The translations under genes were made by a program, and so were the position numbers. A stretch of 64,000 nucleotides of DNA, from NCBI RefSeq assembly GCF_003075525.1, contig NZ_QDDR01000001.1, positions 124,001 through 188,000 on the forward strand, given 5' to 3'. Origin of the DNA: Pararhodobacter aggregans (lineage in GTDB: Bacteria > Pseudomonadota > Alphaproteobacteria > Rhodobacterales > Rhodobacteraceae). Below, piece after piece: positions 1 to 64,000 of the stretch; position 1 is the stretch's first letter, and the number at the start of each line of letters is the position of its first letter. A model generated the notes under the pieces. The model was not told the DNA's origin. It did no database searches and was given only the letters and a program-made list of their open reading frames with translations.

Positions 1-195
1 ACGGGAGGCACTGGCACCGCCAGCTATGCCGTGACGGATGGCAACCTGCCGCCGGGCCTGAGCTTGAATGCCTCGACTGGGGCGATCAGCGGCACGCCCA
101 CGACCGCGGGCACCTACAACTTCACGATCACTGCGACCTACTCGACCAGCGGGACGGGTGCGGCGGTCTACAGCATCACCGTCGATCCGGCTTGA
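1..195 (+). CDS. phage tail protein, C-terminal end (Ig-like domain)
   Basis: Only the last 64 codons lie in the window; frame 1 is open from base 1 to a TGA at 193-195. The visible peptide contains LPPGLSLNASTGAISGTPT followed by TAGTYNFTITAT, the pattern of a putative Ig-like (He_PIG-type) beta-sandwich. In tailed phages such domains are often appended to the C-terminus of the major tail tube protein and decorate the tail. A tail-chaperone candidate follows directly, which fits that placement. The body of the protein lies outside the window, so the tail tube call rests on context. Confidence 0.6.
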   Translation, partial: TGGTGTASYAVTDGNLPPGLSLNASTGAISGTPTTAGTYNFTITATYSTSGTGAAVYSITVDPA

Positions 196-205
196 TGGTG
201 ATAGG

Positions 206-787
206 ATGCGCGCAGGTCAGGAAATCCGGCTGCACCTGAAGGGCCAGGGAGTCGTCCCCCTGCGTCCTAGCTTGCGCGCATCCTTCAATCTCTCCGACCG
301 CCCCGGCGGCTTCCCCAAGCTGATCGCGGATTTGCAGGACGGCAGCCTGACCGCCGCCTGCGACATCATCAGCGCAGCGTCCCCTGATATTCCCGACCTG
401 GAAGCGAAGGTACTGGCCACCGGCCTGGAAGCGCTATCCATTCGGCTCCTGTTCTTCGTGCTGGCCTGTTTGGGCCTCGCCCAGGAACAGCCCGACAATG
501 CCGAACCGGCCACCGGCAAACAGGTCACGCTGACCGAGCACCTGGCCAGCCTCTACCGTTACGGCACCGGCTGGATGGGCTGGACCCCGGATCAGACGCT
601 TGCCGCTACCCCCGCCGAGATCGTGGAAGCCGTCAAAGGCCGCACCGACATGCTGCGCGCGATCTTCGGCACCAGCGAGGCCGAGGACAAGCCGAAGGAG
701 CCCGTGGACATCAAAGCCAAGTTCAGGGCCGCGTTCGGGATCATCGGCACCACCAAGGCCCCTTCGACCAACATGGGGGCCGCATGA
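206..787 (+). CDS. putative phage tail assembly chaperone
   Basis: This 193-residue protein starts at the ATG at 206, eleven bases after the tail protein stop; an earlier in-frame ATG at 68 would overlap that gene and gives a low-complexity Arg/Pro-rich extension, so it was rejected. The N-terminal 60 residues (RAGQEIRLHLKGQGVVPLRP...) resemble proteins encoded just after the tail tube gene that act as tail assembly chaperones before tape measure synthesis. A hydrophobic stretch (LSIRLLFFVLACLGLA) lies near the middle. No slippery frameshift site was recognised. The function is inferred from position; the family match is weak. The stop overlaps the next start in an ATGA. Confidence 0.45.
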   Translation: MRAGQEIRLHLKGQGVVPLRPSLRASFNLSDRPGGFPKLIADLQDGSLTAACDIISAASPDIPDLEAKVLATGLEALSIRLLFFVLACLGLAQEQPDNAEPATGKQVTLTEHLASLYRYGTGWMGWTPDQTLAATPAEIVEAVKGRTDMLRAIFGTSEAEDKPKEPVDIKAKFRAAFGIIGTTKAPSTNMGAA

Positions 788-1017
788 ACAGCCGTAGCGA
801 ATTGGCCATCATCCTGGGCGACCTCCTGAAGGAACGAGGCATCGCGGCGCGTGCACTGGCACGCGACACTGACACGTCGCGCTCCACTCTGCGCGCCTTC
901 CTGGCGGGGCAGCGATCCCCGCGCATCGACATCTTGGAAGCCTGGTTGAGCCACCTGGGCTACTCCCTGGAAGTGTTCACCCTCGACACCCGACACCACG
1001 ACACGGGGGCTGTGTGA
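784..1017 (+). CDS. small XRE-type helix-turn-helix protein
   Basis: A 77-residue protein that is nearly all one lambda-repressor/Cro-like domain: LGDLLKERGIAARALARDT is the first helix-turn-helix half, and STLRAFLAGQRSPRIDILEA the recognition part. It is coupled to the gene before by an ATGA overlap, and its stop overlaps the next gene. It lies inside the structural operon rather than in an immunity region, so it may tune late gene expression rather than lysogeny. That role is inferred; the fold call is good. Confidence 0.7.
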   Translation: MNSRSELAIILGDLLKERGIAARALARDTDTSRSTLRAFLAGQRSPRIDILEAWLSHLGYSLEVFTLDTRHHDTGAV

Positions 1018-1358
1018 TGCCCATCCGCGCCCCGTCCATCTGCCAATGCGGCCGAGCTGTCCAAAGCGGCAGCCGCTGCCCTTGCCGTGCCCAGGCCGAC
1101 CGGGAACGCAAGGCCCGGCACGACCAAGCCCGCCCCAGCGCCCAGGAGAGGGGCTACAACGGCAAGTGGCAGACGGCCCGCAAGGACTTCCTGGCCTCTC
1201 ATCCCACCTGCGCCATGTGCGGTGCTTCCTCCACCGTGGTCGATCACCGCATCCCGCACCGCGGCGACAAGAAGCTGTTCTGGTCTAGGAGCAATTGGCA
1301 GCCCCTCTGCACTTCCTGCCATTCCAGCCGGAAGCAATCCCAGGAGCGCCGCGCATGA
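1017..1358 (+). CDS. phage HNH endonuclease
   Basis: A 113-residue HNH nuclease. Zinc-binding pairs CAMC and CTSC bracket the core VDHRIPHRGDKKLFW and NWQPLC, the arrangement seen in phage HNH proteins encoded beside terminase genes, where they are needed for specific DNA cleavage during packaging (known for HK97-type phages). An N-terminal Cys-rich segment (CQCGRAVQSGSRCPC) may be a second zinc site. The start was set at the ATG at 1017, which overlaps the TGA of the previous gene; a GTG one codon upstream is also possible. Unusually, the large terminase gene is 2.7 kb further on instead of next door. Confidence 0.85.
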   Translation: MPIRAPSICQCGRAVQSGSRCPCRAQADRERKARHDQARPSAQERGYNGKWQTARKDFLASHPTCAMCGASSTVVDHRIPHRGDKKLFWSRSNWQPLCTSCHSSRKQSQERRA

Positions 1359-1954
1359 CCAAAAGGCTTTTCAAGTTCGAGGGCGCGCATCGCACCCTTT
1401 GGGAGATCGCCAGCATGGTGGGGGTGGCCCGTAGCACGCTCTTTGACCGTGTGACCCGACAGGGCCTCGACATTCACGAGGCGACCACGCGCCCCATTAC
1501 GCCGCCACACCTCAAGTTCAAGCCGAAGCCGCCCAAGGTGTTCGAGTTCCGGGGGCAGATGATGACGCTCAAGGAGATTGCAGCCGTCGTGGACAGGCAC
1601 CCCAATACCGTGCGCCGGCGCATCGTCAACGGGCATGTCCTGGACGGGCAAGAGCTGGTCGACCCCTACATGGAGCCCCATCCCCTTTGCCGGATGATCT
1701 TCTACCAAGGCGAGAACCTGTCCGTGGCCGACTGGGCCAAGCGCACCGGCATCGACCGCTTCACCATCTATTCCCGCTTCTACATGGGCTGGGACCCGAT
1801 CCGCGCCATCACCACCCCGATCAAGGCTACCTACCAGGCAAGGACCATCCGTGTCCGCAATCGCCGCACCATCACCCGCATGGTGATCCTCACCCGCAAC
1901 CGCCGGGCCATCAGGCGGATGGTGGGTGCCGCTTATTCAAGTGCGGTGTCGTGA
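1355..1954 (+). CDS. phage protein with three helix-turn-helix-like repeats
   Basis: A 199-residue protein starting at the ATGA overlap at 1355. Three similar modules can be read: FEGAHRTLWEIASMVGVARS (about residues 8-27), FRGQMMTLKEIAAVVDRHPN (about 64-83) and YQGENLSVADWAKRTGIDRF (about 117-136). Each has a short F/Y-x-G lead, then a helix-turn-helix with a T/S-L/V-x-E/D-I/W-A core, as in phage site-recognition modules. The C-terminus is very basic, with a duplicated NRR-T/A-I-T/R-R-M-V unit. No family name was recognised. Its place after the HNH gene, where a small terminase normally sits, makes DNA recognition for packaging a possible role; this is inference. Confidence 0.6.
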   Translation: MTKRLFKFEGAHRTLWEIASMVGVARSTLFDRVTRQGLDIHEATTRPITPPHLKFKPKPPKVFEFRGQMMTLKEIAAVVDRHPNTVRRRIVNGHVLDGQELVDPYMEPHPLCRMIFYQGENLSVADWAKRTGIDRFTIYSRFYMGWDPIRAITTPIKATYQARTIRVRNRRTITRMVILTRNRRAIRRMVGAAYSSAVS

Positions 1955-1959
1955 TGCCG

Positions 1960-2481
1960 TTATCGTGTCATCCACGAGGAACTGCGGCCACGCACAGCGG
2001 GGTTGGGCTTTTCTTTGGGCTGAACATTGAAGAGGAAAATGTGCTGCTTGTCGGCTTGGCAGGTGCCGTACCCAGCCCCCGACACGCGCACAAAGCTGAA
2101 TACCTTGTCCTTATTCAAACAGACAGGACAGATGTAATGGGTGGGTTCGCCCGCCGCGTCATCGGCCCTCAGTCTGAAAAGGTAGTCGCCGTTTTCGGTC
2201 TGGATAAGTTCGTATCGCGCACGCGCGCTTTGGAACTCATCGGCCCGGTTCAGCTCGTCGCTCAGCTTCCGCAATGCGCCGCTAATCTGAACGTTAGCCA
2301 TGTTGGCAGCGGTGAGTTCAGCCGCAAGCGCATTCAGCTGCCTCTTCGCCTCTTCCGTATCGACACTTCCATCTGGTCTGAACAATCCCTTGATCGACGC
2401 CACAGCCTCAGCGGCTTTGCCGGTCAGCCCGACAGCTTGCGAAGCCAAGCCAATGGCTGCGCCAATTTCTACCATGTCCAT
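1960..2481 (-). CDS. hypothetical protein with zinc-ribbon-like site (moron candidate)
   Basis: The 173-residue reading frame runs against the phage structural genes. The start was set at the ATG at 2481 (MDMVEIGAAI); a longer version from 2544 adds 21 residues. The N-terminal 80 residues are Ala-rich and likely helical, after a possibly amphipathic segment (GLASQAVGLTGKAAEAVASI). The second half has CPVC at residues 118-121 with C141 and H147, a plausible zinc ribbon. Opposite orientation inside a late operon is typical of independently expressed cargo genes. No known family was recognised, and function is unknown. Confidence 0.5.
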   Translation of the reverse strand: MDMVEIGAAIGLASQAVGLTGKAAEAVASIKGLFRPDGSVDTEEAKRQLNALAAELTAANMANVQISGALRKLSDELNRADEFQSARARYELIQTENGDYLFRLRADDAAGEPTHYICPVCLNKDKVFSFVRVSGAGYGTCQADKQHIFLFNVQPKEKPNPAVRGRSSSWMTR

Positions 2482-2646
2482 GTTCTTACGCCTCGCCAAC
2501 TGCACCGAGCCCAAAGCGTAAGCGCACGACCACGCAGCACGCAAGCACCACCCCCGGGGTATCTCCGAACTTTCCTAGGGGACCTGCTGACCGGCGGGGG
2601 GAGGCACGAAAACGATCTGCAATCGAAAATGGTGATGGAGGGCTGA

Positions 2647-2964
2647 ATGCCGATCACTTCTGTTGATGACTTGAAGGCCCATCTGAACATCACCGGCACC
2701 CAGGATGATGCCGTGATCGCGCAGAAGATTGCGGTGGCCGAGGCCTTCGTGAACCGCTGGCTGGACACGCCCATGGCCGACCTCGACCCGCTGCCCGCCG
2801 ACCTTCTGGAAGCGGTGCGGCTCCTGGTCGGGCACCTGTTCGAGAACCGGGAAGCCACGCTGGTGGGGATCGGTGCCGAGGCGCTGCCGCTGGGGTTCTG
2901 GGACATAATCAATGTACACCGTAGCTGGGGGTTTGGCGCATGTCGCAACAACTCGACCGTCTGA
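2647..2964 (+). CDS. head-tail connector protein, gp6-like
   Basis: A 105-residue protein beginning PITSVDDLKAHLNITGTQDD, the hallmark of the HK97 gp6-type connector that forms a ring under the portal. The helical core continues with VAEAFVNRWLDTPM and LLEAVRLLVGHLFENREAT. Start ATG at 2647 follows a purine-rich stretch (gatggaggg). Its 3' end overlaps the next gene by 25 bases in another frame. In most HK97-like phages this gene follows the capsid gene; here the preceding gene is an opposite-strand reading frame and no capsid gene is seen. Confidence 0.85.
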   Translation: MPITSVDDLKAHLNITGTQDDAVIAQKIAVAEAFVNRWLDTPMADLDPLPADLLEAVRLLVGHLFENREATLVGIGAEALPLGFWDIINVHRSWGFGACRNNSTV

Positions 2965-3365
2965 ACCGCCGCATGGCGGCCATCCCCGTGGCCGTGCGCC
3001 GCGCCGTGATCCCGGCCCTGGAGAAGGGAGCCGAGGAAGTCGCGGCCGCCCAACGTGCGCTTGCGCCGGATGATCCCGCGACGGGTGCTCCCGACTTGCG
3101 CACCAGCATCACCGTGACCCCGCCGGGGCAGGCAACCCCTGCCTATTCGCAGCCGGGGGGCTCCCTCATGGCCTCCGAGCTGGAAGCCCTGGTGACGGCA
3201 GGCAACACCAACGTGCGCTATGCCCACCTCCAAGAGTACGGCACCAAGCGCCACGCCGCCCAGCCGTTCTTCTGGCCGGGGTTCCGCCTGGCCCGGAAGC
3301 GTGCGGCCAACCGGATCAAGCGCGCCATCGGAAAGGCCGTGCGCGAGGGGTGGACGAATGGCTGA
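2940..3365 (+). CDS. HK97 gp10-like minor tail/head-tail joining protein
   Basis: A 141-residue protein of the HK97 gp10 family, which makes the tail terminator or joining interface. Supporting features are the N-terminal helical part (RLNRRMAAIPVAVRRAVIPA), a central DLRTSITVTPPG strand region, and the family signature YAHLQEYGTKRHAAQPFFWP, where E-Y-G-T and Q-P-F-F/W-P are the usual conserved points. It ends in a basic helix. It overlaps both neighbours, consistent with one translationally coupled operon. Confidence 0.88.
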   Translation: MSQQLDRLNRRMAAIPVAVRRAVIPALEKGAEEVAAAQRALAPDDPATGAPDLRTSITVTPPGQATPAYSQPGGSLMASELEALVTAGNTNVRYAHLQEYGTKRHAAQPFFWPGFRLARKRAANRIKRAIGKAVREGWTNG

Positions 3366-3768
3366 GCCGTCCCTTGCCCTTCAGGCCGCCATCCGCGCCC
3401 GCTTGATCGCCTCGCCCGTGGTCATGGCCTTGGTGCCCGCTGATCACGTCCAGGACCGCAACACCCAGCCCGAGGTGTTCCCGTGCATCCTGATCGGGGA
3501 AGCCCAGACCCTGCCGGGGCCGGGCCTCGCCCGCACGCGCCATGAGGTGTTCGCGGACCTCCACATCTGGGCCGAGGAACCGGGCCTCGCCACCGCCAAG
3601 ATGATCGCGGGAACGATCCGGGATGCCCTGAGGACGCGGCCCTGGCTGGTGCCGGGCTTCCATGTCGCGGACAGCGCCATCCGGCAGACGCGCTTCCTGC
3701 GCGACCCTGAGGGGGTGTCGCATGGCATCATCACCCTGCGCGCCGACATGGTGGAGGTGGGGGCATGA
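3358..3768 (+). CDS. DUF3168 tail completion protein, gp17-like
   Basis: A 136-residue protein of the DUF3168 family (tail completion, SPP1 gp17-like). Visible family features are the opening SLALQAAIRARLIASPVVMA, the block PCILIGEAQTLPG, the strand HEVFADLHIWAEEPGLA and the C-terminal GVSHGIITLRADMVEVGA. The start at 3358 sits eight bases inside the previous gene; an upstream ATG at 3220 only opens a shadow frame. The order gp6, gp10, DUF3168, head closure is close to the HK97 block, although head closure usually precedes gp10. Confidence 0.85.
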   Translation: MAEPSLALQAAIRARLIASPVVMALVPADHVQDRNTQPEVFPCILIGEAQTLPGPGLARTRHEVFADLHIWAEEPGLATAKMIAGTIRDALRTRPWLVPGFHVADSAIRQTRFLRDPEGVSHGIITLRADMVEVGA

Positions 3769-4085
3769 GGGCCGGAAAGCTCACCAAGGCCATCACCCTG
3801 CAACGCGCCACCACCAATGTGGACGCGAACGGGACGCCGGTTCAGACTTGGGCCGATCTGGCCAGCGTGCGCGCCGAGCTCGTGCAAAGCACCGCCCAGG
3901 AGTTCATTCGCGGCTGGGGCACCTCGACCGAGGCCGCCACGATCTTCCGCATCCGCTTCCTGGAAGGTCTGACCTCCGCCGACCGCGTGACCTATGCGGC
4001 CGTGGCCTATGACCTGAAGGAGATCAAGGAGCTGGGACGCCGTGAGGGTCTTGAGCTGCGCTGCGTGGCGCGAGGGCCTGCCTGA
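3765..4085 (+). CDS. phage head closure / head-tail adaptor protein
   Basis: A 106-residue protein of the SPP1 gp16 / head-closure family. The sequence opens with GKLTKAITLQRATTNVDANG, then TWADLASVRAELV, and ends with the typical RVTYAAVAYDLKEIKELGRR strand-turn-strand. It seals the head after DNA packaging. It starts in an ATGA overlap with the gene before and ends in a TGATG overlap with terL, so it and the terminase are probably translated from one message. Confidence 0.85.
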   Translation: MRAGKLTKAITLQRATTNVDANGTPVQTWADLASVRAELVQSTAQEFIRGWGTSTEAATIFRIRFLEGLTSADRVTYAAVAYDLKEIKELGRREGLELRCVARGPA

Positions 4086-5740
4086 TGGCCATCAAGCTCA
4101 AGAAGCCGAAACCTCTGTCCGGCAACAGTTTCCCCGAAATCCCCGATCCGTTCGGCTACGGCCAGCGCGCCGTCGATTTCCTACGCGGCCTGAAGCACCA
4201 CAAGTCCCAGCTACCGGGTCGCGCCTTCCAGCTCGACCCCTGGCAGGAGCGCATCGTGCGCATGATCTACGGCCCCTGCGATGACCAGGGCCGCCGCATC
4301 TGTGGTCATGCCGTGATCCTGATCGGACGGGGCAACCGCAAGACCAGCCTGGGCGCGGCGCTGGCGCTCCTGCACACCCTCGGCCCTGAAGCGGTGCCGG
4401 GCGGCGAGGTGTTGTTCGCGGCTGGGGACCAGAAACAGGCGCGCATCGCCTACACCGAGGCCATGAACATCCTGATGGCTGGGGATGCAAACCTTTGGAA
4501 GAAGGGGCAGGCCTCCAAGTCCACCGACCCGACCACGGCCATTCGCTTCCAGGACTACCGCAACACCATCCGGTTCCCGAATGGCAGCTTCCTTGAAGCC
4601 CTCTCGAATGACAGCGGCACCCAGCACGGCCGCACCCCGGCCTTTGCACTTTGCGACGAAATCCACGCCTGGAAGAAGCGCGACCTCTGGGACGTGATCG
4701 GCACCGGCCTGGCCAAGACCGACAACAGCTTGCGCATCACCATCACGACCGGCGGCAGGGGTCAGGACACCATCGGCTATGAGGTGATCGAACGCGCCCG
4801 CAAGGTCGCCAAGGGCGACATCACCGACCCCTTCACGTTGCCCTTCCTGTTCGAGGCCCCGGCCGAAGCGGATTGGCGCGACGAAAGCGTCTGGCTTCTG
4901 GCCAACCCCGGCTTGCCGCATGGCTACCCCAGCCTGAACGGGCTGCGCCAGGAGGCCAGGGAAGCCGAAGACAGCCCCGCGGGACAGGACGCCTTCCGCC
5001 AGCTTCACCTGAACATGTGGCTGGATCGCTCGACCAGCCCGTTCGTGGACATGGCCATCTATGACAAGGGGGCCGCGCCCCTCGACCTGGACACCCTCAA
5101 GGGGCAGCCGTGCTGGCTGGGGGTGGACCTTGGCATGACGGATGACCTCTCGGCCGTGGTCGCGGCCTTCCGCGACCCCAGCACCGAGGATGGTTACATC
5201 GTCCGGCCGTGGTTCTTCATGCCCGGCGACAACCTGGACAAGCGCACCATCCAATCGGGCTTCCCCTACCTCTCCCATGCAGAGGCAGGGCGCATCATCA
5301 CGACCCCCGGCAACGTCACCGACTATCGGATGATCGAGGCGCATATCCGCGACTTGGCCGAGCTCTATCAGCTGCGCGAGATCGCATTCGACCCACACTA
5401 TGCCGGAATGCTGATGACCAGCCTGGGCGAGGACGGCTTCCCCGTGGTGGCCTTCCGCCAGGGATGGGTGACGATGGGACCGGCCATCAAGGAGCTGGAA
5501 CGTGCGATCCTGGCGGGAAAGTTCCGCCACGGGGGCCACCCGGTCCTGCGCTGGAACTTCGCCAACATCGCCATCCAGGACGATGGCAAGGGCAACAAGT
5601 CTTTCAACAAGTCCAAGTCCAGCGAGAAGATCGACGGAGCCGTCGCCACCGCGATGGCCGTGGCCCGTGCGGCACAGGGCGAAGACAACCGCAGCGTCTA
5701 TGACACCGAGGACCGTTCCGATGGTCTGATGATCTGGTGA
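4085..5740 (+). CDS. terL: phage terminase large subunit
   Basis: A 551-residue packaging motor. The ATPase half has a Walker A-type loop GRGNRKTS at residues 81-88, with R in place of the usual G/A before K, as in HK97-type terminases, and a Walker B pair in FALCDEIHAW (D191, E192). The nuclease half starts at WLGVDLGMTDDLSAVV (D348) and includes AFDPHYAGMLMTSLG and a final SEKIDGAVATAMAVARA. The length fits the Terminase_1 group. No adjacent small subunit is evident. Its position after the connector genes and directly before the tape measure gene is unusual. Confidence 0.95.
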   Translation: MAIKLKKPKPLSGNSFPEIPDPFGYGQRAVDFLRGLKHHKSQLPGRAFQLDPWQERIVRMIYGPCDDQGRRICGHAVILIGRGNRKTSLGAALALLHTLGPEAVPGGEVLFAAGDQKQARIAYTEAMNILMAGDANLWKKGQASKSTDPTTAIRFQDYRNTIRFPNGSFLEALSNDSGTQHGRTPAFALCDEIHAWKKRDLWDVIGTGLAKTDNSLRITITTGGRGQDTIGYEVIERARKVAKGDITDPFTLPFLFEAPAEADWRDESVWLLANPGLPHGYPSLNGLRQEAREAEDSPAGQDAFRQLHLNMWLDRSTSPFVDMAIYDKGAAPLDLDTLKGQPCWLGVDLGMTDDLSAVVAAFRDPSTEDGYIVRPWFFMPGDNLDKRTIQSGFPYLSHAEAGRIITTPGNVTDYRMIEAHIRDLAELYQLREIAFDPHYAGMLMTSLGEDGFPVVAFRQGWVTMGPAIKELERAILAGKFRHGGHPVLRWNFANIAIQDDGKGNKSFNKSKSSEKIDGAVATAMAVARAAQGEDNRSVYDTEDRSDGLMIW

Positions 5741-5752
5741 GGGATCAATAAC

Positions 5753-8122
5753 ATGTCCACCGATACCGAACGCCTCCTGGTCGCGCTGGAAGCCCGCGTT
5801 TCCCAGTTCGAGCGCAACTTCAACCGAGCCCGCGGCACTGCCAACCGTGAGTTCGGCACCATCGAGCGCCGCGCCAGGCAATCCGCGCAGCGTCTGGAAA
5901 CCTCGATGGCACAGGCCTCGGCCGGGATCACGCGCAGGCTGCAAGGGATGGCCACCGCCTTTGCCGGGGGCTTCCTGGCGGGTGGGGCTGCGGCCCTGGT
6001 GCGCAACATGGGTGAGGTGGTGCGCAGCGTGGCCGAGGTGGGCGACGAGGCGCAGCGTGCGGGCATGTCCGTGGAAGCCTTCCAGGAATGGGGCTTTGTG
6101 GCCGATCAGAACCGGGTGAGCATGGATGCCCTGGTGGACGGGTTCAAGGAATTGAACCTCAGGGCGGATGAATGGATCGCCACCGGGGGCGGCTCTGCGG
6201 CCGAGGCCTTCACCCGCTTAGGCTTCACCGCGACCGACCTGGCGCAGCGTCTGCGCGATCCCTCGGCCCTGATGCTGGAAATCGTCCGCAGGATGCAACG
6301 CCTCGACACGGCCGCCCGTATCCGCGTGGCCGACGAAATCTTCGGGGGCACCGGGGGTGAGCAATTCGTGCGGCTGATCGACCAGGGTGAAGACGGGCTG
6401 CGCCGCACCATCGACCGGGCGCATGAGCTGGGGGCGGTGATGGATGCTCAGGTGATCGCCCGCGCCCAGCAGCTAGACCGTCAGTTCTCCGAGCTGCAAA
6501 CCCGCGTGGGCAACATGTTCCGGCAGGGGGTAGTGGACCTGGCGCGCATGGTCGGGCTGGTGCGGGACGCCTACGAGGCCATGCCCTTTGATGCCGAGCG
6601 CACGGGGCAGCTGTTCGGGCCTGAGCTGGCTGAGGGCTTGTCGCGCCTCTCCGAGGTGTCCAACACGTCGCGGGGTGAGATCGACGGCATCGCGGCCGAG
6701 TTCAGCTATCTTGCCGAGGAAGCCCGCACCACCACGCTGGCCGTGAATGACGCGGCCCTGGTGCTGCGCGGGATCGGCCAGACGGGCGTGGCCCAGGACC
6801 TGACCGGCATCGCGGCCGAAATGGAGACGGTGGTTCAGCAGTTCGAGGCGGGGGAGATCACCGGGGAAGAGCTGCGCGCCAAGCTGGAAGAGATCGGTTC
6901 CCAGGCGATCAGCACCCTGGGCGAGCTCGACGCCCTCGACCAGGCGCGGGTCAGCAACGTGACCGCCAGCGTCGGCGGCCTCTTGCAGGTGATCGCTGCC
7001 ATTCCCGGCCGCGTGGCGGCTGCCGCCCAGGCGATCCGGTCCCTGGAAGGCGTCGGGGTGCAGCAATCCGAATATTTCTGGGATGACCCCGAAAACGAAA
7101 CCCGGTTCGGGATGGGACGCCTGGCACCCACCAGCAGCCCGCGTCCCCCGGCCGCGCCCAATGACATCGACTTTGGCCTGCCCCCGCTTCCTCGCATCAC
7201 CGGGGGCGGTGGTGGAGGTGGCGGCGGTGGTGGGGGCGGTGGTTCCTCGGCCCCCCGCGAGAATGCCTATGAGCGCGCCACCGAGCGCATCCGCGAGAAC
7301 ATCGCGGCCCTGCAAGCCGAGATCACCGCGCGCCAGGCCGTCACCGGATCGGTGCAGGAACAGGAAGCGGCGGTGGAGCAAGCCCGCACGGCCCATGACC
7401 TTCTGGCTGCGGCCCAGGAAGCGGGGATGACCGTCACGCCTGCGCTGCGCGGCGAGGTGGACGCGCTAGCTGCCTCCTATGTGGGGGCGCAGGAGGCGGC
7501 GCGTCAGCTGGCCGAGGCCACGCGGGAAATGGAACAGCGCCAGGAGGACGTGAAGGATGCGTTCCGGGAAGCCTTCGTGTCCGGGATCAGCGGGGCCAAT
7601 GACCTCCTGTCGATCTTGCAGACCCTGGTGAACCGGCTCCTGGAAATCTTCGCAAACCAGCTCTTCGATCAGCTTTGGTCGGGCCTTGGCCCTGGCCTCT
7701 TCAGCATGTTCGGGTTCAGGGAAGGGGGCGTGGTGAAAGCGGCCACCGGGGGCCATATCCGCGGCCCAGGCACCGGCACCTCCGACAGCATCCCCGCCAT
7801 GCTTTCGGACGGGGAATACGTCATCAACGCCGCGGCCACCCGCAGGCACCTGCCGCTCCTGGACGCCATCAACTCAGGGAAGGTGCCAGGCTTCGCCACC
7901 GGGGGGCTGGTGGGCGCGGGATCATTCGCCAGCACCTACGCGCCCAGCCTCAACATCAATGTGCAGGGATCGGGAAACCCGACTCAGGACCGCGCCCTCG
8001 CGCGCCTGGTCGCGGCCGAGGTGCAGAAAGCCCTTCCCGAGCCCGACACCTTCGGCCGCACCAAACGCCAGCGTGACGCCCGCCTGGGGCAGGACATCGC
8101 ACGCGCGCAGCGAGGAGGATAG
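5753..8122 (+). CDS. phage tail tape measure protein
   Basis: A 789-residue protein that sets tail length. The N-terminal part is coiled coil (LLVALEARVSQFERNFNRAR), followed by a Gly/Ala-rich helical region and a segment near VGDEAQRAGMSVEAFQEWGF that is common in phage tape measures. A run of 14 glycines near residue 490 separates two helical halves. The C-terminal part has GGVVKAATGGHIRGPGTG, DSIPAMLSDGEYVINAAATR and GFATGGLVGAGS, the classic tape measure tail. The gene starts 12 bases after terL. No distal tail, baseplate or lysis genes follow on this strand. Confidence 0.92.
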   Translation: MSTDTERLLVALEARVSQFERNFNRARGTANREFGTIERRARQSAQRLETSMAQASAGITRRLQGMATAFAGGFLAGGAAALVRNMGEVVRSVAEVGDEAQRAGMSVEAFQEWGFVADQNRVSMDALVDGFKELNLRADEWIATGGGSAAEAFTRLGFTATDLAQRLRDPSALMLEIVRRMQRLDTAARIRVADEIFGGTGGEQFVRLIDQGEDGLRRTIDRAHELGAVMDAQVIARAQQLDRQFSELQTRVGNMFRQGVVDLARMVGLVRDAYEAMPFDAERTGQLFGPELAEGLSRLSEVSNTSRGEIDGIAAEFSYLAEEARTTTLAVNDAALVLRGIGQTGVAQDLTGIAAEMETVVQQFEAGEITGEELRAKLEEIGSQAISTLGELDALDQARVSNVTASVGGLLQVIAAIPGRVAAAAQAIRSLEGVGVQQSEYFWDDPENETRFGMGRLAPTSSPRPPAAPNDIDFGLPPLPRITGGGGGGGGGGGGGGSSAPRENAYERATERIRENIAALQAEITARQAVTGSVQEQEAAVEQARTAHDLLAAAQEAGMTVTPALRGEVDALAASYVGAQEAARQLAEATREMEQRQEDVKDAFREAFVSGISGANDLLSILQTLVNRLLEIFANQLFDQLWSGLGPGLFSMFGFREGGVVKAATGGHIRGPGTGTSDSIPAMLSDGEYVINAAATRRHLPLLDAINSGKVPGFATGGLVGAGSFASTYAPSLNINVQGSGNPTQDRALARLVAAEVQKALPEPDTFGRTKRQRDARLGQDIARAQRGG

Positions 8123-8155
8123 GCGACCTGCCCTTACAATCGGCAGATCCTATCT

Positions 8156-9085
8156 TTACAGGAGGTCTGCGAATGGATCGCCTTTTTCGCCATCCCCGCG
8201 GCGACCTTTGTCCTCCCACTTCTCTTTAATGTATCTAGATGCGTATTCGATCTCGGGGAAAAGGACTTTGGGGTTGATGCCTATGTCGTCAAGTTGTCTT
8301 ATAACTTTTTCCTTATAATCAGATCTTATTTCTATGCGTGATAGCTCAAAGCTCTTTGCCTCCGCAGGGTTGGCATATTCAAGGAGGCCTGCGACAACGA
8401 ACGCTCCAGATTGAGCCAAAACTCTTCTATTACTTTTCTGTGGATGTACGAAGAAGTATTTTTTCAGATCAACTGGATTAACTCGTTCGGAAAAATACGG
8501 TTTCTCCGAACGAACAAAATTTATTAGCCTTCGGATCTCATTTGTTTTGTTGAACGTTGCCAGTCTGGCTGCCGGAGAGGCGGTGGATTTCTTTTCATCT
8601 TGTAGCCAGGCCCTGAGGCGGTTCCGCTCTTTGTCCTCTAGGCGGGCAAGATTACAAATCACGCTGACTGTGTCGCTATCAGCGCGCTTCACTCGGTCGT
8701 TCCTAAAGTCAAGAACATAAACGACACCGTTCTCTGATAGGTGCTCCTTGCTTGAGCAAGCGTAGAATAAAGCAATCAGTGGATTAATGGTGACATCGAG
8801 CAGTCTAGTTGGAAGTCCGTAATGCTGAGCGCGCACAAGCTTATTGAACATCGAGGTGTCGGATTGGAATTCAACCGGCGCCTCTTGAGTCAAATCAGCG
8901 ATAATATTCTGCTCTGCGTTTGCTCTTAGATCCCGCATTACAGTCGGCTTGATACCCCAAGACGCAGAAGCTTGCCCCCGGAAACACCTCAATTCGCCTG
9001 TAAGTGGTAAATCAAAAATACGCCTTAGAAACGACGGCACATCCGTCACGCTATTCTCGTACTCTACGACTCGTGGACGCCGCAT
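8156..9085 (-). CDS. FRG-domain protein, putative toxin or defence effector
   Basis: A 309-residue protein with an FRG domain: ELRCFRGQASASWGIKPTV holds the namesake FRGQ motif, followed by RAQHYGLPTRLLDVTINPLIALFYAC, the second conserved block. FRG domains occur in phage-defence and toxin contexts; the biochemical activity is unsettled. The start at 9085 overlaps the stop of a ribbon-helix-helix gene by one base (TAATG), so the pair is coupled like a toxin-antitoxin operon. The gene is clearly more AT-rich than its surroundings, a sign of recent acquisition. It could be an abortive-infection or superinfection-exclusion gene of the prophage. Confidence 0.75.
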   Translation of the reverse strand: MRRPRVVEYENSVTDVPSFLRRIFDLPLTGELRCFRGQASASWGIKPTVMRDLRANAEQNIIADLTQEAPVEFQSDTSMFNKLVRAQHYGLPTRLLDVTINPLIALFYACSSKEHLSENGVVYVLDFRNDRVKRADSDTVSVICNLARLEDKERNRLRAWLQDEKKSTASPAARLATFNKTNEIRRLINFVRSEKPYFSERVNPVDLKKYFFVHPQKSNRRVLAQSGAFVVAGLLEYANPAEAKSFELSRIEIRSDYKEKVIRQLDDIGINPKVLFPEIEYASRYIKEKWEDKGRRGDGEKGDPFADLL

Positions 9086-9396
9086 TATTGCCCCCGCTTC
9101 TCGATATCGTCCACGCGCCGTCGCAAGGCCTCCAATGCCTCCCACAGCTGTGTTGCATCAGTGGGTGATGCCGTGAGGTCGCGAACAGGGTTCGTCGGGT
9201 TCGCGTTAACGTCGTCTTGCATCTGAAAAGATGCCTGCAAGCGCAGCGAGATCTCGGAGTTTAAGCTTCTTCCTGACACCTGAGCTGCGGCTTCGAGAGC
9301 CGCTTTCAATTCAGGCTGAAGCCTCAAACCGAACGGCACGATGTTAGCGACGGGCTTCTTTGGGATGCGGATGGCCATGCCTGATAATGGCTTCAT
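9085..9396 (-). CDS. Arc-like ribbon-helix-helix protein, putative antitoxin or repressor
   Basis: A 103-residue protein with an Arc-type ribbon-helix-helix domain (PFGLRLQPELKAALEAAAQ, then SGRSLNSEISLRLQ) and a C-terminal coiled coil (LWEALEALRRRVDDIEKRGQ). The start was set at the ATG at 9396: a TTG at 9447 lies inside a well-formed minus-strand promoter, and an ATG at 9378 remains possible. It directly precedes the FRG gene with a one-base overlap, the order of antitoxin then toxin. It probably represses its own promoter; whether it neutralises the FRG protein is inference. Confidence 0.7.
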   Translation of the reverse strand: MKPLSGMAIRIPKKPVANIVPFGLRLQPELKAALEAAAQVSGRSLNSEISLRLQASFQMQDDVNANPTNPVRDLTASPTDATQLWEALEALRRRVDDIEKRGQ

Positions 9397-9461
9397 ATTG
9401 AGTCTTGACGCAATCGCTTCATTATGACTTGTTGTGTAGCTATTCAACTATTGGAGATGCT
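9397..9461. promoter_or_regulatory. divergent promoter region between two RHH genes
   Basis: Read on the minus strand, TTGAAT (9447-9442), a 17-base spacer and TAATGA (9424-9419) form a good sigma-70-type promoter for the RHH-FRG pair. On the plus strand the facing RHH gene has a GGAG ribosome site at 9453-9456; its own promoter is less clear (TTGACG at 9405-9410 lacks a well-spaced -10 box). Two DNA-binding proteins made from one short divergent region resemble a phage genetic switch. Confidence 0.55.
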
Positions 9462-9773
9462 ATGCCCACTGCAATCACCCCCTTCAGCTTGCGGATGCCC
9501 GAAGCAACACGCGCCTACCTCGCGGCCCGCGCTGCAACCCGCGACCGGTCCTTGAACAGCGAACTGAACGCTATCCTGCGGATCATGATGCAGGCCGAAC
9601 CTATTACCTTGTGCATGACCCATCGCCACGGGTTTCACCTGATAGGTGACAACACCGACCATGCCCGGTTTGGTGCGTTCACTTCGCGGGATGAAGCCTT
9701 GGCCGAGGCGAGGCGCTTGATTGCCTCAATGCCGCCCGGCGCGGCAGACCTGATCGATGAAGGAGCCGCCTAA
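9462..9773 (+). CDS. second Arc-like ribbon-helix-helix protein
   Basis: A 103-residue protein. The N-terminal TPFSLRMPEATRAYLAARAA and RDRSLNSELNAILR match the Arc-type ribbon-helix-helix domain and resemble the divergent RHH protein (shared F-x-L-R and S-L-N-S-E). The rest (HGFHLIGDNTDHARFGAFTS and a helical end) is not recognised. The start ATG at 9462 has GGAG six bases upstream; an earlier in-frame start would overlap the opposite promoter. It heads a run of small genes leading to the integrase, so it may regulate prophage integration or immunity. Confidence 0.7.
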   Translation: MPTAITPFSLRMPEATRAYLAARAATRDRSLNSELNAILRIMMQAEPITLCMTHRHGFHLIGDNTDHARFGAFTSRDEALAEARRLIASMPPGAADLIDEGAA

Positions 9774-10036
9774 TGGACGCCCTGCAAGAAATCGCCAGTC
9801 GCGCCGCACTGCGCTTCCACAATCGCGTGGAACGCACCGACGACGACCGGCGCGACATCCTCGGCCGCGCTTACGCTGAGCTTGCCGTCGCCATGCCTGA
9901 GGCAGGCACGGTAGAGCTGGCCCTTGCCTGCAACAGCCTGGCAGCGGCGTTTGCGCTCGCGCTGAACGGCCTCTATGCCAGCGGCGTCCCCGGTGGGGCC
10001 AATGGCCCGGCAACGCTTTTCCCTGCGGACGCATGA
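9773..10036 (+). CDS. hypothetical phage protein
   Basis: An 87-residue, mostly helical, Ala-rich protein (IASRAALRFHNRVERTDDDR, then LGRAYAELAVAMPEAG and ALACNSLAAAFALALNGLYA). It starts one base into the stop region of the RHH gene and ends in an ATGA overlap with the next gene, so it belongs to the same message. No motif or family was recognised. Its steady coupling to its neighbours argues that it is a real gene. Confidence 0.55.
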   Translation: MDALQEIASRAALRFHNRVERTDDDRRDILGRAYAELAVAMPEAGTVELALACNSLAAAFALALNGLYASGVPGGANGPATLFPADA

Positions 10037-10302
10037 CAATGGGCGGCACAATCCAGAAGCTGCCCCATCAGAGCCCGGCCAAGTCGGCCGGGTTTCTCAA
10101 TCGGGTTGGGCGAACCGCACCGAAGGCCCCGAAGGCATCCCTGCCGATGGTGGAGGTCAGGAAGGCATTCAAGCTCCTAGCGGGGCAGGGGAAATCCATC
10201 GCTGCAATCGAGGTATTGCCCGGCGGAGGGTTCCGGGTGATCGCCGCGGCGAAGGGTGAAGCAAAGAAGCCGCCAAACCCCTTTGACGAGGTGCTTGGAT
10301 GA
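10033..10302 (+). CDS. hypothetical integrase-adjacent phage protein
   Basis: An 89-residue basic protein. The second half, EVRKAFKLLAGQGKSIAAIE then VLPGGGFRVIAAAKGEAKK, looks like a small alpha-beta unit. It starts in an ATGA overlap (a second ATG two codons on is possible) and ends in an ATGA overlap with the integrase gene. Basic proteins in this position may be excision or recombination directionality factors, but no recognised Xis or MerR-type helix-turn-helix is visible, so the role is open. Confidence 0.55.
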   Translation: MTMGGTIQKLPHQSPAKSAGFLNRVGRTAPKAPKASLPMVEVRKAFKLLAGQGKSIAAIEVLPGGGFRVIAAAKGEAKKPPNPFDEVLG

Positions 10303-11342
10303 ACCGGTTCAAGCTCCCGAAGTACACGCGCCGCTACTGGGACCGGCAGGGGAAGGAGCGCATCTACTACCGGCGTGCGGGGCAGCCTCAAACCCCGTTG
10401 CGGGGGCCGCTGTTCTCCGAAGCGTTCTGGGATGATTACCAGAAGGCGGTGAAAGGTCAGAAGCCCAAGGCAAAGCCTAGTGCAGCCTCTGCACCGCCGG
10501 GCACCTTCAACAACCTGATCGCCCACTACTACAAGTCCACGGCCTTCACGAGTTTGGCTCCTAGCACCCGATCCACATATCGGGGCCAGATTGAGCAGTT
10601 TCGGAAGGATCACGGCGACAAGCCAGTGGCGGCCCTCCAAGCCAAGCATGTCGATGCGATCCTGGGCAAGCTGGCCGAGACCTCTACCGCGCAGGCCCAC
10701 AAGCTCCGCAAACGCCTGGGAACACTCATGCGTCTGGCCGTCAAATGGGAATACACAAAGGAGAACCCGATGCTGAACGCAGAGCGCGTCAAACACAAAA
10801 CCAAGGGCTATGAGACCTGGAGCGATGCCGATGTGGCCGCATTCCGTGAGCGCTGGCCGGAAGGCACCATGCAGCGCCTGGCTTTCGAGATCATGCTCTA
10901 CACTGGCTTGCGGCGCAGTGATGTAGTGCGCATGGAGCGTCGGCACATCAAGGGCGACTTCATTGTGATCAGGACCAAGAAGAGCCAGGAGCTTGTCGAA
11001 CTCAACATCCCGATCCACCAGGATTTCCGCGCGGTGCTGGATGGGATCACCCACAATCACCGTCACCTGATCATCACCCAGCTAGGCGAGCCGCGGTCGG
11101 AGAAGTCGTTCACGAACTGGATCATAGAGGCCGCTAAGGAGGCGGGCCTGCCGCCGCATCGGTCGCCTCACGGGCTGCGGAAAGCAGCGTGCCGCAGGCT
11201 GGCGGAAGCTGAATGCACGGCGCTGGAGATCATGTCGATCACCGGGCACACCAACATCAAAGAAATCGAAACCTACTGTGCTGCGGTGAACAAGAAGCGA
11301 TTGGCCGAGGCCGCTATCGCGAAGCTCAAGGGAGCTGCGTAG
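10299..11342 (+). CDS. int: tyrosine-type phage integrase
   Basis: A 347-residue site-specific recombinase. An N-terminal arm-binding part is followed by a core-binding SAM-like domain (about residues 70-155) and the catalytic domain with R205 (TGLRRSDVVRM), H291 and R294 (PHGLRK), H317 (TGHTNIKE) and the nucleophile Y326 (ETYCAAV). All key residues are present, so the enzyme looks active. It is transcribed toward a tRNA gene whose 3' end lies about 95 bases past the stop, the normal layout for integration into a tRNA. Confidence 0.95.
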   Translation: MNRFKLPKYTRRYWDRQGKERIYYRRAGQPQTPLRGPLFSEAFWDDYQKAVKGQKPKAKPSAASAPPGTFNNLIAHYYKSTAFTSLAPSTRSTYRGQIEQFRKDHGDKPVAALQAKHVDAILGKLAETSTAQAHKLRKRLGTLMRLAVKWEYTKENPMLNAERVKHKTKGYETWSDADVAAFRERWPEGTMQRLAFEIMLYTGLRRSDVVRMERRHIKGDFIVIRTKKSQELVELNIPIHQDFRAVLDGITHNHRHLIITQLGEPRSEKSFTNWIIEAAKEAGLPPHRSPHGLRKAACRRLAEAECTALEIMSITGHTNIKEIETYCAAVNKKRLAEAAIAKLKGAA

Positions 11343-11362
11343 AGCTTCCTAGACGAAGGCAA

Positions 11363-11391
11363 TTGGCTAACGCCGTTAGTGTGTTAGCCAA
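11363..11391 (+). other. perfect inverted repeat after the integrase gene
   Basis: TTGGCTAAC (11363-11371) and GTTAGCCAA (11383-11391) form a perfect nine-base stem around an 11-base loop. No T-run follows, so it is a weak terminator candidate. Its place between the integrase stop and the tRNA also suits an integrase or excisionase arm-binding site. Confidence 0.45.
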
Positions 11392-11435
11392 AGCACCCGC
11401 CAAGCCCATGAAAACAAAGGGCCGACGGATGGGTT

Positions 11436-11490
11436 TGGTAGGCCCGGAGGGACTCGAACCCCCAACCAAGGCGTTATGAGCGCCCTGCTC
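11436..11490 (-). other. probable prophage attachment site (3' part of the tRNA)
   Basis: Tyrosine integrases commonly recombine within the 3' half of a tRNA gene, restoring the tRNA from the phage copy. Here the tRNA 3' end points at the integrase gene, and everything to its left out to base 1 is phage-like. The core is therefore expected between the anticodon loop and the CCA end. The partner repeat would be at the far end of the prophage, outside the window, so the exact core cannot be drawn. Confidence 0.5.
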
Positions 11491-11511
11491 TGACCATTGA
11501 GCTACAGGCCC
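11436..11511 (-). tRNA. tRNA with CAT anticodon, probably tRNA-Ile2
   Basis: Read on the minus strand, a full 76-base cloverleaf with encoded CCA can be folded: acceptor arm GGGCCTG, D arm GCTC/GAGC, anticodon arm GGGCG-CTCATAA-CGCCT, T arm with TTCGAGT. The anticodon is CAT. Base pairs C4-G69 and C5-G68 match the known recognition features of tRNA-Ile2, whose C34 is converted to lysidine by TilS, and differ from E. coli elongator tRNA-Met, so Ile2 is favoured. The outermost pair is G1-U72, an unusual wobble. The 3' end faces the phage integrase. Confidence 0.9.
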
Positions 11512-11669
11512 GGCCGCGTCCTGATTAGCAGGGTGAGCGCCCGGGTCAAGAAGCCGCGCCAGCCCGGCTTGGCGCAACCGTGATCCGTCCGGGCGCCGAT
11601 CTGCTTGACCCCCCCGCCGCCCGCTTCCTAAAATGGCGCTTATTTCGTGAATTTTGGAACCGCCCCCTG

Positions 11670-13043
11670 ATGGTCATCGCCCGCGCCGCGATCCTTGTCG
11701 CCCTGACCCTCGGCAGCGGGGTGCGCGCCGATCAGGCGGGCGAGGCGGGCGTCGACCGGGTGCTCTACCGCTATACCGGCGATCCGGCGGGCGAGGCCTC
11801 GGGCGTGCTGGTCGATGGCGCGACCGGGCAGATCGCCCGGCTCCAGCATGCCGTGAACCTGGCCCTGCTGGCCTGCGGCGAGGAGGCCGGGATCGCGACG
11901 GACGGCATGTTCGGCCGCCAGACGCAAAGCGCGCTGGAACGTGTCGCCGCCTGCCCGCCGATCGCCGCCCGCCTGCCCGAGGGCTCGGAAGCCGCCCAAG
12001 GTGCGGTGACCGAGGCGCTGTGGTCCGTCCTGCTGCCCGCCCTGCCGCCGCCCGATGCGCGGATGCGGATGCGGGCGCTCCTGCTGGCGTTCGAGGGGAC
12101 CGACATCACCCGCGGCGCCGCCTGGAACTTCTGCCAGAACAACCGCGAGGTCTATGACGCCTCGACCATCGACCAGCCCTGTTTCACCAACGATCCGGCC
12201 TCGTATCTGACCTGGGGGCCGAACGGCGCCACCGCGGGCCATGGACACGAGATCCTGTCGATCCTGGCCCGGGTCGAGGCGCTGGACACCCGGCTGATCG
12301 ACAGCGCCTTCGGCGACGAGGCCGCGCCGGTGCGGCGGATGTTCGACCTGCGGTTCGGGAATGCCGAGGAGGGCGCCGAACCCGGCCAGGCCGACCGCTG
12401 GGGCCGCGACGGTGAACTCAGGCGTTACCTCTGCGGGGTCTATCTGGACCTGCCGCGGCGCGAAATCTGGTCGCAGGGTTTCGCCCGCCTCGGCCAGAAC
12501 CCCGCGGTGCAGGCGCTCTACGAGGCGGTCTACGAATCCGCCAGTTTCGACGGCGGCAAGATCCGCGTCTTCCTCAACGCCTGGCGCGACGCGGGGCTGG
12601 AGCCGACCGAGATCGACTTCGCCTTCTTCGCCGACCGCGCCGCCCATACAAGGGTGCGCAATGTCGAGGTCCGGCGCATCCTGCGCCGGGTGCTGGCGGC
12701 GCTGCCCGAGGGCGCGCTGCCCGCGCAGGTCCGGCGCGGCTATGCAAGGGTGGCACGGGTGACGAACGCCAGCCAGCGCTCGGCCCGGCTGGGCCGCGAC
12801 GTGGCCTATTACATCGACGCGCTGGAGGACCGCCTGACCCGGGCCGAGCACCACGCCTGGGAGGCCCGCGGCGCCCGCCGGGCCTCGGCGGTGGGGCTGA
12901 GCGACGCCCGCCCGGCGCCCGAGCTGCAGGTCGGGCCGCCCGATGGCTGGCGCGCCACCGGCCTCCGCCCCCTGACCGAGGCCGAGGCGGCGCTCTGCCC
13001 GGCGCCGGTGCTGAACCCGCGCCGCCCGCCCGCCCGCAGCTGA
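11670..13043 (+). CDS. exported protein with peptidoglycan-binding-like segment
   Basis: A 457-residue protein. The start at 11670 was chosen because it opens a clean signal peptide (MVIARAAILVALTLGSGVRA); the frame is open 90 bases further upstream without a sensible leader. Residues around DGMFGRQTQSALERV resemble a PG-binding-1 repeat. A central region (LLAFEGTDITRGAAWNFCQ, DQPCFTNDPASYLTWGPNG, TAGHGHEILSILARV) is suggestive of a lysozyme-like hydrolase core, but no family was identified. It is probably periplasmic and may act on the wall. It is the first chromosomal gene beyond the tRNA and stands alone. Confidence 0.7.
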   Translation: MVIARAAILVALTLGSGVRADQAGEAGVDRVLYRYTGDPAGEASGVLVDGATGQIARLQHAVNLALLACGEEAGIATDGMFGRQTQSALERVAACPPIAARLPEGSEAAQGAVTEALWSVLLPALPPPDARMRMRALLLAFEGTDITRGAAWNFCQNNREVYDASTIDQPCFTNDPASYLTWGPNGATAGHGHEILSILARVEALDTRLIDSAFGDEAAPVRRMFDLRFGNAEEGAEPGQADRWGRDGELRRYLCGVYLDLPRREIWSQGFARLGQNPAVQALYEAVYESASFDGGKIRVFLNAWRDAGLEPTEIDFAFFADRAAHTRVRNVEVRRILRRVLAALPEGALPAQVRRGYARVARVTNASQRSARLGRDVAYYIDALEDRLTRAEHHAWEARGARRASAVGLSDARPAPELQVGPPDGWRATGLRPLTEAEAALCPAPVLNPRRPPARS

Positions 13044-13046
13044 GCC

Positions 13047-13388
13047 TCAGCCCAGCGTGGCCTGCACCTTTTTCGGCAGCGCCCCCCGGACCAGCCGGTA
13101 GGAAGCGAGCAGCCGGTGGTGCAATTCCTCACGCGGGGCGTCGAGGGGCAGGGTGATCCAGCTGGCGTGGAAATAGCGCGCCCGGGTACCGATACCCGCC
13201 TCGATCAGCATCGCCGCCGTCTCGCGGCTGTCGGTCTTGACGCTGACCCCCGGCGTCACCGCGCCGATGGAGGCGAACATCTTGCCGCCGACTTTCCAGA
13301 CATCATGCCCGCCGCCCCAGGGGTCCGAGAGCGTGGCGCCCGGCAGGGCGGCACAGAAATCGTTCACGGGGGCGCGGTCATGGCTCAT
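13047..13388 (-). CDS. MmcQ/YjbR family protein
   Basis: A 113-residue protein of the MmcQ/YjbR family, which has a CyaY-like DNA-binding fold of unknown role. Typical parts are the opening FCAALPGATLSDPWGGGHDVW, the strand KMFASIGAVTPGVSVKTDS, and the C-terminal block YFHASWITLPLD followed by LLASYRLVRGALPKK. The start is the ATG at 13388; the long frame extending upstream to 14489 is a shadow of purM. It is convergent with the exported protein gene and divergent from purM. Confidence 0.82.
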   Translation of the reverse strand: MSHDRAPVNDFCAALPGATLSDPWGGGHDVWKVGGKMFASIGAVTPGVSVKTDSRETAAMLIEAGIGTRARYFHASWITLPLDAPREELHHRLLASYRLVRGALPKKVQATLG

Positions 13389-13490
13389 GGGGCGATGATG
13401 GCATTGTTTCGCGCCCGGGGAAACCTCAGCCGCATTGAAGACCGCACGCGGATAGGGTAACGCGGCGCCAAACCAGCGCGAGGGAACGCG

Positions 13491-14534
13491 ATGACCGGGA
13501 ACAAGGGACTCACCTACGCTCAGGCGGGTGTCGATATCGACGCCGGCAACGCGCTTGTCGACCGCATCAAACCGGCGGCGAAACGCACGTCGCGGCCGGG
13601 CACGATGTCGGGGCTGGGCGGGTTCGGCGCGCTCTTCGACCTCAAGGGTGCGGGCTACAACGACCCGATCCTGGTGGCGGCGACCGATGGCGTGGGCACC
13701 AAGCTCAGGATCGCCATCGACACCGGCAACGTGGACACGATCGGCATCGACCTCGTGGCGATGTGCGTCAACGATCTGGTCTGCCAGGGGGCCGAGCCGC
13801 TGTTCTTCCTCGATTACTTCGCGACCGGGAAGCTGGACGTGGATCAGGCGACCCGCATCATCGAGGGCATCGCCGAGGGCTGCGCCAAATCGGGCTGCGC
13901 GCTGATCGGCGGCGAAACGGCCGAGATGCCGGGCATGTATCACAAGGGCGATTTCGACCTCGCGGGCTTTGCCGTCGGCGCGATGGAGCGCGGCGAGGAT
14001 CTGCCGCAGGGTGTCGCCGAGGGGGACGTGCTGCTGGGGCTGGCCTCGGACGGGGTACATTCCAACGGCTATTCGCTGGTGCGCAAAGTGGTCGAGAAGG
14101 CGGGCCTGTCCTGGGACGATCCCTGCCCCTTCGAGGCGGGCACCGTGGGCGAGGTGCTGCTGGCGCCGACCCGGCTTTACGTCCGCCAGGCGCTGGGCGC
14201 GATCCAGGCGGGCGGCGTGCATGCGCTGGCCCATATCACCGGCGGCGGCCTGACCGAGAACCTGCCGCGCGTCCTGCCCGAGGGGCTGGGCGCCACCATC
14301 GACCTGGGTTCGTGGGAATTGCCGCCGGTCTTCCGCTGGCTGGCCGAGGTGGCCGAGCTGGACGAACCGGAACTGCTGAAGACCTTCAATTCGGGGATCG
14401 GCATGATCGCCGTGGTCGATCCGGCCAAGGCCGATGATCTGGAGGCGCTGCTGATCGGCGCGGGCGAGCAGGTCTTCCGGCTGGGCCATGTGATCCCCGG
14501 CGAGGGCGTCAGCTACTCCGGCGCCATCCTGTGA
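13491..14534 (+). CDS. purM: phosphoribosylformylglycinamidine cyclo-ligase (AIR synthetase)
   Basis: A 347-residue enzyme that closes the imidazole ring of purines, using ATP to make AIR from FGAM in the cytosol. Family marks are [20 protein letters not shown] at the start, [11 protein letters not shown], the ATP-binding [41 protein letters not shown] and a C-terminal [18 protein letters not shown]. The length is standard. It overlaps purN by four bases (GTGA), so the two purine genes form one coupled unit. Confidence 0.97.
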
Positions 14535-15118
14535 AACGCGTCGCGATCCTGATTTCGGGCGGCGGCTCGAACATGATCGCGCTGGCCCGTTCGATGGAGG
14601 GCGCGCATCCGGCGCGGCCGGTGCTGGTCCTGTCGAACGATCCTTCCGCCAAGGGGCTGGAACGCGCGGCGGCGATGGGCATTCCCGTGGCCGCCGTCGA
14701 TCACCGTCCGTTCAAGGGCGACCGCGCGGCCTTCGAGGCGGCGCTGGTCCAGCAACTCGACGCCGCGGCGCCGGATGTGATCTGTCTGGCGGGCTTCATG
14801 CGCATCCTGACCGCCGGTTTCACCGGGCGCTACGCGGGGCGGATGCTGAACATCCATCCCTCGCTTCTGCCGAAATACCCCGGCCTGCACACCCATCAGC
14901 GGGCGCTCGATGCGGGCGATGCCGAGGCTGGCTGCACGGTGCACGAGGTGACCTCGGTGTTGGATGACGGGCCGATCCTGGGGCAGGCGCGGGTCCCGGT
15001 GCTGCCGGGCGACGATGCCGGGAGCCTCGCCGCGCGGGTGCTGGTGCAGGAGCATGCGCTCTATCCCGCGGTGCTTGCGCGCTATGTCACCGGGGACCGG
15101 CGCCCGGTTCTGCTGTAA
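14531..15118 (+). CDS. purN: phosphoribosylglycinamide formyltransferase
   Basis: A 195-residue GART that formylates GAR with 10-formyl-tetrahydrofolate. The start is a GTG inside the purM stop. The phosphate loop is [14 protein letters not shown], and the catalytic block is [16 protein letters not shown] then [16 protein letters not shown], with the Asp in [16 protein letters not shown]. All three catalytic residues of the family (Asn, His, Asp) are present. The last 32 bases overlap the 3' end of the convergent MFS gene. Confidence 0.97.
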
Positions 15119-16310
15119 CCCGCCAGGGCACCGCCGCCAGCAACAGCATCGACACCAGCGCCAGCGCCGCCGCCAGCCACAGCGTCGGGCCGGGGCCGAG
15201 CGTGGCCAGCGACCCGGCCATGGCGAAGGGCGAGATCGCGGCGACCAGCGAGCGCAGGCTGGCCAGTTTCCCCAGCCGCGCCGCATAGCCGGTGAGCCCG
15301 AACAGCGCCAGCGGCACCGTGCCCCGCACCATCGTCGCCAGCCCCTGACCGGCGCCGAACAGCACGGCAAAGACCGCGGCCGAGGCAAAGCCCACCGGCG
15401 CCAGCACCAGCACGACGATCGACACCGCCAGGCAGGCCATGGCGAAAAGCGCCGTGCTCATCGGGTGGCGGCGGCTCATGAAGACCATCTCCAGCACCCT
15501 TGCGCCGACCTGCGCCGGGCCCATCAGCGCCCCGGCGCTGACCGCCAGCCCCTGCGACAGGCCGACCGCCGCCATCACCGGCACCCATTGCGCGCTGAAG
15601 GCCGACATCATCGCCCAGCTGGAGGACAGCCCCAGCGCCAGCAGCACCATGGCCCGGCTTTGCAGGGCCTTCGGCAGGGGCGGGAAGGCGGGTTTCGAGG
15701 GGGCGGCGGCGGGGCCGCCCCGGTTCAGGCGGGGCAGCGACAGATGCAGCGGCAGGCACAGGCAGAGATGCAGCGCGGCGAAGGTCAGGAAACTGCCGCG
15801 CCAGCCGAGGTTTTCCGACAACAGCAGCGTCAGCGGCCAGAACACGGTCGAGGCGAAGCCGCCCAGCAGCGTGGTCAGCGTGATGGCCCGGCGGGCGCGG
15901 GTCTCGCCCACCGCTTGCGCCACGGCGGCGAAGGCCGCGTCATAGAGGACCAGCGGCGCCATCAACTCCATCAGGATCAGGGCGGCGCCGAGGCTCCAGG
16001 CCCCCTCGACGAAAGCCAGCAGCGCAAAGGCCAAGGCCACGGCGAGCGAGCCCACCGCCATCGCCCCGCGCGCGCCCCGTGCGTCGATCACCTTTCCGGC
16101 GATGGGCGCGGTGATGGCGCCGGTCAGCAGGCCCAGCGACAGGAGGCCGTAAGCCAGCGTCACGCTGATCCCCAGCTCGGCCGAGAGCGGCGCGACCAGC
16201 ACCCCGAAGGCGTAATAGATCGTGCCGAAGCCGACGATCTGGGTGATCCCCAGCGTCAGCACCGGGCGCAGCATGGCGGGCAGGGCGGGGGGCGCGGGCG
16301 GGTTCGTCAT
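15087..16310 (-). CDS. MFS transporter
   Basis: A 407-residue polytopic membrane protein of about twelve hydrophobic segments in two halves joined by a basic loop ([20 protein letters not shown]). The N-terminal half has [20 protein letters not shown] and a motif-A-like loop [17 protein letters not shown] between segments 2 and 3. The substrate is not evident; proteins with this opening often sit in the OFA/monocarboxylate-like part of the superfamily. The gene is convergent with purN, with overlapping 3' ends, and divergent from sucC. Confidence 0.8.
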
Positions 16311-16402
16311 CGGTTTTCACAGCCTGGTGCCGCCGGGCGGCCGAGTCTCAGCACGGGGTCTCAAGGCGGGGTCTCAAGACGGGGCGATCACGTCCCGGCC
16401 CG

Positions 16403-16435
16403 TTGTGATCACGCGATTTCAGGGCGTGATCACAA
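16403..16435. promoter_or_regulatory. perfect inverted repeat upstream of sucC, candidate operator
   Basis: TTGTGATCACGC (16403-16414) and GCGTGATCACAA (16424-16435) are exact inverted copies around a nine-base spacer. Each arm also holds the palindrome GTGATCAC, so the site could bind two dimers. A further partial copy, GCGATCACG, lies at 16384-16392. The element is about 110 bases before the sucC start, a good place for a transcription factor controlling the TCA-cycle operon. The regulator is unknown; a GntR- or CRP-type protein would suit the half-site. Confidence 0.55.
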
Positions 16436-16542
16436 ACCGAAGAAAAACCCCTGATCGCGCAGTTTTGCATGAAATAGCGGTTTGTGCCACGATGCCTTTG
16501 TGGCATGACACGCCCAAATTCGCAGCAGACGGGGGCAGTTCC

Positions 16543-17736
16543 GTGAACATCCATGAATACCAGGCGAAGGCCCTGCTTCGCAGCTACGGCGTGCCGGTGT
16601 CGGACGGCCGTGTGGTCCTTCGCGCCGAAGACGCCAAGACGGCGGCAGGCGAGCTGGACGGTCCGCTCTGGGTCGTGAAGGCGCAGATCCATGCCGGCGG
16701 CCGCGGCAAGGGCAAGTTCAAGGAAGCCGAAGCGGGCGAAAAGGGCGGTGTCCGCCTCGCCAAATCGGTGGAAGAAGCCGAGGCGATGACCAAGCAGATG
16801 CTGGGCCGGACCCTCGTGACCCACCAGACCGGCCCGGCCGGCAAGCAGGTCAACCGCATCTATATCGAGGACGGCTCGGACATCGAGCGCGAACTCTATC
16901 TGGCGCTCTTGGTGGACCGCGGGTCGTCGCGCGTCTCGTTCGTCTGCTCGACCGAGGGCGGCATGGACATCGAGGAAGTCGCGGCCCACACGCCCGAGAA
17001 GATCCTCTCGTTCAGCGTCGATCCGGCGACCGGGCTCTCGGATTTCCACGGCCGCCGCGTGGCCTTCGCGCTGGGTCTGAGCGGCGCTCAGGTCAAGCAA
17101 TGCGTGGCCCTTGTGCGGAACCTCTATCGTGCCTTCATCGAGAAGGACATGGAGATGCTGGAAATCAACCCGCTGATCGTCATGACCGACGGCAACCTCA
17201 AGGCGCTGGACGCCAAGGTCGGCTTCGACGGCAACGCGATCTACCGCCACGCCGACATCGCCGCGCTGCGCGACGAGACGGAAGAGGACCCCAAGGAACT
17301 CGCCGCCTCGAAGTTCGACCTGAACTACATCGCGCTGGACGGTGAGATCGGCTGCATGGTGAACGGCGCGGGCCTCGCCATGGCCACGATGGACATCATC
17401 AAGCTCTACGGCGCCGAACCCGCCAACTTCCTCGACGTCGGCGGTGGCGCCACGAAAGAGAAAGTGACCGAAGCCTTCAAGATCATCACCTCGGACCCGA
17501 ACGTCAAAGGGATCCTGGTGAACATCTTCGGCGGCATCATGCGCTGCGACATCATCGCCGAAGGCACCATCGCCGCGGTGAAGGAAGTCGGCCTGAAGGT
17601 TCCGCTGGTCGTGCGTCTGGAAGGCACGAACGTGGAACTCGGCAAGAAGATCATCAATGAAAGCGGCCTGAACGTGATCGCCGCCGACAACCTGTCGGAC
17701 GCCGCGCAGAAGATCGTGAAAGCGGTGAAGGGGTAA
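16543..17736 (+). CDS. sucC: succinyl-CoA synthetase (ADP-forming) subunit beta
   Basis: A 397-residue subunit that binds ADP and succinate in the TCA cycle step from succinyl-CoA to succinate. The start is a GTG giving [20 protein letters not shown]; the frame upstream to 16222 is not coding. The ATP-grasp part includes [20 protein letters not shown], and the ligase part [18 protein letters not shown] and [19 protein letters not shown]. It forms a complex with SucD. A small membrane-protein gene separates the two, which is not the standard layout. Confidence 0.97.
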
Positions 17737-17742
17737 GAGCTC

Positions 17743-18318
17743 GTGCTCGTCGACACGTCCAAGTGCTATGAATTCAAGGCGACCCATCCGGCCATTGTCC
17801 GGGATCGTCTGTTGAATTCCTTTGCGGTTGGACTTGTCGCTCTTGCGCTTTCTGGCGCGACGATCTGGGCGGGACCTGAGTGGTTTTCGGGAGTGTTCGA
17901 TCGTCGTGCCGTCTTGCTCTATGTTTGTCTGGCATACGGTTTCCCGATCGTCGCGGGTGTCTTCTTCTGGCATGGATCGGCCGATTACCGGGCCAGTCGC
18001 AAGCATGCGGGGCAAGTGCTCGTCGTTGTTGATGAGCACGGCATCTGGGACAAGCGTCTGCTTCGCACGGCGTTGGCTTGGTCCTCAATTCGGTCGATCC
18101 GGCTTACTGGTGAGGCCGGGAGCCGGAATGTCGAAGTGGCCATCTCAGATGGTCACGCCGCCGATTGGGCTGATGCTGGATCTGGGAAGCGCGACCATGA
18201 CAGGACGTCAAACCTGCTTGAGGTCATGTCGGCGGGGCTCATGCCAGCCTTTCCTTCACTAGATGAAGTCGTCTTGAAATTTTGGAAGAACATGCGGGGC
18301 GCGGCACACGCGCTTTGA
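17743..18318 (+). CDS. hypothetical membrane protein inserted between sucC and sucD
   Basis: A 191-residue protein beginning with a GTG six bases after sucC. Two membrane segments are visible ([19 protein letters not shown] and [20 protein letters not shown]), followed by a cytosolic strand-rich part ([40 protein letters not shown]) that resembles bacterial PH-like domains of small membrane proteins. Base use is less GC-rich than in sucC and sucD, suggesting later insertion. It does not look related to succinyl-CoA synthetase; no family name was recognised. Confidence 0.65.
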
Positions 18319-18346
18319 TCTGAGGGACACTAGAGGAGCCTGATAC

Positions 18347-19231
18347 ATGGCCATTCTCGTCAACGAAAACACCAAGGTCATCTGCCAGGGCTTCACCGGC
18401 AGCCAGGGGACCTTCCACTCGGAACAGGCCATCGCCTATGGCACCAAGATGGTCGGCGGCGTCACGCCCGGCAAAGGCGGCGGCACCCATCTGGATCTGC
18501 CGATCTTCAACTCGGTGCACGAAGCCAAACACGTGACTGAAGCCAATGCCTCGGTCATCTACGTGCCGCCGCCCTTCGCGGCCGATTCGATCCTGGAAGC
18601 GATCGACGCTGAGATGGAGCTGATCATCTGCATCACCGAGGGGATCCCGGTCCTCGACATGATGAAGGTGAAGCGCGCGCTGGTCGACTCGAAGTCGCGC
18701 CTGATCGGGCCGAACTGCCCGGGCGTCATCACGCCCGACGCCTGCAAGATCGGCATCATGCCCGGCCATATCCACAAGCGCGGCTCGGTCGGTGTCGTGT
18801 CGCGTTCGGGCACGCTGACCTATGAAGCCGTGAAGCAGACCTCGGATCTGGGCCTCGGCCAGTCGACGGCCGTGGGCATCGGCGGCGACCCGATCAAGGG
18901 CACCGAGCATATCGACGTGCTGGACATGTTCCTGTCGGACCCCGAAACCCAGTCGATCATCATGATCGGCGAGATCGGCGGCTCGGCCGAGGAAGAAGCG
19001 GCGGAATTCCTGGCCGCCCAGAAGAAGAAGGGCCGCTGGAAGCCGACCGCCGGTTTCATCGCCGGCCGCACCGCCCCTCCCGGCCGCCGCATGGGTCATG
19101 CCGGCGCCATCGTCTCGGGCGGCAAGGGCGACGCGGAATCGAAGATCGAGGCCATGAAATCGGCCGGGATCATCGTTGCCGACAGCCCCGCCTCGCTGGG
19201 CGAAGCGGTGATGAAAGCCATCAAGGGCTGA
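18347..19231 (+). CDS. sucD: succinyl-CoA synthetase (ADP-forming) subunit alpha
   Basis: A 294-residue subunit that binds CoA and carries the phosphorylated histidine. The CoA-binding Rossmann part has [20 protein letters not shown]; other marks are [35 protein letters not shown] and [20 protein letters not shown], which holds the catalytic His. The ribosome site GAGGAG lies upstream of the ATG. Expression probably depends on read-through from sucC across the inserted membrane-protein gene. Confidence 0.97.
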
Positions 19232-19235
19232 GCCG

Positions 19236-19856
19236 ATGCTGAAGCCGTTCGCCGCCCTGCTCATCTCTGCCGTTCTCGCCGGGCCTGCCCTGGCGGGGGC
19301 GCTGGAGGATGCGTCCGCGCTCTGTTCCGACCCGATGACCACCGGGCCGGAAAAGCGCGAGCAGATGCTGCGCTACGGCTTCACCCCGGCCGAGGCCGAC
19401 CCGCAGGGGGCGCTGGGCGATCTGGCGATCGCCCATATCCTGCCCTTCACCAACGATCTGCCGGATCTGGAGGCGCGGTTCGCCGCGGCCCCGGTCCTGG
19501 CCGGGAACATCAACCGGATGATCGCCGAGGGCACCATCTCGCTCTGGCAGCGGGAAGGCGCGCTTCTGGCCTTCTCGATCGGTCAGACGGCCGAGGGCAC
19601 CGAGCATGTCACCTGCCTCTTCGCCGGTCCGCCGAGCGACGATCTGCAGACCATGTTCGACCGCTATGGCGAGCCCGAGGATCTGCCCCATCTGGAAACC
19701 CTGGCGCTGCGTTTCGACGAGACGGCGATCAACTTGCAGACCGAGACACGCTACCAGATGATCTCCATCTGGTCGCGGCTGACCTCGGAGCCGCCGCGCA
19801 CGCCCCTGACCGATGCCTATCGGTTGGAGCGGATCGAGGAGCCAGCGGACGGATGA
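19236..19856 (+). CDS. hypothetical exported protein
   Basis: A 206-residue protein with a signal peptide (MLKPFAALLISAVLAGPALA) and a mature part containing two cysteines (ASALCSDPMTT, HVTCLFAGPP) that could form a disulfide in the periplasm. No domain was recognised. It begins four bases after sucD and ends in an ATGA overlap with a tiny reading frame, so it is carried on the suc message. Its neighbours do not indicate a function. Confidence 0.65.
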   Translation: MLKPFAALLISAVLAGPALAGALEDASALCSDPMTTGPEKREQMLRYGFTPAEADPQGALGDLAIAHILPFTNDLPDLEARFAAAPVLAGNINRMIAEGTISLWQREGALLAFSIGQTAEGTEHVTCLFAGPPSDDLQTMFDRYGEPEDLPHLETLALRFDETAINLQTETRYQMISIWSRLTSEPPRTPLTDAYRLERIEEPADG

Positions 19857-19960
19857 CCCAGCCCCTGCTCGCCCCGTTCCTCTCGACCCTGGCCCGCGGC
19901 GCGCAGACGCCCCGGGCGTTGTCTGTTCTCGCCGCCGCTGACCGGGGAGGCCGGGCATGA
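19853..19960 (+). CDS. 35-codon reading frame coupled on both sides
   Basis: A very small frame, MTQPLLAPFLSTLARGAQT followed by a basic end, shares an ATGA with the exported-protein gene before it and another ATGA with the FkbM gene after it. Without it, 100 bases would separate these two genes. It may encode a small protein, or serve only to carry ribosomes to the FkbM start. It could also be chance in GC-rich DNA; conservation in relatives is not known. Confidence 0.35.
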   Translation: MTQPLLAPFLSTLARGAQTPRALSVLAAADRGGRA

Positions 19961-20772
19961 CCGACAGTTTCCCGCTGCCGCTCGGCCTGCGGCTGAAGCA
20001 TCGCGTGGGCACCTCGCCGCTCGCGGCGCCCGCCAACTGGCTGCGCCACACCGCCGCCCGGCTGAAGGGCGCGGGCCATCCCGAACTGGGCCTGCTGCGC
20101 CAGGAAGACGCGCTGATCGACGCGGTGCTGACCCGTCTGGTGAAACCGGACTGGCATTGCCTCGATGTCGGCGGGCACCTGGGCTCGGTCAGCTACCGGT
20201 TGCAGCAACTGGCCCCGCGCGGGCATCTGACGATTGTCGAGGCCAGCCCCGGCAAGGCGGCGCAGCTGGCCCGCCGCTTCGTCGGCGCCACCGTGCATGC
20301 GGTGGCGGTCAGCGATGCCCCGGGCGAGGTCAGTTTCTACGAGAACCTGGCGCAGCCCGGCTTTTCCTCGCTGGCCGACCGCTCGGACCGCGGCGCCACC
20401 CGCGAAATCCGCGTGCCCGCCCGGCGGATCGACGATCTGATGGGCGAGGCCCGGGTCGATTTCCTCAAGATCGACGTCGAGGGCTTCGAATACCCCGCGC
20501 TGCGCGGCGCCGAGGCGCTGCTCAGCCGCGAGCGGCCGGTCATCCTGTTCGAGGCGGGCGCGCTGGGCGATTCCGCCATCGACGCGGGGCTTGCCGACCA
20601 GCTTTTCGACTACCTGACCGCGGGGCATGGTTACCGCATCCACGCCGCCTTTGACCTCTACTACGACCGACCGGCGATCAGCCCCGAGCTGTTCGCCTCG
20701 TACCGCCGTTATCCCTATCTAGCCTTCAACTACTTCGCCCTGCCGCAAGGCGGCAACGGCGCAGACCTCTGA
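19957..20772 (+). CDS. FkbM family methyltransferase
   Basis: A 271-residue SAM-dependent methyltransferase of the FkbM type. The SAM-binding loop is WHCLDVGGHLGSVSYRL, followed by LTIVEASPGKAAQLARRF; the family block DFLKIDVEGFEYPALRGAEA and the strand PVILFEAGALGD are clear. Family members O-methylate sugars and natural products; the substrate here is unknown. GGGGAGG precedes the ATG. It sits within the suc cluster between an exported-protein gene and sucA with no obvious functional link. Confidence 0.85.
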   Translation: MTDSFPLPLGLRLKHRVGTSPLAAPANWLRHTAARLKGAGHPELGLLRQEDALIDAVLTRLVKPDWHCLDVGGHLGSVSYRLQQLAPRGHLTIVEASPGKAAQLARRFVGATVHAVAVSDAPGEVSFYENLAQPGFSSLADRSDRGATREIRVPARRIDDLMGEARVDFLKIDVEGFEYPALRGAEALLSRERPVILFEAGALGDSAIDAGLADQLFDYLTAGHGYRIHAAFDLYYDRPAISPELFASYRRYPYLAFNYFALPQGGNGADL

Positions 20773-20800
20773 TCCCCATCCTGATCCCCAGGAGGACATA

Positions 20801-23779
20801 ATGACCGAGCAAAGCCCCACTTCCCAATTCCAGGCGACCAGCTTCCTCGACGGTGCGAACGCGGCCTACATCGACCAGATGCAGGCCCGCTACGCGCAGG
20901 ACCCCGGCAGCGTTGACGCGGCCTGGGCGCAGTTCTTCGAGGCGAACGGCGATGATTTCGTCACCGCCACCCGTCAGGCGCAGGGGCCGAGCTGGGCACG
21001 GACCGACTGGCCGCCGCAGCCCGCCGATGACCTGACCGCGGCGCTGACCGGCATGTGGCCGGCCGCTGCCGCCGCCAAGGAAGGCAAGGCCGCGGGCGAC
21101 AAGATCAAGTCGGTCGCCGCCGAGAAAGGCGTCGAGATCACCGACGCCCAGGTGCAGCGCGCTGTCCTCGACAGCCTGCGCGCGCTGATGATTATCCGCG
21201 CCTACCGCATCCGCGGCCACCTGATCGCCGACCTCGACCCGCTGAACATGCGCGACGAGTCGATGCATCCGGAACTGGATCCCTCGTCCTACGGCTTCAC
21301 CGAGGCCGATATGGACCGCCCGATCTTCATCGACAACGTGCTGGGGCTGCAGGTCGCCTCGATGCGGCAGATCATGGAGATCCTGAAGCGCACCTATTGC
21401 GGCACCTTCGCGCTGCAGTTCATGCATATCTCGAACCCCGCCGAGGCCGCCTGGCTGAAAGAGCGGATCGAGGGCTACGGCAAGGAAATCACCTTCACCA
21501 AGATGGGTCGCCGGGCGATCCTGAACAAACTGGTGGAAGCCGAGGGTTTCGAGAAATTCTGCCACGTCAAGTTCATGGGCACCAAGCGCTTCGGCCTTGA
21601 CGGGGGCGAGGCGCTGATCCCGGCCATGGAGCAGATCATCAAGCGCGGCGGCGCGCTGGGGGTGCAGGAGATCGTGATCGGCATGCCGCACCGCGGGCGT
21701 CTGTCGGTGCTGGCCAATGTGCTGTCGAAACCCTACCGCGCGATCTTCAACGAATTCCAGGGCGGCAGCTACAAGCCCGAGGACGTGGACGGCTCGGGCG
21801 ACGTGAAATACCACCTCGGCGCCTCGTCGGACCGCGAGTTCGACGGCAATGTCGTGCACCTCAGCCTGACCGCCAACCCCTCGCACCTCGAGGCGGTGAA
21901 CCCGGTCGTGCTGGGCAAGGTCCGCGCCAAGCAGGACCAGAAGAACGACCCCGAGCGCCGCTCGGTCCTGCCGATCCTGTTGCACGGTGACGCGGCCTTT
22001 GCCGGTCAGGGCGTGGTGGCGGAATGCCTGCAGCTTTCGGGCATCAAGGGGCACCGCACGGGTGGCTGCATCCATATCATCGTCAACAACCAGATAGGTT
22101 TCACCACGGCGCCGCATTTCTCGCGCACGTCGCCCTATCCGACCGACATCGCCCTGATGGTCGAGGCGCCGATCTTCCACGTCAACGGCGATGACCCGGA
22201 GGCCGTGGTGCACGCCGCCCGCGTCGCCACCGAGTTCCGCCAGCAATTCGGCAAGGATGTCGTGATCGACATCTTCTGCTACCGCCGTTTCGGTCACAAC
22301 GAGGGCGACGAGCCCATGTTCACCAACCCGGCGATGTACAAGAACATCAAGCGCCACAAGACCACGCTGCAACTTTACACCGAGCGGCTGGTGCAGGACG
22401 GTCTCATCCCCGAGGGCGAGATCGACGACATGAAGGCCGCCTTCCAGGCGCATCTGAACGGCGAGTTCGAGATCGCCAAGGAATACCGCCCGAACAAGGC
22501 CGACTGGCTGGACGGGCGCTGGAAGACGCTGAAGCCGAAGGATGTGGAGAATTACCAGCGCGGCCAGACCGCCATCTCGTCCGAGACGCTGGCCGAGATC
22601 GGCAAGGCCCTGACCACCGCCCCGGCCGATTTCGACCTGCACAAGACCGTCGCCCGTCAGCTCGACAGCAAGAAGGCGATGTTCGAGACCGGCAAGGGCT
22701 TCGACTGGGCCACGGCCGAGGCGATGGCCTTCGGTTCGCTGGTAGTCGAGGGCTTCCCGGTCCGTCTGGCCGGTCAGGATTGCACCCGCGGCACCTTCTC
22801 GCAGCGGCATTCGGCCTTCGTCGACCAGACGACCGAGGAACGCTATTATCCGCTGAACCACATCCGGGCGGGTCAGGCGCGCTACGAGGTCATCGACTCG
22901 ATGCTCTCGGAATACGCGGTGCTGGGCTTCGAATACGGCTATTCGCTGTCGGAACCCAACGCGCTGACGCTCTGGGAAGCGCAGTTCGGCGATTTCGCCA
23001 ACGGCGCGCAGATCATGTTCGACCAGTTCATCAACTCGTCGGAATCGAAATGGCTGCGGATGTCGGGCCTCGTGGTGCTGCTGCCGCACGGGTTCGAAGG
23101 GCAGGGGCCGGAACACTCCTCGGCCCGGATGGAACGCTTCCTGCAGATGTCGGCCGAGGAAAACTGGATCGTCGCCAATTGCTCGACCCCGGCGAACTAT
23201 TTCCACATCCTGCGCCGCCAGCTGCACCGCGACTTCCGCAAGCCGCTGATCCTGATGACGCCGAAATCGCTGCTGCGCCATCCGCTCTGCGTGTCGCAGG
23301 CCGAGGATTTCGCCGAAGGCTCGACCTTCCACCGCGTGCTGTGGGACGATGCCGAACGCGGCACCGCCTCGACGCTGACGCTGAAACCGGATGCCGAGAT
23401 CAAGCGCGTGGTCCTGTGCTCGGGCAAGGTCTATTTCGACCTGCTGGCCGAGCGGGACGCGCGCGGGCTCGATGACGTGTATCTGCTGCGTGTGGAACAA
23501 CTCTATCCGGTGCCGACGCAATCGCTGCGTCAGGAACTGGCGCGCTTCCCCCAGGCCGAGATGGTCTGGTGCCAGGAAGAGCCGAAGAACCAGGGCGCCT
23601 GGTCCTTCATGGAGCCCAACCTCGAATGGGTGCTGACCCAGATCGGCGCCAAACAGACCCGCGCCCGGTACGCCGGCCGCGCCGCCTCGGCCTCGCCCGC
23701 CACGGGCCTCGCGTCGAAGCACAAGTCGCAACAAGAAGCGCTGGTCAACGAAGCGCTGACCTCGTCGGAAGGAAACTGA
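20801..23779 (+). CDS. sucA: 2-oxoglutarate dehydrogenase E1 component
   Basis: A 992-residue thiamine-diphosphate enzyme that decarboxylates 2-oxoglutarate and passes the succinyl group to the E2 lipoate. The N-terminal docking region is [20 protein letters not shown]; conserved parts include [34 protein letters not shown], the thiamine-binding region around [17 protein letters not shown] and [12 protein letters not shown], and [18 protein letters not shown]. The start has a strong AGGAGG. The length is typical. It is followed after four bases by sucB, and E3 (lpd) lies 2.7 kb downstream. Confidence 0.97.
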
Positions 23780-23783
23780 AGTC

Positions 23784-25019
23784 ATGAGCATCGAAGTCCG
23801 CGTGCCCACGCTGGGGGAAAGCGTCTCGGAAGCGACCATCGCCACCTGGTTCAAGAAACCGGGTGACGCCGTCGCGGCCGACGAGATGCTGTGCGAGCTG
23901 GAAACCGACAAGGTGACGGTCGAAGTGCCCGCACCCTCGGCGGGCGTCCTGTCCGAGATCATCGCCCAGGAGGGCGAGACGGTCGGCGTCAACGCGCTGC
24001 TGGCGATCCTGACCGAAGGCGGCGCCGGTGCCGCCCCGGCCAAGGCCGCCGAGGCGCCGAAAGAGGCCGCCAAGGAAGCCCCGAAAGAGGTCGAAGCCGC
24101 CCCCGCCTCCGCCGCCAAGGCGGGCGAGGATGCGCCCTCGGCCAAGAAGGCGATGGCCGAGGCCGGTCTCACCGCCGATCAGGTCACCGGCACCGGCCGC
24201 GACGGCCGGATCATGAAGGAAGACGTGCAGAAGGCCGTGGCCTCGGGTGGCGCCTCGGCCCCCGCCGCCGCGCCCGCGCCCGTCACGGTGCCGCGCGGAC
24301 CGGTTCCGGCCGATGACGCGGCCCGCGAAGAGCGCGTGCGCATGACCCGCCTGCGCGCCACCATCGCCCGGCGCCTGAAGGACGCGCAGAACACCGCCGC
24401 CATGCTGACCACCTACAACGAGGTGGACATGTCGGGCATCATGGCGCTGCGCGACGAGTACAAGACGCAGTTCGAGAAGAAGCACGGCGTGAAACTCGGC
24501 TTCATGTCCTTCTTCGTGAAGGCCTGCTGCCATGCGCTGAAAGAGGTCCCCGAGGTCAACGCCGAGATCGACGGTCAGGACATCGTCTACAAGAACTACG
24601 TCCATATGGGCGTGGCGGTGGGCACGCCCTCGGGCCTGGTGGTGCCGGTGGTGCGCGATGCCGACCAGATGGGCTTTGCCGCGATCGAGAAGAAGATCGG
24701 CGAACTGGGCCTGCGCGCCCGCGACGGCAAGCTGTCGATGGCGGAAATGCAGGGCGGTTCGTTCACCATCTCGAACGGCGGCGTCTATGGCTCCTTGATG
24801 TCCTCGCCGATCCTGAACCCGCCGCAATCGGGCATCCTGGGCATGCACAAGATCCAGGACCGGCCGGTGGTGGTGAACGGTCAGATCGTCATCCGGCCGA
24901 TGATGTATCTGGCGCTGAGCTACGATCACCGCATCGTCGACGGCAAGGGCGCCGTGACCTTCCTGGTGCGCGTCAAAGAAGCGCTGGAAGATCCCCGCCG
25001 CCTGCTGATGGACCTGTGA
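23784..25019 (+). CDS. sucB: dihydrolipoyllysine succinyltransferase (E2 of 2-oxoglutarate dehydrogenase)
   Basis: A 411-residue E2 enzyme. It has one N-terminal lipoyl domain with the modified lysine in [17 protein letters not shown], an Ala/Pro/Lys linker, a peripheral subunit-binding domain ([20 protein letters not shown]) and a catalytic domain ending in [17 protein letters not shown] with the active His and Asp. It transfers the succinyl group to CoA. The last 14 bases, including the stop, are repeated about 20 bases downstream (25028-25041). Confidence 0.97.
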
Positions 25020-25051
25020 TCGGCTGGTGATGGACCTGTGACTCTCACCCT

Positions 25052-25079
25052 GTAGGATGGGCAATATTGCCCATCCTAC
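25052..25079. repeat. 28-base perfect palindrome (GTAGGATGGGC family)
   Basis: GTAGGATGGGCAAT is followed directly by its exact complement. An identical 28-base copy lies at 50604-50631, and a related shorter copy at 60353-60375. Here it sits between sucB and the L,D-transpeptidase gene, where the RNA would form a strong hairpin; there is no T-run, so it may stabilise message ends or act as a mobile REP-like element rather than a terminator. Confidence 0.85.
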
Positions 25080-25092
25080 GCCCGGTGCCCCG

Positions 25093-25659
25093 ATGAAACC
25101 CACGACGCCTCTCCCCCTGTCCCGCCGTGCCCTGCTGCGCCTCTGCGTGGCGCTGCCCGCCGCGGCATTGCTCGCCCCCCCGGCCGAGGCGCAGAACCGC
25201 CGCGCGCCGCCGGCCATGGCCCCCGCCCATGAGCAGGCCGATTACATCCTGGTGCTGAAGGCGGCCCGCCGCCTGATCCTGTTCCGCCAGGGCAGCGCCA
25301 TCCGCGAATACCGCATCTCGATGGGCGACGGCGCCAACGAGGGGCCGAAGCGGTTCGAGGGTGACGGCCGCACGCCGGAAGGGCTTTACACCATCGACTG
25401 GCGCAATCCGAATTCGGTGTCCTACCTGAGCCTGCATATCTCGTACCCGAACGAGCAGGATGTGGCCTATGCCGCCGCCCATGGCCGCAGCGCGGGCGGG
25501 GACATCATGATCCACGGGATCAACAACGGCTGGGGCTTCCTCGGCGCGCTGCAACGCTCGCGCGACTGGACCGCCGGCTGCATCGCCGTGACCAACCGCG
25601 AGATCCGGCAGATCTGGTCACTGGTGCCCGATGGCACCCCCATCGAGTTGCGGGCATGA
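25093..25659 (+). CDS. L,D-transpeptidase family protein (YkuD domain), Tat-exported
   Basis: A 188-residue protein. The start at 25093 opens a signal with a twin-arginine motif (LSRRALLRLC) and a hydrophobic stretch ending near PPAEAQ. The YkuD domain runs from ADYILVLKAARRLILFRQG through RTPEGLYTIDWRN to the catalytic GGDIMIHGINNGWGF and WTAGCIAVTNREIRQIW, with the active His and Cys present. Such enzymes crosslink peptidoglycan or attach proteins to it; short one-domain members like this one can also be hydrolases. It overlaps the next gene by four bases. Confidence 0.88.
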   Translation: MKPTTPLPLSRRALLRLCVALPAAALLAPPAEAQNRRAPPAMAPAHEQADYILVLKAARRLILFRQGSAIREYRISMGDGANEGPKRFEGDGRTPEGLYTIDWRNPNSVSYLSLHISYPNEQDVAYAAAHGRSAGGDIMIHGINNGWGFLGALQRSRDWTAGCIAVTNREIRQIWSLVPDGTPIELRA

Positions 25660-26048
25660 GCCCCGAACTCGCCGCCCTCTCTGCCCTCGCGCTGGTGCAT
25701 TTCGCCACGATCTTCGTGGCGCAGCGCTTCCTTACCCGTGACATCGGCCGCGACGGCAATGCCGGCACGCGCGAGAACCTCGACGACCGGCTGTCGCCGG
25801 TCAGCCTGCGCCTGCGCCGGGCCACCGCCAATTTCACCGAGAATGTCGGCCCGTTCATCATCGCCGTGCTGGTGGTGGTGCTGGCGGGCAAGACCTCGAC
25901 CCTGACCGCGGTGCTGGCCTGGGCCTATGTCGCGGCGCGGGTCCTTTATGTGCCGGCCTATGCCCTGGCCTGGGTGCCCTGGCGCTCGGTCATCTGGTTC
26001 GCGGGCTTCGTGGCGACGCTGGCGCTGCTGGTGCTGGGGCTGATCTGA
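25656..26048 (+). CDS. MAPEG family membrane protein (first of a tandem pair)
   Basis: A 130-residue protein with four membrane segments of the MAPEG superfamily (eicosanoid/glutathione membrane proteins). Family marks are the basic loop RENLDDRLSPVSLRLRRATA followed by NFTENVGPFIIAVLVVVLAG and the ending AYVAARVLYVPAYALAWVPW. Bacterial members have unknown or glutathione-linked roles. It overlaps the L,D-transpeptidase gene (ATGA) and its sister gene (TGATG). Confidence 0.85.
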   Translation: MSPELAALSALALVHFATIFVAQRFLTRDIGRDGNAGTRENLDDRLSPVSLRLRRATANFTENVGPFIIAVLVVVLAGKTSTLTAVLAWAYVAARVLYVPAYALAWVPWRSVIWFAGFVATLALLVLGLI

Positions 26049-26440
26049 TGATGACTCCGGAACTCACCGCGCTGACCCTTGCCGCGCTGCTGCAGGGGGC
26101 GCAATTCGCGCTCTTCTCGGTTACGGCGCAGCAGCAGGTCGGCTCGCGCTACGCCGCCTCGCCCCGCGACGAGGCGCGCGCGCTGACCGGCATCGCCGGG
26201 CGGGCGCAGCGGGCGCTGAACAACCATTTCGAGGGGCTGATCCTCTTTGCCATCGCCGTGATGGTGGTCAGCCTCTCGGGCCAATCCTCGGCCGTCACCG
26301 CCGGCGCCGCCTGGGTCTACCTGGGCGCTCGACTGGTCTATGTGCCGGCTTATCTCTTCGGCTGGACGCCCTGGCGTTCGGTTGTCTGGTTCGTGGGCTG
26401 GCTTGCCACCTACGCGATGCTGATCGCGGCGCTGCTTTAG
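26048..26440 (+). CDS. MAPEG family membrane protein (second of a tandem pair)
   Basis: A 130-residue protein of the same length and plan as the preceding gene: GIAGRAQRALNNHFEGLILF corresponds to the basic loop, and VYLGARLVYVPAYLFGWTPW to the C-terminal motif YVPAY-x3-W-x-PWRSV-x-W shared by both. The pair looks like an old tandem duplication that has diverged strongly elsewhere, so the products may form mixed trimers. It ends 45 bases before lpd. Confidence 0.85.
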   Translation: MMTPELTALTLAALLQGAQFALFSVTAQQQVGSRYAASPRDEARALTGIAGRAQRALNNHFEGLILFAIAVMVVSLSGQSSAVTAGAAWVYLGARLVYVPAYLFGWTPWRSVVWFVGWLATYAMLIAALL

Positions 26441-26485
26441 GCCGCCGCACCAAGGCCCCGAGCGGGCATACGGAAGGACGACATT

Positions 26486-27874
26486 ATGGCTGACTTCGAC
26501 CTCATCGTCATCGGCGCGGGCCCCGGCGGCTATGTCTGCGCGATCCACGCGGCGCAGCTGGGCCTCAAGGTCGCCTGCGTGGAGGGGCGCGAGACGCTGG
26601 GCGGCACCTGCCTGAACGTCGGCTGCATCCCGTCGAAAGCGCTGCTCAACGCCACGCATCAGCTGCACGAGGTGCATGAGAATTTCGAGAAGATGGGCCT
26701 GATGGGCGGCGCGCCCAAGGTCGACTGGAAGAAGATGCAGGCCTACAAGCAGGACGTGGTGAACGGCAACACCAAGGGCATCGAATTCCTGTTCAAGAAG
26801 AACAAGGTGACCTGGCTGAAGGGCTGGGCCTCGATCCCCGAGGCTGGCAAGGTCAAGGTCGGCGACGAGGTGCATGGCGCGAAAAACATCGTCATCGCCA
26901 CCGGGTCGGAAGCGGCCTCGCTGCCGGGAGTCGAGGTCGATGAGGAGGTGATCGTCACCTCGACCGGCGCGCTGGCGCTGGGCAAGATCCCGAAATCCGT
27001 GGTGGTGATCGGCGCGGGCGTCATCGGGCTGGAGATGGGCTCGGTCTACAAACGCCTCGGCGCCGAGGTGACGGTGGTCGAATACCTCGACGCCATAACC
27101 CCCGGCATGGACGGTGAGGTGGCGAAGAGCTTCCAGAAGATCCTGACCAAGCAGGGCTTCAAGTTCATCCTCGGCGCCGCTGTGCAGAAGGCCGAGAAGG
27201 GCAAGGGCGGCGCCACCGTCACCTACAAGCTTCGCAAGGACGACAGCGAGCATACGCTGGAGGCCGAGGTCGTGCTGGTCGCGACCGGGCGCAAACCCTT
27301 CACCGATGGGCTGGGCCTGGCCGAGCTGGGTGTCGAGCTGGAAAAGCGCGGCCAGGTGAAGATCGACGGGCATTGGGCGACCAATGTGAAGGGGATCTAC
27401 GCCATCGGCGACGCCGTGGTCGGCCCGATGCTGGCCCACAAGGCCGAGGACGAGGGCATGGCCGTCGCCGAGGTGATCGCCGGCAAGCATGGGCATGTCA
27501 ATTACGGCGTGATCCCGGGCGTGATCTACACCACGCCCGAAGTCGCCTCGGTCGGCCAGACCGAGGAACAGCTGAAAGCGGAAGGCCGCGCCTACAAGGT
27601 CGGCAAGTTCCCCTTTATGGGCAACGCCCGCGCCAAGGCGGTGTTCCAGGCCGAGGGCTTCGTCAAGCTCTTGGCCGACAAGGAAACCGACCGGGTGCTG
27701 GGCTGCCACATCATCGGCCCGGGCGCGGGCGACCTGATCCATGAGATCTGCGTGGCGATGGAATTCGGCGCCTCGGCCCAGGACGTGGCGCTGACCTGCC
27801 ACGCGCATCCGACCTATTCGGAAGCGGTGCGCGAGGCGGCACTGGCCTGCGGCGACGGCGCGATCCACGCTTGA
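26486..27874 (+). CDS. lpdA: dihydrolipoyl dehydrogenase (E3)
   Basis: A 462-residue FAD disulfide oxidoreductase that re-oxidises lipoamide on the E2 subunit. The FAD site is [20 protein letters not shown], the redox disulfide is in [16 protein letters not shown], the NAD site is [20 protein letters not shown], and the C-terminal catalytic pair lies in [13 protein letters not shown]. Its place in the suc cluster makes it the partner of SucA/SucB; it may also serve PdhABC, which has no E3 gene beside it in this window. Confidence 0.96.
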
Positions 27875-28070
27875 CGGAAGGTGCGGGGGGCCAGCCCCCC
27901 GCGCCCCCCGCCAAAGGGGACCCTCGGGCCCCCTTTGGAAACCCCCGAGGATACTTCTAGAACAAAGATGAAGGTTAAGGGGGCGTTAAACCCCATCTTT
28001 GTTCTCCAAATATCCTCGGGGGGTGAGCCCGAAGGGCGAGGGGGGCAGAAGGCTCCCTGACCCGGTCCCT
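27875..28070. repeat. composite intergenic repeat with large stem-loop (copy 1)
   Basis: No gene is seen here. GC-rich hairpins (GGGGGGCCAGCCCCCC and similar) are followed by a long inverted repeat: CGAGGATACTTCTAGAACA then AAGATG on one side, and CATCTTTGTTCT with CCAAATATCCTCGGGGGG on the other, around a short loop. The element lies between the convergent lpd and aminotransferase genes and could end transcription from both. Related copies lie at 49402-49600 and 54056-54245. Confidence 0.75.
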
Positions 28071-29438
28071 TCAGAGCGCGCGGAAACCGGCGTCGAGGGC
28101 GGAGAGGATCACCTGCGCGTCCGCCGAGGTCAGGACCAGGGGCGGCGAGAGGATGATGTTGGGGCCCGAGACGCGGATCATCGCCCCCGCCTGATAGGCC
28201 GCCGTCTGGATCTTGGCCGCCACCGCCTTGTCCGGTGCGGCCTTGGTCTTGCGGTCCGAGACCAGTTCCAGCGCCAGCATCAGCCCGTGGCCGCCCCGGA
28301 CGTCGCCGATCGCGTCGTATTTGGCCTGAAGCGCCAGCAGGCCCTCGTGCAATTCCCGGCCACGCGCGGCGGCATTCTCCGCGACATTCAGGCGCCGGGT
28401 CTCGGCCAGGCAGGCGAGTGCCGCGGCGGCGCCGACCGGGTGGCCGGAATAGGTATAGCCATGGCCGATGGCCGCCTTGCCGGTCTCGTCCTTCTCGAAG
28501 ACCTCGGCCACATGGTCGGCGATCATCAGCGCGCCGAAGGGGAAATAGCCGTTGGTGATGGCCTTGGCCGTCGCCATGAAATCGGGCTTCAGCCCCCAGA
28601 GGCGCGAGCCGGACCAGGCGCCGGTGCGGCCGAAGGCGGTGATCACTTCATCGGCGATGAGCAGGATGCCGTTCCGCCGGCAGATCTCGGCCACGCCGGG
28701 CATGAAGCTTTCATGCGGCGGGATCACGCCGCCCGCGCCGAGGATCGGCTCCATGATGAAGGCGGCGATGGTGCCGGCGCCCTGGAAGGCGATCTCGTCC
28801 TCAAGCTCCGCCAGGATCAGCTGCGCCAGTTTCGCCGGGTCGGTTTCGTTGAACGGGTTGCGGTAGGGATAGGGCGCGGTCAGGTGGAAGCAGCCGGGCA
28901 GCAGCGGCTCGTACATGGTGCGGAAATTGGCGTTGCCATTGACCGAGGCACCGCCGAAATGCGTACCGTGATAGCCCTTTTTCAGGGACAGGAATTTGAC
29001 CCGCCCGGGCTCGCCCTTGATCTTGTGGTACTGGCGGGCAAGGCGCAGCGCGGTCTCCACGCTGTCGCCGCCGCCCGAGGTGTAGAAGGCGCGGCTCAGC
29101 CCGTCAGGGGCGAAGAAATCCTTCAGCTCCTCGGCCAGTTCGATGACCTTGTCGTTCGAGGTGCCGCGGAAGATCGAGTAATAGGGCAGGGTATCGAGCT
29201 GCGCTGAAATCGCGTCCTTCACCGGCTGGCAGGAATAGCCGAGGTTGACGTTCCACAGGCCGCCGACGCCGTCCACCACCTGATGGCCGTCGATATCGGT
29301 GATCCTGACGCCCTCGGCCGCGGTGACGATGGTTGGCGGGTTCTTGTGGTGATCCGCTGGGTGGGTCATCGGATGCCACAGGTGGCGCGCGTTGTTGGCC
29401 TTGAGGAAGTTCTCGTCGCGGGTCTTGGTGGCGGGCAT
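28071..29438 (-). CDS. class III aminotransferase
   Basis: A 455-residue PLP enzyme of the omega-aminotransferase group (relatives use beta-alanine, putrescine, taurine or similar with pyruvate). Marks are FLKANNARHLWHPMTHPADH, DGVGGLWNVNLGYSCQPVKD, the PLP-contacting YHGTHFGGASVNGN, LIADEVITAFGRTGAWSGS with the cofactor Asp, and MATAKAITNGYFPFGALM with the Schiff-base Lys. The gene lies nine bases after the IclR gene in one operon, divergent from the TctCBA operon, so it probably belongs to the same catabolic locus. The substrate is not determined by sequence. Confidence 0.9.
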   Translation of the reverse strand: MPATKTRDENFLKANNARHLWHPMTHPADHHKNPPTIVTAAEGVRITDIDGHQVVDGVGGLWNVNLGYSCQPVKDAISAQLDTLPYYSIFRGTSNDKVIELAEELKDFFAPDGLSRAFYTSGGGDSVETALRLARQYHKIKGEPGRVKFLSLKKGYHGTHFGGASVNGNANFRTMYEPLLPGCFHLTAPYPYRNPFNETDPAKLAQLILAELEDEIAFQGAGTIAAFIMEPILGAGGVIPPHESFMPGVAEICRRNGILLIADEVITAFGRTGAWSGSRLWGLKPDFMATAKAITNGYFPFGALMIADHVAEVFEKDETGKAAIGHGYTYSGHPVGAAAALACLAETRRLNVAENAAARGRELHEGLLALQAKYDAIGDVRGGHGLMLALELVSDRKTKAAPDKAVAAKIQTAAYQAGAMIRVSGPNIILSPPLVLTSADAQVILSALDAGFRAL

Positions 29439-29447
29439 CGGAGGCTC

Positions 29448-30218
29448 CTAATAGGTGATGCGGTGATGGGCGGGAACCCGGCCGCCCAGACCCCGCGTCG
29501 CCTCGGCGGCGGCGGGGGCGAGGGCGGCGAGGATGCCGCGTTCATGGGGCTCGCTGACGCGCGAGGCGGGGGTGGCCACTGCCAGCGCCCCGCAGGCGAA
29601 ACCGTCCGGACCAAAGAGCGGCACGGCGAGGCCATAGACCTCGGCTTCATAGGTCTGGTCGGCGACGGCAAAGCCGCGCTCGGCGGTGCGGGCGAGCATG
29701 GCGGCGAGGCTGTCGCGGGTTACGGGCGTGGTGCCGGTGATGGCGGACAGCTTGCGGCCCAGCACCCGGTCGCGTTGTTCCGGCCGGGCGAAGGCGGTGA
29801 AGGCGAGGCCCGAGGCGGTGGCATGGAGCGGCAGCGCCAGCCCCGGCTCGATATAGACGCGGTTGGCGCGGGCCGGTTCGATCACGCCGATATTGGCGAG
29901 GTCCCGCCCTGACAGCAGCGAGGCATGCGCGGTCTCGCCCGTCTCGCCTGCCAGCCGCTCCAGGATCGGGGTCAGCACGCGGGTCACCGGCTGCGCCGCC
30001 TCGCGCAGGCGGGCCAGCCGCAGGATGCCGGCGCCCAGCCGCCAGCGCTTGTTCTCGGGGTTCTGCTCGACAAAGCCACTTTCTGCCATGTCCTGCAGCA
30101 TTCTGAGAACCGTCGCCTTGTCGATTCCCGAGAGCCGCGCGAGGTCGGACAGGCCGATCTCCGTCACCTTGTCGGTGAAGAAGTCCAGCAGTTTCAACGC
30201 TTTCTCGACGGTTCTCAT
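29448..30218 (-). CDS. IclR family transcriptional regulator
   Basis: A 256-residue regulator. The N-terminal winged helix (VEKALKLLDFFTDKVTEIGL, SDLARLSGIDKATVLRMLQD) is followed by an IclR effector domain (GETAHASLLSGRDLANIGVI, LPLHATASGLAFTAFA, EVYGLAVPLFGPDGFACGAL). The start was set at the ATG at 30218; an ATG at 30251 would add 11 residues. It faces the tctC operon across about 130 bases and likely senses the transported substrate or an intermediate. Confidence 0.9.
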   Translation of the reverse strand: MRTVEKALKLLDFFTDKVTEIGLSDLARLSGIDKATVLRMLQDMAESGFVEQNPENKRWRLGAGILRLARLREAAQPVTRVLTPILERLAGETGETAHASLLSGRDLANIGVIEPARANRVYIEPGLALPLHATASGLAFTAFARPEQRDRVLGRKLSAITGTTPVTRDSLAAMLARTAERGFAVADQTYEAEVYGLAVPLFGPDGFACGALAVATPASRVSEPHERGILAALAPAAAEATRGLGGRVPAHHRITY

Positions 30219-30347
30219 GGGGGCCCCAAGGCGGGAACGGAAATCATTCATTGCGGTTGCAAGAAAAGTCTTGACCGAATCCACCCCGTCGCGCAAGCTA
30301 ATTTTTGAAACGTCGGTGTAAATAATGAACCAACGAGGAGGCCAAGA
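30219..30347. promoter_or_regulatory. divergent control region between IclR gene and tctC
   Basis: The region is AT-richer than its surroundings. A TTGACC box at 30271-30276 reads toward tctC, and a GAGGAGG ribosome site lies just before the tctC start. An IclR-type operator is expected here; the stretch TTTTTGAAAC to TGTAAATAAT is a weak candidate, without a perfect palindrome. Confidence 0.4.
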
Positions 30348-31286
30348 ATGACAATGCGCGTTTCCCTTGCCCTGGCGGCAGCTCTGGCGGTGCAGGCCGG
30401 TGCAGCCCTCGCCGAATACCCTGAGGGGCCGGTGACCTTTCTGGTGCCCTGGCCGCCCGGGGATCTGGAGGATGTGCTGACCCGGATGATCGCCGAGGAT
30501 TTCCAGGCGGCCTATGGCCAGCCCGCGGCGGTCTTGAACCGGCCCGGCGGCGGTGGCGGTCCCTTCCCGGGCGCGGTGGAAGTGGCGACCTCGCCCGCCG
30601 ATGGGTCGGTGGTCGGCTCCTTCGTGATCGGCGTGCCGGTAGTCGGCCCGCAGATCGGCATCCCCGAGTTGAACCCCAATCCCTTCACCCCGGTCGGCAT
30701 CTTCCTGACCTATCCCTTCGTGCTGGCGACCTCGGGCGATGCCGAGTTTCAGACCATGCAGGAACTCGCCACCTATGCGCAGTCGAACGAGGTCCTGTTG
30801 GGCCATTTCGGCGCCCAGCTGACGCCGACGCAGGTCAGCTTCGCGCTGGCGCATGAGATGGGCTTCGCCTGGGGCGCGGACGCGGCCTATGACGCGCTCG
30901 ATTGCAACACGCTGGCCTCGGGCGATGTGGATGTGATCAACACCACGATCCAGCTGATCATGCCCTGCCTTGACGATGTGACGATCCTGGCCGCGGTGAC
31001 CGGCGAGCGTCTGCCGCTGGCGCCCGATGCGCCGACCGTGGGCGAACTCGCGCCGGATCTGGCGATCTCGCTCTGGAACGGGCTCTTTGTCCCGAACGGC
31101 ACCCCGCAGGAGGTGATCGACCGTATCGCCGAGGTGGCGCAGGCCACCATCGCCAGCGAGCGTGCCCAGACCTTCGCCGCCGAGACCGGGGCGCAGATCT
31201 ATTGGCAGGACACCGCCGCCGCCACCGCCCAGATCGAGGGCGATATCGCCACCATGGGGCGGATCGCCGAGATCACCGGCCAGTGA
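30348..31286 (+). CDS. tctC: TctC-type solute-binding protein of a tripartite tricarboxylate transporter
   Basis: A 312-residue periplasmic binding protein with a signal peptide (SLALAAALAVQAGAALA). The mature part opens YPEGPVTFLVPWPPGDLEDV, then VLNRPGGGGGPFPGAVEVAT, the typical TctC/Bug opening and loop. Two cysteines (DALDCNTLAS, LIMPCLDDVT) may form a disulfide. Tct family binding proteins take up citrate and other carboxylates, but many have different ligands. It heads the operon with tctB and tctA; a hairpin with T-run follows. Confidence 0.9.
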   Translation: MTMRVSLALAAALAVQAGAALAEYPEGPVTFLVPWPPGDLEDVLTRMIAEDFQAAYGQPAAVLNRPGGGGGPFPGAVEVATSPADGSVVGSFVIGVPVVGPQIGIPELNPNPFTPVGIFLTYPFVLATSGDAEFQTMQELATYAQSNEVLLGHFGAQLTPTQVSFALAHEMGFAWGADAAYDALDCNTLASGDVDVINTTIQLIMPCLDDVTILAAVTGERLPLAPDAPTVGELAPDLAISLWNGLFVPNGTPQEVIDRIAEVAQATIASERAQTFAAETGAQIYWQDTAAATAQIEGDIATMGRIAEITGQ

Positions 31287-31292
31287 CCCGAT

Positions 31293-31321
31293 GGCCCCGG
31301 CGCAATCCGCCGGGGCCTTTT
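31293..31321 (+). terminator. intrinsic terminator-like hairpin between tctC and tctB
   Basis: GGCCCCGGCG (31293-31302), loop CAATC, and CGCCGGGGCC (31308-31317) make a ten-base perfect stem followed by TTTT. This is a standard partial terminator inside binding-protein transporter operons; it would give more binding protein than membrane subunits. Confidence 0.8.
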
Positions 31322-31335
31322 CCTGCGAGGGGCCC

Positions 31336-31887
31336 ATGAGTGACGACAAAGCGCACGACCTGTCCGACCTGACCCATCCGCCGCATCACCGGGCCGAGAT
31401 CGTCTTTGCCGTGGCCTCGTTCGTGGTGGCGCTGCTGCTGGCCGCGCTCTGGTCGACCGAGACGCAATGGATCGACGGCCAGCCCTGGAGCCGCCAGCCC
31501 GGCCTCTGGCCGCTGATTGCCATCCTCGGCATGCTGGTTTTCGGCACGGGCGAGCTGATCGCCTGCCTGATCCGCAACCTGCGCCACGGCGGTGGCGATG
31601 TCCGCGCCGAGCTGATGCTCTGGCTCAGGGTCGGGGAATATGTGCTGTGGTTCATGGCCTATGTTCTGGTGACGCCGCGGCTGGGCTATCTGCCGACCAC
31701 GCTGATCTTCACCACGCTGCTCGCCTTCCGGCTGGGCTATCGCCGCCGCATCCTGTGGCTGGCTCCCCTCATGGGCCTGTTGATCGTCGTGGCCTTCAAA
31801 TCCTTCCTGGCCGTGCGCATTCCGGGGGGCGAGGCCTATGACCTGCTGCCGCAGGGCCTGCGCAATTTCCTTGTCCTCTATCTCTGA
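31336..31887 (+). CDS. tctB: TctB-type small membrane subunit
   Basis: A 183-residue protein with four predicted membrane segments (IVFAVASFVVALLLAALW, WPLIAILGMLVFGTGELIA, YVLWFMAYVLVTPRLGYL, WLAPLMGLLIVVAFKSFL), the usual plan of TctB. The motif P-R-L-G-Y-L-P-T-T is typical. The start at 31336 follows a GAGGGG ribosome site; the frame upstream overlaps tctC and the terminator. It works with TctA as the small permease subunit. Confidence 0.88.
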   Translation: MSDDKAHDLSDLTHPPHHRAEIVFAVASFVVALLLAALWSTETQWIDGQPWSRQPGLWPLIAILGMLVFGTGELIACLIRNLRHGGGDVRAELMLWLRVGEYVLWFMAYVLVTPRLGYLPTTLIFTTLLAFRLGYRRRILWLAPLMGLLIVVAFKSFLAVRIPGGEAYDLLPQGLRNFLVLYL

Positions 31888-31899
31888 GGGGCTTCCATC

Positions 31900-33396
31900 T
31901 TGGATACTTTCCTCTCCGCGCTGGCCATCGTCTCGCGCTGGGACGTGATCGCGGCGCTGCTCGCGGGATCGGTCGGCGGCGTCATCATCGGCGCCATCCC
32001 GGGCGTCGGGCCCGCCGTGGCCATCGCCATCCTGTTGCCCGCGACCTTCGGGATGGAGCCGATCGTCGGGCTGACGCTGCTCTTGGGCATCTATGGCTCG
32101 GCGCTGTTCGGCGGCTCGATCCCCTCCATCCTCATCAACACCCCCGGCACGCCGGTCAACGCGCTGACCACTTACGATGGCTTCCCGATGACCAAGCAGG
32201 GGCAGGCGCCCCGGGCGCTGGGCCTCAGTTTCGGCGCGTCCTTCTTCGGCGGGATCTTCGCGGTCATCGCGCTGGTCCTGCTGTCGCCGGTGCTGGCCCG
32301 GGTTGCGCCCATGTTCGGCTCGCGCGAGATCTTCCTCGCGGCCTTCCTCGGTTGCGTGCTGGTCGTGGTGGCGCATCGCGGGCAATCGCTGGCGGCGGGG
32401 GCGCTGTTGATGTTCGGCCTTTTCCTCAACACCATCGGGATGGAGGCCAACAATTACACCCGCCGCTTCACCTTCGAGCTGAATTTCCTCGATCAGGGGG
32501 TCAACCTGATCGTCGTGGTGCTGGGCCTTTTCGCCGTGTCGCAGGCCTTTGTCCTGCTGGTCGGCAAGGACGACATGGAGGCCGCGCCCGAGATCAAGGG
32601 CAATGTGCTGGGCGGCGTGCTGGAGGTCTTTCGCCACAAGCGGGTCGCCGCCGCGGGGTCGCTGTCCGGGACGATCATGGGGATCATCCCGGGGGTGGGC
32701 GAATTCACCTCGCAATTCCTCAGCTATTCCTATGCCCGCGCCACGTCGAAGAACCCGGGCCTGTTCGGCAAGGGCAGCCCCGAGGGCCTGATCGCCTCGG
32801 AAACCGCCAACAATTCGGTGCCGCCCGCCGCCATGGTGCCGCTGCTGGCGCTGGGCATCCCCGGCGAGGCGCTGACGGCGATGATGCTCAGCGTCTTCTA
32901 CGTCCACAACGTGATCCCCGGTCCGACGCTGTTTCGCGATCACATGGATTTCGTGATGGCGCTCTATATCTGTCTGGCGCTGCTGAACATTCTGGCGCTG
33001 GCCTTCCTGCTGGTGGCGACCCGGCCCCTGCTGAAAGTGCTGGTGATCCCGAACCGCTTTCTGGGCATGATGATCCTGACGCTCAGCTTCGTCGGCATCT
33101 ATTCGCTCAGGAATTCGGCCATTGACTGCATGCTGGCGGCGGCCTTCGGCCTCTTGGGCGTTGTCCTGAAACGGCTGAACCTGCCCTTGGTGCCGATCAT
33201 CCTCGGCATGGTGCTGGGCGGGATCATGGAGAACAAGTTCCGCACCTCGCTGCCGCGCATCCGCTCGCTTTATTCATGGATCGACAGGCCGGTGGCGATG
33301 GTCATCTTCTGTCTCATCTGTATCGTGCTGGCGCTGCACCTCTGGGGGCTGTGGCGTGACTGGAAAGGAAAACGGGATGGATCAGTCGAGCATTGA
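31900..33396 (+). CDS. tctA: TctA-type large membrane subunit
   Basis: A 498-residue permease subunit of the TctA family with about twelve membrane segments. The first conserved block is IIGAIPGVGPAVAIAILLPA, and the second GIIPGVGEFTSQFLSYSYAR; SETANNSVPPAAMVPLLALG and ALGIPGEALTAMMLSVFYVH are also family marks. The start is a rare TTG with GAGGGG upstream. Its end overlaps the aldehyde dehydrogenase gene by 20 bases, joining transporter and catabolic genes in one operon. Confidence 0.93.
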   Translation: MDTFLSALAIVSRWDVIAALLAGSVGGVIIGAIPGVGPAVAIAILLPATFGMEPIVGLTLLLGIYGSALFGGSIPSILINTPGTPVNALTTYDGFPMTKQGQAPRALGLSFGASFFGGIFAVIALVLLSPVLARVAPMFGSREIFLAAFLGCVLVVVAHRGQSLAAGALLMFGLFLNTIGMEANNYTRRFTFELNFLDQGVNLIVVVLGLFAVSQAFVLLVGKDDMEAAPEIKGNVLGGVLEVFRHKRVAAAGSLSGTIMGIIPGVGEFTSQFLSYSYARATSKNPGLFGKGSPEGLIASETANNSVPPAAMVPLLALGIPGEALTAMMLSVFYVHNVIPGPTLFRDHMDFVMALYICLALLNILALAFLLVATRPLLKVLVIPNRFLGMMILTLSFVGIYSLRNSAIDCMLAAAFGLLGVVLKRLNLPLVPIILGMVLGGIMENKFRTSLPRIRSLYSWIDRPVAMVIFCLICIVLALHLWGLWRDWKGKRDGSVEH

Positions 33397-34861
33397 CGCG
33401 CTGGCAGCGCAAAAGGTTGCGCCGCAGGGCCTGTTCATCGGGGGACAGCGCGTCGCGGCCACGGGCGGGGCGGTCATGGCCGTCACCTCGCCCATCGACG
33501 GGCAGCATCTGACCGATATCGCCGATGCCTCGGCCGCCGATGTGGACGCGGCGGTGCGGGCGGCGCGGCGGGCCTATGCCTCGGGCGTGTGGTCGCGCGC
33601 GGCCCCGGCCGAGCGCAAGAAGGTGCTGTTCCGCATCGCCGAGGCGATCGAGCGCGAGGCGCTGTCGCTGGCGGTCCTCGGCGTGCGCGACAACGGGACC
33701 GAGATCTCCATGGCGGTGAAGGCCGAGCCCGGCAGCGCTGCCGGCACCTTCCGCTATTACGCCGAGGCGCTGGACAAGATCGGCGGCGAGATCGCGCCCA
33801 CGGCGGGGAATGTGCTGGGGCTGGTGCACCGCGAGCCGGTCGGCGTGGTCGGCGCCATCGTGCCCTGGAACTTCCCGCTGATGATCGGCGCCTGGAAGAT
33901 CGCGCCGGCGCTGGCCATGGGCAATTCGGTGGTGCTGAAACCCTCGGAAGTGGCCTCGCTGACCCTGCTCCGGCTGGCCGAGATCTGCGCCGAATGCGGC
34001 CTGCCCGAAGGCGTGCTGAACGTCGTGACCGGCGCGGGCGCTGTCTCGGGCGAGGCGCTGGGCCTGCACCCGGATGTGGATGTGCTGGTCTTCACCGGCT
34101 CGGGCGGCGTCGGTCGCAGGCTCCTGGAATACTCCGCCCGGTCGAACCTGAAGCGGGTCTATCTGGAACTCGGCGGCAAATCCCCCAACGTGGTCTTCGC
34201 CGATGCGCCGGACCTGCGGCAGGCGGCCAGGGTCAGCGCGGCGGGGATCTTCCGCAACTCGGGTCAGGTCTGCGTGGCGGGCTCGCGCCTTCTGGTCGAA
34301 CGCTCGGTGCACGAGGAATTCGCGGCGATGCTGGCTGAGGAAGCCCGCGCAATGAAGATCGGCAACCCGCTCAGGCTGGACACCCAGGCCGGGGCCATCG
34401 CCTCCGAGGCGCAGCTCGCCCGGGTTCAGCATTACGTCGAAAAGGCGCATGAGGAAGGCGGTGCGCTGCGTACCGGCGGCGCGCGGATCCTGACCGAGAC
34501 CGGCGGCAGCTATTTCGCGCCCACGGTCTTTGACAACGTGACCCCGGACATGACGCTGGCCCGCGAGGAGGTCTTCGGCCCGGTGGTCGCCGTCACCCCC
34601 TTCGACACCGAGGAAGACGCGGTGCGGATGGCCAACGGCACCGATTTCGGCCTCGCCTCGGCGGTCTGGACCGGCAACCTTTCGCGCGCGCATCGCATGG
34701 TGCGGGCCATCGACGCGGGCGTCGTGCACGTCAACACCTATGGCGGCGCCGACAACACCGTGCCTCTGGGCGGGCACCGGCAATCCGGCAACGGGCATGA
34801 CAAGTCCCTGCACGCGCTGGACAAATACGTGAACCTGAAAACCGCCTGGATCCAGCTGTGA
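33377..34861 (+). CDS. NAD(P)-dependent aldehyde dehydrogenase
   Basis: A 494-residue enzyme. The start was placed at the ATG at 33377, with AAAGGA upstream; a GTG at 33356 is possible. Catalytic residues are the Glu in YLELGGKSPNVVF and the Cys in NSGQVCVAGSRLLVE; the cofactor loop FTGSGGVGRRLL and the proton-relay Asn in VPWNFPLMIG are present. It resembles betaine/amino-aldehyde dehydrogenases. In this operon it would oxidise the aldehyde released by the phospho-lyase-like enzyme encoded next, which it overlaps by four bases. Confidence 0.92.
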   Translation: MDQSSIDALAAQKVAPQGLFIGGQRVAATGGAVMAVTSPIDGQHLTDIADASAADVDAAVRAARRAYASGVWSRAAPAERKKVLFRIAEAIEREALSLAVLGVRDNGTEISMAVKAEPGSAAGTFRYYAEALDKIGGEIAPTAGNVLGLVHREPVGVVGAIVPWNFPLMIGAWKIAPALAMGNSVVLKPSEVASLTLLRLAEICAECGLPEGVLNVVTGAGAVSGEALGLHPDVDVLVFTGSGGVGRRLLEYSARSNLKRVYLELGGKSPNVVFADAPDLRQAARVSAAGIFRNSGQVCVAGSRLLVERSVHEEFAAMLAEEARAMKIGNPLRLDTQAGAIASEAQLARVQHYVEKAHEEGGALRTGGARILTETGGSYFAPTVFDNVTPDMTLAREEVFGPVVAVTPFDTEEDAVRMANGTDFGLASAVWTGNLSRAHRMVRAIDAGVVHVNTYGGADNTVPLGGHRQSGNGHDKSLHALDKYVNLKTAWIQL

Positions 34862-36144
34862 CAGAGACTCTGATCGAACGCCGCGCCCGTCTGCTGGGCC
34901 CGAACATGAGCACCTTCTATGACGAGCCCGTGCATCTGGTGCGCGGGCAGGGGGTGCATCTGTGGGACGCGGACGGGCGGCAATACCTCGATTGCTACAA
35001 CAACGTGCCGCATGTCGGGCATTGCCACCCCAGGGTGGTCGAGGCGATCTGCCAGCAGGCCGGGACGCTGAACACCCACACCCGCTATCTGCACGAGGGG
35101 ATTCTGGACTATGTCGAGGCGCTGGTCGCGACCTTCGACGCCCCCTTCGACACGGCCCTGATGTGCTGCACCGGGTCCGAGGCGAATGACGTGGCGCTGC
35201 GCATGGCGCAGGCGCTGACCGGCAAGACCGGGGTCATCGCCACCGACCACACCTATCACGGCAATACGACCGCCGTGCACCAGCTTTCCCAGACCAATCC
35301 GCCGCCGGGCGGCTATTGGGATTCTGTGCGCTTTGTGCCCGCGCCGGACAGCTACCGCCCCCTTGGCGGTGAGCCCGGCATGGCCCATGCCCAGGCCTTC
35401 GCCGCCAAGGTGCAGGAGCAGATCGACGCGCTCGAAGCTGCCGGGCATGGTTTTTCGTCGCTGATCCTCTGCCCCTTCTTCGCCAATGAGGGCTTTCCGG
35501 ACCTGCCCCACGGCTGGCTCGACCCGGTGCAGGCGGTCGTGAAGAAGGCCGGTGGCGTCATCATCGCCGACGAGGTGCAGCCGGGCTTCGGCCGGGTCGG
35601 CACGCATTTCTGGGGGCACCAGAAGATCGGCCTCAGGCCCGATATCGTCACCATGGGCAAGCCGATGGCCAACGGCCACCCGGTCGCCGCTGTCGTCGCG
35701 CCCGCCGCCACGATGCAGGCCTTCCGCGAACGGTTTCGCTATTTCAACACCTTCGGCGGCAACCCGGTCAGCGCCGCCGCGGCGCTCGCCACCCTGCGCG
35801 TGGTGCAGGAAGAGGGGTTGCAGGAAAACGCCCGCGTCGTCGGGGATTACGCCCGCGACGGGCTGCGGGAGTTGGCCACAAGGCACGAATGCATCGGCGA
35901 TGTGCGCGGCTCGGGGCTGTTCTTCGGGGCCGAGATGGTGCTGGACCGGGGCACGAAGGAACCCGCCACCGCCTTTACCAAGCGCGTCGCCAATGCCATG
36001 CGGCAGCAGGGTATCCTGCTGAATTTCCTCGGCATCCATTACAACGTGCTGAAGATCCGCCCGCCGCTGCCGTTCAGCAAGGCCAACGCCGACCAGCTCA
36101 TCGGGACGCTGGACCGGGTGCTGGCCGAGACCCCGCTGGCATGA
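34858..36144 (+). CDS. class III PLP enzyme, AGXT2L (phospho-lyase)-like
   Basis: A 428-residue PLP protein that resembles ethanolamine-phosphate and 5-phosphohydroxylysine phospho-lyases more than ordinary transaminases. Shared blocks with the human AGXT2L enzymes are YLDCYNNVPHVGHCHPRVV, LNTHTRYLH, IIADEVQPGFGRVGTHFW, PDIVTMGKPMANGHPVA (Schiff-base K268), YFNTFGGNPVSAAAAL and NVLKIRPPLPFSKANA. Such enzymes remove ammonia and phosphate from a phosphorylated amino alcohol, giving an aldehyde. A kinase gene follows at a four-base overlap and an aldehyde dehydrogenase precedes. The start is a GTG; an ATG at 34906 is an alternative. Confidence 0.8.
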   Translation: MTETLIERRARLLGPNMSTFYDEPVHLVRGQGVHLWDADGRQYLDCYNNVPHVGHCHPRVVEAICQQAGTLNTHTRYLHEGILDYVEALVATFDAPFDTALMCCTGSEANDVALRMAQALTGKTGVIATDHTYHGNTTAVHQLSQTNPPPGGYWDSVRFVPAPDSYRPLGGEPGMAHAQAFAAKVQEQIDALEAAGHGFSSLILCPFFANEGFPDLPHGWLDPVQAVVKKAGGVIIADEVQPGFGRVGTHFWGHQKIGLRPDIVTMGKPMANGHPVAAVVAPAATMQAFRERFRYFNTFGGNPVSAAAALATLRVVQEEGLQENARVVGDYARDGLRELATRHECIGDVRGSGLFFGAEMVLDRGTKEPATAFTKRVANAMRQQGILLNFLGIHYNVLKIRPPLPFSKANADQLIGTLDRVLAETPLA

Positions 36145-37085
36145 ACGGCTTCGCCCATGCGGCGGCCCCGCTCTGGGGGCTCGATCCGGCGCAGGTTTCG
36201 CTGGTCGCGAAGCGCGAGAACGAGGTCTGGCGGGCCGAAGGCCCCGGCGGGCCCTATGCGCTGCGGCTGCACCGGCCGGGTTACCGGACCGCGGCCGAGC
36301 TGCAATCGGAACTCGACTGGATGGCGATGCTGGCCAAGGGCGGGCTCACCGTCCCGCGTCCGATTCCCTCGCGGACCGGGCGGCTGGTCGAGGTTGTCGG
36401 CGACACGCCGGTCGATCTGCTGACCTGGATGCCCGGCCGGATGGTCGGCAAGCAGGGCGCGCTGGAGGGGATCACCGACCGCGCGGGCCATATGCACCGC
36501 CTCGGCGCGTTGCTGGCCCGGCTGCACGACCTTTCCGACAATTGGACCCCGCCCGAGGGCTTCACCCGGCCACGTTGGGACCGTCCCGGCCTGCTGGGCG
36601 AGACGCCGCTCTGGGGCCCGTTCTGGGCCAATCCTGACCTGACATCGGCGCAGCGCGCCACCCTGCGGCAGGTGCAGATAAGGGCCGAGGCGGATCTCGC
36701 CGCTCGCGAAACCGCGCTGGATTACGGCCTGATCCATGCCGATGCCATCACCGAGAATGTCATGGTCGACGGCGAAACACTGGTGCTGATCGACTTCGAC
36801 GACGGCGGCTGGGGCTTTCGGGATTTCGACCTCGCCACCGTGCTGATGCGGCAACTGACCGCCGCCGATTACCCCGCCCTGCGCGCCGCCCTGTTGGAGG
36901 GCTATGCCGCCCGCCGCACCGTCGATGAGGCGGCGCTGGACCTGCTGCTCCTCTGCCGCGCGCTGACCTATCTGGGCTGGATCATCCCAAGGCGGGACGA
37001 GCCCGGCGGCGAAGAACGCTCGCGCCGCGCCGTCGCCACGGCCCTGCCGCTGGCCGAAACCTATCTGGAGACTTCCGATGTCTGA
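36141..37085 (+). CDS. APH-fold kinase, hydroxylysine-kinase-like
   Basis: A 314-residue protein of the aminoglycoside/choline kinase fold. The nucleotide-lid part is WRAEGPGGPYALRLHRPGYR; the catalytic loop LIHADAITENVMV (D201, N206) and the metal-binding LIDFDDGGWGFRDFD (D218) are intact. With the phospho-lyase-like partner it matches the two-step logic of hydroxylysine or ethanolamine breakdown: phosphorylate the hydroxyl, then eliminate. Substrate is inferred. It overlaps both neighbours, so it is part of the same coupled operon. Confidence 0.78.
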   Translation: MNGFAHAAAPLWGLDPAQVSLVAKRENEVWRAEGPGGPYALRLHRPGYRTAAELQSELDWMAMLAKGGLTVPRPIPSRTGRLVEVVGDTPVDLLTWMPGRMVGKQGALEGITDRAGHMHRLGALLARLHDLSDNWTPPEGFTRPRWDRPGLLGETPLWGPFWANPDLTSAQRATLRQVQIRAEADLAARETALDYGLIHADAITENVMVDGETLVLIDFDDGGWGFRDFDLATVLMRQLTAADYPALRAALLEGYAARRTVDEAALDLLLLCRALTYLGWIIPRRDEPGGEERSRRAVATALPLAETYLETSDV

Positions 37086-38313
37086 CCGCACCATCCTGAT
37101 CGTCGGCACCTATGACACCAAAGAGGACGAACTCGGCTATCTGGCACAGGTGATCCGCGGGCAGGGCGGCGGGGTGCTGACCATGGATGTGAGCGTGCTG
37201 GGCGAGCCCGCCATGCCCACCGATTATTCCAAGCATCAGGTGGCCGAGGCGGGGGGCGCCTCGATCGCCGAGGCGATTGCCGGTGAGGACGAGAACCTCG
37301 CCATGCAGATCATGGCCCGGGGCTCGGCCGCGCTGGCCAGGCGATTGCAGGCCGAGGGCGCCTTTGACGGGGTGATCGTGCTGGGCGGCTCGATGGGGAC
37401 GGATCTGGCGCTCGACCTCTGCGCGGCGCTGCCGCTGGGCGTGCCCAAGTACATCGTCTCGACCGTCAGCTTCTCGCCGATGATCCCGACCGAACGGCTG
37501 GCGGCGGATGTGCAGATGATCCTCTGGGCGGGCGGGCTCTATGGCTTGAACTCGGTCTGCAAGGCGTCGCTGTCGCAGGCGGCGGGCGCGGTTCTGGGCG
37601 CCGCGCGGGCGGTGGAAACGCCGGTGCGCGACCGGCCGCTCATTGGCATGACCTCGTTCGGCAAGACCGTGCTGCGCTACATGGTCCCGCTGAAACCGGC
37701 GCTCGAGGCGCGGGGTTACGAGGTCGCGGTCTTCCACGCCACCGGCATGGGCGGCCGGGCGTTCGAGGCGCTGGCGGCCGAGGGCGCCTTTGCCGCGGTC
37801 CTCGATTTCGCCCCGCAGGAGGTGGCGAACCATCTGCACGGCTCGGCCATCACCGCGGGCCCCGACCGGCTGACGGCGGCGGGCAGGGCAGGCGTGCCGC
37901 AGATCGTCTCCATTGGCTGCTATGACCTCATTGACCTGGTGGGCTGGCACGAGCGGCCCGAGGGGCTGCGCGACCGCCCGGCCCATGCCCATAACCGGCT
38001 GATTACCTCGGTGGTGATGACGGCCGAGGAACGGCGCGGCATGGCGAAGGCATTGTGCGAGCGGCTGGCGCAGGCGACGGGGCCGGTGGTGTTCCTGCTG
38101 CCGCTCAAGGGCGGCAACGAATGGGACCGCGAGGGCGGGCCGCTCAGCGATCCCGAGGCGCTGGCGGCCTTCGTCGACGCGATGCGCGCGGAATGCCCGG
38201 CCAATGTGACGCTGGTCGAACTCGACGCCCACATCAACGACCCGGAATTTTCCGAGGCCGCCTTGCAGGTCGTCGATGGCTGGATCGCGGCCGGGCTTCT
38301 GCCCCGCGCCTAA
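37078..38313 (+). CDS. Tm-1-like / UPF0261 ATP-binding protein
   Basis: A 411-residue protein of the UPF0261 family, named after the tomato Tm-1 resistance protein N-terminal part. Marks are ILIVGTYDTKEDELGYLAQV, GVIVLGGSMGTDLALDLCAA, YIVSTVSFSPMIP, LIGMTSFGKTVLRYMVP and VVFLLPLKGGNEWDREGGPL. The family binds nucleotide, but its bacterial reaction is not settled. As the last gene of the operon it may act in the same pathway. The start overlaps the kinase gene by eight bases; the end overlaps hisD (opposite strand) by four. Confidence 0.85.
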   Translation: MSDRTILIVGTYDTKEDELGYLAQVIRGQGGGVLTMDVSVLGEPAMPTDYSKHQVAEAGGASIAEAIAGEDENLAMQIMARGSAALARRLQAEGAFDGVIVLGGSMGTDLALDLCAALPLGVPKYIVSTVSFSPMIPTERLAADVQMILWAGGLYGLNSVCKASLSQAAGAVLGAARAVETPVRDRPLIGMTSFGKTVLRYMVPLKPALEARGYEVAVFHATGMGGRAFEALAAEGAFAAVLDFAPQEVANHLHGSAITAGPDRLTAAGRAGVPQIVSIGCYDLIDLVGWHERPEGLRDRPAHAHNRLITSVVMTAEERRGMAKALCERLAQATGPVVFLLPLKGGNEWDREGGPLSDPEALAAFVDAMRAECPANVTLVELDAHINDPEFSEAALQVVDGWIAAGLLPRA

Positions 38314-39611
38314 CCGTTCAGCTTGTCCAGACGCGCCCGGACGCTGAGACCATGCGCCTGCAGGCTCTCGCTGATCGCCAGCGTCTCGGCCGCGGGGCCG
38401 ATGGCGCGCAGGGCCTCGGGCGTCATCTTGGCCAGCGTGGTGCGCTTCATGAAATCGAGCACGCTGAGGCCGGACGAGAACCGCGCCGAGCGGGCGGTGG
38501 GCAGCACGTGGTTCGGGCCGCCGACGTAATCGCCGATCGCCTCGGGCGTCCAATGGCCGAGGAAGATCGCGCCCGCGTGGCGGATCGCCCCCAGCAGCGC
38601 CTCGGGGTCATCGACGCAAAGCTCCAGATGCTCGGGCGCCACGCGGTTCGACAATTCCGCCGCCTGCTCCAGCGTCTCGCAGACCACCACGGCGCCGTAG
38701 TCGCGCCACGAGGCCCCGGCGATTTCGCGCCGTTCCAGCACCGCGAGGTGCCGGTCGACGGCGGCCATCACCGCCTCGGCCTCGGCCTGCGAGGTGGTGA
38801 TGAGGATGGATTGCGCGACCTGATCGTGTTCGGCCTGGCTCAGCAGATCCAGCGCAATCCAGTCGGGATCGCCGGTGCCGTCGCCGATCACCAGAATCTC
38901 GGACGGGCCCGCGATCATGTCGATGCCGACCTTGCCGAAGACCCGGCGCTTGGCGGCGGCCACGAAGGCGTTGCCCGGGCCAGTGATCTTGTCCACCGGC
39001 GCGATGGTCGCCGTGCCATAGGCCAAGGCGGCAATCGCCTGCGCCCCGCCGATGCGATAGATCGTATCGACGCCCGAGATCTTCGCCGCCAGCACCACCA
39101 GCGGATTGACCGCGCCGCCGGGGGTCGGGCAGGCGATGACCAGCCGTTCCACCCCCGCCACCTTGGCCGGGATCGCGTTCATCAGGACCGAGGACGGATA
39201 GGAGGCGAGGCCCCCCGGCACATAGAGCCCGGCAGCCGCGACCGCCGACCAGCGCCAGCCCAACGAGGCGCCCGAGGCGTCTTCCCAGCGGGCATCTTCG
39301 GGCTTCTGGCGTTCGTGATAGGCGCGGATGCGCTCGGCCGCGAGTTCCAGCGCCACGCGTTCGCCCTCAGGCACTTGGGCGCAATGGGCCTCGATTTCGG
39401 CGGGGGTGAAGGCCAGGGTCTCGGGCGTCAGCGCCAGCCGGTCGAAGCGCTCGGTCAGCGCGATCACCGCCGCGTCGCCGCGGGCGCGGACATCGGCGAT
39501 GATCCCGGCGACGGTCGCGTCAACGTCCGGGGAATCCTCGCGCTTCATGCCCAGAAGATGGGTGAATTCCGCCTCGAAACCGGCGTCTCGGGTGTTCAGA
39601 ACCTGCGGCAT
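38310..39611 (-). CDS. hisD: histidinol dehydrogenase
   Basis: A 433-residue zinc enzyme that oxidises histidinol to histidine in two NAD-dependent steps. Family blocks are GLYVPGGLASYPSSVLMNAI, GPGNAFVAAAKRRVFG, IDMIAGPSEILVIGD and DLLSQAEHDQVAQSILIT, with the zinc-binding Gln and His. The C-terminal NHVLPTARSARFSSGLSVLD is typical. The start at 39611 was preferred because CAGGAG precedes it; an upstream ATG at 39629 would add six residues. No other his gene lies nearby. Confidence 0.96.
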   Translation of the reverse strand: MPQVLNTRDAGFEAEFTHLLGMKREDSPDVDATVAGIIADVRARGDAAVIALTERFDRLALTPETLAFTPAEIEAHCAQVPEGERVALELAAERIRAYHERQKPEDARWEDASGASLGWRWSAVAAAGLYVPGGLASYPSSVLMNAIPAKVAGVERLVIACPTPGGAVNPLVVLAAKISGVDTIYRIGGAQAIAALAYGTATIAPVDKITGPGNAFVAAAKRRVFGKVGIDMIAGPSEILVIGDGTGDPDWIALDLLSQAEHDQVAQSILITTSQAEAEAVMAAVDRHLAVLERREIAGASWRDYGAVVVCETLEQAAELSNRVAPEHLELCVDDPEALLGAIRHAGAIFLGHWTPEAIGDYVGGPNHVLPTARSARFSSGLSVLDFMKRTTLAKMTPEALRAIGPAAETLAISESLQAHGLSVRARLDKLNG

Positions 39612-39701
39612 GGCACTCTCCTGCGTCATGCCGGGGGATAGGCGAAGCGGGCGATGGCGTAAAGTGCCTTCGCCCGCTGCGGAAAGGGGGGGAGGGCAGC
39701 C

Positions 39702-42700
39702 TCAGCTGCCGATGCGCAGGACTTCGTTGCGGCCGTTCTTGACGTAGCGGACCTCGCCATCGCCGATGGCCGCGACCTGCCCGCCGTCCAGCCGGTCGCC
39801 GACCTGCACCCGGACCACGCGGCCCGAGGACAGGCGCACCAGCGCGCGGCGCGCGTTCGGGGTGCCGAAGACGCCGATCAGGTTGATCCGGTTCAGGCGG
39901 ATCGCGTTTTCTTCCGTCGCCTGACGCGAGACCGAGGCCGAGGTCGGGATCGAGGGTTCGGCCCGGGCCAGCGCCTGGGCCGGTTCGCCCGCCTGATCCT
40001 CGGCGTCGGTATTGTTGCTGGCGGTCGCCGCAGGGGCGGCGGCAGCGCGGGCGGCAGCGGCAGCGGCGAGGATGGCGCGGGCGCGTTCGGCCAGATCATT
40101 CGGGCGCGCGCCCGGCATCGGCGATTCGGCCACCGCCTCGGGCGTGGCGCCCGAGAGGTCGATTTCCGGCGTGGGCTCGGGCGGCGGCACCAGATCGGTC
40201 GGACGGCGTTGCGGCCGCAGCGTGGCCAGCGCCACGCCGCCCGGGCCGGGCGCTTCCAGCGCGGCGAGTTCGACCGCGCCGCCGCCTGCGTCACCGCCGC
40301 GGGTGGCGGCGGCATCGTCCACCAGTCCGGTGGTCGAGGCAGCGCCAGCCAGCACCGCGGGATCGGTCGCGGCGGCGGCGGTGGCGGAGGGGGCCGCTTC
40401 CGCCGGGTCGACGAGCTGAGTCTGGTCACCCTCGGTCGCCTGACGCTCGGCCTCCAGTTCCTCGCCGATCTGGCGCACGCGCTCGGGGCGGGGCAGGGGA
40501 CGGGCACCGGCCAGCGCCGGATCGGCGCGGGGCGTGTCGTCGGCCAGGGCGGGGGCCTCGGCAGGCGGGGCCTCGCCCACCGCTTCGGCGATGGCGCTTT
40601 CGATGGCGGCGGCGACCGGCGGGGTCGGCACGGCGACCTCTGCCGGCGCTTCGGCGGGGGCCGCTTCCGCCGGGGCGGTCGCGGTTTCGGCCGGGGCCGC
40701 TTCGGCGGCGGGCGGCGGCGCGATCGTTCCAGGGCGCGGGGCGGGCACGGCATCGGGCCTGCGGGCAAAGACGGTCACGCCCGAGGGGGTCAGCGCCCCT
40801 TCCGGCGTCGCCTCGACCAGACCGCGGCTGTCGAAGGTGAATTCGGTCCCGAAGGGCGGCGGCGGCGGCGGCGCGGCGAAGCTGACCTCGGCGCCGCCCG
40901 GCACCTGGAAACCGCTCGGCAGGCTGAGGCGGGTGGCCGCAGCCTCGGCCGGGGCGACCTGCGGCGAATCGCTGGTCCCGGCGAGTTGCGTCCCATCGCC
41001 CGAGCTCGCGGCCTCGGGGCTCGCGGCCGGGGCTTCGGCGGTCTCGGCGGCGACGGCGGGCGCTTCGGTCGGCGTCTCGGTCGGCAGGGCCTGGCTGGGC
41101 AGCGTCTCGTTCAGCGCTTCCTGCACCAGCGTTTCGAGCATCTGGTCAGGGTCGGGCGCCGGGGCGCTGGCGGTTTCCTGCGGCGCACTGTCGGGCTCGG
41201 GCTCGACGGCGGCGGCCTCTGTCGCGGCCGGTTCCGGGGCGGTCAGGGCGGCCGGGGCCTCGGCCGTTCCGGTGGCGGTGGCCAGTTCGGTCGGCGCCTC
41301 GATCCCGGGCAGGGCGCCGGTTTCGACCGTGCCGCTGCCGGTGCCAGCCAGCGGCATGTCGTCGTCCGATCCGCTGAAATAGAGCGCCCAGACGCCGACC
41401 GCGACCACCAGCAACAGCCCGCCGCCCGCGGCCATCAGGCCACGGCGGGCGAGGCTCGGCTCGGCTCGCTGCATGCCGCGCGCGCCGAAGATGGTCATCG
41501 CCTCGGCTTCGCGTTCCTTGTCGCGGTCGTTGACCGGCGGACGCGAGGCGGCGGCGAGCGGCTCGGCGCCCGGCCCGTTGCGCGCCGCGCGCTTGTCGAG
41601 CGGCGGCGTGACGGGCGCCGGGGGCGGGCTCATGGAGGGCGCTGGTGCCGGGGGTGTTGGTGCGGAGGGCGTTGGCACCGGGGCTTGCGGCGCGGCAGGA
41701 TCGCGGCGCAGGGTCGAGGCCTTGCTGCGGGCATTCTGCGCGGCGGCGCTGGCCCCGGCGAACGCCGTCTTGGCCCCGGCCCGGGCGCGGTCCAGCATGC
41801 GCTGCGCGGCTCCGGTCGAGGGCTCGCCACGGGCGCCGGGCAGCACGGCGATCCGGCCGCCGGGGTTGGCGGCGGGGGTGGCATCGGTCTTGGGCGCGGC
41901 CGAGGGCACCACGGCAACCGGCGGCGCGGCCTTGCGGCGCGAGGCGAAGGACAGCGCCTCGGCATCCGGTTTGGCCTCGGCTTCGGAGGGCGCGGAGGGC
42001 TTGGTCACCGAAGGCGTTGTCGCTGCCGGGGCCGGGACGGCGGGCGTCACCGGCAGGGCAGGCGAGGGGCCTGCCGCCGCGGGGCGCAGCGGGGGAACGG
42101 CAGGGGCGGTCTTGTCGGCGGCCGGGTCCGGTTGCGGCGCGGGCTTTGGCGCGGCCGGGGCTTCGCCCTTGGCCGAGGCCGCCTGTTCGCGGCGCAGGCG
42201 GTTGCCCATGCGGCGCACCAGATTGCCCATGCGCGAGGTGCTTTCCGGGGCGCCCGGATCGGCCGGGAACCCTTGCGGGATCGGTTGCAGCGCGGGCGTG
42301 CGCAGCACCGGCGCGGGCGCGCGGGATTCGGGCGTCATCGGCGCGACGCGGGGATTGAGCGGGCGGGCAGGCGCCGACGCCTCGGTGTCAGGAACCGGGG
42401 CCGGACGCGGGGCGGCGGGCTTCGCGGCCTCGACTTTGGGCGTCTCGACCTTGGAGTCCGGGGCCTTGGGTTCGGCAGCCTTCGGCGTCTCGCTCTTCGG
42501 AGCCTCGCCCTTCGGCGCGTCCACCTTGGGCGCGGGGGCCGGTTTCGGCGGCTCGGCCCGGCGCGGGGCGACGATGCGCATCGCCTCGGCATCGGGCTGC
42601 ACGTGATCGCCCGCGCGCAGCAGCGTCGGCGCCACCATCGTCTCGCCGAAGAAGGGCTCGCCGAGGAATTGCCCGGCCTCGGGATGGGCGACGAAGCTCA

Positions 42701-43109
42701 CCGGGTTGAAACCATAACCCTCGGCAAAGGTCTCGGCCTCGATCAAGGTCTCGCGGGCGCAGACCACGACCAGCGCGTGATCTTCCTCGACCGACCAATC
42801 ATAGGCCAGCTCGTCGATGCCGTAAGGCGTGAGGCGCTCGACCTCGGCCTCGATCTGATAGCGGCGCGCCTCGTCCGTGGGGCCGGGGGCCACCACGGTC
42901 GCATAGCGCAATTCGCTTTCGGGCAGCACGAGCTTGGTGCGGATCCCCTCGGGCTCGAGCGTCCGGGCCTGTTGGATCAGACCGGCGCAGGCGGAGGCGA
43001 TATCGTCCCCGTCGAAGGAGACAGACCCGACAGGCGCCCAGCCAGCCGGGACCCGGTGCAACAGCTCGGCGCCGTCATTCGAGAGTTTCAGGGCAAAATT
43101 CGGTTTCAT
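39702..43109 (-). CDS. giant Ala/Pro-rich membrane protein with PilM-like and PilP-like ends
   Basis: A 1135-residue protein. The first 170 residues have an actin-like PilM/GspL look (LKLSNDGAELLHRV, VLPESELRYATVV, YQIEAEVERLTPYGIDELAY, HALVVVCARETLIEAETFAE). A long Ala/Pro/Lys-rich stretch follows, then one membrane segment near residue 560 (LMAAGGGLLLVVAVGVWALY) and another disordered Ala/Pro/Glu stretch. The last 70 residues (IRLNRINLIGVFGTPNARRA, VRVQVGDRLDGGQVAAIGDG) match the PilP/GspC type of pilus or secretion domain. No pilus genes flank it. Its role may be in envelope-spanning assembly; this is inferred. Confidence 0.65.
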   Translation of the reverse strand: MKPNFALKLSNDGAELLHRVPAGWAPVGSVSFDGDDIASACAGLIQQARTLEPEGIRTKLVLPESELRYATVVAPGPTDEARRYQIEAEVERLTPYGIDELAYDWSVEEDHALVVVCARETLIEAETFAEGYGFNPVSFVAHPEAGQFLGEPFFGETMVAPTLLRAGDHVQPDAEAMRIVAPRRAEPPKPAPAPKVDAPKGEAPKSETPKAAEPKAPDSKVETPKVEAAKPAAPRPAPVPDTEASAPARPLNPRVAPMTPESRAPAPVLRTPALQPIPQGFPADPGAPESTSRMGNLVRRMGNRLRREQAASAKGEAPAAPKPAPQPDPAADKTAPAVPPLRPAAAGPSPALPVTPAVPAPAATTPSVTKPSAPSEAEAKPDAEALSFASRRKAAPPVAVVPSAAPKTDATPAANPGGRIAVLPGARGEPSTGAAQRMLDRARAGAKTAFAGASAAAQNARSKASTLRRDPAAPQAPVPTPSAPTPPAPAPSMSPPPAPVTPPLDKRAARNGPGAEPLAAASRPPVNDRDKEREAEAMTIFGARGMQRAEPSLARRGLMAAGGGLLLVVAVGVWALYFSGSDDDMPLAGTGSGTVETGALPGIEAPTELATATGTAEAPAALTAPEPAATEAAAVEPEPDSAPQETASAPAPDPDQMLETLVQEALNETLPSQALPTETPTEAPAVAAETAEAPAASPEAASSGDGTQLAGTSDSPQVAPAEAAATRLSLPSGFQVPGGAEVSFAAPPPPPPFGTEFTFDSRGLVEATPEGALTPSGVTVFARRPDAVPAPRPGTIAPPPAAEAAPAETATAPAEAAPAEAPAEVAVPTPPVAAAIESAIAEAVGEAPPAEAPALADDTPRADPALAGARPLPRPERVRQIGEELEAERQATEGDQTQLVDPAEAAPSATAAAATDPAVLAGAASTTGLVDDAAATRGGDAGGGAVELAALEAPGPGGVALATLRPQRRPTDLVPPPEPTPEIDLSGATPEAVAESPMPGARPNDLAERARAILAAAAAARAAAAPAATASNNTDAEDQAGEPAQALARAEPSIPTSASVSRQATEENAIRLNRINLIGVFGTPNARRALVRLSSGRVVRVQVGDRLDGGQVAAIGDGEVRYVKNGRNEVLRIGS

Positions 43110-43192
43110 GCCGCGCGTTTATCACAGCCAACGGGGATCAGCCGAGTCACCGACTCGTGCTCCTTCCTCCGTATAGCAGGATTCCGCCGAAT

Positions 43193-43226
43193 GAAAGAAA
43201 AAGCCCGGCGGTGGTGCCGCCGAGCC
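43193..43226 (-). terminator. intrinsic terminator of metY
   Basis: On the minus strand a nine-pair GC-rich stem (one G-U pair; plus-strand arms GCCCGGCGG at 43203-43211 and CCGCCGAGC at 43217-43225) with a five-base loop is followed by TTTTTCTTTC. It lies about 30 bases after the metY stop. Confidence 0.85.
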
Positions 43227-43257
43227 ACAGAAAGTCAACTGATTGTGTGTTCCAGGG

Positions 43258-44538
43258 TCAGGCAGAGGCCTTGGCCAGCGCCTGATCGAGGTCGGCGATG
43301 ATGTCGTCCGCGTTCTCGATGCCGATCGACAGCCGCACCAGATTGGGCGCCGCCCCCGCCGCTTTCTGCTGTTCGGGCGTCAGCTGGCGGTGGGTGGTCG
43401 AGGCCGAGTGGATGACCAGGCTGCGGGCATCGCCCAGGTTCGCCACATGGCTGAAGAGTTCAAGCGAGTCGACCAGCTTGACGCAGGCCTCGTAGCCGCC
43501 CTTGAGCGCCACGGTGAACAGCGCGCCCGCACCCTTCGGCAGCAGCCGCTCGGCCCGCGCCTTGTAGGGCGAGCTGTCGAGGCCGGGATAGGTCACGGCC
43601 TCGACCGCCGGGTGTTTCTCCAGCCAGGCGGCGACCTTCTGGGCGTTGGCGACGTGTTTCTGCATGCGCAGGCTCAGCGTCTCGACCCCCATCAGCGTGT
43701 AATGCGCGGCCTGCGGGTTCATCGTCATGCCGAGGTCGCGCAGACCGATGGCGATGCCGAAGAACGTATAGGCCAGCGCGCCGAAGGTCTCGTGGAACTT
43801 CAGGCCGTGATAGGCGGGCTCGGGATCGGACAGCGAGGGGAACTTGCCGTTCGACCAGTTGAACTTGCCCGAATCGATGATCGCCCCGCCGGTGACGGTG
43901 CCGTTGCCGGTCAGGTATTTGGTGGTCGAATGGACGACCAGCGTGGCGCCCATCTCGATGGGTTTCGCCAGATAGGGCGTCGCGGTGGTGTTGTCCACGA
44001 CCAGCGGAATGCCGTGCTTGTCGGCGATCGCGGCCAGCGCCGGGATGTCGGTGACATAGCCGCCGGGGTTGGCGATCGTTTCGCAGAAGATGGCGCGGGT
44101 GTTCTCGTCGATGGCGGCCTCGACCGCGGCAAGGTCATCGGTGTCGACGAAATTCGTGGACCAGCCGAAGCGTTTGAAGACCTGGGTGAACTGGGTGATC
44201 GTACCGCCATAGAGGCGGGTCGAGGACACGATGTTCTTGCCCGGCCCCATCAGCGGGTAAAGCGCCATGATCTGCGCCGCATGCCCCGAGGAGGTGCAGA
44301 TCGCGCCGACGCCACCCTCCAGCGCCGCCAGACGCTCGCCCAGCGCGGCGACGGTCGGGTTGGTCAGGCGGGAATAGATGTAGCCGACCTCTTGCAGGTT
44401 GAAGAGGGCGGCGGCGTGGTCGGCATCGCGGAACACATAGGCGGTGGTCTGGTAGATCGGCACCTGCCGCGCGCCGGTCGCCGGATCGGGGCGGGCGCCT
44501 GCGTGGATCTGGAGCGTGTCGAAGCCGAAATCGGTCAT
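43258..44538 (-). CDS. metY: O-acetylhomoserine sulfhydrylase / aminocarboxypropyltransferase
   Basis: A 426-residue PLP enzyme of the Cys/Met metabolism family that joins O-acetylhomoserine with sulfide to give homocysteine. It opens GFDTLQIHAGARPDPATGAR and has YSRLTNPTVAALGERLAALE, LYGGTITQFTQVFKRFGW, VVDNTTATPYLAKPIEMGA and the Schiff-base Lys in HSTTKYLTGNGTVTGGAII; the C-terminal SLVIHSASTTHRQL is diagnostic for MetY over MetB. AGGGGGG precedes the start. No SAM-II riboswitch was recognised in the leader. Confidence 0.94.
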   Translation of the reverse strand: MTDFGFDTLQIHAGARPDPATGARQVPIYQTTAYVFRDADHAAALFNLQEVGYIYSRLTNPTVAALGERLAALEGGVGAICTSSGHAAQIMALYPLMGPGKNIVSSTRLYGGTITQFTQVFKRFGWSTNFVDTDDLAAVEAAIDENTRAIFCETIANPGGYVTDIPALAAIADKHGIPLVVDNTTATPYLAKPIEMGATLVVHSTTKYLTGNGTVTGGAIIDSGKFNWSNGKFPSLSDPEPAYHGLKFHETFGALAYTFFGIAIGLRDLGMTMNPQAAHYTLMGVETLSLRMQKHVANAQKVAAWLEKHPAVEAVTYPGLDSSPYKARAERLLPKGAGALFTVALKGGYEACVKLVDSLELFSHVANLGDARSLVIHSASTTHRQLTPEQQKAAGAAPNLVRLSIGIENADDIIADLDQALAKASA

Positions 44539-44767
44539 GGAATCCCCCCTGAGGAACTGTCCTGAGAATCTGGCGCGACGCTAGAGGATCGCTGTGCGGC
44601 AGGCAACAGCGCGACGGCCCCCGCGGCGGTGCCCCTGGCGGAAGGCGTTCCGCGTTCGGGGCAATCGGCCCGGGTTTCCGGCGGCGGACCTGCCACCCGG
44701 CGGGAAAGTGTTCCACGGGCAACCGCGGCGCCGGGCGGCGGTTTTTTCGTCGGTCCGGCAGGGGGAA

Positions 44768-44798
44768 GGAAAAACGCCCCGGAGCGAACTCCGGGGCG
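44768..44798 (-). terminator. intrinsic terminator, copy 1 of a duplicated pair
   Basis: Minus strand: stem CGCCCCGGAG, loop TTCG, perfect complement (plus 44775-44798), then TTTTT. The stable TTCG tetraloop and T-run make it a strong terminator. No annotated protein gene ends here, so the transcript it ends is probably non-coding. Confidence 0.8.
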
Positions 44799-44997
44799 TG
44801 GTGGGACTGAAAAGGGCTAGAATAGGATTAGGTGATGAAAGCCGGGAGGCTCGGGTCTGAACGTCGCTCTTGCAAAGGCGGTGCGGACTGGCCGCTTGAA
44901 TGCCCGTAAGTCGCGGGGGGCGGGGCCCGGGTTCAAAGAATTCCGCTGCCCGCGCGACTTTTTTTCCGGCGCTGTCCGGCGGGGCGGGGGAGGACAG

Positions 44998-45025
44998 AAA
45001 AAAGCCCCGGAGCGAACTCCGGGGC
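44998..45025 (-). terminator. intrinsic terminator, copy 2 of a duplicated pair
   Basis: Minus strand: stem GCCCCGGAG, loop TTCG, perfect complement, then six T (plus 44998-45003 are A). It is almost identical to the copy at 44768-44798. The nearest upstream minus-strand gene (the subtilase) ends about 250 bases earlier, beyond its own hairpin. Confidence 0.8.
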
Positions 45026-45216
45026 AGGTTTGGGACAGGGAACGAGGGATACGAAGGTCAGAGCGGCACGAGGGAAAACGGGCAGGCTGGCTGGCAGCGG
45101 GCTCTGGACCTCAGGGACAGTATCGCATCGTGACCATGGGTCGCGCGGGCCCCGGGCCCGGTTCAAATTTTCCGCCGGTTTTTTGCGCGGACGGCAGCGG
45201 GGGCGGCGGCAAAGCC

Positions 45217-45249
45217 AAGGGCCGCGCGGATCACTCCGACGCGGCCCTT
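45217..45249 (-). terminator. hairpin after the subtilase gene, probable terminator
   Basis: AAGGGCCGCG (45217-45226) and CGCGGCCCTT (45240-45249) form a perfect ten-base stem around a 13-base loop, 24 bases past the subtilase stop. The T-run on the minus strand is short (GGCTTTGCC), so termination strength is uncertain. Confidence 0.5.
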
Positions 45250-45272
45250 GCGTTTGTTCCTCGAAGCCCGGG

Positions 45273-46526
45273 TCAGCAGCCGTTCGACCGCACCAGCCCA
45301 TAGCCGAAATCGGTGTTGCGGCTGCCCGCGCCGAGGGGCTCCACCCCCTGCCGCAGCGCGCTGCGGATCGCGTCGGTCGAGCCACGGCCCTGTGCCATCA
45401 GCCGCGCGGCCAGCGCGGTGACGATGGGCGCGGCGAAGGAGGTGCCGCTGACGTAGCGCGCGCCGCGGGCCTGGGCGGCGTAGATGTCGACGCCGGGGGC
45501 GGCGAATTCCATCTCGGCCCCGGTATTGGCCATGCGGAAGCGGTGGCGCGCCGCATCGACGGCGGTCACGGCGATCACCTCGGGCGCGGCGGCGGGCCAT
45601 GCCACCACCGGCCGACGCTCGTTGCCCGAGGCGCCGACCATCACCACGCCCCGTTCGGCCGCGGCGGCGATGGCGCGTCCCAGCGCCTCGTTCGGCGGGC
45701 CGGCCAGCGAGAAGTTTATCAGCCGCACGCCATTGGCCACCAGCCGGTCGATGGCGGCGGCGATGCGCTCGACATTGGCCTCGGGTTCTTCCTCGGTCTC
45801 CGAGAAGACCGAGATCGCGTGCAGCCGCGCGCCCCGCGCGAAGCCCGACAGCAGGCCCGAGGGATCCTCGCCCACCAGCAGCACCGCCACCGCGGTCCCG
45901 TGGTTGGAGGCAGGCACACGGCTGCTCTGCACCATGGTTTCATAGGTCACGTTGACGCCGCGCAGCGCCGGATGTTCGGTGTTCACCGGGCCGTCGATCA
46001 TGCCGATGGTGATGCCGCCCGCGACGCTGCAGCGCCCGGGTCCGGCATCGCCGATCAGCTGCGGCGCATAGACCCGCGGGCCGCTGGCCGATTGCGCCAT
46101 GTAATAGATGTGGTTCCACGACAGCGAGGAATTGGGCGCGAGTGCCGCGATGGCCTCGGTCGCCCGCTGGCGGGCCGCCTCGCTGGGGAAGAAGGCGATC
46201 TGCTGCACTTCGCCCAGCGCGCGCAGATCGCTGCGCCGGGTGATGGTGCCGCGGTTCTCGATGATGATCCGGCGCACGGCTTCTTCCTCGCCGGGCGGGC
46301 CGATGACGATCCATTCGTAGCGCCCGCCCTCGCCGGTCTGCACGCGCACCGCGCGGCCCTGACCGGGGGTGACGAAGGGCTGGGTGCTGGGGCCCGAGGG
46401 TTCGTCATGATAATAGCCGTTGCCCGGCGGATAGCCGGTTTCCTGTGCCAAAACCGCCGGCGCTGCAACGAGCGCGGCGGCGGTCAAAATGGACCTGGCA
46501 ACATTCCTGAAATCAGTTTTCGGCAT
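45273..46526 (-). CDS. S8 family (subtilisin-like) serine peptidase, exported
   Basis: A 417-residue protein with a signal peptide (RSILTAAALVAAPAVLAQ). The catalytic triad is visible: Asp in ITIGMIDGPVNTEHPAL, His in ASNHGTAVAVLLVG and Ser in YVSGTSFAAPIVTALAA. A 190-residue region before the domain may be a prodomain (MEF-like strands such as EEEAVRRIIIENRGTITRRS). It overlaps the anti-sigma gene by 14 bases, so the three genes sigma, anti-sigma and peptidase are one operon. A GTG three codons upstream (46535) is an alternative start. It is likely periplasmic. Confidence 0.88.
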   Translation of the reverse strand: MPKTDFRNVARSILTAAALVAAPAVLAQETGYPPGNGYYHDEPSGPSTQPFVTPGQGRAVRVQTGEGGRYEWIVIGPPGEEEAVRRIIIENRGTITRRSDLRALGEVQQIAFFPSEAARQRATEAIAALAPNSSLSWNHIYYMAQSASGPRVYAPQLIGDAGPGRCSVAGGITIGMIDGPVNTEHPALRGVNVTYETMVQSSRVPASNHGTAVAVLLVGEDPSGLLSGFARGARLHAISVFSETEEEPEANVERIAAAIDRLVANGVRLINFSLAGPPNEALGRAIAAAAERGVVMVGASGNERRPVVAWPAAAPEVIAVTAVDAARHRFRMANTGAEMEFAAPGVDIYAAQARGARYVSGTSFAAPIVTALAARLMAQGRGSTDAIRSALRQGVEPLGAGSRNTDFGYGLVRSNGC

Positions 46527-47118
46527 TCTCCACACTTTCTACGATGGTCCGCGCCGCACGCAGCGCCGCGGTCGCGGTGTCCAGGTCGCCCCCGTCCAGA
46601 ACGTCGAGGCGATAGAGCCCCAGCGCCGAGGGGCCCGAAACGATTTCCAGCTCGGCGCCGACCAGCAGGTCGCGGATCTGCAGTTCGGGCGTGTCGGGGG
46701 CGAAGCTCACGACCAGCGCGCCCGGCGCGCTCGCCCCGGCCAGCACATAGCCCTCGCCCTGCGGCGCGCCGGTGGTCGGCAGATAGGCCTGCACCGCCAG
46801 CGCCAGCACCGCCACCGCGGCGGCCGCCTGCCACATCCAGGTGCGCGAGCGCAGCGCCACGACCTTGGTCTCGGCCGCGGCCGGGGCGGCGGCGTCGCGG
46901 TTCACGTCGCGCATCAGCCGGGCCAGGCCGAATTCGCCGGGGGTGCGGATCTCCTCGGCCTGCATCTCGGCGCGGATCGTGGCCAGCGCGTCGCGCTCGG
47001 CGGCCAGCAGGTCATCCTCGGCCAGCAGCGCTTCCATCTCGGCCATTTCGGCCTCGCTCAGGGTGCCGTTGACCAGAAAGGCCAGGTCCAGTTCCATCTC
47101 GTCGCGGGAGCGGGTCAT
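46513..47118 (-). CDS. anti-sigma factor, single-pass membrane protein
   Basis: A 201-residue protein. The cytosolic N-terminal part (MELDLAFLVNGTLSEAEMAE, MEALLAEDDLLAAERDALA) has the look of an anti-sigma domain, but lacks the HxxxCxxC zinc motif of the ZAS group. One membrane segment follows (WMWQAAAAVAVLALAVQAYL), then a periplasmic part (YVLAGASAPGALVVSFAPD, AELEIVSGPSALGLYRLD) able to sense envelope signals. It overlaps the sigma gene in an ATGA, the usual pairing with its target. Confidence 0.8.
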   Translation of the reverse strand: MTRSRDEMELDLAFLVNGTLSEAEMAEMEALLAEDDLLAAERDALATIRAEMQAEEIRTPGEFGLARLMRDVNRDAAAPAAAETKVVALRSRTWMWQAAAAVAVLALAVQAYLPTTGAPQGEGYVLAGASAPGALVVSFAPDTPELQIRDLLVGAELEIVSGPSALGLYRLDVLDGGDLDTATAALRAARTIVESVENAEN

Positions 47119-47669
47119 GCCACGGCCCTCCCGCGGATACGGCCCGAGAGGCAATGCAGCAGCAGCTTCTTGGCATGGTGCAGACGCGACTTGATCGTGC
47201 CCTCGGGTACGCCGGCGATCTCGGCGATCTCGGCGCAGGTCATGTCCTCGTAGAACGCCAGCGAAATGGCGCTGCGATGGTCGTCGGACAGCGTGCCCAT
47301 GCAGAACCGCAGATGCTCTGCTTCCTGCTTGGCCGCATAGCCCGCATCCGCCGCCTCGGCGACATCGCCGGTTTCGGGCACTTCATCCGTGACGGTCACC
47401 CGGCTGCGCTTGCGATGCGCATCGATGACCTTGCGATAGGCAATTCCGAAAATCCAGGTTCGCACTTGGCTTCTCCCCTCGAAGCTGGCGGCAACGCGCC
47501 AGATGTCCATGAAGACTTCGTGGAGTATGTCGGCCGCCTCGTGCGGATCGTTCAAACGTGAAACGATAAATTTGTAGACCGGTCTTTCATAGGCGCGATA
47601 GAGCGCGGCAAGGGCCTGCTTGTCCCCCTTGCCCACCTGCTGAACCAGAAAATGATGGTTCTCGGTCAT
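47115..47669 (-). CDS. ECF-type RNA polymerase sigma factor
   Basis: A 184-residue extracytoplasmic function sigma factor. Region 2 is YRAYERPVYKFIVSRLNDPH, then AADILHEVFMDIWRVAASFE and VRTWIFGIAYRKVIDAHRKR; region 4 is MGTLSDDHRSAISLAFYEDM and TCAEIAEIAGVPEGTIKSRL with its helix-turn-helix. It should direct polymerase to envelope-stress genes, including its own operon with the anti-sigma and subtilase genes. The target promoter motif was not resolved. Confidence 0.92.
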   Translation of the reverse strand: MTENHHFLVQQVGKGDKQALAALYRAYERPVYKFIVSRLNDPHEAADILHEVFMDIWRVAASFEGRSQVRTWIFGIAYRKVIDAHRKRSRVTVTDEVPETGDVAEAADAGYAAKQEAEHLRFCMGTLSDDHRSAISLAFYEDMTCAEIAEIAGVPEGTIKSRLHHAKKLLLHCLSGRIRGRAVA

Positions 47670-47741
47670 GTTCCAACGCGCCTTGAGTCAACGCGCCGGA
47701 CGCTACACCATCCCCCGCCCTGAGGGAAGCGGCTCGGCCCT

Positions 47742-48548
47742 TCAACCCTGCGCGAAGGTTGTGCGAACCCGGCCGAAACTGCCGAAGTCGGCGTCGAAAA
47801 CGCTGCCCGGCGGCGCTTCGACCGGCCGGATGAAGGATCCCGACAGCACCACCTCGCCCGCGCCCAGCCCCTGCCCGTACCGCGCGAGTCGCTCGACCAG
47901 CCAGACGATGCCGGTGACCGGATCGTCCAGCACCCCGGCGCCGAGGCCGGTTTCCTCGACCACGCCGTCGCGCTTGAGGATGGCGCCCGCCCAGCGCAGG
48001 TCCAGCCCGCGCGGGTCATGGCGCTGGGCACCCAGCACGATGCCCGCATTCGCCGCATTGTCGCTGATCGTGTCGGTCACGACGCGGGCGCGGCCGGTGG
48101 CGGGATCGGCGCGCAGGATCCGGGTGTCGAGGATCTCCAGCGCCGGGGCCACGGCCTCGGTCGCGGCCAGCACCTGCTCGCGGGTCACGCCCGCGCCTGT
48201 GAGCGGCGCCTTCAGCAGGAAGGCGATCTCGGCCTCGATCCGCGGCTGGATGAAGCGCCCGGCGGGGATCACCGCCCCGTCCTCGAACAGCATGTCGTCA
48301 AACAGGACGCCCGAATCCGGCGTGTCGATCTTCAGCGCATCCTGCATGGCGCGGCTGGTCAGGCCGATCTTCCAGCCGATCACCTGTCGCCCGGCGGCCT
48401 TCTTGCGCGCCACCAGGGCCGCCTGCACGGCATAGGCATCGTCCAGCGTCATCCCGGGATGGGCCAGCGACAGAAGCCCGATCTGCCGCCCCGCGGCCTC
48501 GGCCTGAAACAGCGCCTCGGCGGCGGCGTCGTGCTGCGCGGGGGTCAT
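47742..48548 (-). CDS. hpaH: 2-oxo-hept-4-ene-1,7-dioate hydratase
   Basis: A 268-residue hydratase of the MhpD/HpaH family that adds water to 2-oxo-hept-4-ene-1,7-dioate late in homoprotocatechuate breakdown. Marks are TLDDAYAVQAALVARKKAAG, VIGWKIGLTSRAMQDALKID, LFDDMLFEDGAVIPAGRFIQ, PRIEAEIAFLL and VALEVLD-type metal region ALEILDTRI. It overlaps hpaG in an ATGA. As the last gene of the hpa operon it should produce the substrate of the HpaI aldolase, whose gene is not in this window. Confidence 0.92.
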   Translation of the reverse strand: MTPAQHDAAAEALFQAEAAGRQIGLLSLAHPGMTLDDAYAVQAALVARKKAAGRQVIGWKIGLTSRAMQDALKIDTPDSGVLFDDMLFEDGAVIPAGRFIQPRIEAEIAFLLKAPLTGAGVTREQVLAATEAVAPALEILDTRILRADPATGRARVVTDTISDNAANAGIVLGAQRHDPRGLDLRWAGAILKRDGVVEETGLGAGVLDDPVTGIVWLVERLARYGQGLGAGEVVLSGSFIRPVEAPPGSVFDADFGSFGRVRTTFAQG

Positions 48549-49405
48549 TCGTCGGCCACCCCGTTCCTGAGGATGCCGATGCCCGGGGCCTCAACCTCCA
48601 CCACATCGCCGGGCACCAGATAGCGCGGCGGATCGAAGCGCGCCCCGGCGCCGGTCGGCGTGCCGGTGACGATGATATCGCCGGGCATCAGCGTGGTGAA
48701 GGTCGAGATATAGGCGATCTCCTCGCGGATGGGGAAGATCATCCGGCTCAGCACATCGTCCTGCCGCACCTCGCCATTGACCCGGGTGATGATCCGCGCC
48801 TGATCCAGCTGCGCCGGATCCTCGAAGGCCACCATCCAGGGCCCGATGGCGCCCGAGCAATCCCAGTTCTTGCCCTGCGTCACGTTGAATTTCGCGTGCC
48901 GCACCCAGTCGCGGATCGTCCCCTCGTTGCACAGCGTCAGCCCGGCGATGTGGTCATAGGCGTCCTCGGCCCGGATCCGCCGCCCCGGCTTGCCGATCAC
49001 CACGGCGACCTCGCCCTCGTAATCCAGCGTGTGGTTCTCGGGCGGGCGGATCAGCGGCTGGCCATGGCCGGTGAAAGAGCGCGCGAAGCGGGGGAAGAGC
49101 GACATGTACTTGGGCTGCTCGGTGCCGTCCCTGTATTCGGCATTCCGGTCGGGAAAGTTCACGCCGACGCAGAGAATCTTCTCCGGATCGGGTACCGGGA
49201 TTGAAAAAGTGAAACTCCCCTCGGGATGCGTCACCGCCCGACCCGCCGCCGTCCGGGCCAGATCGCCCAAGCCCCCGGCCGCGATCACCTCGCGCAACGT
49301 CCGCCACTGCGGGAAGTCATCCGACAGCGCGATCACGCCCCCCTCGACGACCACGCCGTAAACCTGCCGCCCCCCGGCCTCGATGGTTGCAAACCGTGTT
49401 CTCAT
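48545..49405 (-). CDS. hpaG: fumarylacetoacetate hydrolase family protein, HpaG/HpcE-like
   Basis: A 286-residue enzyme of the FAH family. In this pathway it should decarboxylate 5-oxopent-3-ene-1,2,5-tricarboxylate and isomerise the product. Marks are EKILCVGVNFPDRNAEYRD, NHTLDYEGEVAVVIGKPGRR (metal-binding Glu residues), GKNWDCSGAIGPWMVAFEDP and PGDIIVTGTPTGAGARFDP. E. coli HpaG has two such domains; this protein has one. Its ATG lies in an intergenic repeat (CATCTTTGTTCT read on the plus strand), so the repeat supplies its start region. Confidence 0.85.
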   Translation of the reverse strand: MRTRFATIEAGGRQVYGVVVEGGVIALSDDFPQWRTLREVIAAGGLGDLARTAAGRAVTHPEGSFTFSIPVPDPEKILCVGVNFPDRNAEYRDGTEQPKYMSLFPRFARSFTGHGQPLIRPPENHTLDYEGEVAVVIGKPGRRIRAEDAYDHIAGLTLCNEGTIRDWVRHAKFNVTQGKNWDCSGAIGPWMVAFEDPAQLDQARIITRVNGEVRQDDVLSRMIFPIREEIAYISTFTTLMPGDIIVTGTPTGAGARFDPPRYLVPGDVVEVEAPGIGILRNGVADE

Positions 49406-49600
49406 CTTTGTTCTCCAAATATCCACGGGGGGATTTTCAAGGGGGGAGCGTGCTCCCCCCTTGAAGCAGGGGGCCCGGGGGGCGGCAGCCCCCCGCCTTT
49501 TGTGTGAGCTTGGGGCGGCAGCCCCCCGCCTTTTGTATGAACTTGGGGCGGAAGCCCCCCGTCCTTTGCCTAGATTCGGGGCGGCAGCGCCCCGCCTTTC
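49402..49600. repeat. composite repeat with four 33-base tandem units (copy 2)
   Basis: From left to right: the CATCTTTGTTCT segment, a hairpin TTCAAGGGGGGAGC/GCTCCCCCCTTGAA, then four tandem units beginning GGCGG at 49481, 49514, 49547 and 49580 (period 33). Units 1 and 2 are nearly identical; unit 3 is diverged and unit 4 reaches the stop codon of the dioxygenase gene. Each unit has a GGGGCGGCAGCCCC-type hairpin followed by CCGCCTTT. It separates two genes of one operon, so strong RNA structure may reduce downstream expression. Confidence 0.8.
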
Positions 49601-50579
49601 ACGGCGCCACGATCGGCTGCGCCGTCAGGGCCGATGCCACCAGTTCCGCCCCCTCGAACACCGACCCCTCCTCGAACCACGACCGCGGCGCCGGCGCCCC
49701 CCAGAGGGTCTGGCGCTGCGGGTCCTTGAGGTCCCAGCGGATCGGCTCCAGATCGGGATCGACCGTCTGGTAATCCGAGCAATAGATCTCGATCCGGTGC
49801 CCGTCCGGGTCGCGGATATAGAGGAAGAAGGCGTTGGAAATCCCGTGCCGCCCCGGCCCGCGCTCGATATTCGCCACATAGCCGGTGGTGGCCATCAGAT
49901 CCAAGAGGTCGATGATGTTCAGGGGCGTCGGCACCCAGAAGGCGGTGTGATGCAGCCGCGGCCCGCGGCCATTGGTGAAGGCCACGTCATGCACGCCCCC
50001 CTTGCGGTGCATCCAGGCCGCCCAGCAGCGCCCGCTCTCGGCATCCTCGGTGTATTCCGTCACCCGGAAACCGATCTGATTGTAGAAGGCGACCGAGGCA
50101 TCGACGTCCGAGGCGAACATGTTGAAATGGTCGATCCGGAGCGGTTTGACCCCCCGGTAGAGGGCGTATTTCTGGTGGATCGGCGCCAGCCGCTCCATCC
50201 GGGCGTAGAATTCCAGGGGGATCCCGAACGGGTCGCGGGTGCGGAAGGCGCGGGTGATGAAGGGGCTCTCCACCCATTCGACCGGCAGGCCCTGCCGGGC
50301 GAACCAGGCGGCGGCCTTGTCCAGCTCGCCCTCGTCAAAGACCTTGAACCCCAGCACCCCGACCGAGGGCTCGGCGGCCTCGACCAGCGTCACGCAATGA
50401 TGGCCCCGCTCCTCCATGGCCCGCAGGTAGAGCCGCCCCGGCTCCTCGGCCGTCACCTGCAGGCCCAGCGTGTCGACCCAGAAGGCGCGCGCGCGGGCGA
50501 GGTCGGTCACGCGGTATTCGACATGGCTCAGCCGCAGGATGTTGAAAGGCGGGTAGAGATTGGGCGCGGGGATCGGCAT
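49599..50579 (-). CDS. homoprotocatechuate 2,3-dioxygenase, class I extradiol (VOC fold)
   Basis: A 326-residue extradiol dioxygenase of the vicinal-oxygen-chelate fold, like the enzymes of Brevibacterium and Arthrobacter. The metal ligands can be assigned as H151 (LRIDHFNMFA), H210 (RGPRLHHTAFWV) and E264 (HRIEIYCSDY); the second-sphere H197 (GVHDVAFTNG) and Y254 are present, with spacing close to that of the Brevibacterium enzyme. It should cleave the ring of homoprotocatechuate, the same reaction as the unrelated HpaD encoded just upstream. The active site is intact, so both may be functional. Confidence 0.9.
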   Translation of the reverse strand: MPIPAPNLYPPFNILRLSHVEYRVTDLARARAFWVDTLGLQVTAEEPGRLYLRAMEERGHHCVTLVEAAEPSVGVLGFKVFDEGELDKAAAWFARQGLPVEWVESPFITRAFRTRDPFGIPLEFYARMERLAPIHQKYALYRGVKPLRIDHFNMFASDVDASVAFYNQIGFRVTEYTEDAESGRCWAAWMHRKGGVHDVAFTNGRGPRLHHTAFWVPTPLNIIDLLDLMATTGYVANIERGPGRHGISNAFFLYIRDPDGHRIEIYCSDYQTVDPDLEPIRWDLKDPQRQTLWGAPAPRSWFEEGSVFEGAELVASALTAQPIVAP

Positions 50580-50603
50580 GGGGCCTCCTCGGACGATTGC
50601 GGC

Positions 50604-50631
50604 GTAGGATGGGCAATATTGCCCATCCTAC
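50604..50631. repeat. 28-base perfect palindrome, second copy
   Basis: Identical to the palindrome at 25052-25079. It overlaps the hpaD stop: the TAG at 50628-50630 (minus strand) is the TAG in the first bases of the palindrome. It therefore forms the message end of hpaD just before the class I dioxygenase gene. Confidence 0.85.
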
Positions 50632-51479
50632 AGGGGGAAAATCACATTGACCTGCCCGGTCCCGGAGGACGGGAAATAGGGCGTCACCACCTCGCAGCGG
50701 CCGGTGTACTCGTCCCAGCCCAGCGCCCCATAGAGCATGGCGGTGTCGTGCATCGACCCCTCGCCCGAGCAATGATGCGCGTAATCGCCCAGCATCTTGA
50801 GGAAGGTGGCGTGATCGCCCCGCTGCCACATCTCCAGCACCATCAGATCCACCTGCCGGTTGAACTCGCTGGAAATGGTGAAGGTGCCGTTGTTCGGCCC
50901 GTATTCCTTGTTCGACCAGATCCGGTGGCTGAGCGAGCCCGAGGCGACCAGCAGCACCCGGCTGTCCGAGGCCTCGATGGCCCGCCGGATCGCCTGACCC
51001 AGCACCCGGCTCTCGTCATGGCCATGCACCGTGCAGAAGGCCGCGACGCTCACCACCTTCATGTCATGCTCGCGCGACATGAAGCTCATCGGCACCAGCG
51101 TGCCGTATTCCAGATCCAGAGAATCGAGGTGATGGGCCAGCGTATAGACCCCCATCTCGGTCGCCGTCTCGGCGATCAGGTCGCCCAGCGCCGGATTGCC
51201 GCGATGGGCATAGGGCATGTCGCGGATGAATTGCGGGAACTCGCTGGAGGTCAGCAGCCCCTCGAACCGCTCATTGGCGTTGACATGGAAGCCCGCGTTC
51301 ACCAGCCAATGCGTGTCGCAGATCACCACGGTATCGACGCCCAGCGCCTTGGCCCGGCGGGCGATCTCCAGATGGCCGTCGATGGCCGGCTGGCGGGTGC
51401 CCTTGAGGCGCCCCTCCTGCTCCGACATCTGCAGCGTCGGCACATGCGTCATCTTGGCGGCGAGAACCAGTTCTCCCAT
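50628..51479 (-). CDS. hpaD: 3,4-dihydroxyphenylacetate 2,3-dioxygenase, class III extradiol (LigB fold)
   Basis: A 283-residue enzyme closely similar in plan to E. coli HpcB/HpaD: GELVLAAKMTHVPTLQMSEQ, GVDTVVICDTHWLVNAGFHV, FIRDMPYAHRGNPALGDLIA, SLDLEYGTLVPMSFM, AFCTVHGHDESRVLGQAI, and the ending FPSSGTGQVNVIFPL. It opens the aromatic ring next to the hydroxyls. A clear GGGAGGGG site precedes the ATG. It is followed in the same operon by an unrelated enzyme for the same step. Confidence 0.92.
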   Translation of the reverse strand: MGELVLAAKMTHVPTLQMSEQEGRLKGTRQPAIDGHLEIARRAKALGVDTVVICDTHWLVNAGFHVNANERFEGLLTSSEFPQFIRDMPYAHRGNPALGDLIAETATEMGVYTLAHHLDSLDLEYGTLVPMSFMSREHDMKVVSVAAFCTVHGHDESRVLGQAIRRAIEASDSRVLLVASGSLSHRIWSNKEYGPNNGTFTISSEFNRQVDLMVLEMWQRGDHATFLKMLGDYAHHCSGEGSMHDTAMLYGALGWDEYTGRCEVVTPYFPSSGTGQVNVIFPL

Positions 51480-51490
51480 GATCCCCTCCC

Positions 51491-52995
<1,505 letters not shown>

Positions 52996-52999
<4 letters not shown>

Positions 53000-53391
53000 G
53001 CTTGCATGTCCTTCGGCAGGAAACGGCGGATGGAGCTGGTTTTCGGGCTCAGCCCCGGGTCGATGTCGCGCATTTCCAGCGAGAGCATCAGCGAATTCGC
53101 GACCAGATCCTCGGCGCAGAACGCCTCGGCCGCGGCAAAGATCGCCGCGGTGGCGCGGGCCTTGTCCTCGGGACTGCGGCCGCCGCGCAGGCGGATGGCG
53201 ATGTCGATGAAACCATGGCGCGGGTCGCCGTCGGCGATCAGCACATGATCGGCGGCAAAGGCCCGGACCCGGATCCCGGCGGGCGGAAAGACCCCGGTCG
53301 CCACCGCCGCATCGCGCAGGACGCGCAGGAAGCCCGGCATGTCGAGGCGCGTGTCGAGGTTGCGCGAATACTCGATCGACAGATGCGGCAC
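52996..53391 (-). CDS. hpaF: 5-carboxymethyl-2-hydroxymuconate delta-isomerase
   Basis: A 131-residue isomerase of the CHMI/tautomerase superfamily. The sequence begins MPHLSIEYSRNLD; after Met removal the N-terminal proline is the catalytic base. Other marks are AFAADHVLIADGDPRHGFID and IRLRGGRSPEDKARATAAIF. It is the first gene of the hpa operon, divergent from hpaR. Confidence 0.9.
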
Positions 53392-53538
53392 GGCTCCCTC
53401 CCCGGGCTTTATACTTGCTTTGTTAAGTTATTGCCGCGCCCCTGTCAATTGCAAAGATCCGCCGCCGGGCCTCGCGCCCGGCAGAGGCGGCAGCGCAATT
53501 TCCTTGCTTTGTGACGGAGGTTCGGCCAGAGCAACGCC
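53392..53538. promoter_or_regulatory. divergent hpaF-hpaR control region
   Basis: An AT-rich patch breaks the GC-rich surroundings. The ten-base sequence CTTGCTTTGT occurs twice in the same orientation (53414-53423 and 53503-53512), close to the two starts. CAATTGCAAAG at 53446-53456 is a partial inverted match. These are candidate binding sites for HpaR, which in E. coli represses from sites in the equivalent region. Confidence 0.5.
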
Positions 53539-53982
53539 ATGAGCAAGACACCGCTGCGCACCACCGCCCGCTCGCTGCCCATCGCGCTGCTGCGCGCGCG
53601 GGAAACCGTCATGGGCCCGGTGCGCGAGATGCTGGCGGAATCGGGGATCAACGAGCAGAAATGGCGGGTGCTCAGGGTGCTCGACGAGGCGGGGTCGCTG
53701 GATCAGAGCCTCCTGGCCGAACGCGCCTGCCTGCAACTGCCTTCGCTGACCCGGATCCTCCGGGCGATGGAGGATCAGGGCCTCGTCACCCGCGCCACCG
53801 CCGCCGAGGACCGCCGCCGCTCGATCGTGACGATCTCCGAGGCGGGGCAACAGGTGATCGAGGACCACGCCCAGGCCAACCGCGCCCTCTTCGCCCGGCT
53901 GGAGGCCCGCTTCGGCAAGGACCGGATGGAGGTGCTGCTCGACCTCCTCGAAGATCTCCACCGCACCGATTTCAAGAGCTGA
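53539..53982 (+). CDS. hpaR: homoprotocatechuate degradation repressor, MarR family
   Basis: A 147-residue MarR protein. The opening RSLPIALLRARETVMGPVRE and LAESGINEQKWRVLRVLDEA match HpaR of E. coli, and the winged helix is LDQSLLAERACLQLPSLTRI with the wing TRATAAEDRRRSIVTISEAG. It is expected to release DNA on binding 4-hydroxyphenylacetate or homoprotocatechuate. It is transcribed away from the hpa operon. Confidence 0.92.
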   Translation: MSKTPLRTTARSLPIALLRARETVMGPVREMLAESGINEQKWRVLRVLDEAGSLDQSLLAERACLQLPSLTRILRAMEDQGLVTRATAAEDRRRSIVTISEAGQQVIEDHAQANRALFARLEARFGKDRMEVLLDLLEDLHRTDFKS

Positions 53983-54381
53983 CCCGTCGCGCCCGGCGGC
54001 GGGAGGCACGCTCCCACCCGCCCACCCCGCGCGCCTCCCGCCGCGGAGAGGGCAGCGCTTGGGGTTGGCCCCGGGGGCCTTCTGCCCCCGGACCCCCGAG
54101 GATATTTGCAGAACGAAGATGAGGGTCAAGCGCCCTCTGTTCTCCATCTTTGTTCTGAAAATATCCTCGGGAGGATTTTCAAGGAGGGTGGAAAACCCTC
54201 CTTGAAGCAGGGGGTGCGGGGGGCGGCAGCCCCCCGCCTCCGGTCGCCCGAGGCGCCCGCGGCAGCGGGGAACGAGGGCGAAACGTCTATAGCGCCTTGC
54301 CCCCACGGTGGCCCCGCAACGAAAACCCCGGCCGCGGCGGGGGGCCGGGCCGGGGCAGGGGGGTGCCGGAACGCGAAAGGA
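53983..54381. repeat. composite intergenic repeat (copy 3) between hpaR and pdhC
   Basis: No gene is seen in these 399 bases. At 54056-54245 lies a composite element: a GGGGGCCTTCTGCCCCC hairpin, CCCCCGAGGATATTTGCAGA with ACGAAGATGA, a short loop, CATCTTTGTTCT and AAATATCCTCGGG, a hairpin of TTCAAGGAGGG with CCCTCCTTGAA, and one GGGGGGCGGCAGCCCCCC unit. Parts match the elements at 27875-28070 and 49402-49600. The remainder is GC-rich without a clear signal; hpaR and pdhC converge here, so the hairpins may end both messages. Confidence 0.75.
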
Positions 54382-55686
54382 TCAGGCCAGCATCGCCAGC
54401 GGGTTTTCCAGGTTCTCGATGATTGCGCTCAGGAACTCGGCCCCCAGCGCGCCGTCGATCACCCGGTGATCGACCGACAGGGTCATCGACATGACATTGG
54501 CCACGCCGATCGTGCCGTCCGCCTTCACCACCGGTTTCTTGATCCCCGCGCCCACCGCCAGGATCGAGCCATGCGGCGGGTTGATGACCGCGTCGAAATT
54601 CTCGATCCCGAACATGCCGAGGTTCGAGATCGCGAAGCTGCCGCCCACATATTCATGCGGCGCCAGCTTGCGGTTGCGGGCACGGCCCGCGAGGTCCTTC
54701 ATCTCGGCCGAAAGGGCGCTCAGCGATTTCAGATGCGCGTCCTTGATGACCGGGGTGAAGAGGCCGCCGTCGACCGCCACCGCCACGGCCAGATCCGAAG
54801 GCTTCAGTCTGAGGATCCGGTCGCCGGCCCAGACGGCATTGGCATCGGGCACCTTCTGCAGCGCCATGGCCGAGGCCTTGATGATGAAATCGTTGACGCT
54901 GAGCTTCACGCCGCGCGAGGCGAGCTGGCCGTTCAGCTGCTCGCGGAAGGCCATCAGCGCGTCCAGTTCGACCGAGCGGCGCAGGTAGAAATGCGGGATG
55001 GTCTGCTTGGCCTCGGTCAGCCGCGCCGCGACCGTCTTGCGCATGCCGTCGAGCTTGACCTCTTCATAGGCCCGGCCCTCGAACATCTTCATGACGGTAT
55101 TGGCATCGGCGCCGGTCGGCATCGCCGCCTTGGCCGGGGCCGCCGCCGCTGGCGCGGGCGCGGCTGCCGCCGGAGCGGAGGCTTTCGGCGTGGCCGTCGC
55201 GCCCTCGACATCGGCCTTGACGATCCGGCCACGCGGGCCGGAGCCGGCGATGGCGCTCAGGTCGAGGCCCTTGTCCTTGGCGATCCGCCGCGCCAGCGGC
55301 GAGGCGAAGACGCGCTGGCCGTCACCGGCGGCGGCGGCCGGGGCGGCTTTCGGCGCCTCGGCCTTGGGCGCTTCCGCCTCGGGCTTGGCGGCTTCGGCCT
55401 TGGCAGGCGCGGCTTTCGGCGTGCCGATGTCGGAGGCGCTTTCGCCCTCTTCCAGCAGCACGGCGATCGGGGTGTTGACCTTCACCCCTTCGGACCCTTC
55501 GGCGATCAGCAGCTTGCCCATCACGCCTTCATCGACGGCCTCGAATTCCATTGTCGCCTTGTCGGTCTCGATTTCGGCGATGACCATGCCGGAGGTGATC
55601 GCATCCCCCTCCTTGACCAGCCATTTCGCCAGCGTCCCCTCCTCCATGGTGGGCGAGAGCGCGGGCATCAGGATTTCCACGGGCAT
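54382..55686 (-). CDS. pdhC: pyruvate dehydrogenase E2, dihydrolipoyllysine acetyltransferase
   Basis: A 434-residue E2. The single lipoyl domain carries the lysine in [16 protein letters not shown]; a linker rich in Ala, Pro and Lys follows, then a subunit-binding domain ([20 protein letters not shown]) and the catalytic domain ending in [19 protein letters not shown] with the active His and Asp. It transfers acetyl groups to CoA. It follows pdhB after ten bases. Confidence 0.95.
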
Positions 55687-55696
55687 ATCGGCCTCC

Positions 55697-57070
55697 TCAG
55701 CGATAGGTGACTTTTTTGACGGCCTCGATCACCTCGGCGGTGGTGACCAGCGCCAGTTTCTCGAGGTTGGCCGCGTAGGGCATCGGCACGTCCTTGCCGC
55801 AGAGGTTGATGACCGGCGCGTCGAGGTAATCGAAGGCCTCCATCATCACCGTGGCCGAGATGAAGTTGCCGACCGACGATTGCGGGAAGCCTTCCTCGAC
55901 GGTGACCAGGCGGTTGGTCTTCTGCACCGAGGCGATGATCGTCGCGGTGTCCATCGGGCGGATGGTGCGCAGGTCGATGACTTCGGCGTCGATGCCTTCG
56001 GCGGCGAGTTTCTCGGCGGCTTCAAGGGCATAGGTCATGCCGATCCCGAAGCTGACGATGGTCACGTCGCGGCCCTCACGGGCGATGCGGGCCTTGCCGA
56101 TCTCGACGGTGAAATCCTCAAGGTCCGGCACTTCGAAGGTGCGGCCGTAGAGGATTTCGTTTTCGAGGAAGATCACCGGGTTCGGATCGCGGATCGCGGC
56201 CTTCAGAAGGCCCTTCGCGTCGGCCGCCGAATAGGGCATCACCACCTTCAGGCCCGGGACATGGGAGTACCACGCCGCGTAATCCTGGCTGTGCTGGGCG
56301 GCCACCCGGGCCGCAGCACCATTCGGGCCACGGAAGACGATGGGGCAGGGCAGCTGGCCGCCCGACATGTAGTTCGTCTTGGCGGCCGAGTTGATGATGT
56401 GGTCGATGGCCTGCATGGCGAAGTTGAAGGTCATGAACTCGACAATCGGGTTCAGACCGCCCCAGGCTGCGCCGACCGCCAGACCGGCGAACCCGGCCTC
56501 GGTGATCGGCGTGTCGATCACCCGGCGGGCGCCGAATTCATCGAGCAGACCCTGGCTGATCTTGTAGGCGCCCTGGTATTCGCCGACTTCCTCGCCCATC
56601 AGGAAGACGTTCTCGTTGCCGCGCATCTCTTCGGCCATGGCCTCGCGCAGGGCTTCCCGCACGGTCATGGACTTCATCTTGGTGCCTTCGGGCCAGTCGG
56701 GCGTGTTCAGCGGCCAGGGAACCTCGCCCCCGGCCTGCGCCGCGACAGGGGCATCAGCCTTCAGGGGCGCTGCGGGCGCCGCCTCGGCCTTCGGCGCGGG
56801 GGCCGCCGCCAGGTCCTCGGCGCTTTCGCCTTCCTCGACCAGCACGGCGATGGGGGTGTTGACCTTCACCCCTTCGGTCCCTGCGGCGATCAGGATCTTG
56901 CCCATCACGCCTTCATCGACCGCTTCGAATTCCATCGTCGCCTTGTCGGTCTCGATCTCGGCGAGGATCATGCCGGAGGTTACGGTATCGCCCTCTTTCA
57001 CCAGCCATTTGGCCAGCGTGCCCTCTTCCATGGTGGGCGAGAGGGCGGGCATCAGGATCTGCGTTGCCAT
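55697..57070 (-). CDS. pdhB: pyruvate dehydrogenase E1 beta with N-terminal lipoyl domain
   Basis: A 457-residue E1-beta subunit. Its first 80 residues are a lipoyl domain almost identical to that of pdhC ([20 protein letters not shown] and [16 protein letters not shown]). The rest is the thiamine-enzyme beta subunit ([60 protein letters not shown]). The fusion is known in several alphaproteobacteria. It pairs with PdhA; its gene follows pdhA after 12 bases. Confidence 0.96.
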
Positions 57071-57082
57071 CTGGTTCCTCCC

Positions 57083-58072
57083 TCAGGCGTAGATATCGGT
57101 CCAGAGCTCGGAAAGATCCGGCTCGGGGCTGTCCTTGGAGAATTCGGCGGCCTCGTTGACGACGGCCTTGATCTCCTTGTCGATGGCCTTGAGGTCCTCG
57201 TCCGAGGCCTGGCCGCTGCCGATCAGCAGCTCGCGCACCCGCTCGATGGCGTCCCGCTCTTCGCGCATCTTCTGCACTTCCTCGCGGGTCCGGTACTTGG
57301 CGGGGTCCGACATCGAATGCCCGCGGTAGCGATAGGTCATGACCTCGAGGATATAGGGGCCGTCACCGGCGCGGCAGGCGGCGATGGCCTTCTCGGCCGC
57401 GGCCTTGACGGCCAGCACGTCCATGCCGTCGACGGCTTCGCCCTTGATGCCGTAGGCGGCGCCGCGTTCCCACAGGTTCGGGGATTTGGTCGAGCGCTTG
57501 GTCGAGGTGCCCATGGCGTATTGGTTGTTCTCGATCACGTAGACGACCGGCAGGTTCCACAGCTCGGCCATGTTGTAGCTCTCGTAGACCTGGCCCTGGT
57601 TGGCCGCGCCGTCACCGAAATAGGTGAAGGTGACGTTGTCGTTGCCCTTGTACTTGTCCGAGAAGGCAAGCCCCGTGCCCAGCGGCACCTGCGCGCCGAC
57701 GATGCCATGACCGCCGTAGAAATGCTTCTCGCGGCTGAACATGTGCATCGAGCCGCCCTTGCCCTTGGAATAGCCGCCGATGCGGCCCGTGAGCTCGGCC
57801 ATGACGCCCTTGGGATCCATGCCGCAGACCAGCATGTGGCCGTGGTCACGGTAGGAGGTGATGCGCTTGTCGCCGTCCTTGGCCGCGGCCTCGATCCCGA
57901 CCACCACGGCCTCCTGGCCGATGTAGAGGTGGCAGAAACCGCCGATCAGCCCCATCCCGTAAAGCTGCCCCGCCTTTTCCTCGAATCGCCGGATCAGCAG
58001 CATGTCGCGGTAATACTTGAGCAGTTCCTCGCCCGAGACGTTTGATTTCTCGGTGGTCTTTCTGGCTGCCAT
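57083..58072 (-). CDS. pdhA: pyruvate dehydrogenase E1 alpha
   Basis: A 329-residue thiamine-diphosphate subunit. Marks are MLLIRRFEEKAGQLYGMGLI, GFCHLYIGQEAVVVGIEAA, GGHGIVGAQVPLGTGLAFSD and the thiamine-binding FTYFGDGAANQGQVYESYNM ending in ENNQYAMGTS. The C-terminal RYRGHSMSDPAKYRTREEV is typical. It leads the pdhABC operon, and a GTTTA/TAAAC repeat lies about 30 bases before its start. Confidence 0.96.
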   Translation of the reverse strand: MAARKTTEKSNVSGEELLKYYRDMLLIRRFEEKAGQLYGMGLIGGFCHLYIGQEAVVVGIEAAAKDGDKRITSYRDHGHMLVCGMDPKGVMAELTGRIGGYSKGKGGSMHMFSREKHFYGGHGIVGAQVPLGTGLAFSDKYKGNDNVTFTYFGDGAANQGQVYESYNMAELWNLPVVYVIENNQYAMGTSTKRSTKSPNLWERGAAYGIKGEAVDGMDVLAVKAAAEKAIAACRAGDGPYILEVMTYRYRGHSMSDPAKYRTREEVQKMREERDAIERVRELLIGSGQASDEDLKAIDKEIKAVVNEAAEFSKDSPEPDLSELWTDIYA

Positions 58073-58102
58073 CGGTGCCTCCCCCTGGTCGCGTCAGGAA
58101 TA

Positions 58103-58116
58103 GTTTAACACTAAAC
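58103..58116. promoter_or_regulatory. inverted repeat upstream of pdhA, candidate operator
   Basis: GTTTA-ACAC-TAAAC is a perfect five-base inverted repeat in an AT-rich patch 31-44 bases before the pdhA start, where a repressor would block transcription. No regulator gene is adjacent, and the family cannot be named from the half-site. Confidence 0.4.
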
Positions 58117-58295
58117 GATCTTTTACACCAAGCCCTGATCGAAAGCGAGACTGTTTTGCCCGCTGGTTGCGCAACCACTCGCGCGCGCAATCGGCAGGGC
58201 CGGATTCCCCCCTATCGACCGGATCGGTCGGGGTTCAACCTAGCACGGAAAGCGCTGGTGCCCAGAAGGTTCTGACGGGGGAAGGCAGACGCGCC

Positions 58296-58592
58296 TCAGC
58301 GCAGGACGACCTCGTCCGAGCGGACATAGCCCAGAACCTCGCGCGCCTGCTGGTCCAGGAGGTCGAGGTCCAGGAATTCGTCCGACAGCCGACGGGTGCG
58401 GTTCTCGATCACCACCAGATCCGCGGCCAGCCGGTCGCGTTCCACCCGCAACTGGGCGGCGTCGGCCTCGACCTGGATGCGGCGGAACAGGCCATATTCC
58501 CCCTGCACGGCGGCAAAGGTCAGATAGGCGCCGAAAGTGCCGGTGATGGCATAGAAGATGACGGGCCCGAAGGCGGGTCGCTTTCTGTTCAT
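58296..58592 (-). CDS. ftsB: septum formation initiator FtsB/DivIC-like
   Basis: A 98-residue bitopic membrane protein. A short N-terminal cytosolic part is followed by one membrane segment (VIFYAITGTFGAYLTFAAVQ), then a coiled coil (VEADAAQLRVERDRLAADLV) and the C-terminal DLDLLDQQAREVLGYVRSDE, which matches the family L-D-x2-A-R-x2-L-G-Y motif. It works in the FtsQLB divisome complex. It lies between the pdh operon and the aidB-like gene on the minus strand. Confidence 0.85.
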   Translation of the reverse strand: MNRKRPAFGPVIFYAITGTFGAYLTFAAVQGEYGLFRRIQVEADAAQLRVERDRLAADLVVIENRTRRLSDEFLDLDLLDQQAREVLGYVRSDEVVLR

Positions 58593-58769
58593 GATCCTGC
58601 TCGTGGCCTCTGACCGGGCCTTTGCGCCATCCTGCCACAGCGGCGCGGGAAAAGGAATCCCCTCAAGGCGGGTTCCGGCGGCGGCCCGCCCGCCGCGCCG
58701 GCCCGACGCCGCGTCCGGCTGGACAGGACGGGGCGGCCGGGCGCAGGCTGGGGCAAAGGGAGGACCATC

Positions 58770-60353
58770 ATGACCGCATCCGAGCCCCGCGGGCAGCTAC
58801 GCACGCATGAGGTTTTCAACCAGCCCGCCATCCCCGGCCGCGACCCCTGGGCCGAGGACCCGACCCTGCGCCGGATCCTTGGCGCGGACCCGGGCCTCGC
58901 GGCCTTCGGCGCCGCGCTGGCCTCGGACGAGATCCGCGAGGCCGCCCGCGACGCGCAGACCCAACTGCCGCAATTGCGCAGCTTCGACCGCAACGGGCGG
59001 CGGCTGGACGAGGTGCATTTCCATCCCGGCTATCACCGCCTGATGGCGCTGGGGCTGGAGGCGGGCTATGCCGCCACCGCCTGGGACGGCACCGGCAGCC
59101 ATCTGCGCCACGCGGCGATCAATTATCTGCTCAGCCAGGTCGAGCCCGGGGTCTGCTGCCCGATGACCATGACCTATGCCGGCATCCCGGCCCTGAACGC
59201 CGACCCGGGGCTGGCGGCGCTCTGGCAGCCGAAGCTGGCGGCGGCCGCCTATGATCCGCGCAGCATCCCCGTGGACCGCAAGCGGGCGGCGACGCTGGGC
59301 ATGGCGATGACCGAGAAGCAGGGCGGATCGGACGTGCGGGCCAATGCGACCGTCGCGGTCAGGGATGGCGAGTTCTACCGGCTGACGGGCCACAAATGGT
59401 TCTGCTCGGCGCCAATGTGCGACGGGTTTCTGACGCTGGCGCAACTCGACGGGGCGATCACCTGTTTCCTGGTGCCGCGCTGGCTGCCGGACGGCACGCG
59501 CAACGCCTTCACCCTCCTCCGGCTGAAGGACAAGCTGGGCAACAAGGCCAATGCCTCGTCCGAGATCGAATACGACGGCACGCTGGCGCATCTGCTGGGC
59601 GAGCCCGGGCGCGGGGTGCAGACCATCATCGAGATGGTGCATCACACCCGGCTCGATACCGCCATCGCGCCTGCCGGGCTGATGCGCGCCGCGCTGGGCG
59701 AGGCGCTGAGCTGGGCCCGGGGCCGTTCGGCGTTCCAGAAGCGGCTCATTGACCAGCCCTTGATGCGCGCGGTTCTGGCCGATCTGGGGCTGGAGGCCGA
59801 GGCGGCGCTGCTGCTCGCGCTCGATGTGGCGCGGGCCTTCGACGATCCGGCGCGGCGGCCCTATGCGCGGATCGCCGTGGCGCTGGCCAAGTTCGTGTCG
59901 AACAAGGCCGCGCCGGGGATGATCTATGAATGCATGGAGGCGCTGGGCGGCATGGGCTATGTCGAGGAGACGCCGCTGCCCATGCTCTACCGCGAGGCGC
60001 CGCTCAATTCGATCTGGGAGGGGTCGGGGAATGTCATCTGCCTCGACATCCTGCGGACGCTGATGAAGGAGCCCGAGGCGGGGGCCCAGCTGACGGCAAG
60101 GCTGGAAGCGGCGCGGGGTCTCGATCCCCGCTATGACGCGGCGCTGGCGGCGCACCGCGAGCGCTGGCCGGCCCTGCCGACCGAGGCCGAGGCGCGCTGG
60201 TTCGCGGAATCCTTGGGGGTGCTGCTGACCGGGGCGGTAATGCTGGCCGAGAGCCCGCTCGCCGGGGAATGGCTGGCGACGCGGCTGGGGCCGCGGGGCC
60301 GGGTCGCGGGGGCTGTCGCCATCGACGCCGACAAGGTGCTGGCGGCGCTCTGA
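58770..60353 (+). CDS. aidB: AidB-like acyl-CoA dehydrogenase family flavoprotein
   Basis: A 527-residue flavoprotein. It matches E. coli AidB through the whole length: HEVFNQPAIP, RRLDEVHFHPGYHRLMALGL, MTEKQGGSDVRAN, YRLTGHKWFCSAP, LLRLKDKLGNKANASSEIEY, MEALGGMGYVEETPLPMLYR and LNSIWEGSGNVICLDILRTL. AidB protects DNA during the adaptive response to alkylation; its enzymatic activity is weak or unclear. No ada or alkB gene is close. The start follows a GGGAGG. Palindromic repeats follow the stop. Confidence 0.9.
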   Translation: MTASEPRGQLRTHEVFNQPAIPGRDPWAEDPTLRRILGADPGLAAFGAALASDEIREAARDAQTQLPQLRSFDRNGRRLDEVHFHPGYHRLMALGLEAGYAATAWDGTGSHLRHAAINYLLSQVEPGVCCPMTMTYAGIPALNADPGLAALWQPKLAAAAYDPRSIPVDRKRAATLGMAMTEKQGGSDVRANATVAVRDGEFYRLTGHKWFCSAPMCDGFLTLAQLDGAITCFLVPRWLPDGTRNAFTLLRLKDKLGNKANASSEIEYDGTLAHLLGEPGRGVQTIIEMVHHTRLDTAIAPAGLMRAALGEALSWARGRSAFQKRLIDQPLMRAVLADLGLEAEAALLLALDVARAFDDPARRPYARIAVALAKFVSNKAAPGMIYECMEALGGMGYVEETPLPMLYREAPLNSIWEGSGNVICLDILRTLMKEPEAGAQLTARLEAARGLDPRYDAALAAHRERWPALPTEAEARWFAESLGVLLTGAVMLAESPLAGEWLATRLGPRGRVAGAVAIDADKVLAAL

Positions 60354-60474
60354 GGATGGGCGGATCGCCCATCCTACGGCAGGGGCCCGTAGGGTGCGTG
60401 CTCGCACGCACCGCGCGGAGGCGGGGTTCTATCCCACCTGAGGCGATCAAGTAGGGTGGGATTTCATCCCACCC
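60353..60474. repeat. cluster of three palindromic repeats after the aidB-like gene
   Basis: Three hairpin elements lie in a row: AGGATGGGC with GCCCATCCT (60353-60375), GGTGCGTGC with GCACGCACC (60393-60412), and GGGTGGGAT with ATCCCACCC (60454-60474). Two are preceded by GTAGG, as in the 28-base palindromes at 25052 and 50604. They separate the convergent aidB-like gene and a small membrane-protein gene. Confidence 0.8.
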
Positions 60475-60486
60475 AAGGCCACCCCC

Positions 60487-60855
60487 TCAGAAATGCGCTT
60501 TCTCCTCATCCGGCCGTCCGGCGGCGATGGCCAGAAGCCCCGCCACGGCACAGAATCCGATCGGGAACATGGTGAAGACGCCGAACCCGAAGGCCGCGTA
60601 CATCAGCCCGGCCGAGGCCAGCAGCATCACCCCGCCCCAGAGCGCCCTTGCCCGGGCCATGGCGCCTCCGGCGATGGCCAAGAGCGGCGCCACGAAGCTC
60701 GCCAGCCGCACCAGACTCGCGTCGTCGACCACGCCGAAGGCCTGCGCAACCTCGACATGGGTCTCGGTCAGCACGGTGTAGCCGTAGCCGAAGAAGCCCA
60801 CCACCATGGCGATCAGCCCGCCGACGATCCCCAGCACCAGAGCCGCGTTGCGCAT
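60487..60855 (-). CDS. small four-segment membrane protein
   Basis: A 122-residue hydrophobic protein with four membrane segments (ALVLGIVGGLIAMVVGFFGY, FVAPLLAIAGGAMARA, GGVMLLASAGLMYAAFGFG, FPIGFCAVAGLLAIAAG) and a charged end (DEEKAHF). The plan resembles DUF4064-type proteins, but the match is not certain. It is a single gene with no functional hint from its neighbours. Confidence 0.6.
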   Translation of the reverse strand: MRNAALVLGIVGGLIAMVVGFFGYGYTVLTETHVEVAQAFGVVDDASLVRLASFVAPLLAIAGGAMARARALWGGVMLLASAGLMYAAFGFGVFTMFPIGFCAVAGLLAIAAGRPDEEKAHF

Positions 60856-60936
60856 ATTGGTCCTTCCCGGGCGGCCCGATGCCGCAGGCCTTGCAGATAG
60901 GGGCCCGGGCGGGGCGCGATCAAGGGCCTAGGCGCC

Positions 60937-61803
60937 TCAGAAGCCGATCCGCGCCACCACGCCCGCGTGATCCGAGCCCAGTCCCGGCCGGATCTCGGTG
61001 CTGCCCTGGCCACTGGTCAGCACATGGTCGATGGGCCAGCCCAGACCCATGACCCGGATCGAGGCGCGTATCGGCCCGATCCGCTGCGCCCCGGCTGCCG
61101 CGCCCAGGGCCCGGACCGCGTATCCCCAGGGCACCATGTTGAAATCGCCCCCGATCACCACCCGGCCGCGCATCGGTTCCAGCAGCGGAGCGATGGAGTC
61201 AACCGCCGCGCCCTGCCCATAGGGCCAGGGCCAGGACAGATGGATCGACGCCGCCCAGACCGGCCCGGAGGGCGAGGCCACCTGCATCGCCGCCATGCCG
61301 CGCATGGGCGAGCATTGCACCGCCTCGCCCGGCCAGCGCGACAGGACCGCGATCCCGCTCCAGGACGAGAAGCGGCACAGATGCTGATGAGGATAGGTCT
61401 CGCGCAGCAGATCGAGGATCGCGGCATTGGTATCGCTCACCTCCTGCAGCAGGACGACATCGGCGCCGGACTCCAGGATATCCGCGACCAGCGGCGCGGG
61501 ATCGGCCAGCGAGGCCAGCAGGTTCTTGCTGTAGAGCGTGAGGTCCACCCGGGCCGGAGCCTCGCCGCCCCGCATCGCCCCCAGGATCATCGGCGCCGAG
61601 GCCCCCAGCGCCAGGATCAGCGCCACCGCGCCCAGCCGCCGCGCGCCGCTCAGGCCCGCGGCCAGCGCGCTCAGCGCCATCGCCCCGGCCCAGAACGGCC
61701 GGAACACCGCCAGCGTATCCCCCGCCGGATGCAGGGGACCGAGGAAACTCGCCGCCAGCATGAGGCCGGACAGCAGGGTCAGGGTCAGGAATAATCGTCT
61801 CAC
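60937..61803 (-). CDS. endonuclease/exonuclease/phosphatase family protein, membrane-anchored
   Basis: A 288-residue protein. The first 75 residues hold two or three membrane segments (LFLTLTLLSGLMLAASFLG, FWAGAMALSALAAGLSGA, VALILALGASAPMILGAM). The rest is an EEP domain: LTLYSKNLLASLADP, VVLLQEVSDTNAAILDLLRE (catalytic Glu), VVIGGDFNMVPWGYAVRAL (Asp, Asn), WPIDHVLTSG and GLGSDHAGVVARI (Asp, His). The domain probably faces the periplasm; the substrate (nucleic acid, lipid or sugar phosphate) is unknown. Confidence 0.8.
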   Translation of the reverse strand: MRRLFLTLTLLSGLMLAASFLGPLHPAGDTLAVFRPFWAGAMALSALAAGLSGARRLGAVALILALGASAPMILGAMRGGEAPARVDLTLYSKNLLASLADPAPLVADILESGADVVLLQEVSDTNAAILDLLRETYPHQHLCRFSSWSGIAVLSRWPGEAVQCSPMRGMAAMQVASPSGPVWAASIHLSWPWPYGQGAAVDSIAPLLEPMRGRVVIGGDFNMVPWGYAVRALGAAAGAQRIGPIRASIRVMGLGWPIDHVLTSGQGSTEIRPGLGSDHAGVVARIGF

Positions 61804-61893
61804 CAGGGGCTCCCGCAGCCTGCGGGAGGGCTAAACGCCAAGCCCCCCGGGGGCAACGCACGAAATCGCGAAGCCCCCCGCCATCGGCGGAAA

Positions 61894-62460
61894 TCAGTCC
61901 TTGGCGCGTTCGTAATAGCTGTTGTCGGCGGTGTTGATGACGATCCGCGTCTCGACCCCGATATGCGGCGGGACCATGACGCGCACGCCGATATTGGTCA
62001 TCGCGGGCTTGTAGGACGACGAGGCGGTCTGCCCCTTCACCACCGGCTCGGTCTCGGTCACCTCGACGGTGATCCGCGCGGGCAGTTCGATCGAGATCGG
62101 GATCGACTCGAAGGTCTGCAGATAGACCCGCATGCCCGGCTCCAGGAACGGCGCCGCATCGCCCACCACATCGGCGGTCGCGGTGACCTGCTCGAAGCTC
62201 TCGGGGTTCATGAAGTGATAGCCCTCGCCATCCTCGTAGAGGAAGTCGTATTCCCGCTCGTCCACATCGGCCTTCTCGACCTGCTCGGTGGTCTTCCAGC
62301 GCTCGCTCGTCTTCACCCCGTCCGAGATGCGGCGCATGTCGACCGAGGTGGTGGGCGTGCCCTTGCCGGGGTGGAAGTTCTCGGCCTTGAGCACGACGTA
62401 GAGCTGGCCGTTCATGTCGACGACGTTGCCCTTGCGAAGAGAGGAAGCAATGACTTTCAC
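61894..62460 (-). CDS. efp: translation elongation factor P
   Basis: A 188-residue EF-P that relieves ribosome stalling at proline runs. The N-terminal domain begins [20 protein letters not shown], and the modifiable Lys is in [14 protein letters not shown]; domain II includes [20 protein letters not shown] and domain [23 protein letters not shown]. The Lys and its loop match the type modified with beta-lysine by EpmA. The epmA gene is divergent from it 98 bases away. Confidence 0.95.
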
Positions 62461-62558
62461 GGGTGGTTCCTTGTGGAGGGCCGCAGAGCGGATTATGCGC
62501 GGATTGCTCCCGGCCCTAGCCGAAACCGAAACGGATTTCCAGTGAAGAGGTGCCCCTG

Positions 62559-63587
62559 ATGCGCGAAACCCCCTGGTGGCACCCCGCCCGGCACGAGGAC
62601 CGCCGCCCGATCCTTCTGGCCCGCAACCGCATTCAGGGGGCGATTCGCGGCTTCCTGTCGGGGCAGGATTTCATCGAGGTGGACCCGGCCGCGCTGGCGG
62701 TCAGCCCCGGCAACGAGGCGCATCTGCACGCCTTCGCCACCGAAGCCATCGGCAATGACGGCGTGGCGCGGGTGATGTACCTGCACACCTCGCCCGAATT
62801 CGCGCTGAAAAAGCTGCTGGCGGCGGGCGAGCGGCGGATCGCTTCCTTCGCCCATGTCTGGCGCAACCGCGAGCGGGGGCCGAAGCACGCGCCCGAATTC
62901 ACCATGCTGGAATGGTATCGCGCGGGCGAGGATTATGCGGTCCTGATGGAGGACGTGGCCGAAATGGCGCGGCTGGCCTGTCAGGCGGCGGGGACGGCGG
63001 TGCTGCGCTACGGCGATCTGACCTGCGATCCGTTCCAGCCCTATGAGCGGCTTTCGGTGGCGGAGGCGTTCCAGCGGTATGCGGGCGTCGATCTGCTGGC
63101 CACGCTGACCGGGCCCGAGCCCGATACGGCGGCTTTGCGCGGGCAGGCCCAAGGGTTGCAGATGGCGGCGGATGACACATGGTCCGACATCTTCTCTCGG
63201 TTGCTGTCGGAACGGGTCGAGCCGCATCTGGGGCGGGGGCGGCTGACGGTGCTGGACCGCTATCCCGCCTGCGAGGCGGCGCTGGCGCGCGCCTGCGCCG
63301 ATGACCGGCGCGAGGCCGAGCGGTTCGAGGTCTATGCCTGCGGGGTGGAGCTGGCCAACGGGTTCGGGGAACTCACCGACCCCGCCGAACAGCGCCGCCG
63401 CTTCGAGATCGAGATGGACGAGAAGGCCCGTGTCTATCGCGAACGCTACCCGCTGGACGAGGATTTCCTGGCCGCGCTGGCGCTGATGCCCGAGGCGTCC
63501 GGCATCGCGCTGGGTTTCGACCGGCTGGTCATGCTGGCCACCGCCGCGCCGCATATCGACGCGGTGCAATGGGTGCCGGTGGGGTAG
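62559..63587 (+). CDS. epmA: EF-P lysyl/beta-lysyl ligase, EpmA (GenX/PoxA)
   Basis: A 342-residue class II lysyl-tRNA-synthetase-like enzyme without an anticodon-binding domain. Marks are [36 protein letters not shown] (motif region), [20 protein letters not shown] and [16 protein letters not shown] (motif 2), [20 protein letters not shown] and [15 protein letters not shown] (motif 3). It attaches beta-lysine to EF-P. The ATG at 62559 was chosen because GAGG lies eight bases upstream; a GTG at 62550 is possible. No epmB (lysine aminomutase) gene is seen in the window. Confidence 0.93.
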
Positions 63588-63675
63588 GGGCGTGCCCGCT
63601 AGCCGTCGCCCCGGACCTGCTTGACTCCCCCCTGCGCACAACCTAGGGAGCCCGGCCCTGTACGGCACAAGGAAC

Positions 63676-64000
63676 ATGAGCATGGCGCAACGAGCACTCG
63701 GGCTTGGGGTGGACTTCGGCACGTCGAACACCGCCGCAGGCTACATGCGGGACGGGCGGCCGCACCTCATCACCTTCGAGCCCGGCCAGACGACGATCCC
63801 GACGACCTTCTTCTTCGACTTCGACGCGCGCGCCCTGCTGATCGGCGAGCCCGCCAATCAGGCCTTGCTCGATGGCGTCGAGGGGCGCTTCATGCGGGCG
63901 CTCAAGCGCATTCTGGGCACCCCCCTGATGCACGAACCGCGGCAGCTCCTGAACGAGCGCGTGACCTTCGTCGAGATCATCGCCCGCTTCCTCGCGCAGG
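63676..64000 (+). CDS. Hsp70 family protein (YegD-like), N-terminal part
   Basis: The first 108 codons of an Hsp70-type ATPase; the gene runs off the window. The phosphate-1 loop LGLGVDFGTSNTAAGYMRDG and the strand TTIPTTFFFDFDARALLIGE are typical, and the spacing resembles E. coli YegD, a DnaK relative without the substrate-binding half. The start at 63676 has AAGGAA upstream; an ATG two codons on is possible. The full domain layout cannot be judged from this fragment. Confidence 0.8.
   Translation, partial: MSMAQRALGLGVDFGTSNTAAGYMRDGRPHLITFEPGQTTIPTTFFFDFDARALLIGEPANQALLDGVEGRFMRALKRILGTPLMHEPRQLLNERVTFVEIIARFLAQ

What the first reader, a model, noticed from the sequence alone, without database searches (positions are those of the whole stretch)
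34858..37085. Kinase plus phospho-lyase pair in a transporter operon: candidate amino-alcohol degradation pathway
The class III PLP protein carries blocks typical of AGXT2L phospho-lyases (YLDCYNNVPHVGHCHP, LNTHTRYLH, PDIVTMGKPMANGHPVA). An APH-fold kinase gene overlaps it, and an aldehyde dehydrogenase gene overlaps on the other side. In animals, hydroxylysine kinase, phosphohydroxylysine phospho-lyase and a semialdehyde dehydrogenase act in that order; ethanolamine can be handled the same way. Here the set is joined to a TctCBA transporter, a UPF0261 protein and a divergent IclR/aminotransferase unit. Seen: genes, motifs and overlaps. Inferred: the pathway and substrate.
Basis: partly seen in the sequence, partly recalled or inferred. 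Interest (0 to 1): 0.74.

Follow-up and report, generated by a model that had tools for sequence, protein, structure and literature searches.

The report
Kinase–phospho-lyase pair for aromatic amino alcohols
A bacterial gene pair, dropped as one unit into an aromatic-amine degradation operon, probably breaks down octopamine- or noradrenaline-like molecules by adding a phosphate and then eliminating phosphate and ammonia, which would be a newly recognised way for bacteria to consume these signalling amines.

Summary
The genes are real. The PLP protein (34858-36144) is a phospho-lyase-type class III enzyme: its closest solved relatives are the phospholyase A1RDF1 (391 bits) and human ETNPPL (346), then a decarboxylase at 214. 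The kinase overlaps it. The same window carries a homoprotocatechuate (3,4-dihydroxyphenylacetate) ring-cleavage operon at 47.7-54 kb. In related genomes the phospho-lyase gene lies within 20 kb of hpaE in 12 of 80 places (0.44 expected), against 0 of 49 (0.24 expected) for the other subgroups. A1RDF1 itself lies near hpa genes; another relative is followed directly by paa genes. A same-genus genome has the same operon without the pair. Best reading: kinase plus phospho-lyase turn beta-hydroxylated arylethylamines (octopamine, noradrenaline, phenylethanolamine) into arylacetaldehydes; the ALDH oxidises these for hpa, hmg or paa; the linked transaminase handles tyramine/dopamine. Nothing has been assayed, and 37 of 79 Rhodobacteraceae orthologues sit at another, core locus.

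The parts
34858..36144 (+). PLP-dependent phospho-lyase (PLY), AGXT2L/A1RDF1 type; start GTG, PLP lysine K268
36141..37085 (+). APH-fold small-molecule kinase (KIN), motifs HADAITEN (199) and IDFD (217)
34866..37083 (+). stretch (PLY+KIN) absent from the same operon of a same-genus genome; borders uncertain by about two bases
33377..34861 (+). aldehyde dehydrogenase (PuuC/KauB-like; below the cut-off of each of the 25 best NCBIfam matches shown); predicted arylacetaldehyde dehydrogenase; start not settled
37078..38313 (+). UPF0261 / Tm-1-like protein, frequent member of the cassette, function unknown
30348..31286 (+). TctC-type solute-binding protein
31336..31887 (+). TctB
31900..33396 (+). 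TctA permease
29448..30275 (-). IclR-family regulator (stretch translated; start codon not settled, a start further in is likely)
28071..29438 (-). class III omega-transaminase (PRK07481 subfamily, over cut-off); predicted tyramine/dopamine-type amine transaminase
47742..48548 (-). HpaH, 2-oxo-hept-4-ene-1,7-dioate hydratase (373 bits, cut-off 351.5)
48545..49426 (-). HpaG-like FAA-hydrolase family isomerase/decarboxylase (below the HpaG cut-offs, over Pfam's)
49599..50579 (-). HpaD, 3,4-dihydroxyphenylacetate 2,3-dioxygenase (408 bits, cut-off 321)
50628..51572 (-). second 3,4-dihydroxyphenylacetate 2,3-dioxygenase of another family, LigB type HpaD_Fe (452 bits, cut-off 316); start not settled
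51491..52999 (-). HpaE, 5-carboxymethyl-2-hydroxymuconate semialdehyde dehydrogenase (765 bits, cut-off 638)
52996..53391 (-). HpaF, 5-carboxymethyl-2-hydroxymuconate isomerase (Pfam CHMI over cut-off; below the NCBIfam cut-off)
53539..53982 (+). HpaR, homoprotocatechuate operon regulator (139 bits, cut-off 121)

Best explanation
PLY and KIN are a two-gene module that extends an aromatic-amine operon to beta-hydroxylated arylethylamines. Inferred chemistry: KIN uses ATP to phosphorylate the benzylic hydroxyl of a 2-amino-1-arylethanol (noradrenaline, octopamine or 2-amino-1-phenylethanol). PLY binds the primary amine as a PLP aldimine and eliminates phosphate; the released enamine hydrolyses to an arylacetaldehyde and ammonia. 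The cassette ALDH oxidises this to an arylacetate, which enters ring cleavage: homoprotocatechuate through the hpa operon in this window, and in other strains homogentisate or phenylacetate. The divergent transaminase deaminates the non-hydroxylated amines (tyramine, dopamine, phenethylamine) to the same aldehydes, and Tct or an APC permease imports. Because this genome lacks two-component HpaB, a catechol amine (noradrenaline) is the likeliest hpa-linked substrate here; octopamine is likelier in the rhizobia that carry HpaBC. Shown: gene content, order, family membership, conservation, the empty site in a sibling, and linkage. Inferred: every reaction and the substrate.
For: PLY is nearest to solved phospho-lyases 5g4i (391 bits) and ETNPPL (346), with 214 for the next family. 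At 30 positions the window has the letter kept in at least 97% of 155 PLY-type rows and in at most 20% of 11 transaminase/decarboxylase rows (one gene is in those 11 twice; gaps count as absent); at 20 of the 30 both A1RDF1 and ETNPPL agree, e.g. N48, N49, R115, Q241, W252, G267, M270, N272, N302, K399. The hpa operon lies in this window, 9.4 kb past UPF0261. Within 20 kb of hpaE: clade-A PLY 12 of 80 places against 0.44 expected; other PLY subgroups 0 of 49 (0.24 expected); the cassette transaminase 17 of 78 against 0.66; 12/80 against 0/49 gives p 0.003. 20 of 22 genomes with PLY and the transaminase within 20 kb have hpaE, against 68 of the other 226 (OR 23, p 2.5e-8). Of 80 named loci, 33 have two or more kinds of hpa gene in the flank and 36 have these or hmg-type genes. 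L112 and L114 carry the window's cassette followed at once by hpaR-F-E-D-G-H; L129 reads PLY-KIN-hpaF-E-D-G-H. A1RDF1 (sequence identical over the solved segment) lies on pTC2 within about 13 kb of a kinase 39% identical to KIN, a permease, a phenylacetaldehyde dehydrogenase, hpaE, a hydratase and hpaI. Mesorhizobium AR07 PLY-KIN is followed by paaX, pcaF and paaABCDE; Phyllobacterium PLY-KIN lies near an annotated tyramine oxidase; Sphingobium about 6 kb from homoprotocatechuate genes. These four form one group (97) joined to clade A (94). Same-genus G222 has the operon without PLY-KIN.
Against: No enzyme assay exists here. A1RDF1 was reported active on phosphoethanolamine (recalled abstract, not read). 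Of 79 fetched clade-A loci in the family sample, 37 lie among at least two core-locus genes and only 8 have two or more kinds of hpa gene in the flank; genomes whose PLY has no transaminase near have hpaE no more often than background (21 of 56, OR 1.1). In 44 of the 80 named loci neither two kinds of hpa gene nor an hmg-type gene lies in the flank, in 20 the transaminase is missing as well, and L111, the nearest relative, has no hpa gene within 10 kb. The 80 loci are the ones most like the window, found with an alignment made mostly of cassette members, so their counts lean towards the cassette. The hpa operon here is a separate gene cluster 9.4 kb away on the other strand. No HpaB in any of the 22 cassette genomes, so octopamine or tyramine would need another ring hydroxylase in those. 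A Tct transporter for a cationic amine would be unusual (general knowledge). Proximity counts treat related draft genomes as independent, and 0 of 49 in the other subgroups is not below its own small expectation (0.24).
Confidence: 0.73

Rival explanations
1. Ethanolamine or 5-hydroxylysine degradation as in animals: KIN makes phosphoethanolamine or phosphohydroxylysine, and PLY yields acetaldehyde or aminoadipate semialdehyde for the ALDH. The aromatic neighbours would be coincidental.
For: Human ETNPPL is the second-best solved relative. A1RDF1 activity on phosphoethanolamine is recalled, not read. The core-locus orthologues, nearly all without hpa neighbours, could have such a role.
Against: Aromatic ring-cleavage genes recur near the pair in several lineages. 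No lysine or ethanolamine query was run, so absence of such neighbours is not claimed.
Confidence: 0.1
2. Same chemistry, but the true substrate is a different aromatic amino alcohol, for example a conjugated, methoxylated or beta-hydroxytyrosine-derived amine; octopamine and noradrenaline are only analogues.
For: Transporters differ between lineages (TctA in 28 and APC in 28 of 80 named loci). Two hpa regions hold an annotated pyridoxal-dependent decarboxylase. HpaB is missing in cassette genomes. The sinks differ: hpa, hmg, paa.
Against: All the sinks start from (hydroxy)phenylacetate-type acids, which fits simple arylethanolamines; a conjugate would need an extra hydrolase (inference).
Confidence: 0.25
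3. PLY is a transaminase or racemase, not a phospho-lyase, and KIN acts elsewhere.
For: It carries the class III aminotransferase domain and its relatives are annotated as aminotransferases in public records.
Against: Phospho-lyase placement and shared residues; a KIN homologue is in the flank in 158 of 159 loci and the two are absent together in the sibling genome; a true transaminase already sits in the cassette.
Confidence: 0.04
4. PLY-KIN is an unrelated amino-alcohol scavenging module that travels on the same catabolic islands as hpa genes without sharing a pathway.
For: Many orthologues sit at a core locus without hpa genes, and more distant PLY types lie with SDR/ABC-transporter genes or near hydroxyectoine genes.
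Against: In the window the pair lies between ALDH and UPF0261 with overlapping reading frames, inside an operon whose transaminase is itself tied to hpaE (65 of 78 genomes, OR 32). Association recurs with hpa, hmg and paa, and in an actinobacterium.
Confidence: 0.12

Closest known systems
A1RDF1 of Paenarthrobacter aurescens TC1 (PDB 5g4i/5g4j), bacterial PLP phospholyase
   Same: Closest solved relative (45% identity); 20 of 30 PLY-typical positions identical in window, A1RDF1 and ETNPPL; also found with an APH-type kinase, a permease, aldehyde dehydrogenases and hpa genes.
   Different: Actinobacterial; kinase on the opposite strand with a TetR gene between; AraC regulator; a Cu amine oxidase about 24 kb away on the plasmid, and no other transaminase annotated in the stretches shown; its published assay used phosphoethanolamine (recalled).
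Human ETNPPL (AGXT2L1), ethanolamine-phosphate phospho-lyase (PDB 6tor), and PHYKPL with hydroxylysine kinase
   Same: Same PLP subfamily (ETNPPL) and same kinase / phospho-lyase / dehydrogenase logic (pathway from the finding and general knowledge).
   Different: ETNPPL lies outside the bacterial rows in the tree; substrates are aliphatic. PHYKPL was not compared.
(S)-1-amino-2-propanol kinase of the RMM microcompartment, Mycobacterium smegmatis (that PDB 6ef6 is this enzyme is recalled; the tool names it aminoglycoside phosphotransferase)
   Same: 6ef6 is the nearest solved relative of KIN (112 bits); an amino-alcohol kinase in bacteria (titles seen in reference lists).
   Different: Works with a microcompartment; this genome has no BMC shell protein (0 matches).
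PbfA, (R)-1-hydroxy-2-aminoethylphosphonate ammonia-lyase (PMC8154272, passages read)
   Same: A class III fold lyase releasing ammonia from a beta-hydroxy amine.
   Different: Eliminates water, not phosphate; PLY scores 190 bits against a cut-off of 525 for that family.
Octopamine dehydratase EC 4.2.1.87 and synephrine dehydratase EC 4.2.1.88 (recalled from enzyme nomenclature)
   Same: Same net outcome: 4-hydroxyphenylacetaldehyde from octopamine or synephrine.
   Different: Described as direct dehydration, with no sequence assigned as far as I recall; here ATP and phosphate would be used.

Membership tests
AGXT2L-type PLP phospho-lyases | class III aminotransferase fold family with PLP lysine | tested here: met
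   Pfam PF00202 250.6 bits; GKP motif at 267-269
AGXT2L-type PLP phospho-lyases | groups with characterised phospho-lyases, apart from transaminases | tested here: met
   391 and 346 bits against 214 for the next family; tree with DGD and P0005 as outgroup
AGXT2L-type PLP phospho-lyases | residues shared by A1RDF1 and ETNPPL but rare in transaminases | tested here: met
   20 of the 30 positions found (155 PLY-type rows against 11)
AGXT2L-type PLP phospho-lyases | releases phosphate and ammonia, no amino transfer | not testable with these tools
   needs purified enzyme
APH-fold small-molecule kinases | APH domain with HxDxxxxN and DFD-type motifs | tested here: met
Homoprotocatechuate (hpa) catabolic unit | hpaD, E, F, G, H, R together | tested here: met
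   (HpaG and HpaF are below the NCBIfam cut-offs, over Pfam's)
Homoprotocatechuate (hpa) catabolic unit | aldolase hpaI in the genome | tested here: met
   C8:90748, 386.9 bits against cut-off 368.8
Homoprotocatechuate (hpa) catabolic unit | two-component 4-hydroxyphenylacetate 3-hydroxylase HpaB | tested here: not met
   0 matches to PF03241 in this 100%-complete genome; other types of 4-hydroxyphenylacetate hydroxylase were not searched for
RMM aminopropanol microcompartment | BMC shell proteins | tested here: not met
   0 matches to PF00936
Hydroxylysine or ethanolamine phospho-lyase pathway | activity on phosphohydroxylysine or phosphoethanolamine | not testable with these tools
   none
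Hydroxylysine or ethanolamine phospho-lyase pathway | recurrent neighbourhood with lysine or ethanolamine catabolic genes | not tested
   no lysine or ethanolamine query was run; recurrent neighbours found were cassette, aromatic or core genes
PbfA ammonia-lyases | NF049939 over its curated cut-off | tested here: not met
   190 bits, cut-off 525

The most novel reading that the evidence does not exclude
Bacteria of several phyla degrade noradrenaline, octopamine and phenylethanolamine by a dedicated ATP-driven phosphorylate-and-eliminate route encoded by this kinase and phospho-lyase pair. The solved enzyme A1RDF1 is then an O-phospho-arylethanolamine lyase rather than a phosphoethanolamine lyase, and the pair, not a direct dehydratase, would account for at least part of the reported octopamine-to-aldehyde activity that has no sequence (EC 4.2.1.87, recalled).
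Probability: 0.5. Interest if true: 0.8.

Novelty: new variant of a known kind. Interest (0 to 1): 0.72.

Why it matters
If true, it gives genes and a chemical logic to bacterial consumption of beta-hydroxylated signalling amines, proposes the physiological substrate of a bacterial phospho-lyase whose structure is known, and makes the sequence of an orphan activity (octopamine to 4-hydroxyphenylacetaldehyde, orphan status recalled) directly testable. The natural empty site in a sibling species, and named strains with the full cassette (Lutimaribacter pacificus, Ruegeria sp. AD91A), a shorter one (Ruegeria pomeroyi DSS-3: transaminase, ALDH, PLY, KIN, UPF0261) or the solved relative (Paenarthrobacter aurescens TC1), make the tests simple. 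Marine roseobacters and rhizobia would be predicted consumers of octopamine- and noradrenaline-like amines.

Tried and rejected
Literature: ten paper searches in the held open-access library listed no paper that I recognised as describing a kinase plus phospho-lyase route for octopamine, noradrenaline or phenylethanolamine. I judged from titles and abstract starts, opened passages of four papers only, and most subscription papers are not held, so this is not proof of absence. Three papers wanted by DOI were not held.

Hydroxylysine/ethanolamine: considered first, then left because the recurrent neighbours are aromatic ring-cleavage genes; no lysine- or ethanolamine-specific query was run. Histidinol dehydrogenase at 38310-39629 was checked as a possible sulfopropanediol dehydrogenase and set aside: it fits true HisD (TIGR00069 522.6 bits against cut-off 243.8; best solved chains are histidinol dehydrogenases) and is convergent. 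Co-occurrence of hpaE with clade A as a whole is modest (OR 2.9) and comes from the cassette-type genomes (OR 23) and not from the rest (OR 1.1). The FastTree tree makes the core-locus sequences a paraphyletic grade around an 80-row cassette clade (95; 61 of 80 against 2 of 54 with transaminase, hpa or hmg genes in the flank; 45 of the 80 rows come from the cassette-leaning set), whereas the IQ-TREE tree makes the sampled core-locus rows one nested group; I do not claim which locus is ancestral. A survey of actinobacterial genomes around A1RDF1 could not be centred. No structure prediction was run.

Rows dropped before counts: for the transaminase only the 78 best places (down to 719.9 bits) were used; HpaE matches below the family cut-off were left out; rows at least 90% identical were collapsed for the tree (187 to 153).

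Full report
1. What is there. The two reported genes are present as described. PLY (34858-36144, + strand) is a 428-residue class III PLP protein with the three quoted motif blocks, and KIN (36141-37085) is an APH-family kinase with the HxDxxxxN and IDFD motifs. They sit in a gene row TctC-TctB-TctA-ALDH-PLY-KIN-UPF0261 (30348-38313) in which the last five genes overlap one another by 4 to 20 bases, if ALDH starts at the ATG at 33377. An IclR regulator and a class III transaminase diverge from it (28071-30275).

2. Is PLY a phospho-lyase type? Against all solved structures its best matches are 5g4i, labelled phospholyase (391 bits), and 6tor, human ethanolamine-phosphate phospho-lyase (346 bits); the next family, dialkylglycine decarboxylase, has 214. 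Its best NCBIfam match is a much longer (1015-position) subfamily (PRK06148), far below that model's cut-off. In an alignment of 155 PLY-type rows with 11 transaminase or decarboxylase rows (one gene is present twice among the 11, and gaps count as absent), 30 positions are at least 97% fixed in the PLY rows and at most 20% so in the others; the window has the PLY letter at all 30, and at 20 of them A1RDF1 and ETNPPL agree too. A tree with a mixture model puts ETNPPL outside the bacterial PLY rows (91), with the transaminase and decarboxylase as outgroup. Activity is not shown.

3. The missing piece is in the same window. Searching the window with proteins from related plasmids, and then with NCBIfam, showed an operon for homoprotocatechuate (3,4-dihydroxyphenylacetate) meta-cleavage on the - strand: HpaH 47742-48548, HpaG-like 48545-49426, HpaD 49599-50579, a second HpaD of another family (LigB type) 50628-51572, HpaE 51491-52999, HpaF 52996-53391, and HpaR on the + strand at 53539-53982. 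HpaH, both HpaD, HpaE and HpaR pass their curated cut-offs; HpaG and HpaF do not, but pass Pfam's. The genome (5.08 Mb, 100% complete) has HpaI elsewhere (C8), homogentisate dioxygenase (C3) and phenylacetyl-CoA epoxidase PaaA (C1:82168). It has no match to two-component HpaB and none to microcompartment shell protein.

4. Is the link more than coincidence? In 248 genomes of the family, 109 have a PLY-type match at the limit used. I split the 129 places listed into 80 clade-A places (at least 56% identity to PLY) and 49 others. HpaE over its cut-off occurs in 88 genomes. Clade-A PLY lies within 20 kb of HpaE in 12 of 80 places (0.44 expected for random placement in 4-Mb genomes); the others in 0 of 49 (0.24 expected). 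The cassette transaminase (the 78 best places) lies within 20 kb of HpaE in 17 of 78 (0.66 expected) and shares genomes with it in 65 of 78 (OR 32). Of 22 genomes with PLY and the transaminase within 20 kb, 20 have HpaE; of the other 226, 68 do (OR 23, p 2.5e-8). Clade-A genomes without the transaminase nearby are at background: 21 of 56 (OR 1.1) (all). Comparing 12 of 80 with 0 of 49 directly gives p 0.003. These tests treat related draft genomes as independent, so p-values are too small.

5. Neighbourhoods. In 80 named loci from a genome collection (the best 80 of 590 confirmed stretches, found with a 17-row alignment made mostly of cassette members, and partly the same genomes as the family sample, so leaning towards the cassette), a KIN homologue is in the flank in 80, the transaminase in 56, UPF0261 in 62, the ALDH in 54, two or more kinds of hpa gene in 33, hmg-type genes in 4, either in 36; HpaB in 13; TctA in 28; an APC permease in 28; 12 of the 80 loci hold 15 kb or less. 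Lutimaribacter pacificus (L112) and Rhodobacteraceae EhC02 (L114) carry the window's cassette (L114 with an added HAD gene) followed at once by hpaR-F-E-D-G-H; L129 reads PLY-KIN-hpaF-E-D-G-H. Rhizobium and Agrobacterium plasmids carry IclR-UPF0261-HAD-transaminase-PLY-KIN beside hpa genes, with an APC permease and ALDH on the other strand; a Shinella plasmid has UPF0261-HAD-transaminase-PLY-KIN beside hpa genes. Ruegeria AD91A has the cassette, hpaR-F-E-D and a pyridoxal-dependent decarboxylase. Ruegeria TM1040 has the cassette without PLY-KIN, near paaABCD; Gemmobacter has a cassette without PLY-KIN near hppD/hmgA and, about 46 kb away on the same plasmid, PLY-KIN with another class III gene.

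6. Recurrence at a distance. A1RDF1, whose structure is solved, is encoded on plasmid pTC2 of Paenarthrobacter aurescens TC1; the protein contains the 5g4i segment unchanged. Within about 13 kb lie a kinase 39% identical to KIN, a permease, aldehyde dehydrogenases (one annotated phenylacetaldehyde dehydrogenase), hpaE, an hpa-type hydratase and hpaI. Its relatives in Mesorhizobium AR07 (PLY-KIN-paaX-pcaF-paaABCDE), Phyllobacterium (near an annotated tyramine oxidase) and Sphingobium TomTYG64 (hpcB, hpcD, hpaR, the first about 6 kb away) form one group with it (SH-aLRT 97) that joins clade A (94). Other PLY types that I looked at lie with SDR and ABC-transporter genes, with ABC-transporter genes alone, with genes annotated as histone deacetylase family, or with hydroxyectoine genes. 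These plasmid loci were hand-picked from hit lists, so they show recurrence, not frequency.

7. A natural empty site. The same-genus genome G222 carries the same operon at 73-91.5% protein identity without PLY and KIN. One gapped DNA alignment runs from window 27001 (start of my query) to 34865; the next starts at 37084, and on the sibling the two meet with a two-base overlap, so about 2.2 kb (2,218 unaligned window bases), essentially the pair, is present or absent. In 14 of 20 PLY-less transaminase loci fetched, ALDH and UPF0261 are neighbours with at most about 90 bases between; in the other six the fetched stretch ends too early (3) or the order differs (3).

8. Mechanism proposed. The base cassette handles arylethylamines (tyramine, dopamine, phenethylamine) through the transaminase. 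PLY-KIN adds their beta-hydroxy forms: phosphorylation of the benzylic hydroxyl, then PLP-assisted loss of phosphate and ammonia to the same arylacetaldehyde, then the ALDH. A transaminase alone would turn octopamine into a mandelic-type aldehyde, which is not on the hpa path; this explains why a second enzyme pair is useful (chemical inference). In this strain, which lacks HpaB, noradrenaline would reach homoprotocatechuate directly; none of the 22 cassette genomes has HpaB. Other kinds of 4-hydroxyphenylacetate hydroxylase were not searched for.

9. Weak points. No activity is shown; the exact substrate is open; many clade-A orthologues (37 of 79 by two or more core neighbours, 44 of 79 by one or more) sit at a core chromosomal place, only one of those 37 with hpa genes in the flank, and their role may differ. 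UPF0261 is a frequent partner of unknown function. The held library listed no prior report of this route, but its coverage is partial.

10. Known or new. The logic (kinase, phospho-lyase, dehydrogenase) is known from animals, and an amino-alcohol kinase is known from a mycobacterial microcompartment (titles seen in reference lists). The aromatic substrate class and the catabolic setting appear new within what I could search, so I file it as a new variant of a known kind. On re-checking I lowered confidence from 0.74 to 0.73, because the zero in the other subgroups is less telling than I first wrote.

Noticed in passing
window 49599-51572 (-): Two 3,4-dihydroxyphenylacetate 2,3-dioxygenases of different families (TIGR02295 and LigB type) stand side by side in one hpa operon, both over their curated cut-offs.
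   Followed up: no
L109:12386-15101 (Ruegeria TM1040) and similar places in L042, L043, L114, L117, L121, L124, L254, L256, L258, L259, L261, L263, L268: A glutamine-synthetase-family gene (75-89% identical to the TM1040 one), often with a weak cytochrome P450 match beside it, recurs just upstream of the transaminase cassette; possibly a gamma-glutamylation branch of amine use or a ring-hydroxylation step.
   Followed up: partly
L053, L068, L072, L198, L205 and others: In 37 of 79 Rhodobacteraceae clade-A loci PLY-KIN sits at a core locus with at least two of a set of recurrent genes (ArfB-like, nicotinate phosphoribosyltransferase, nicotinamidase and others; names read from sequence by eye), nearly always without hpa genes.
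   Followed up: partly
window 37078-38313 (+): UPF0261 (Tm-1-like) is in the flank of 62 of 80 named loci and also in cassettes without PLY-KIN, so it goes with the arylamine cassette rather than with the pair; the nearest solved relative, 9mpy, carries only the family name.
   Followed up: partly
L103:9952-10602 and homologues (L046, L114, L128, L258): A HAD-family hydrolase recurs between IclR/UPF0261 and the transaminase in many cassettes; no match to it was found in the window.
   Followed up: no
window 45273-47669 (-): A subtilase-family protease, a 213-aa protein without a Pfam match and a sigma-70-family (ECF-like) factor lie in a row on one strand between the two pathway clusters.
   Followed up: no
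window 54382-58072 (-): Pyruvate dehydrogenase E2, E1-beta and E1-alpha genes lie next to the hpa region.
   Followed up: no
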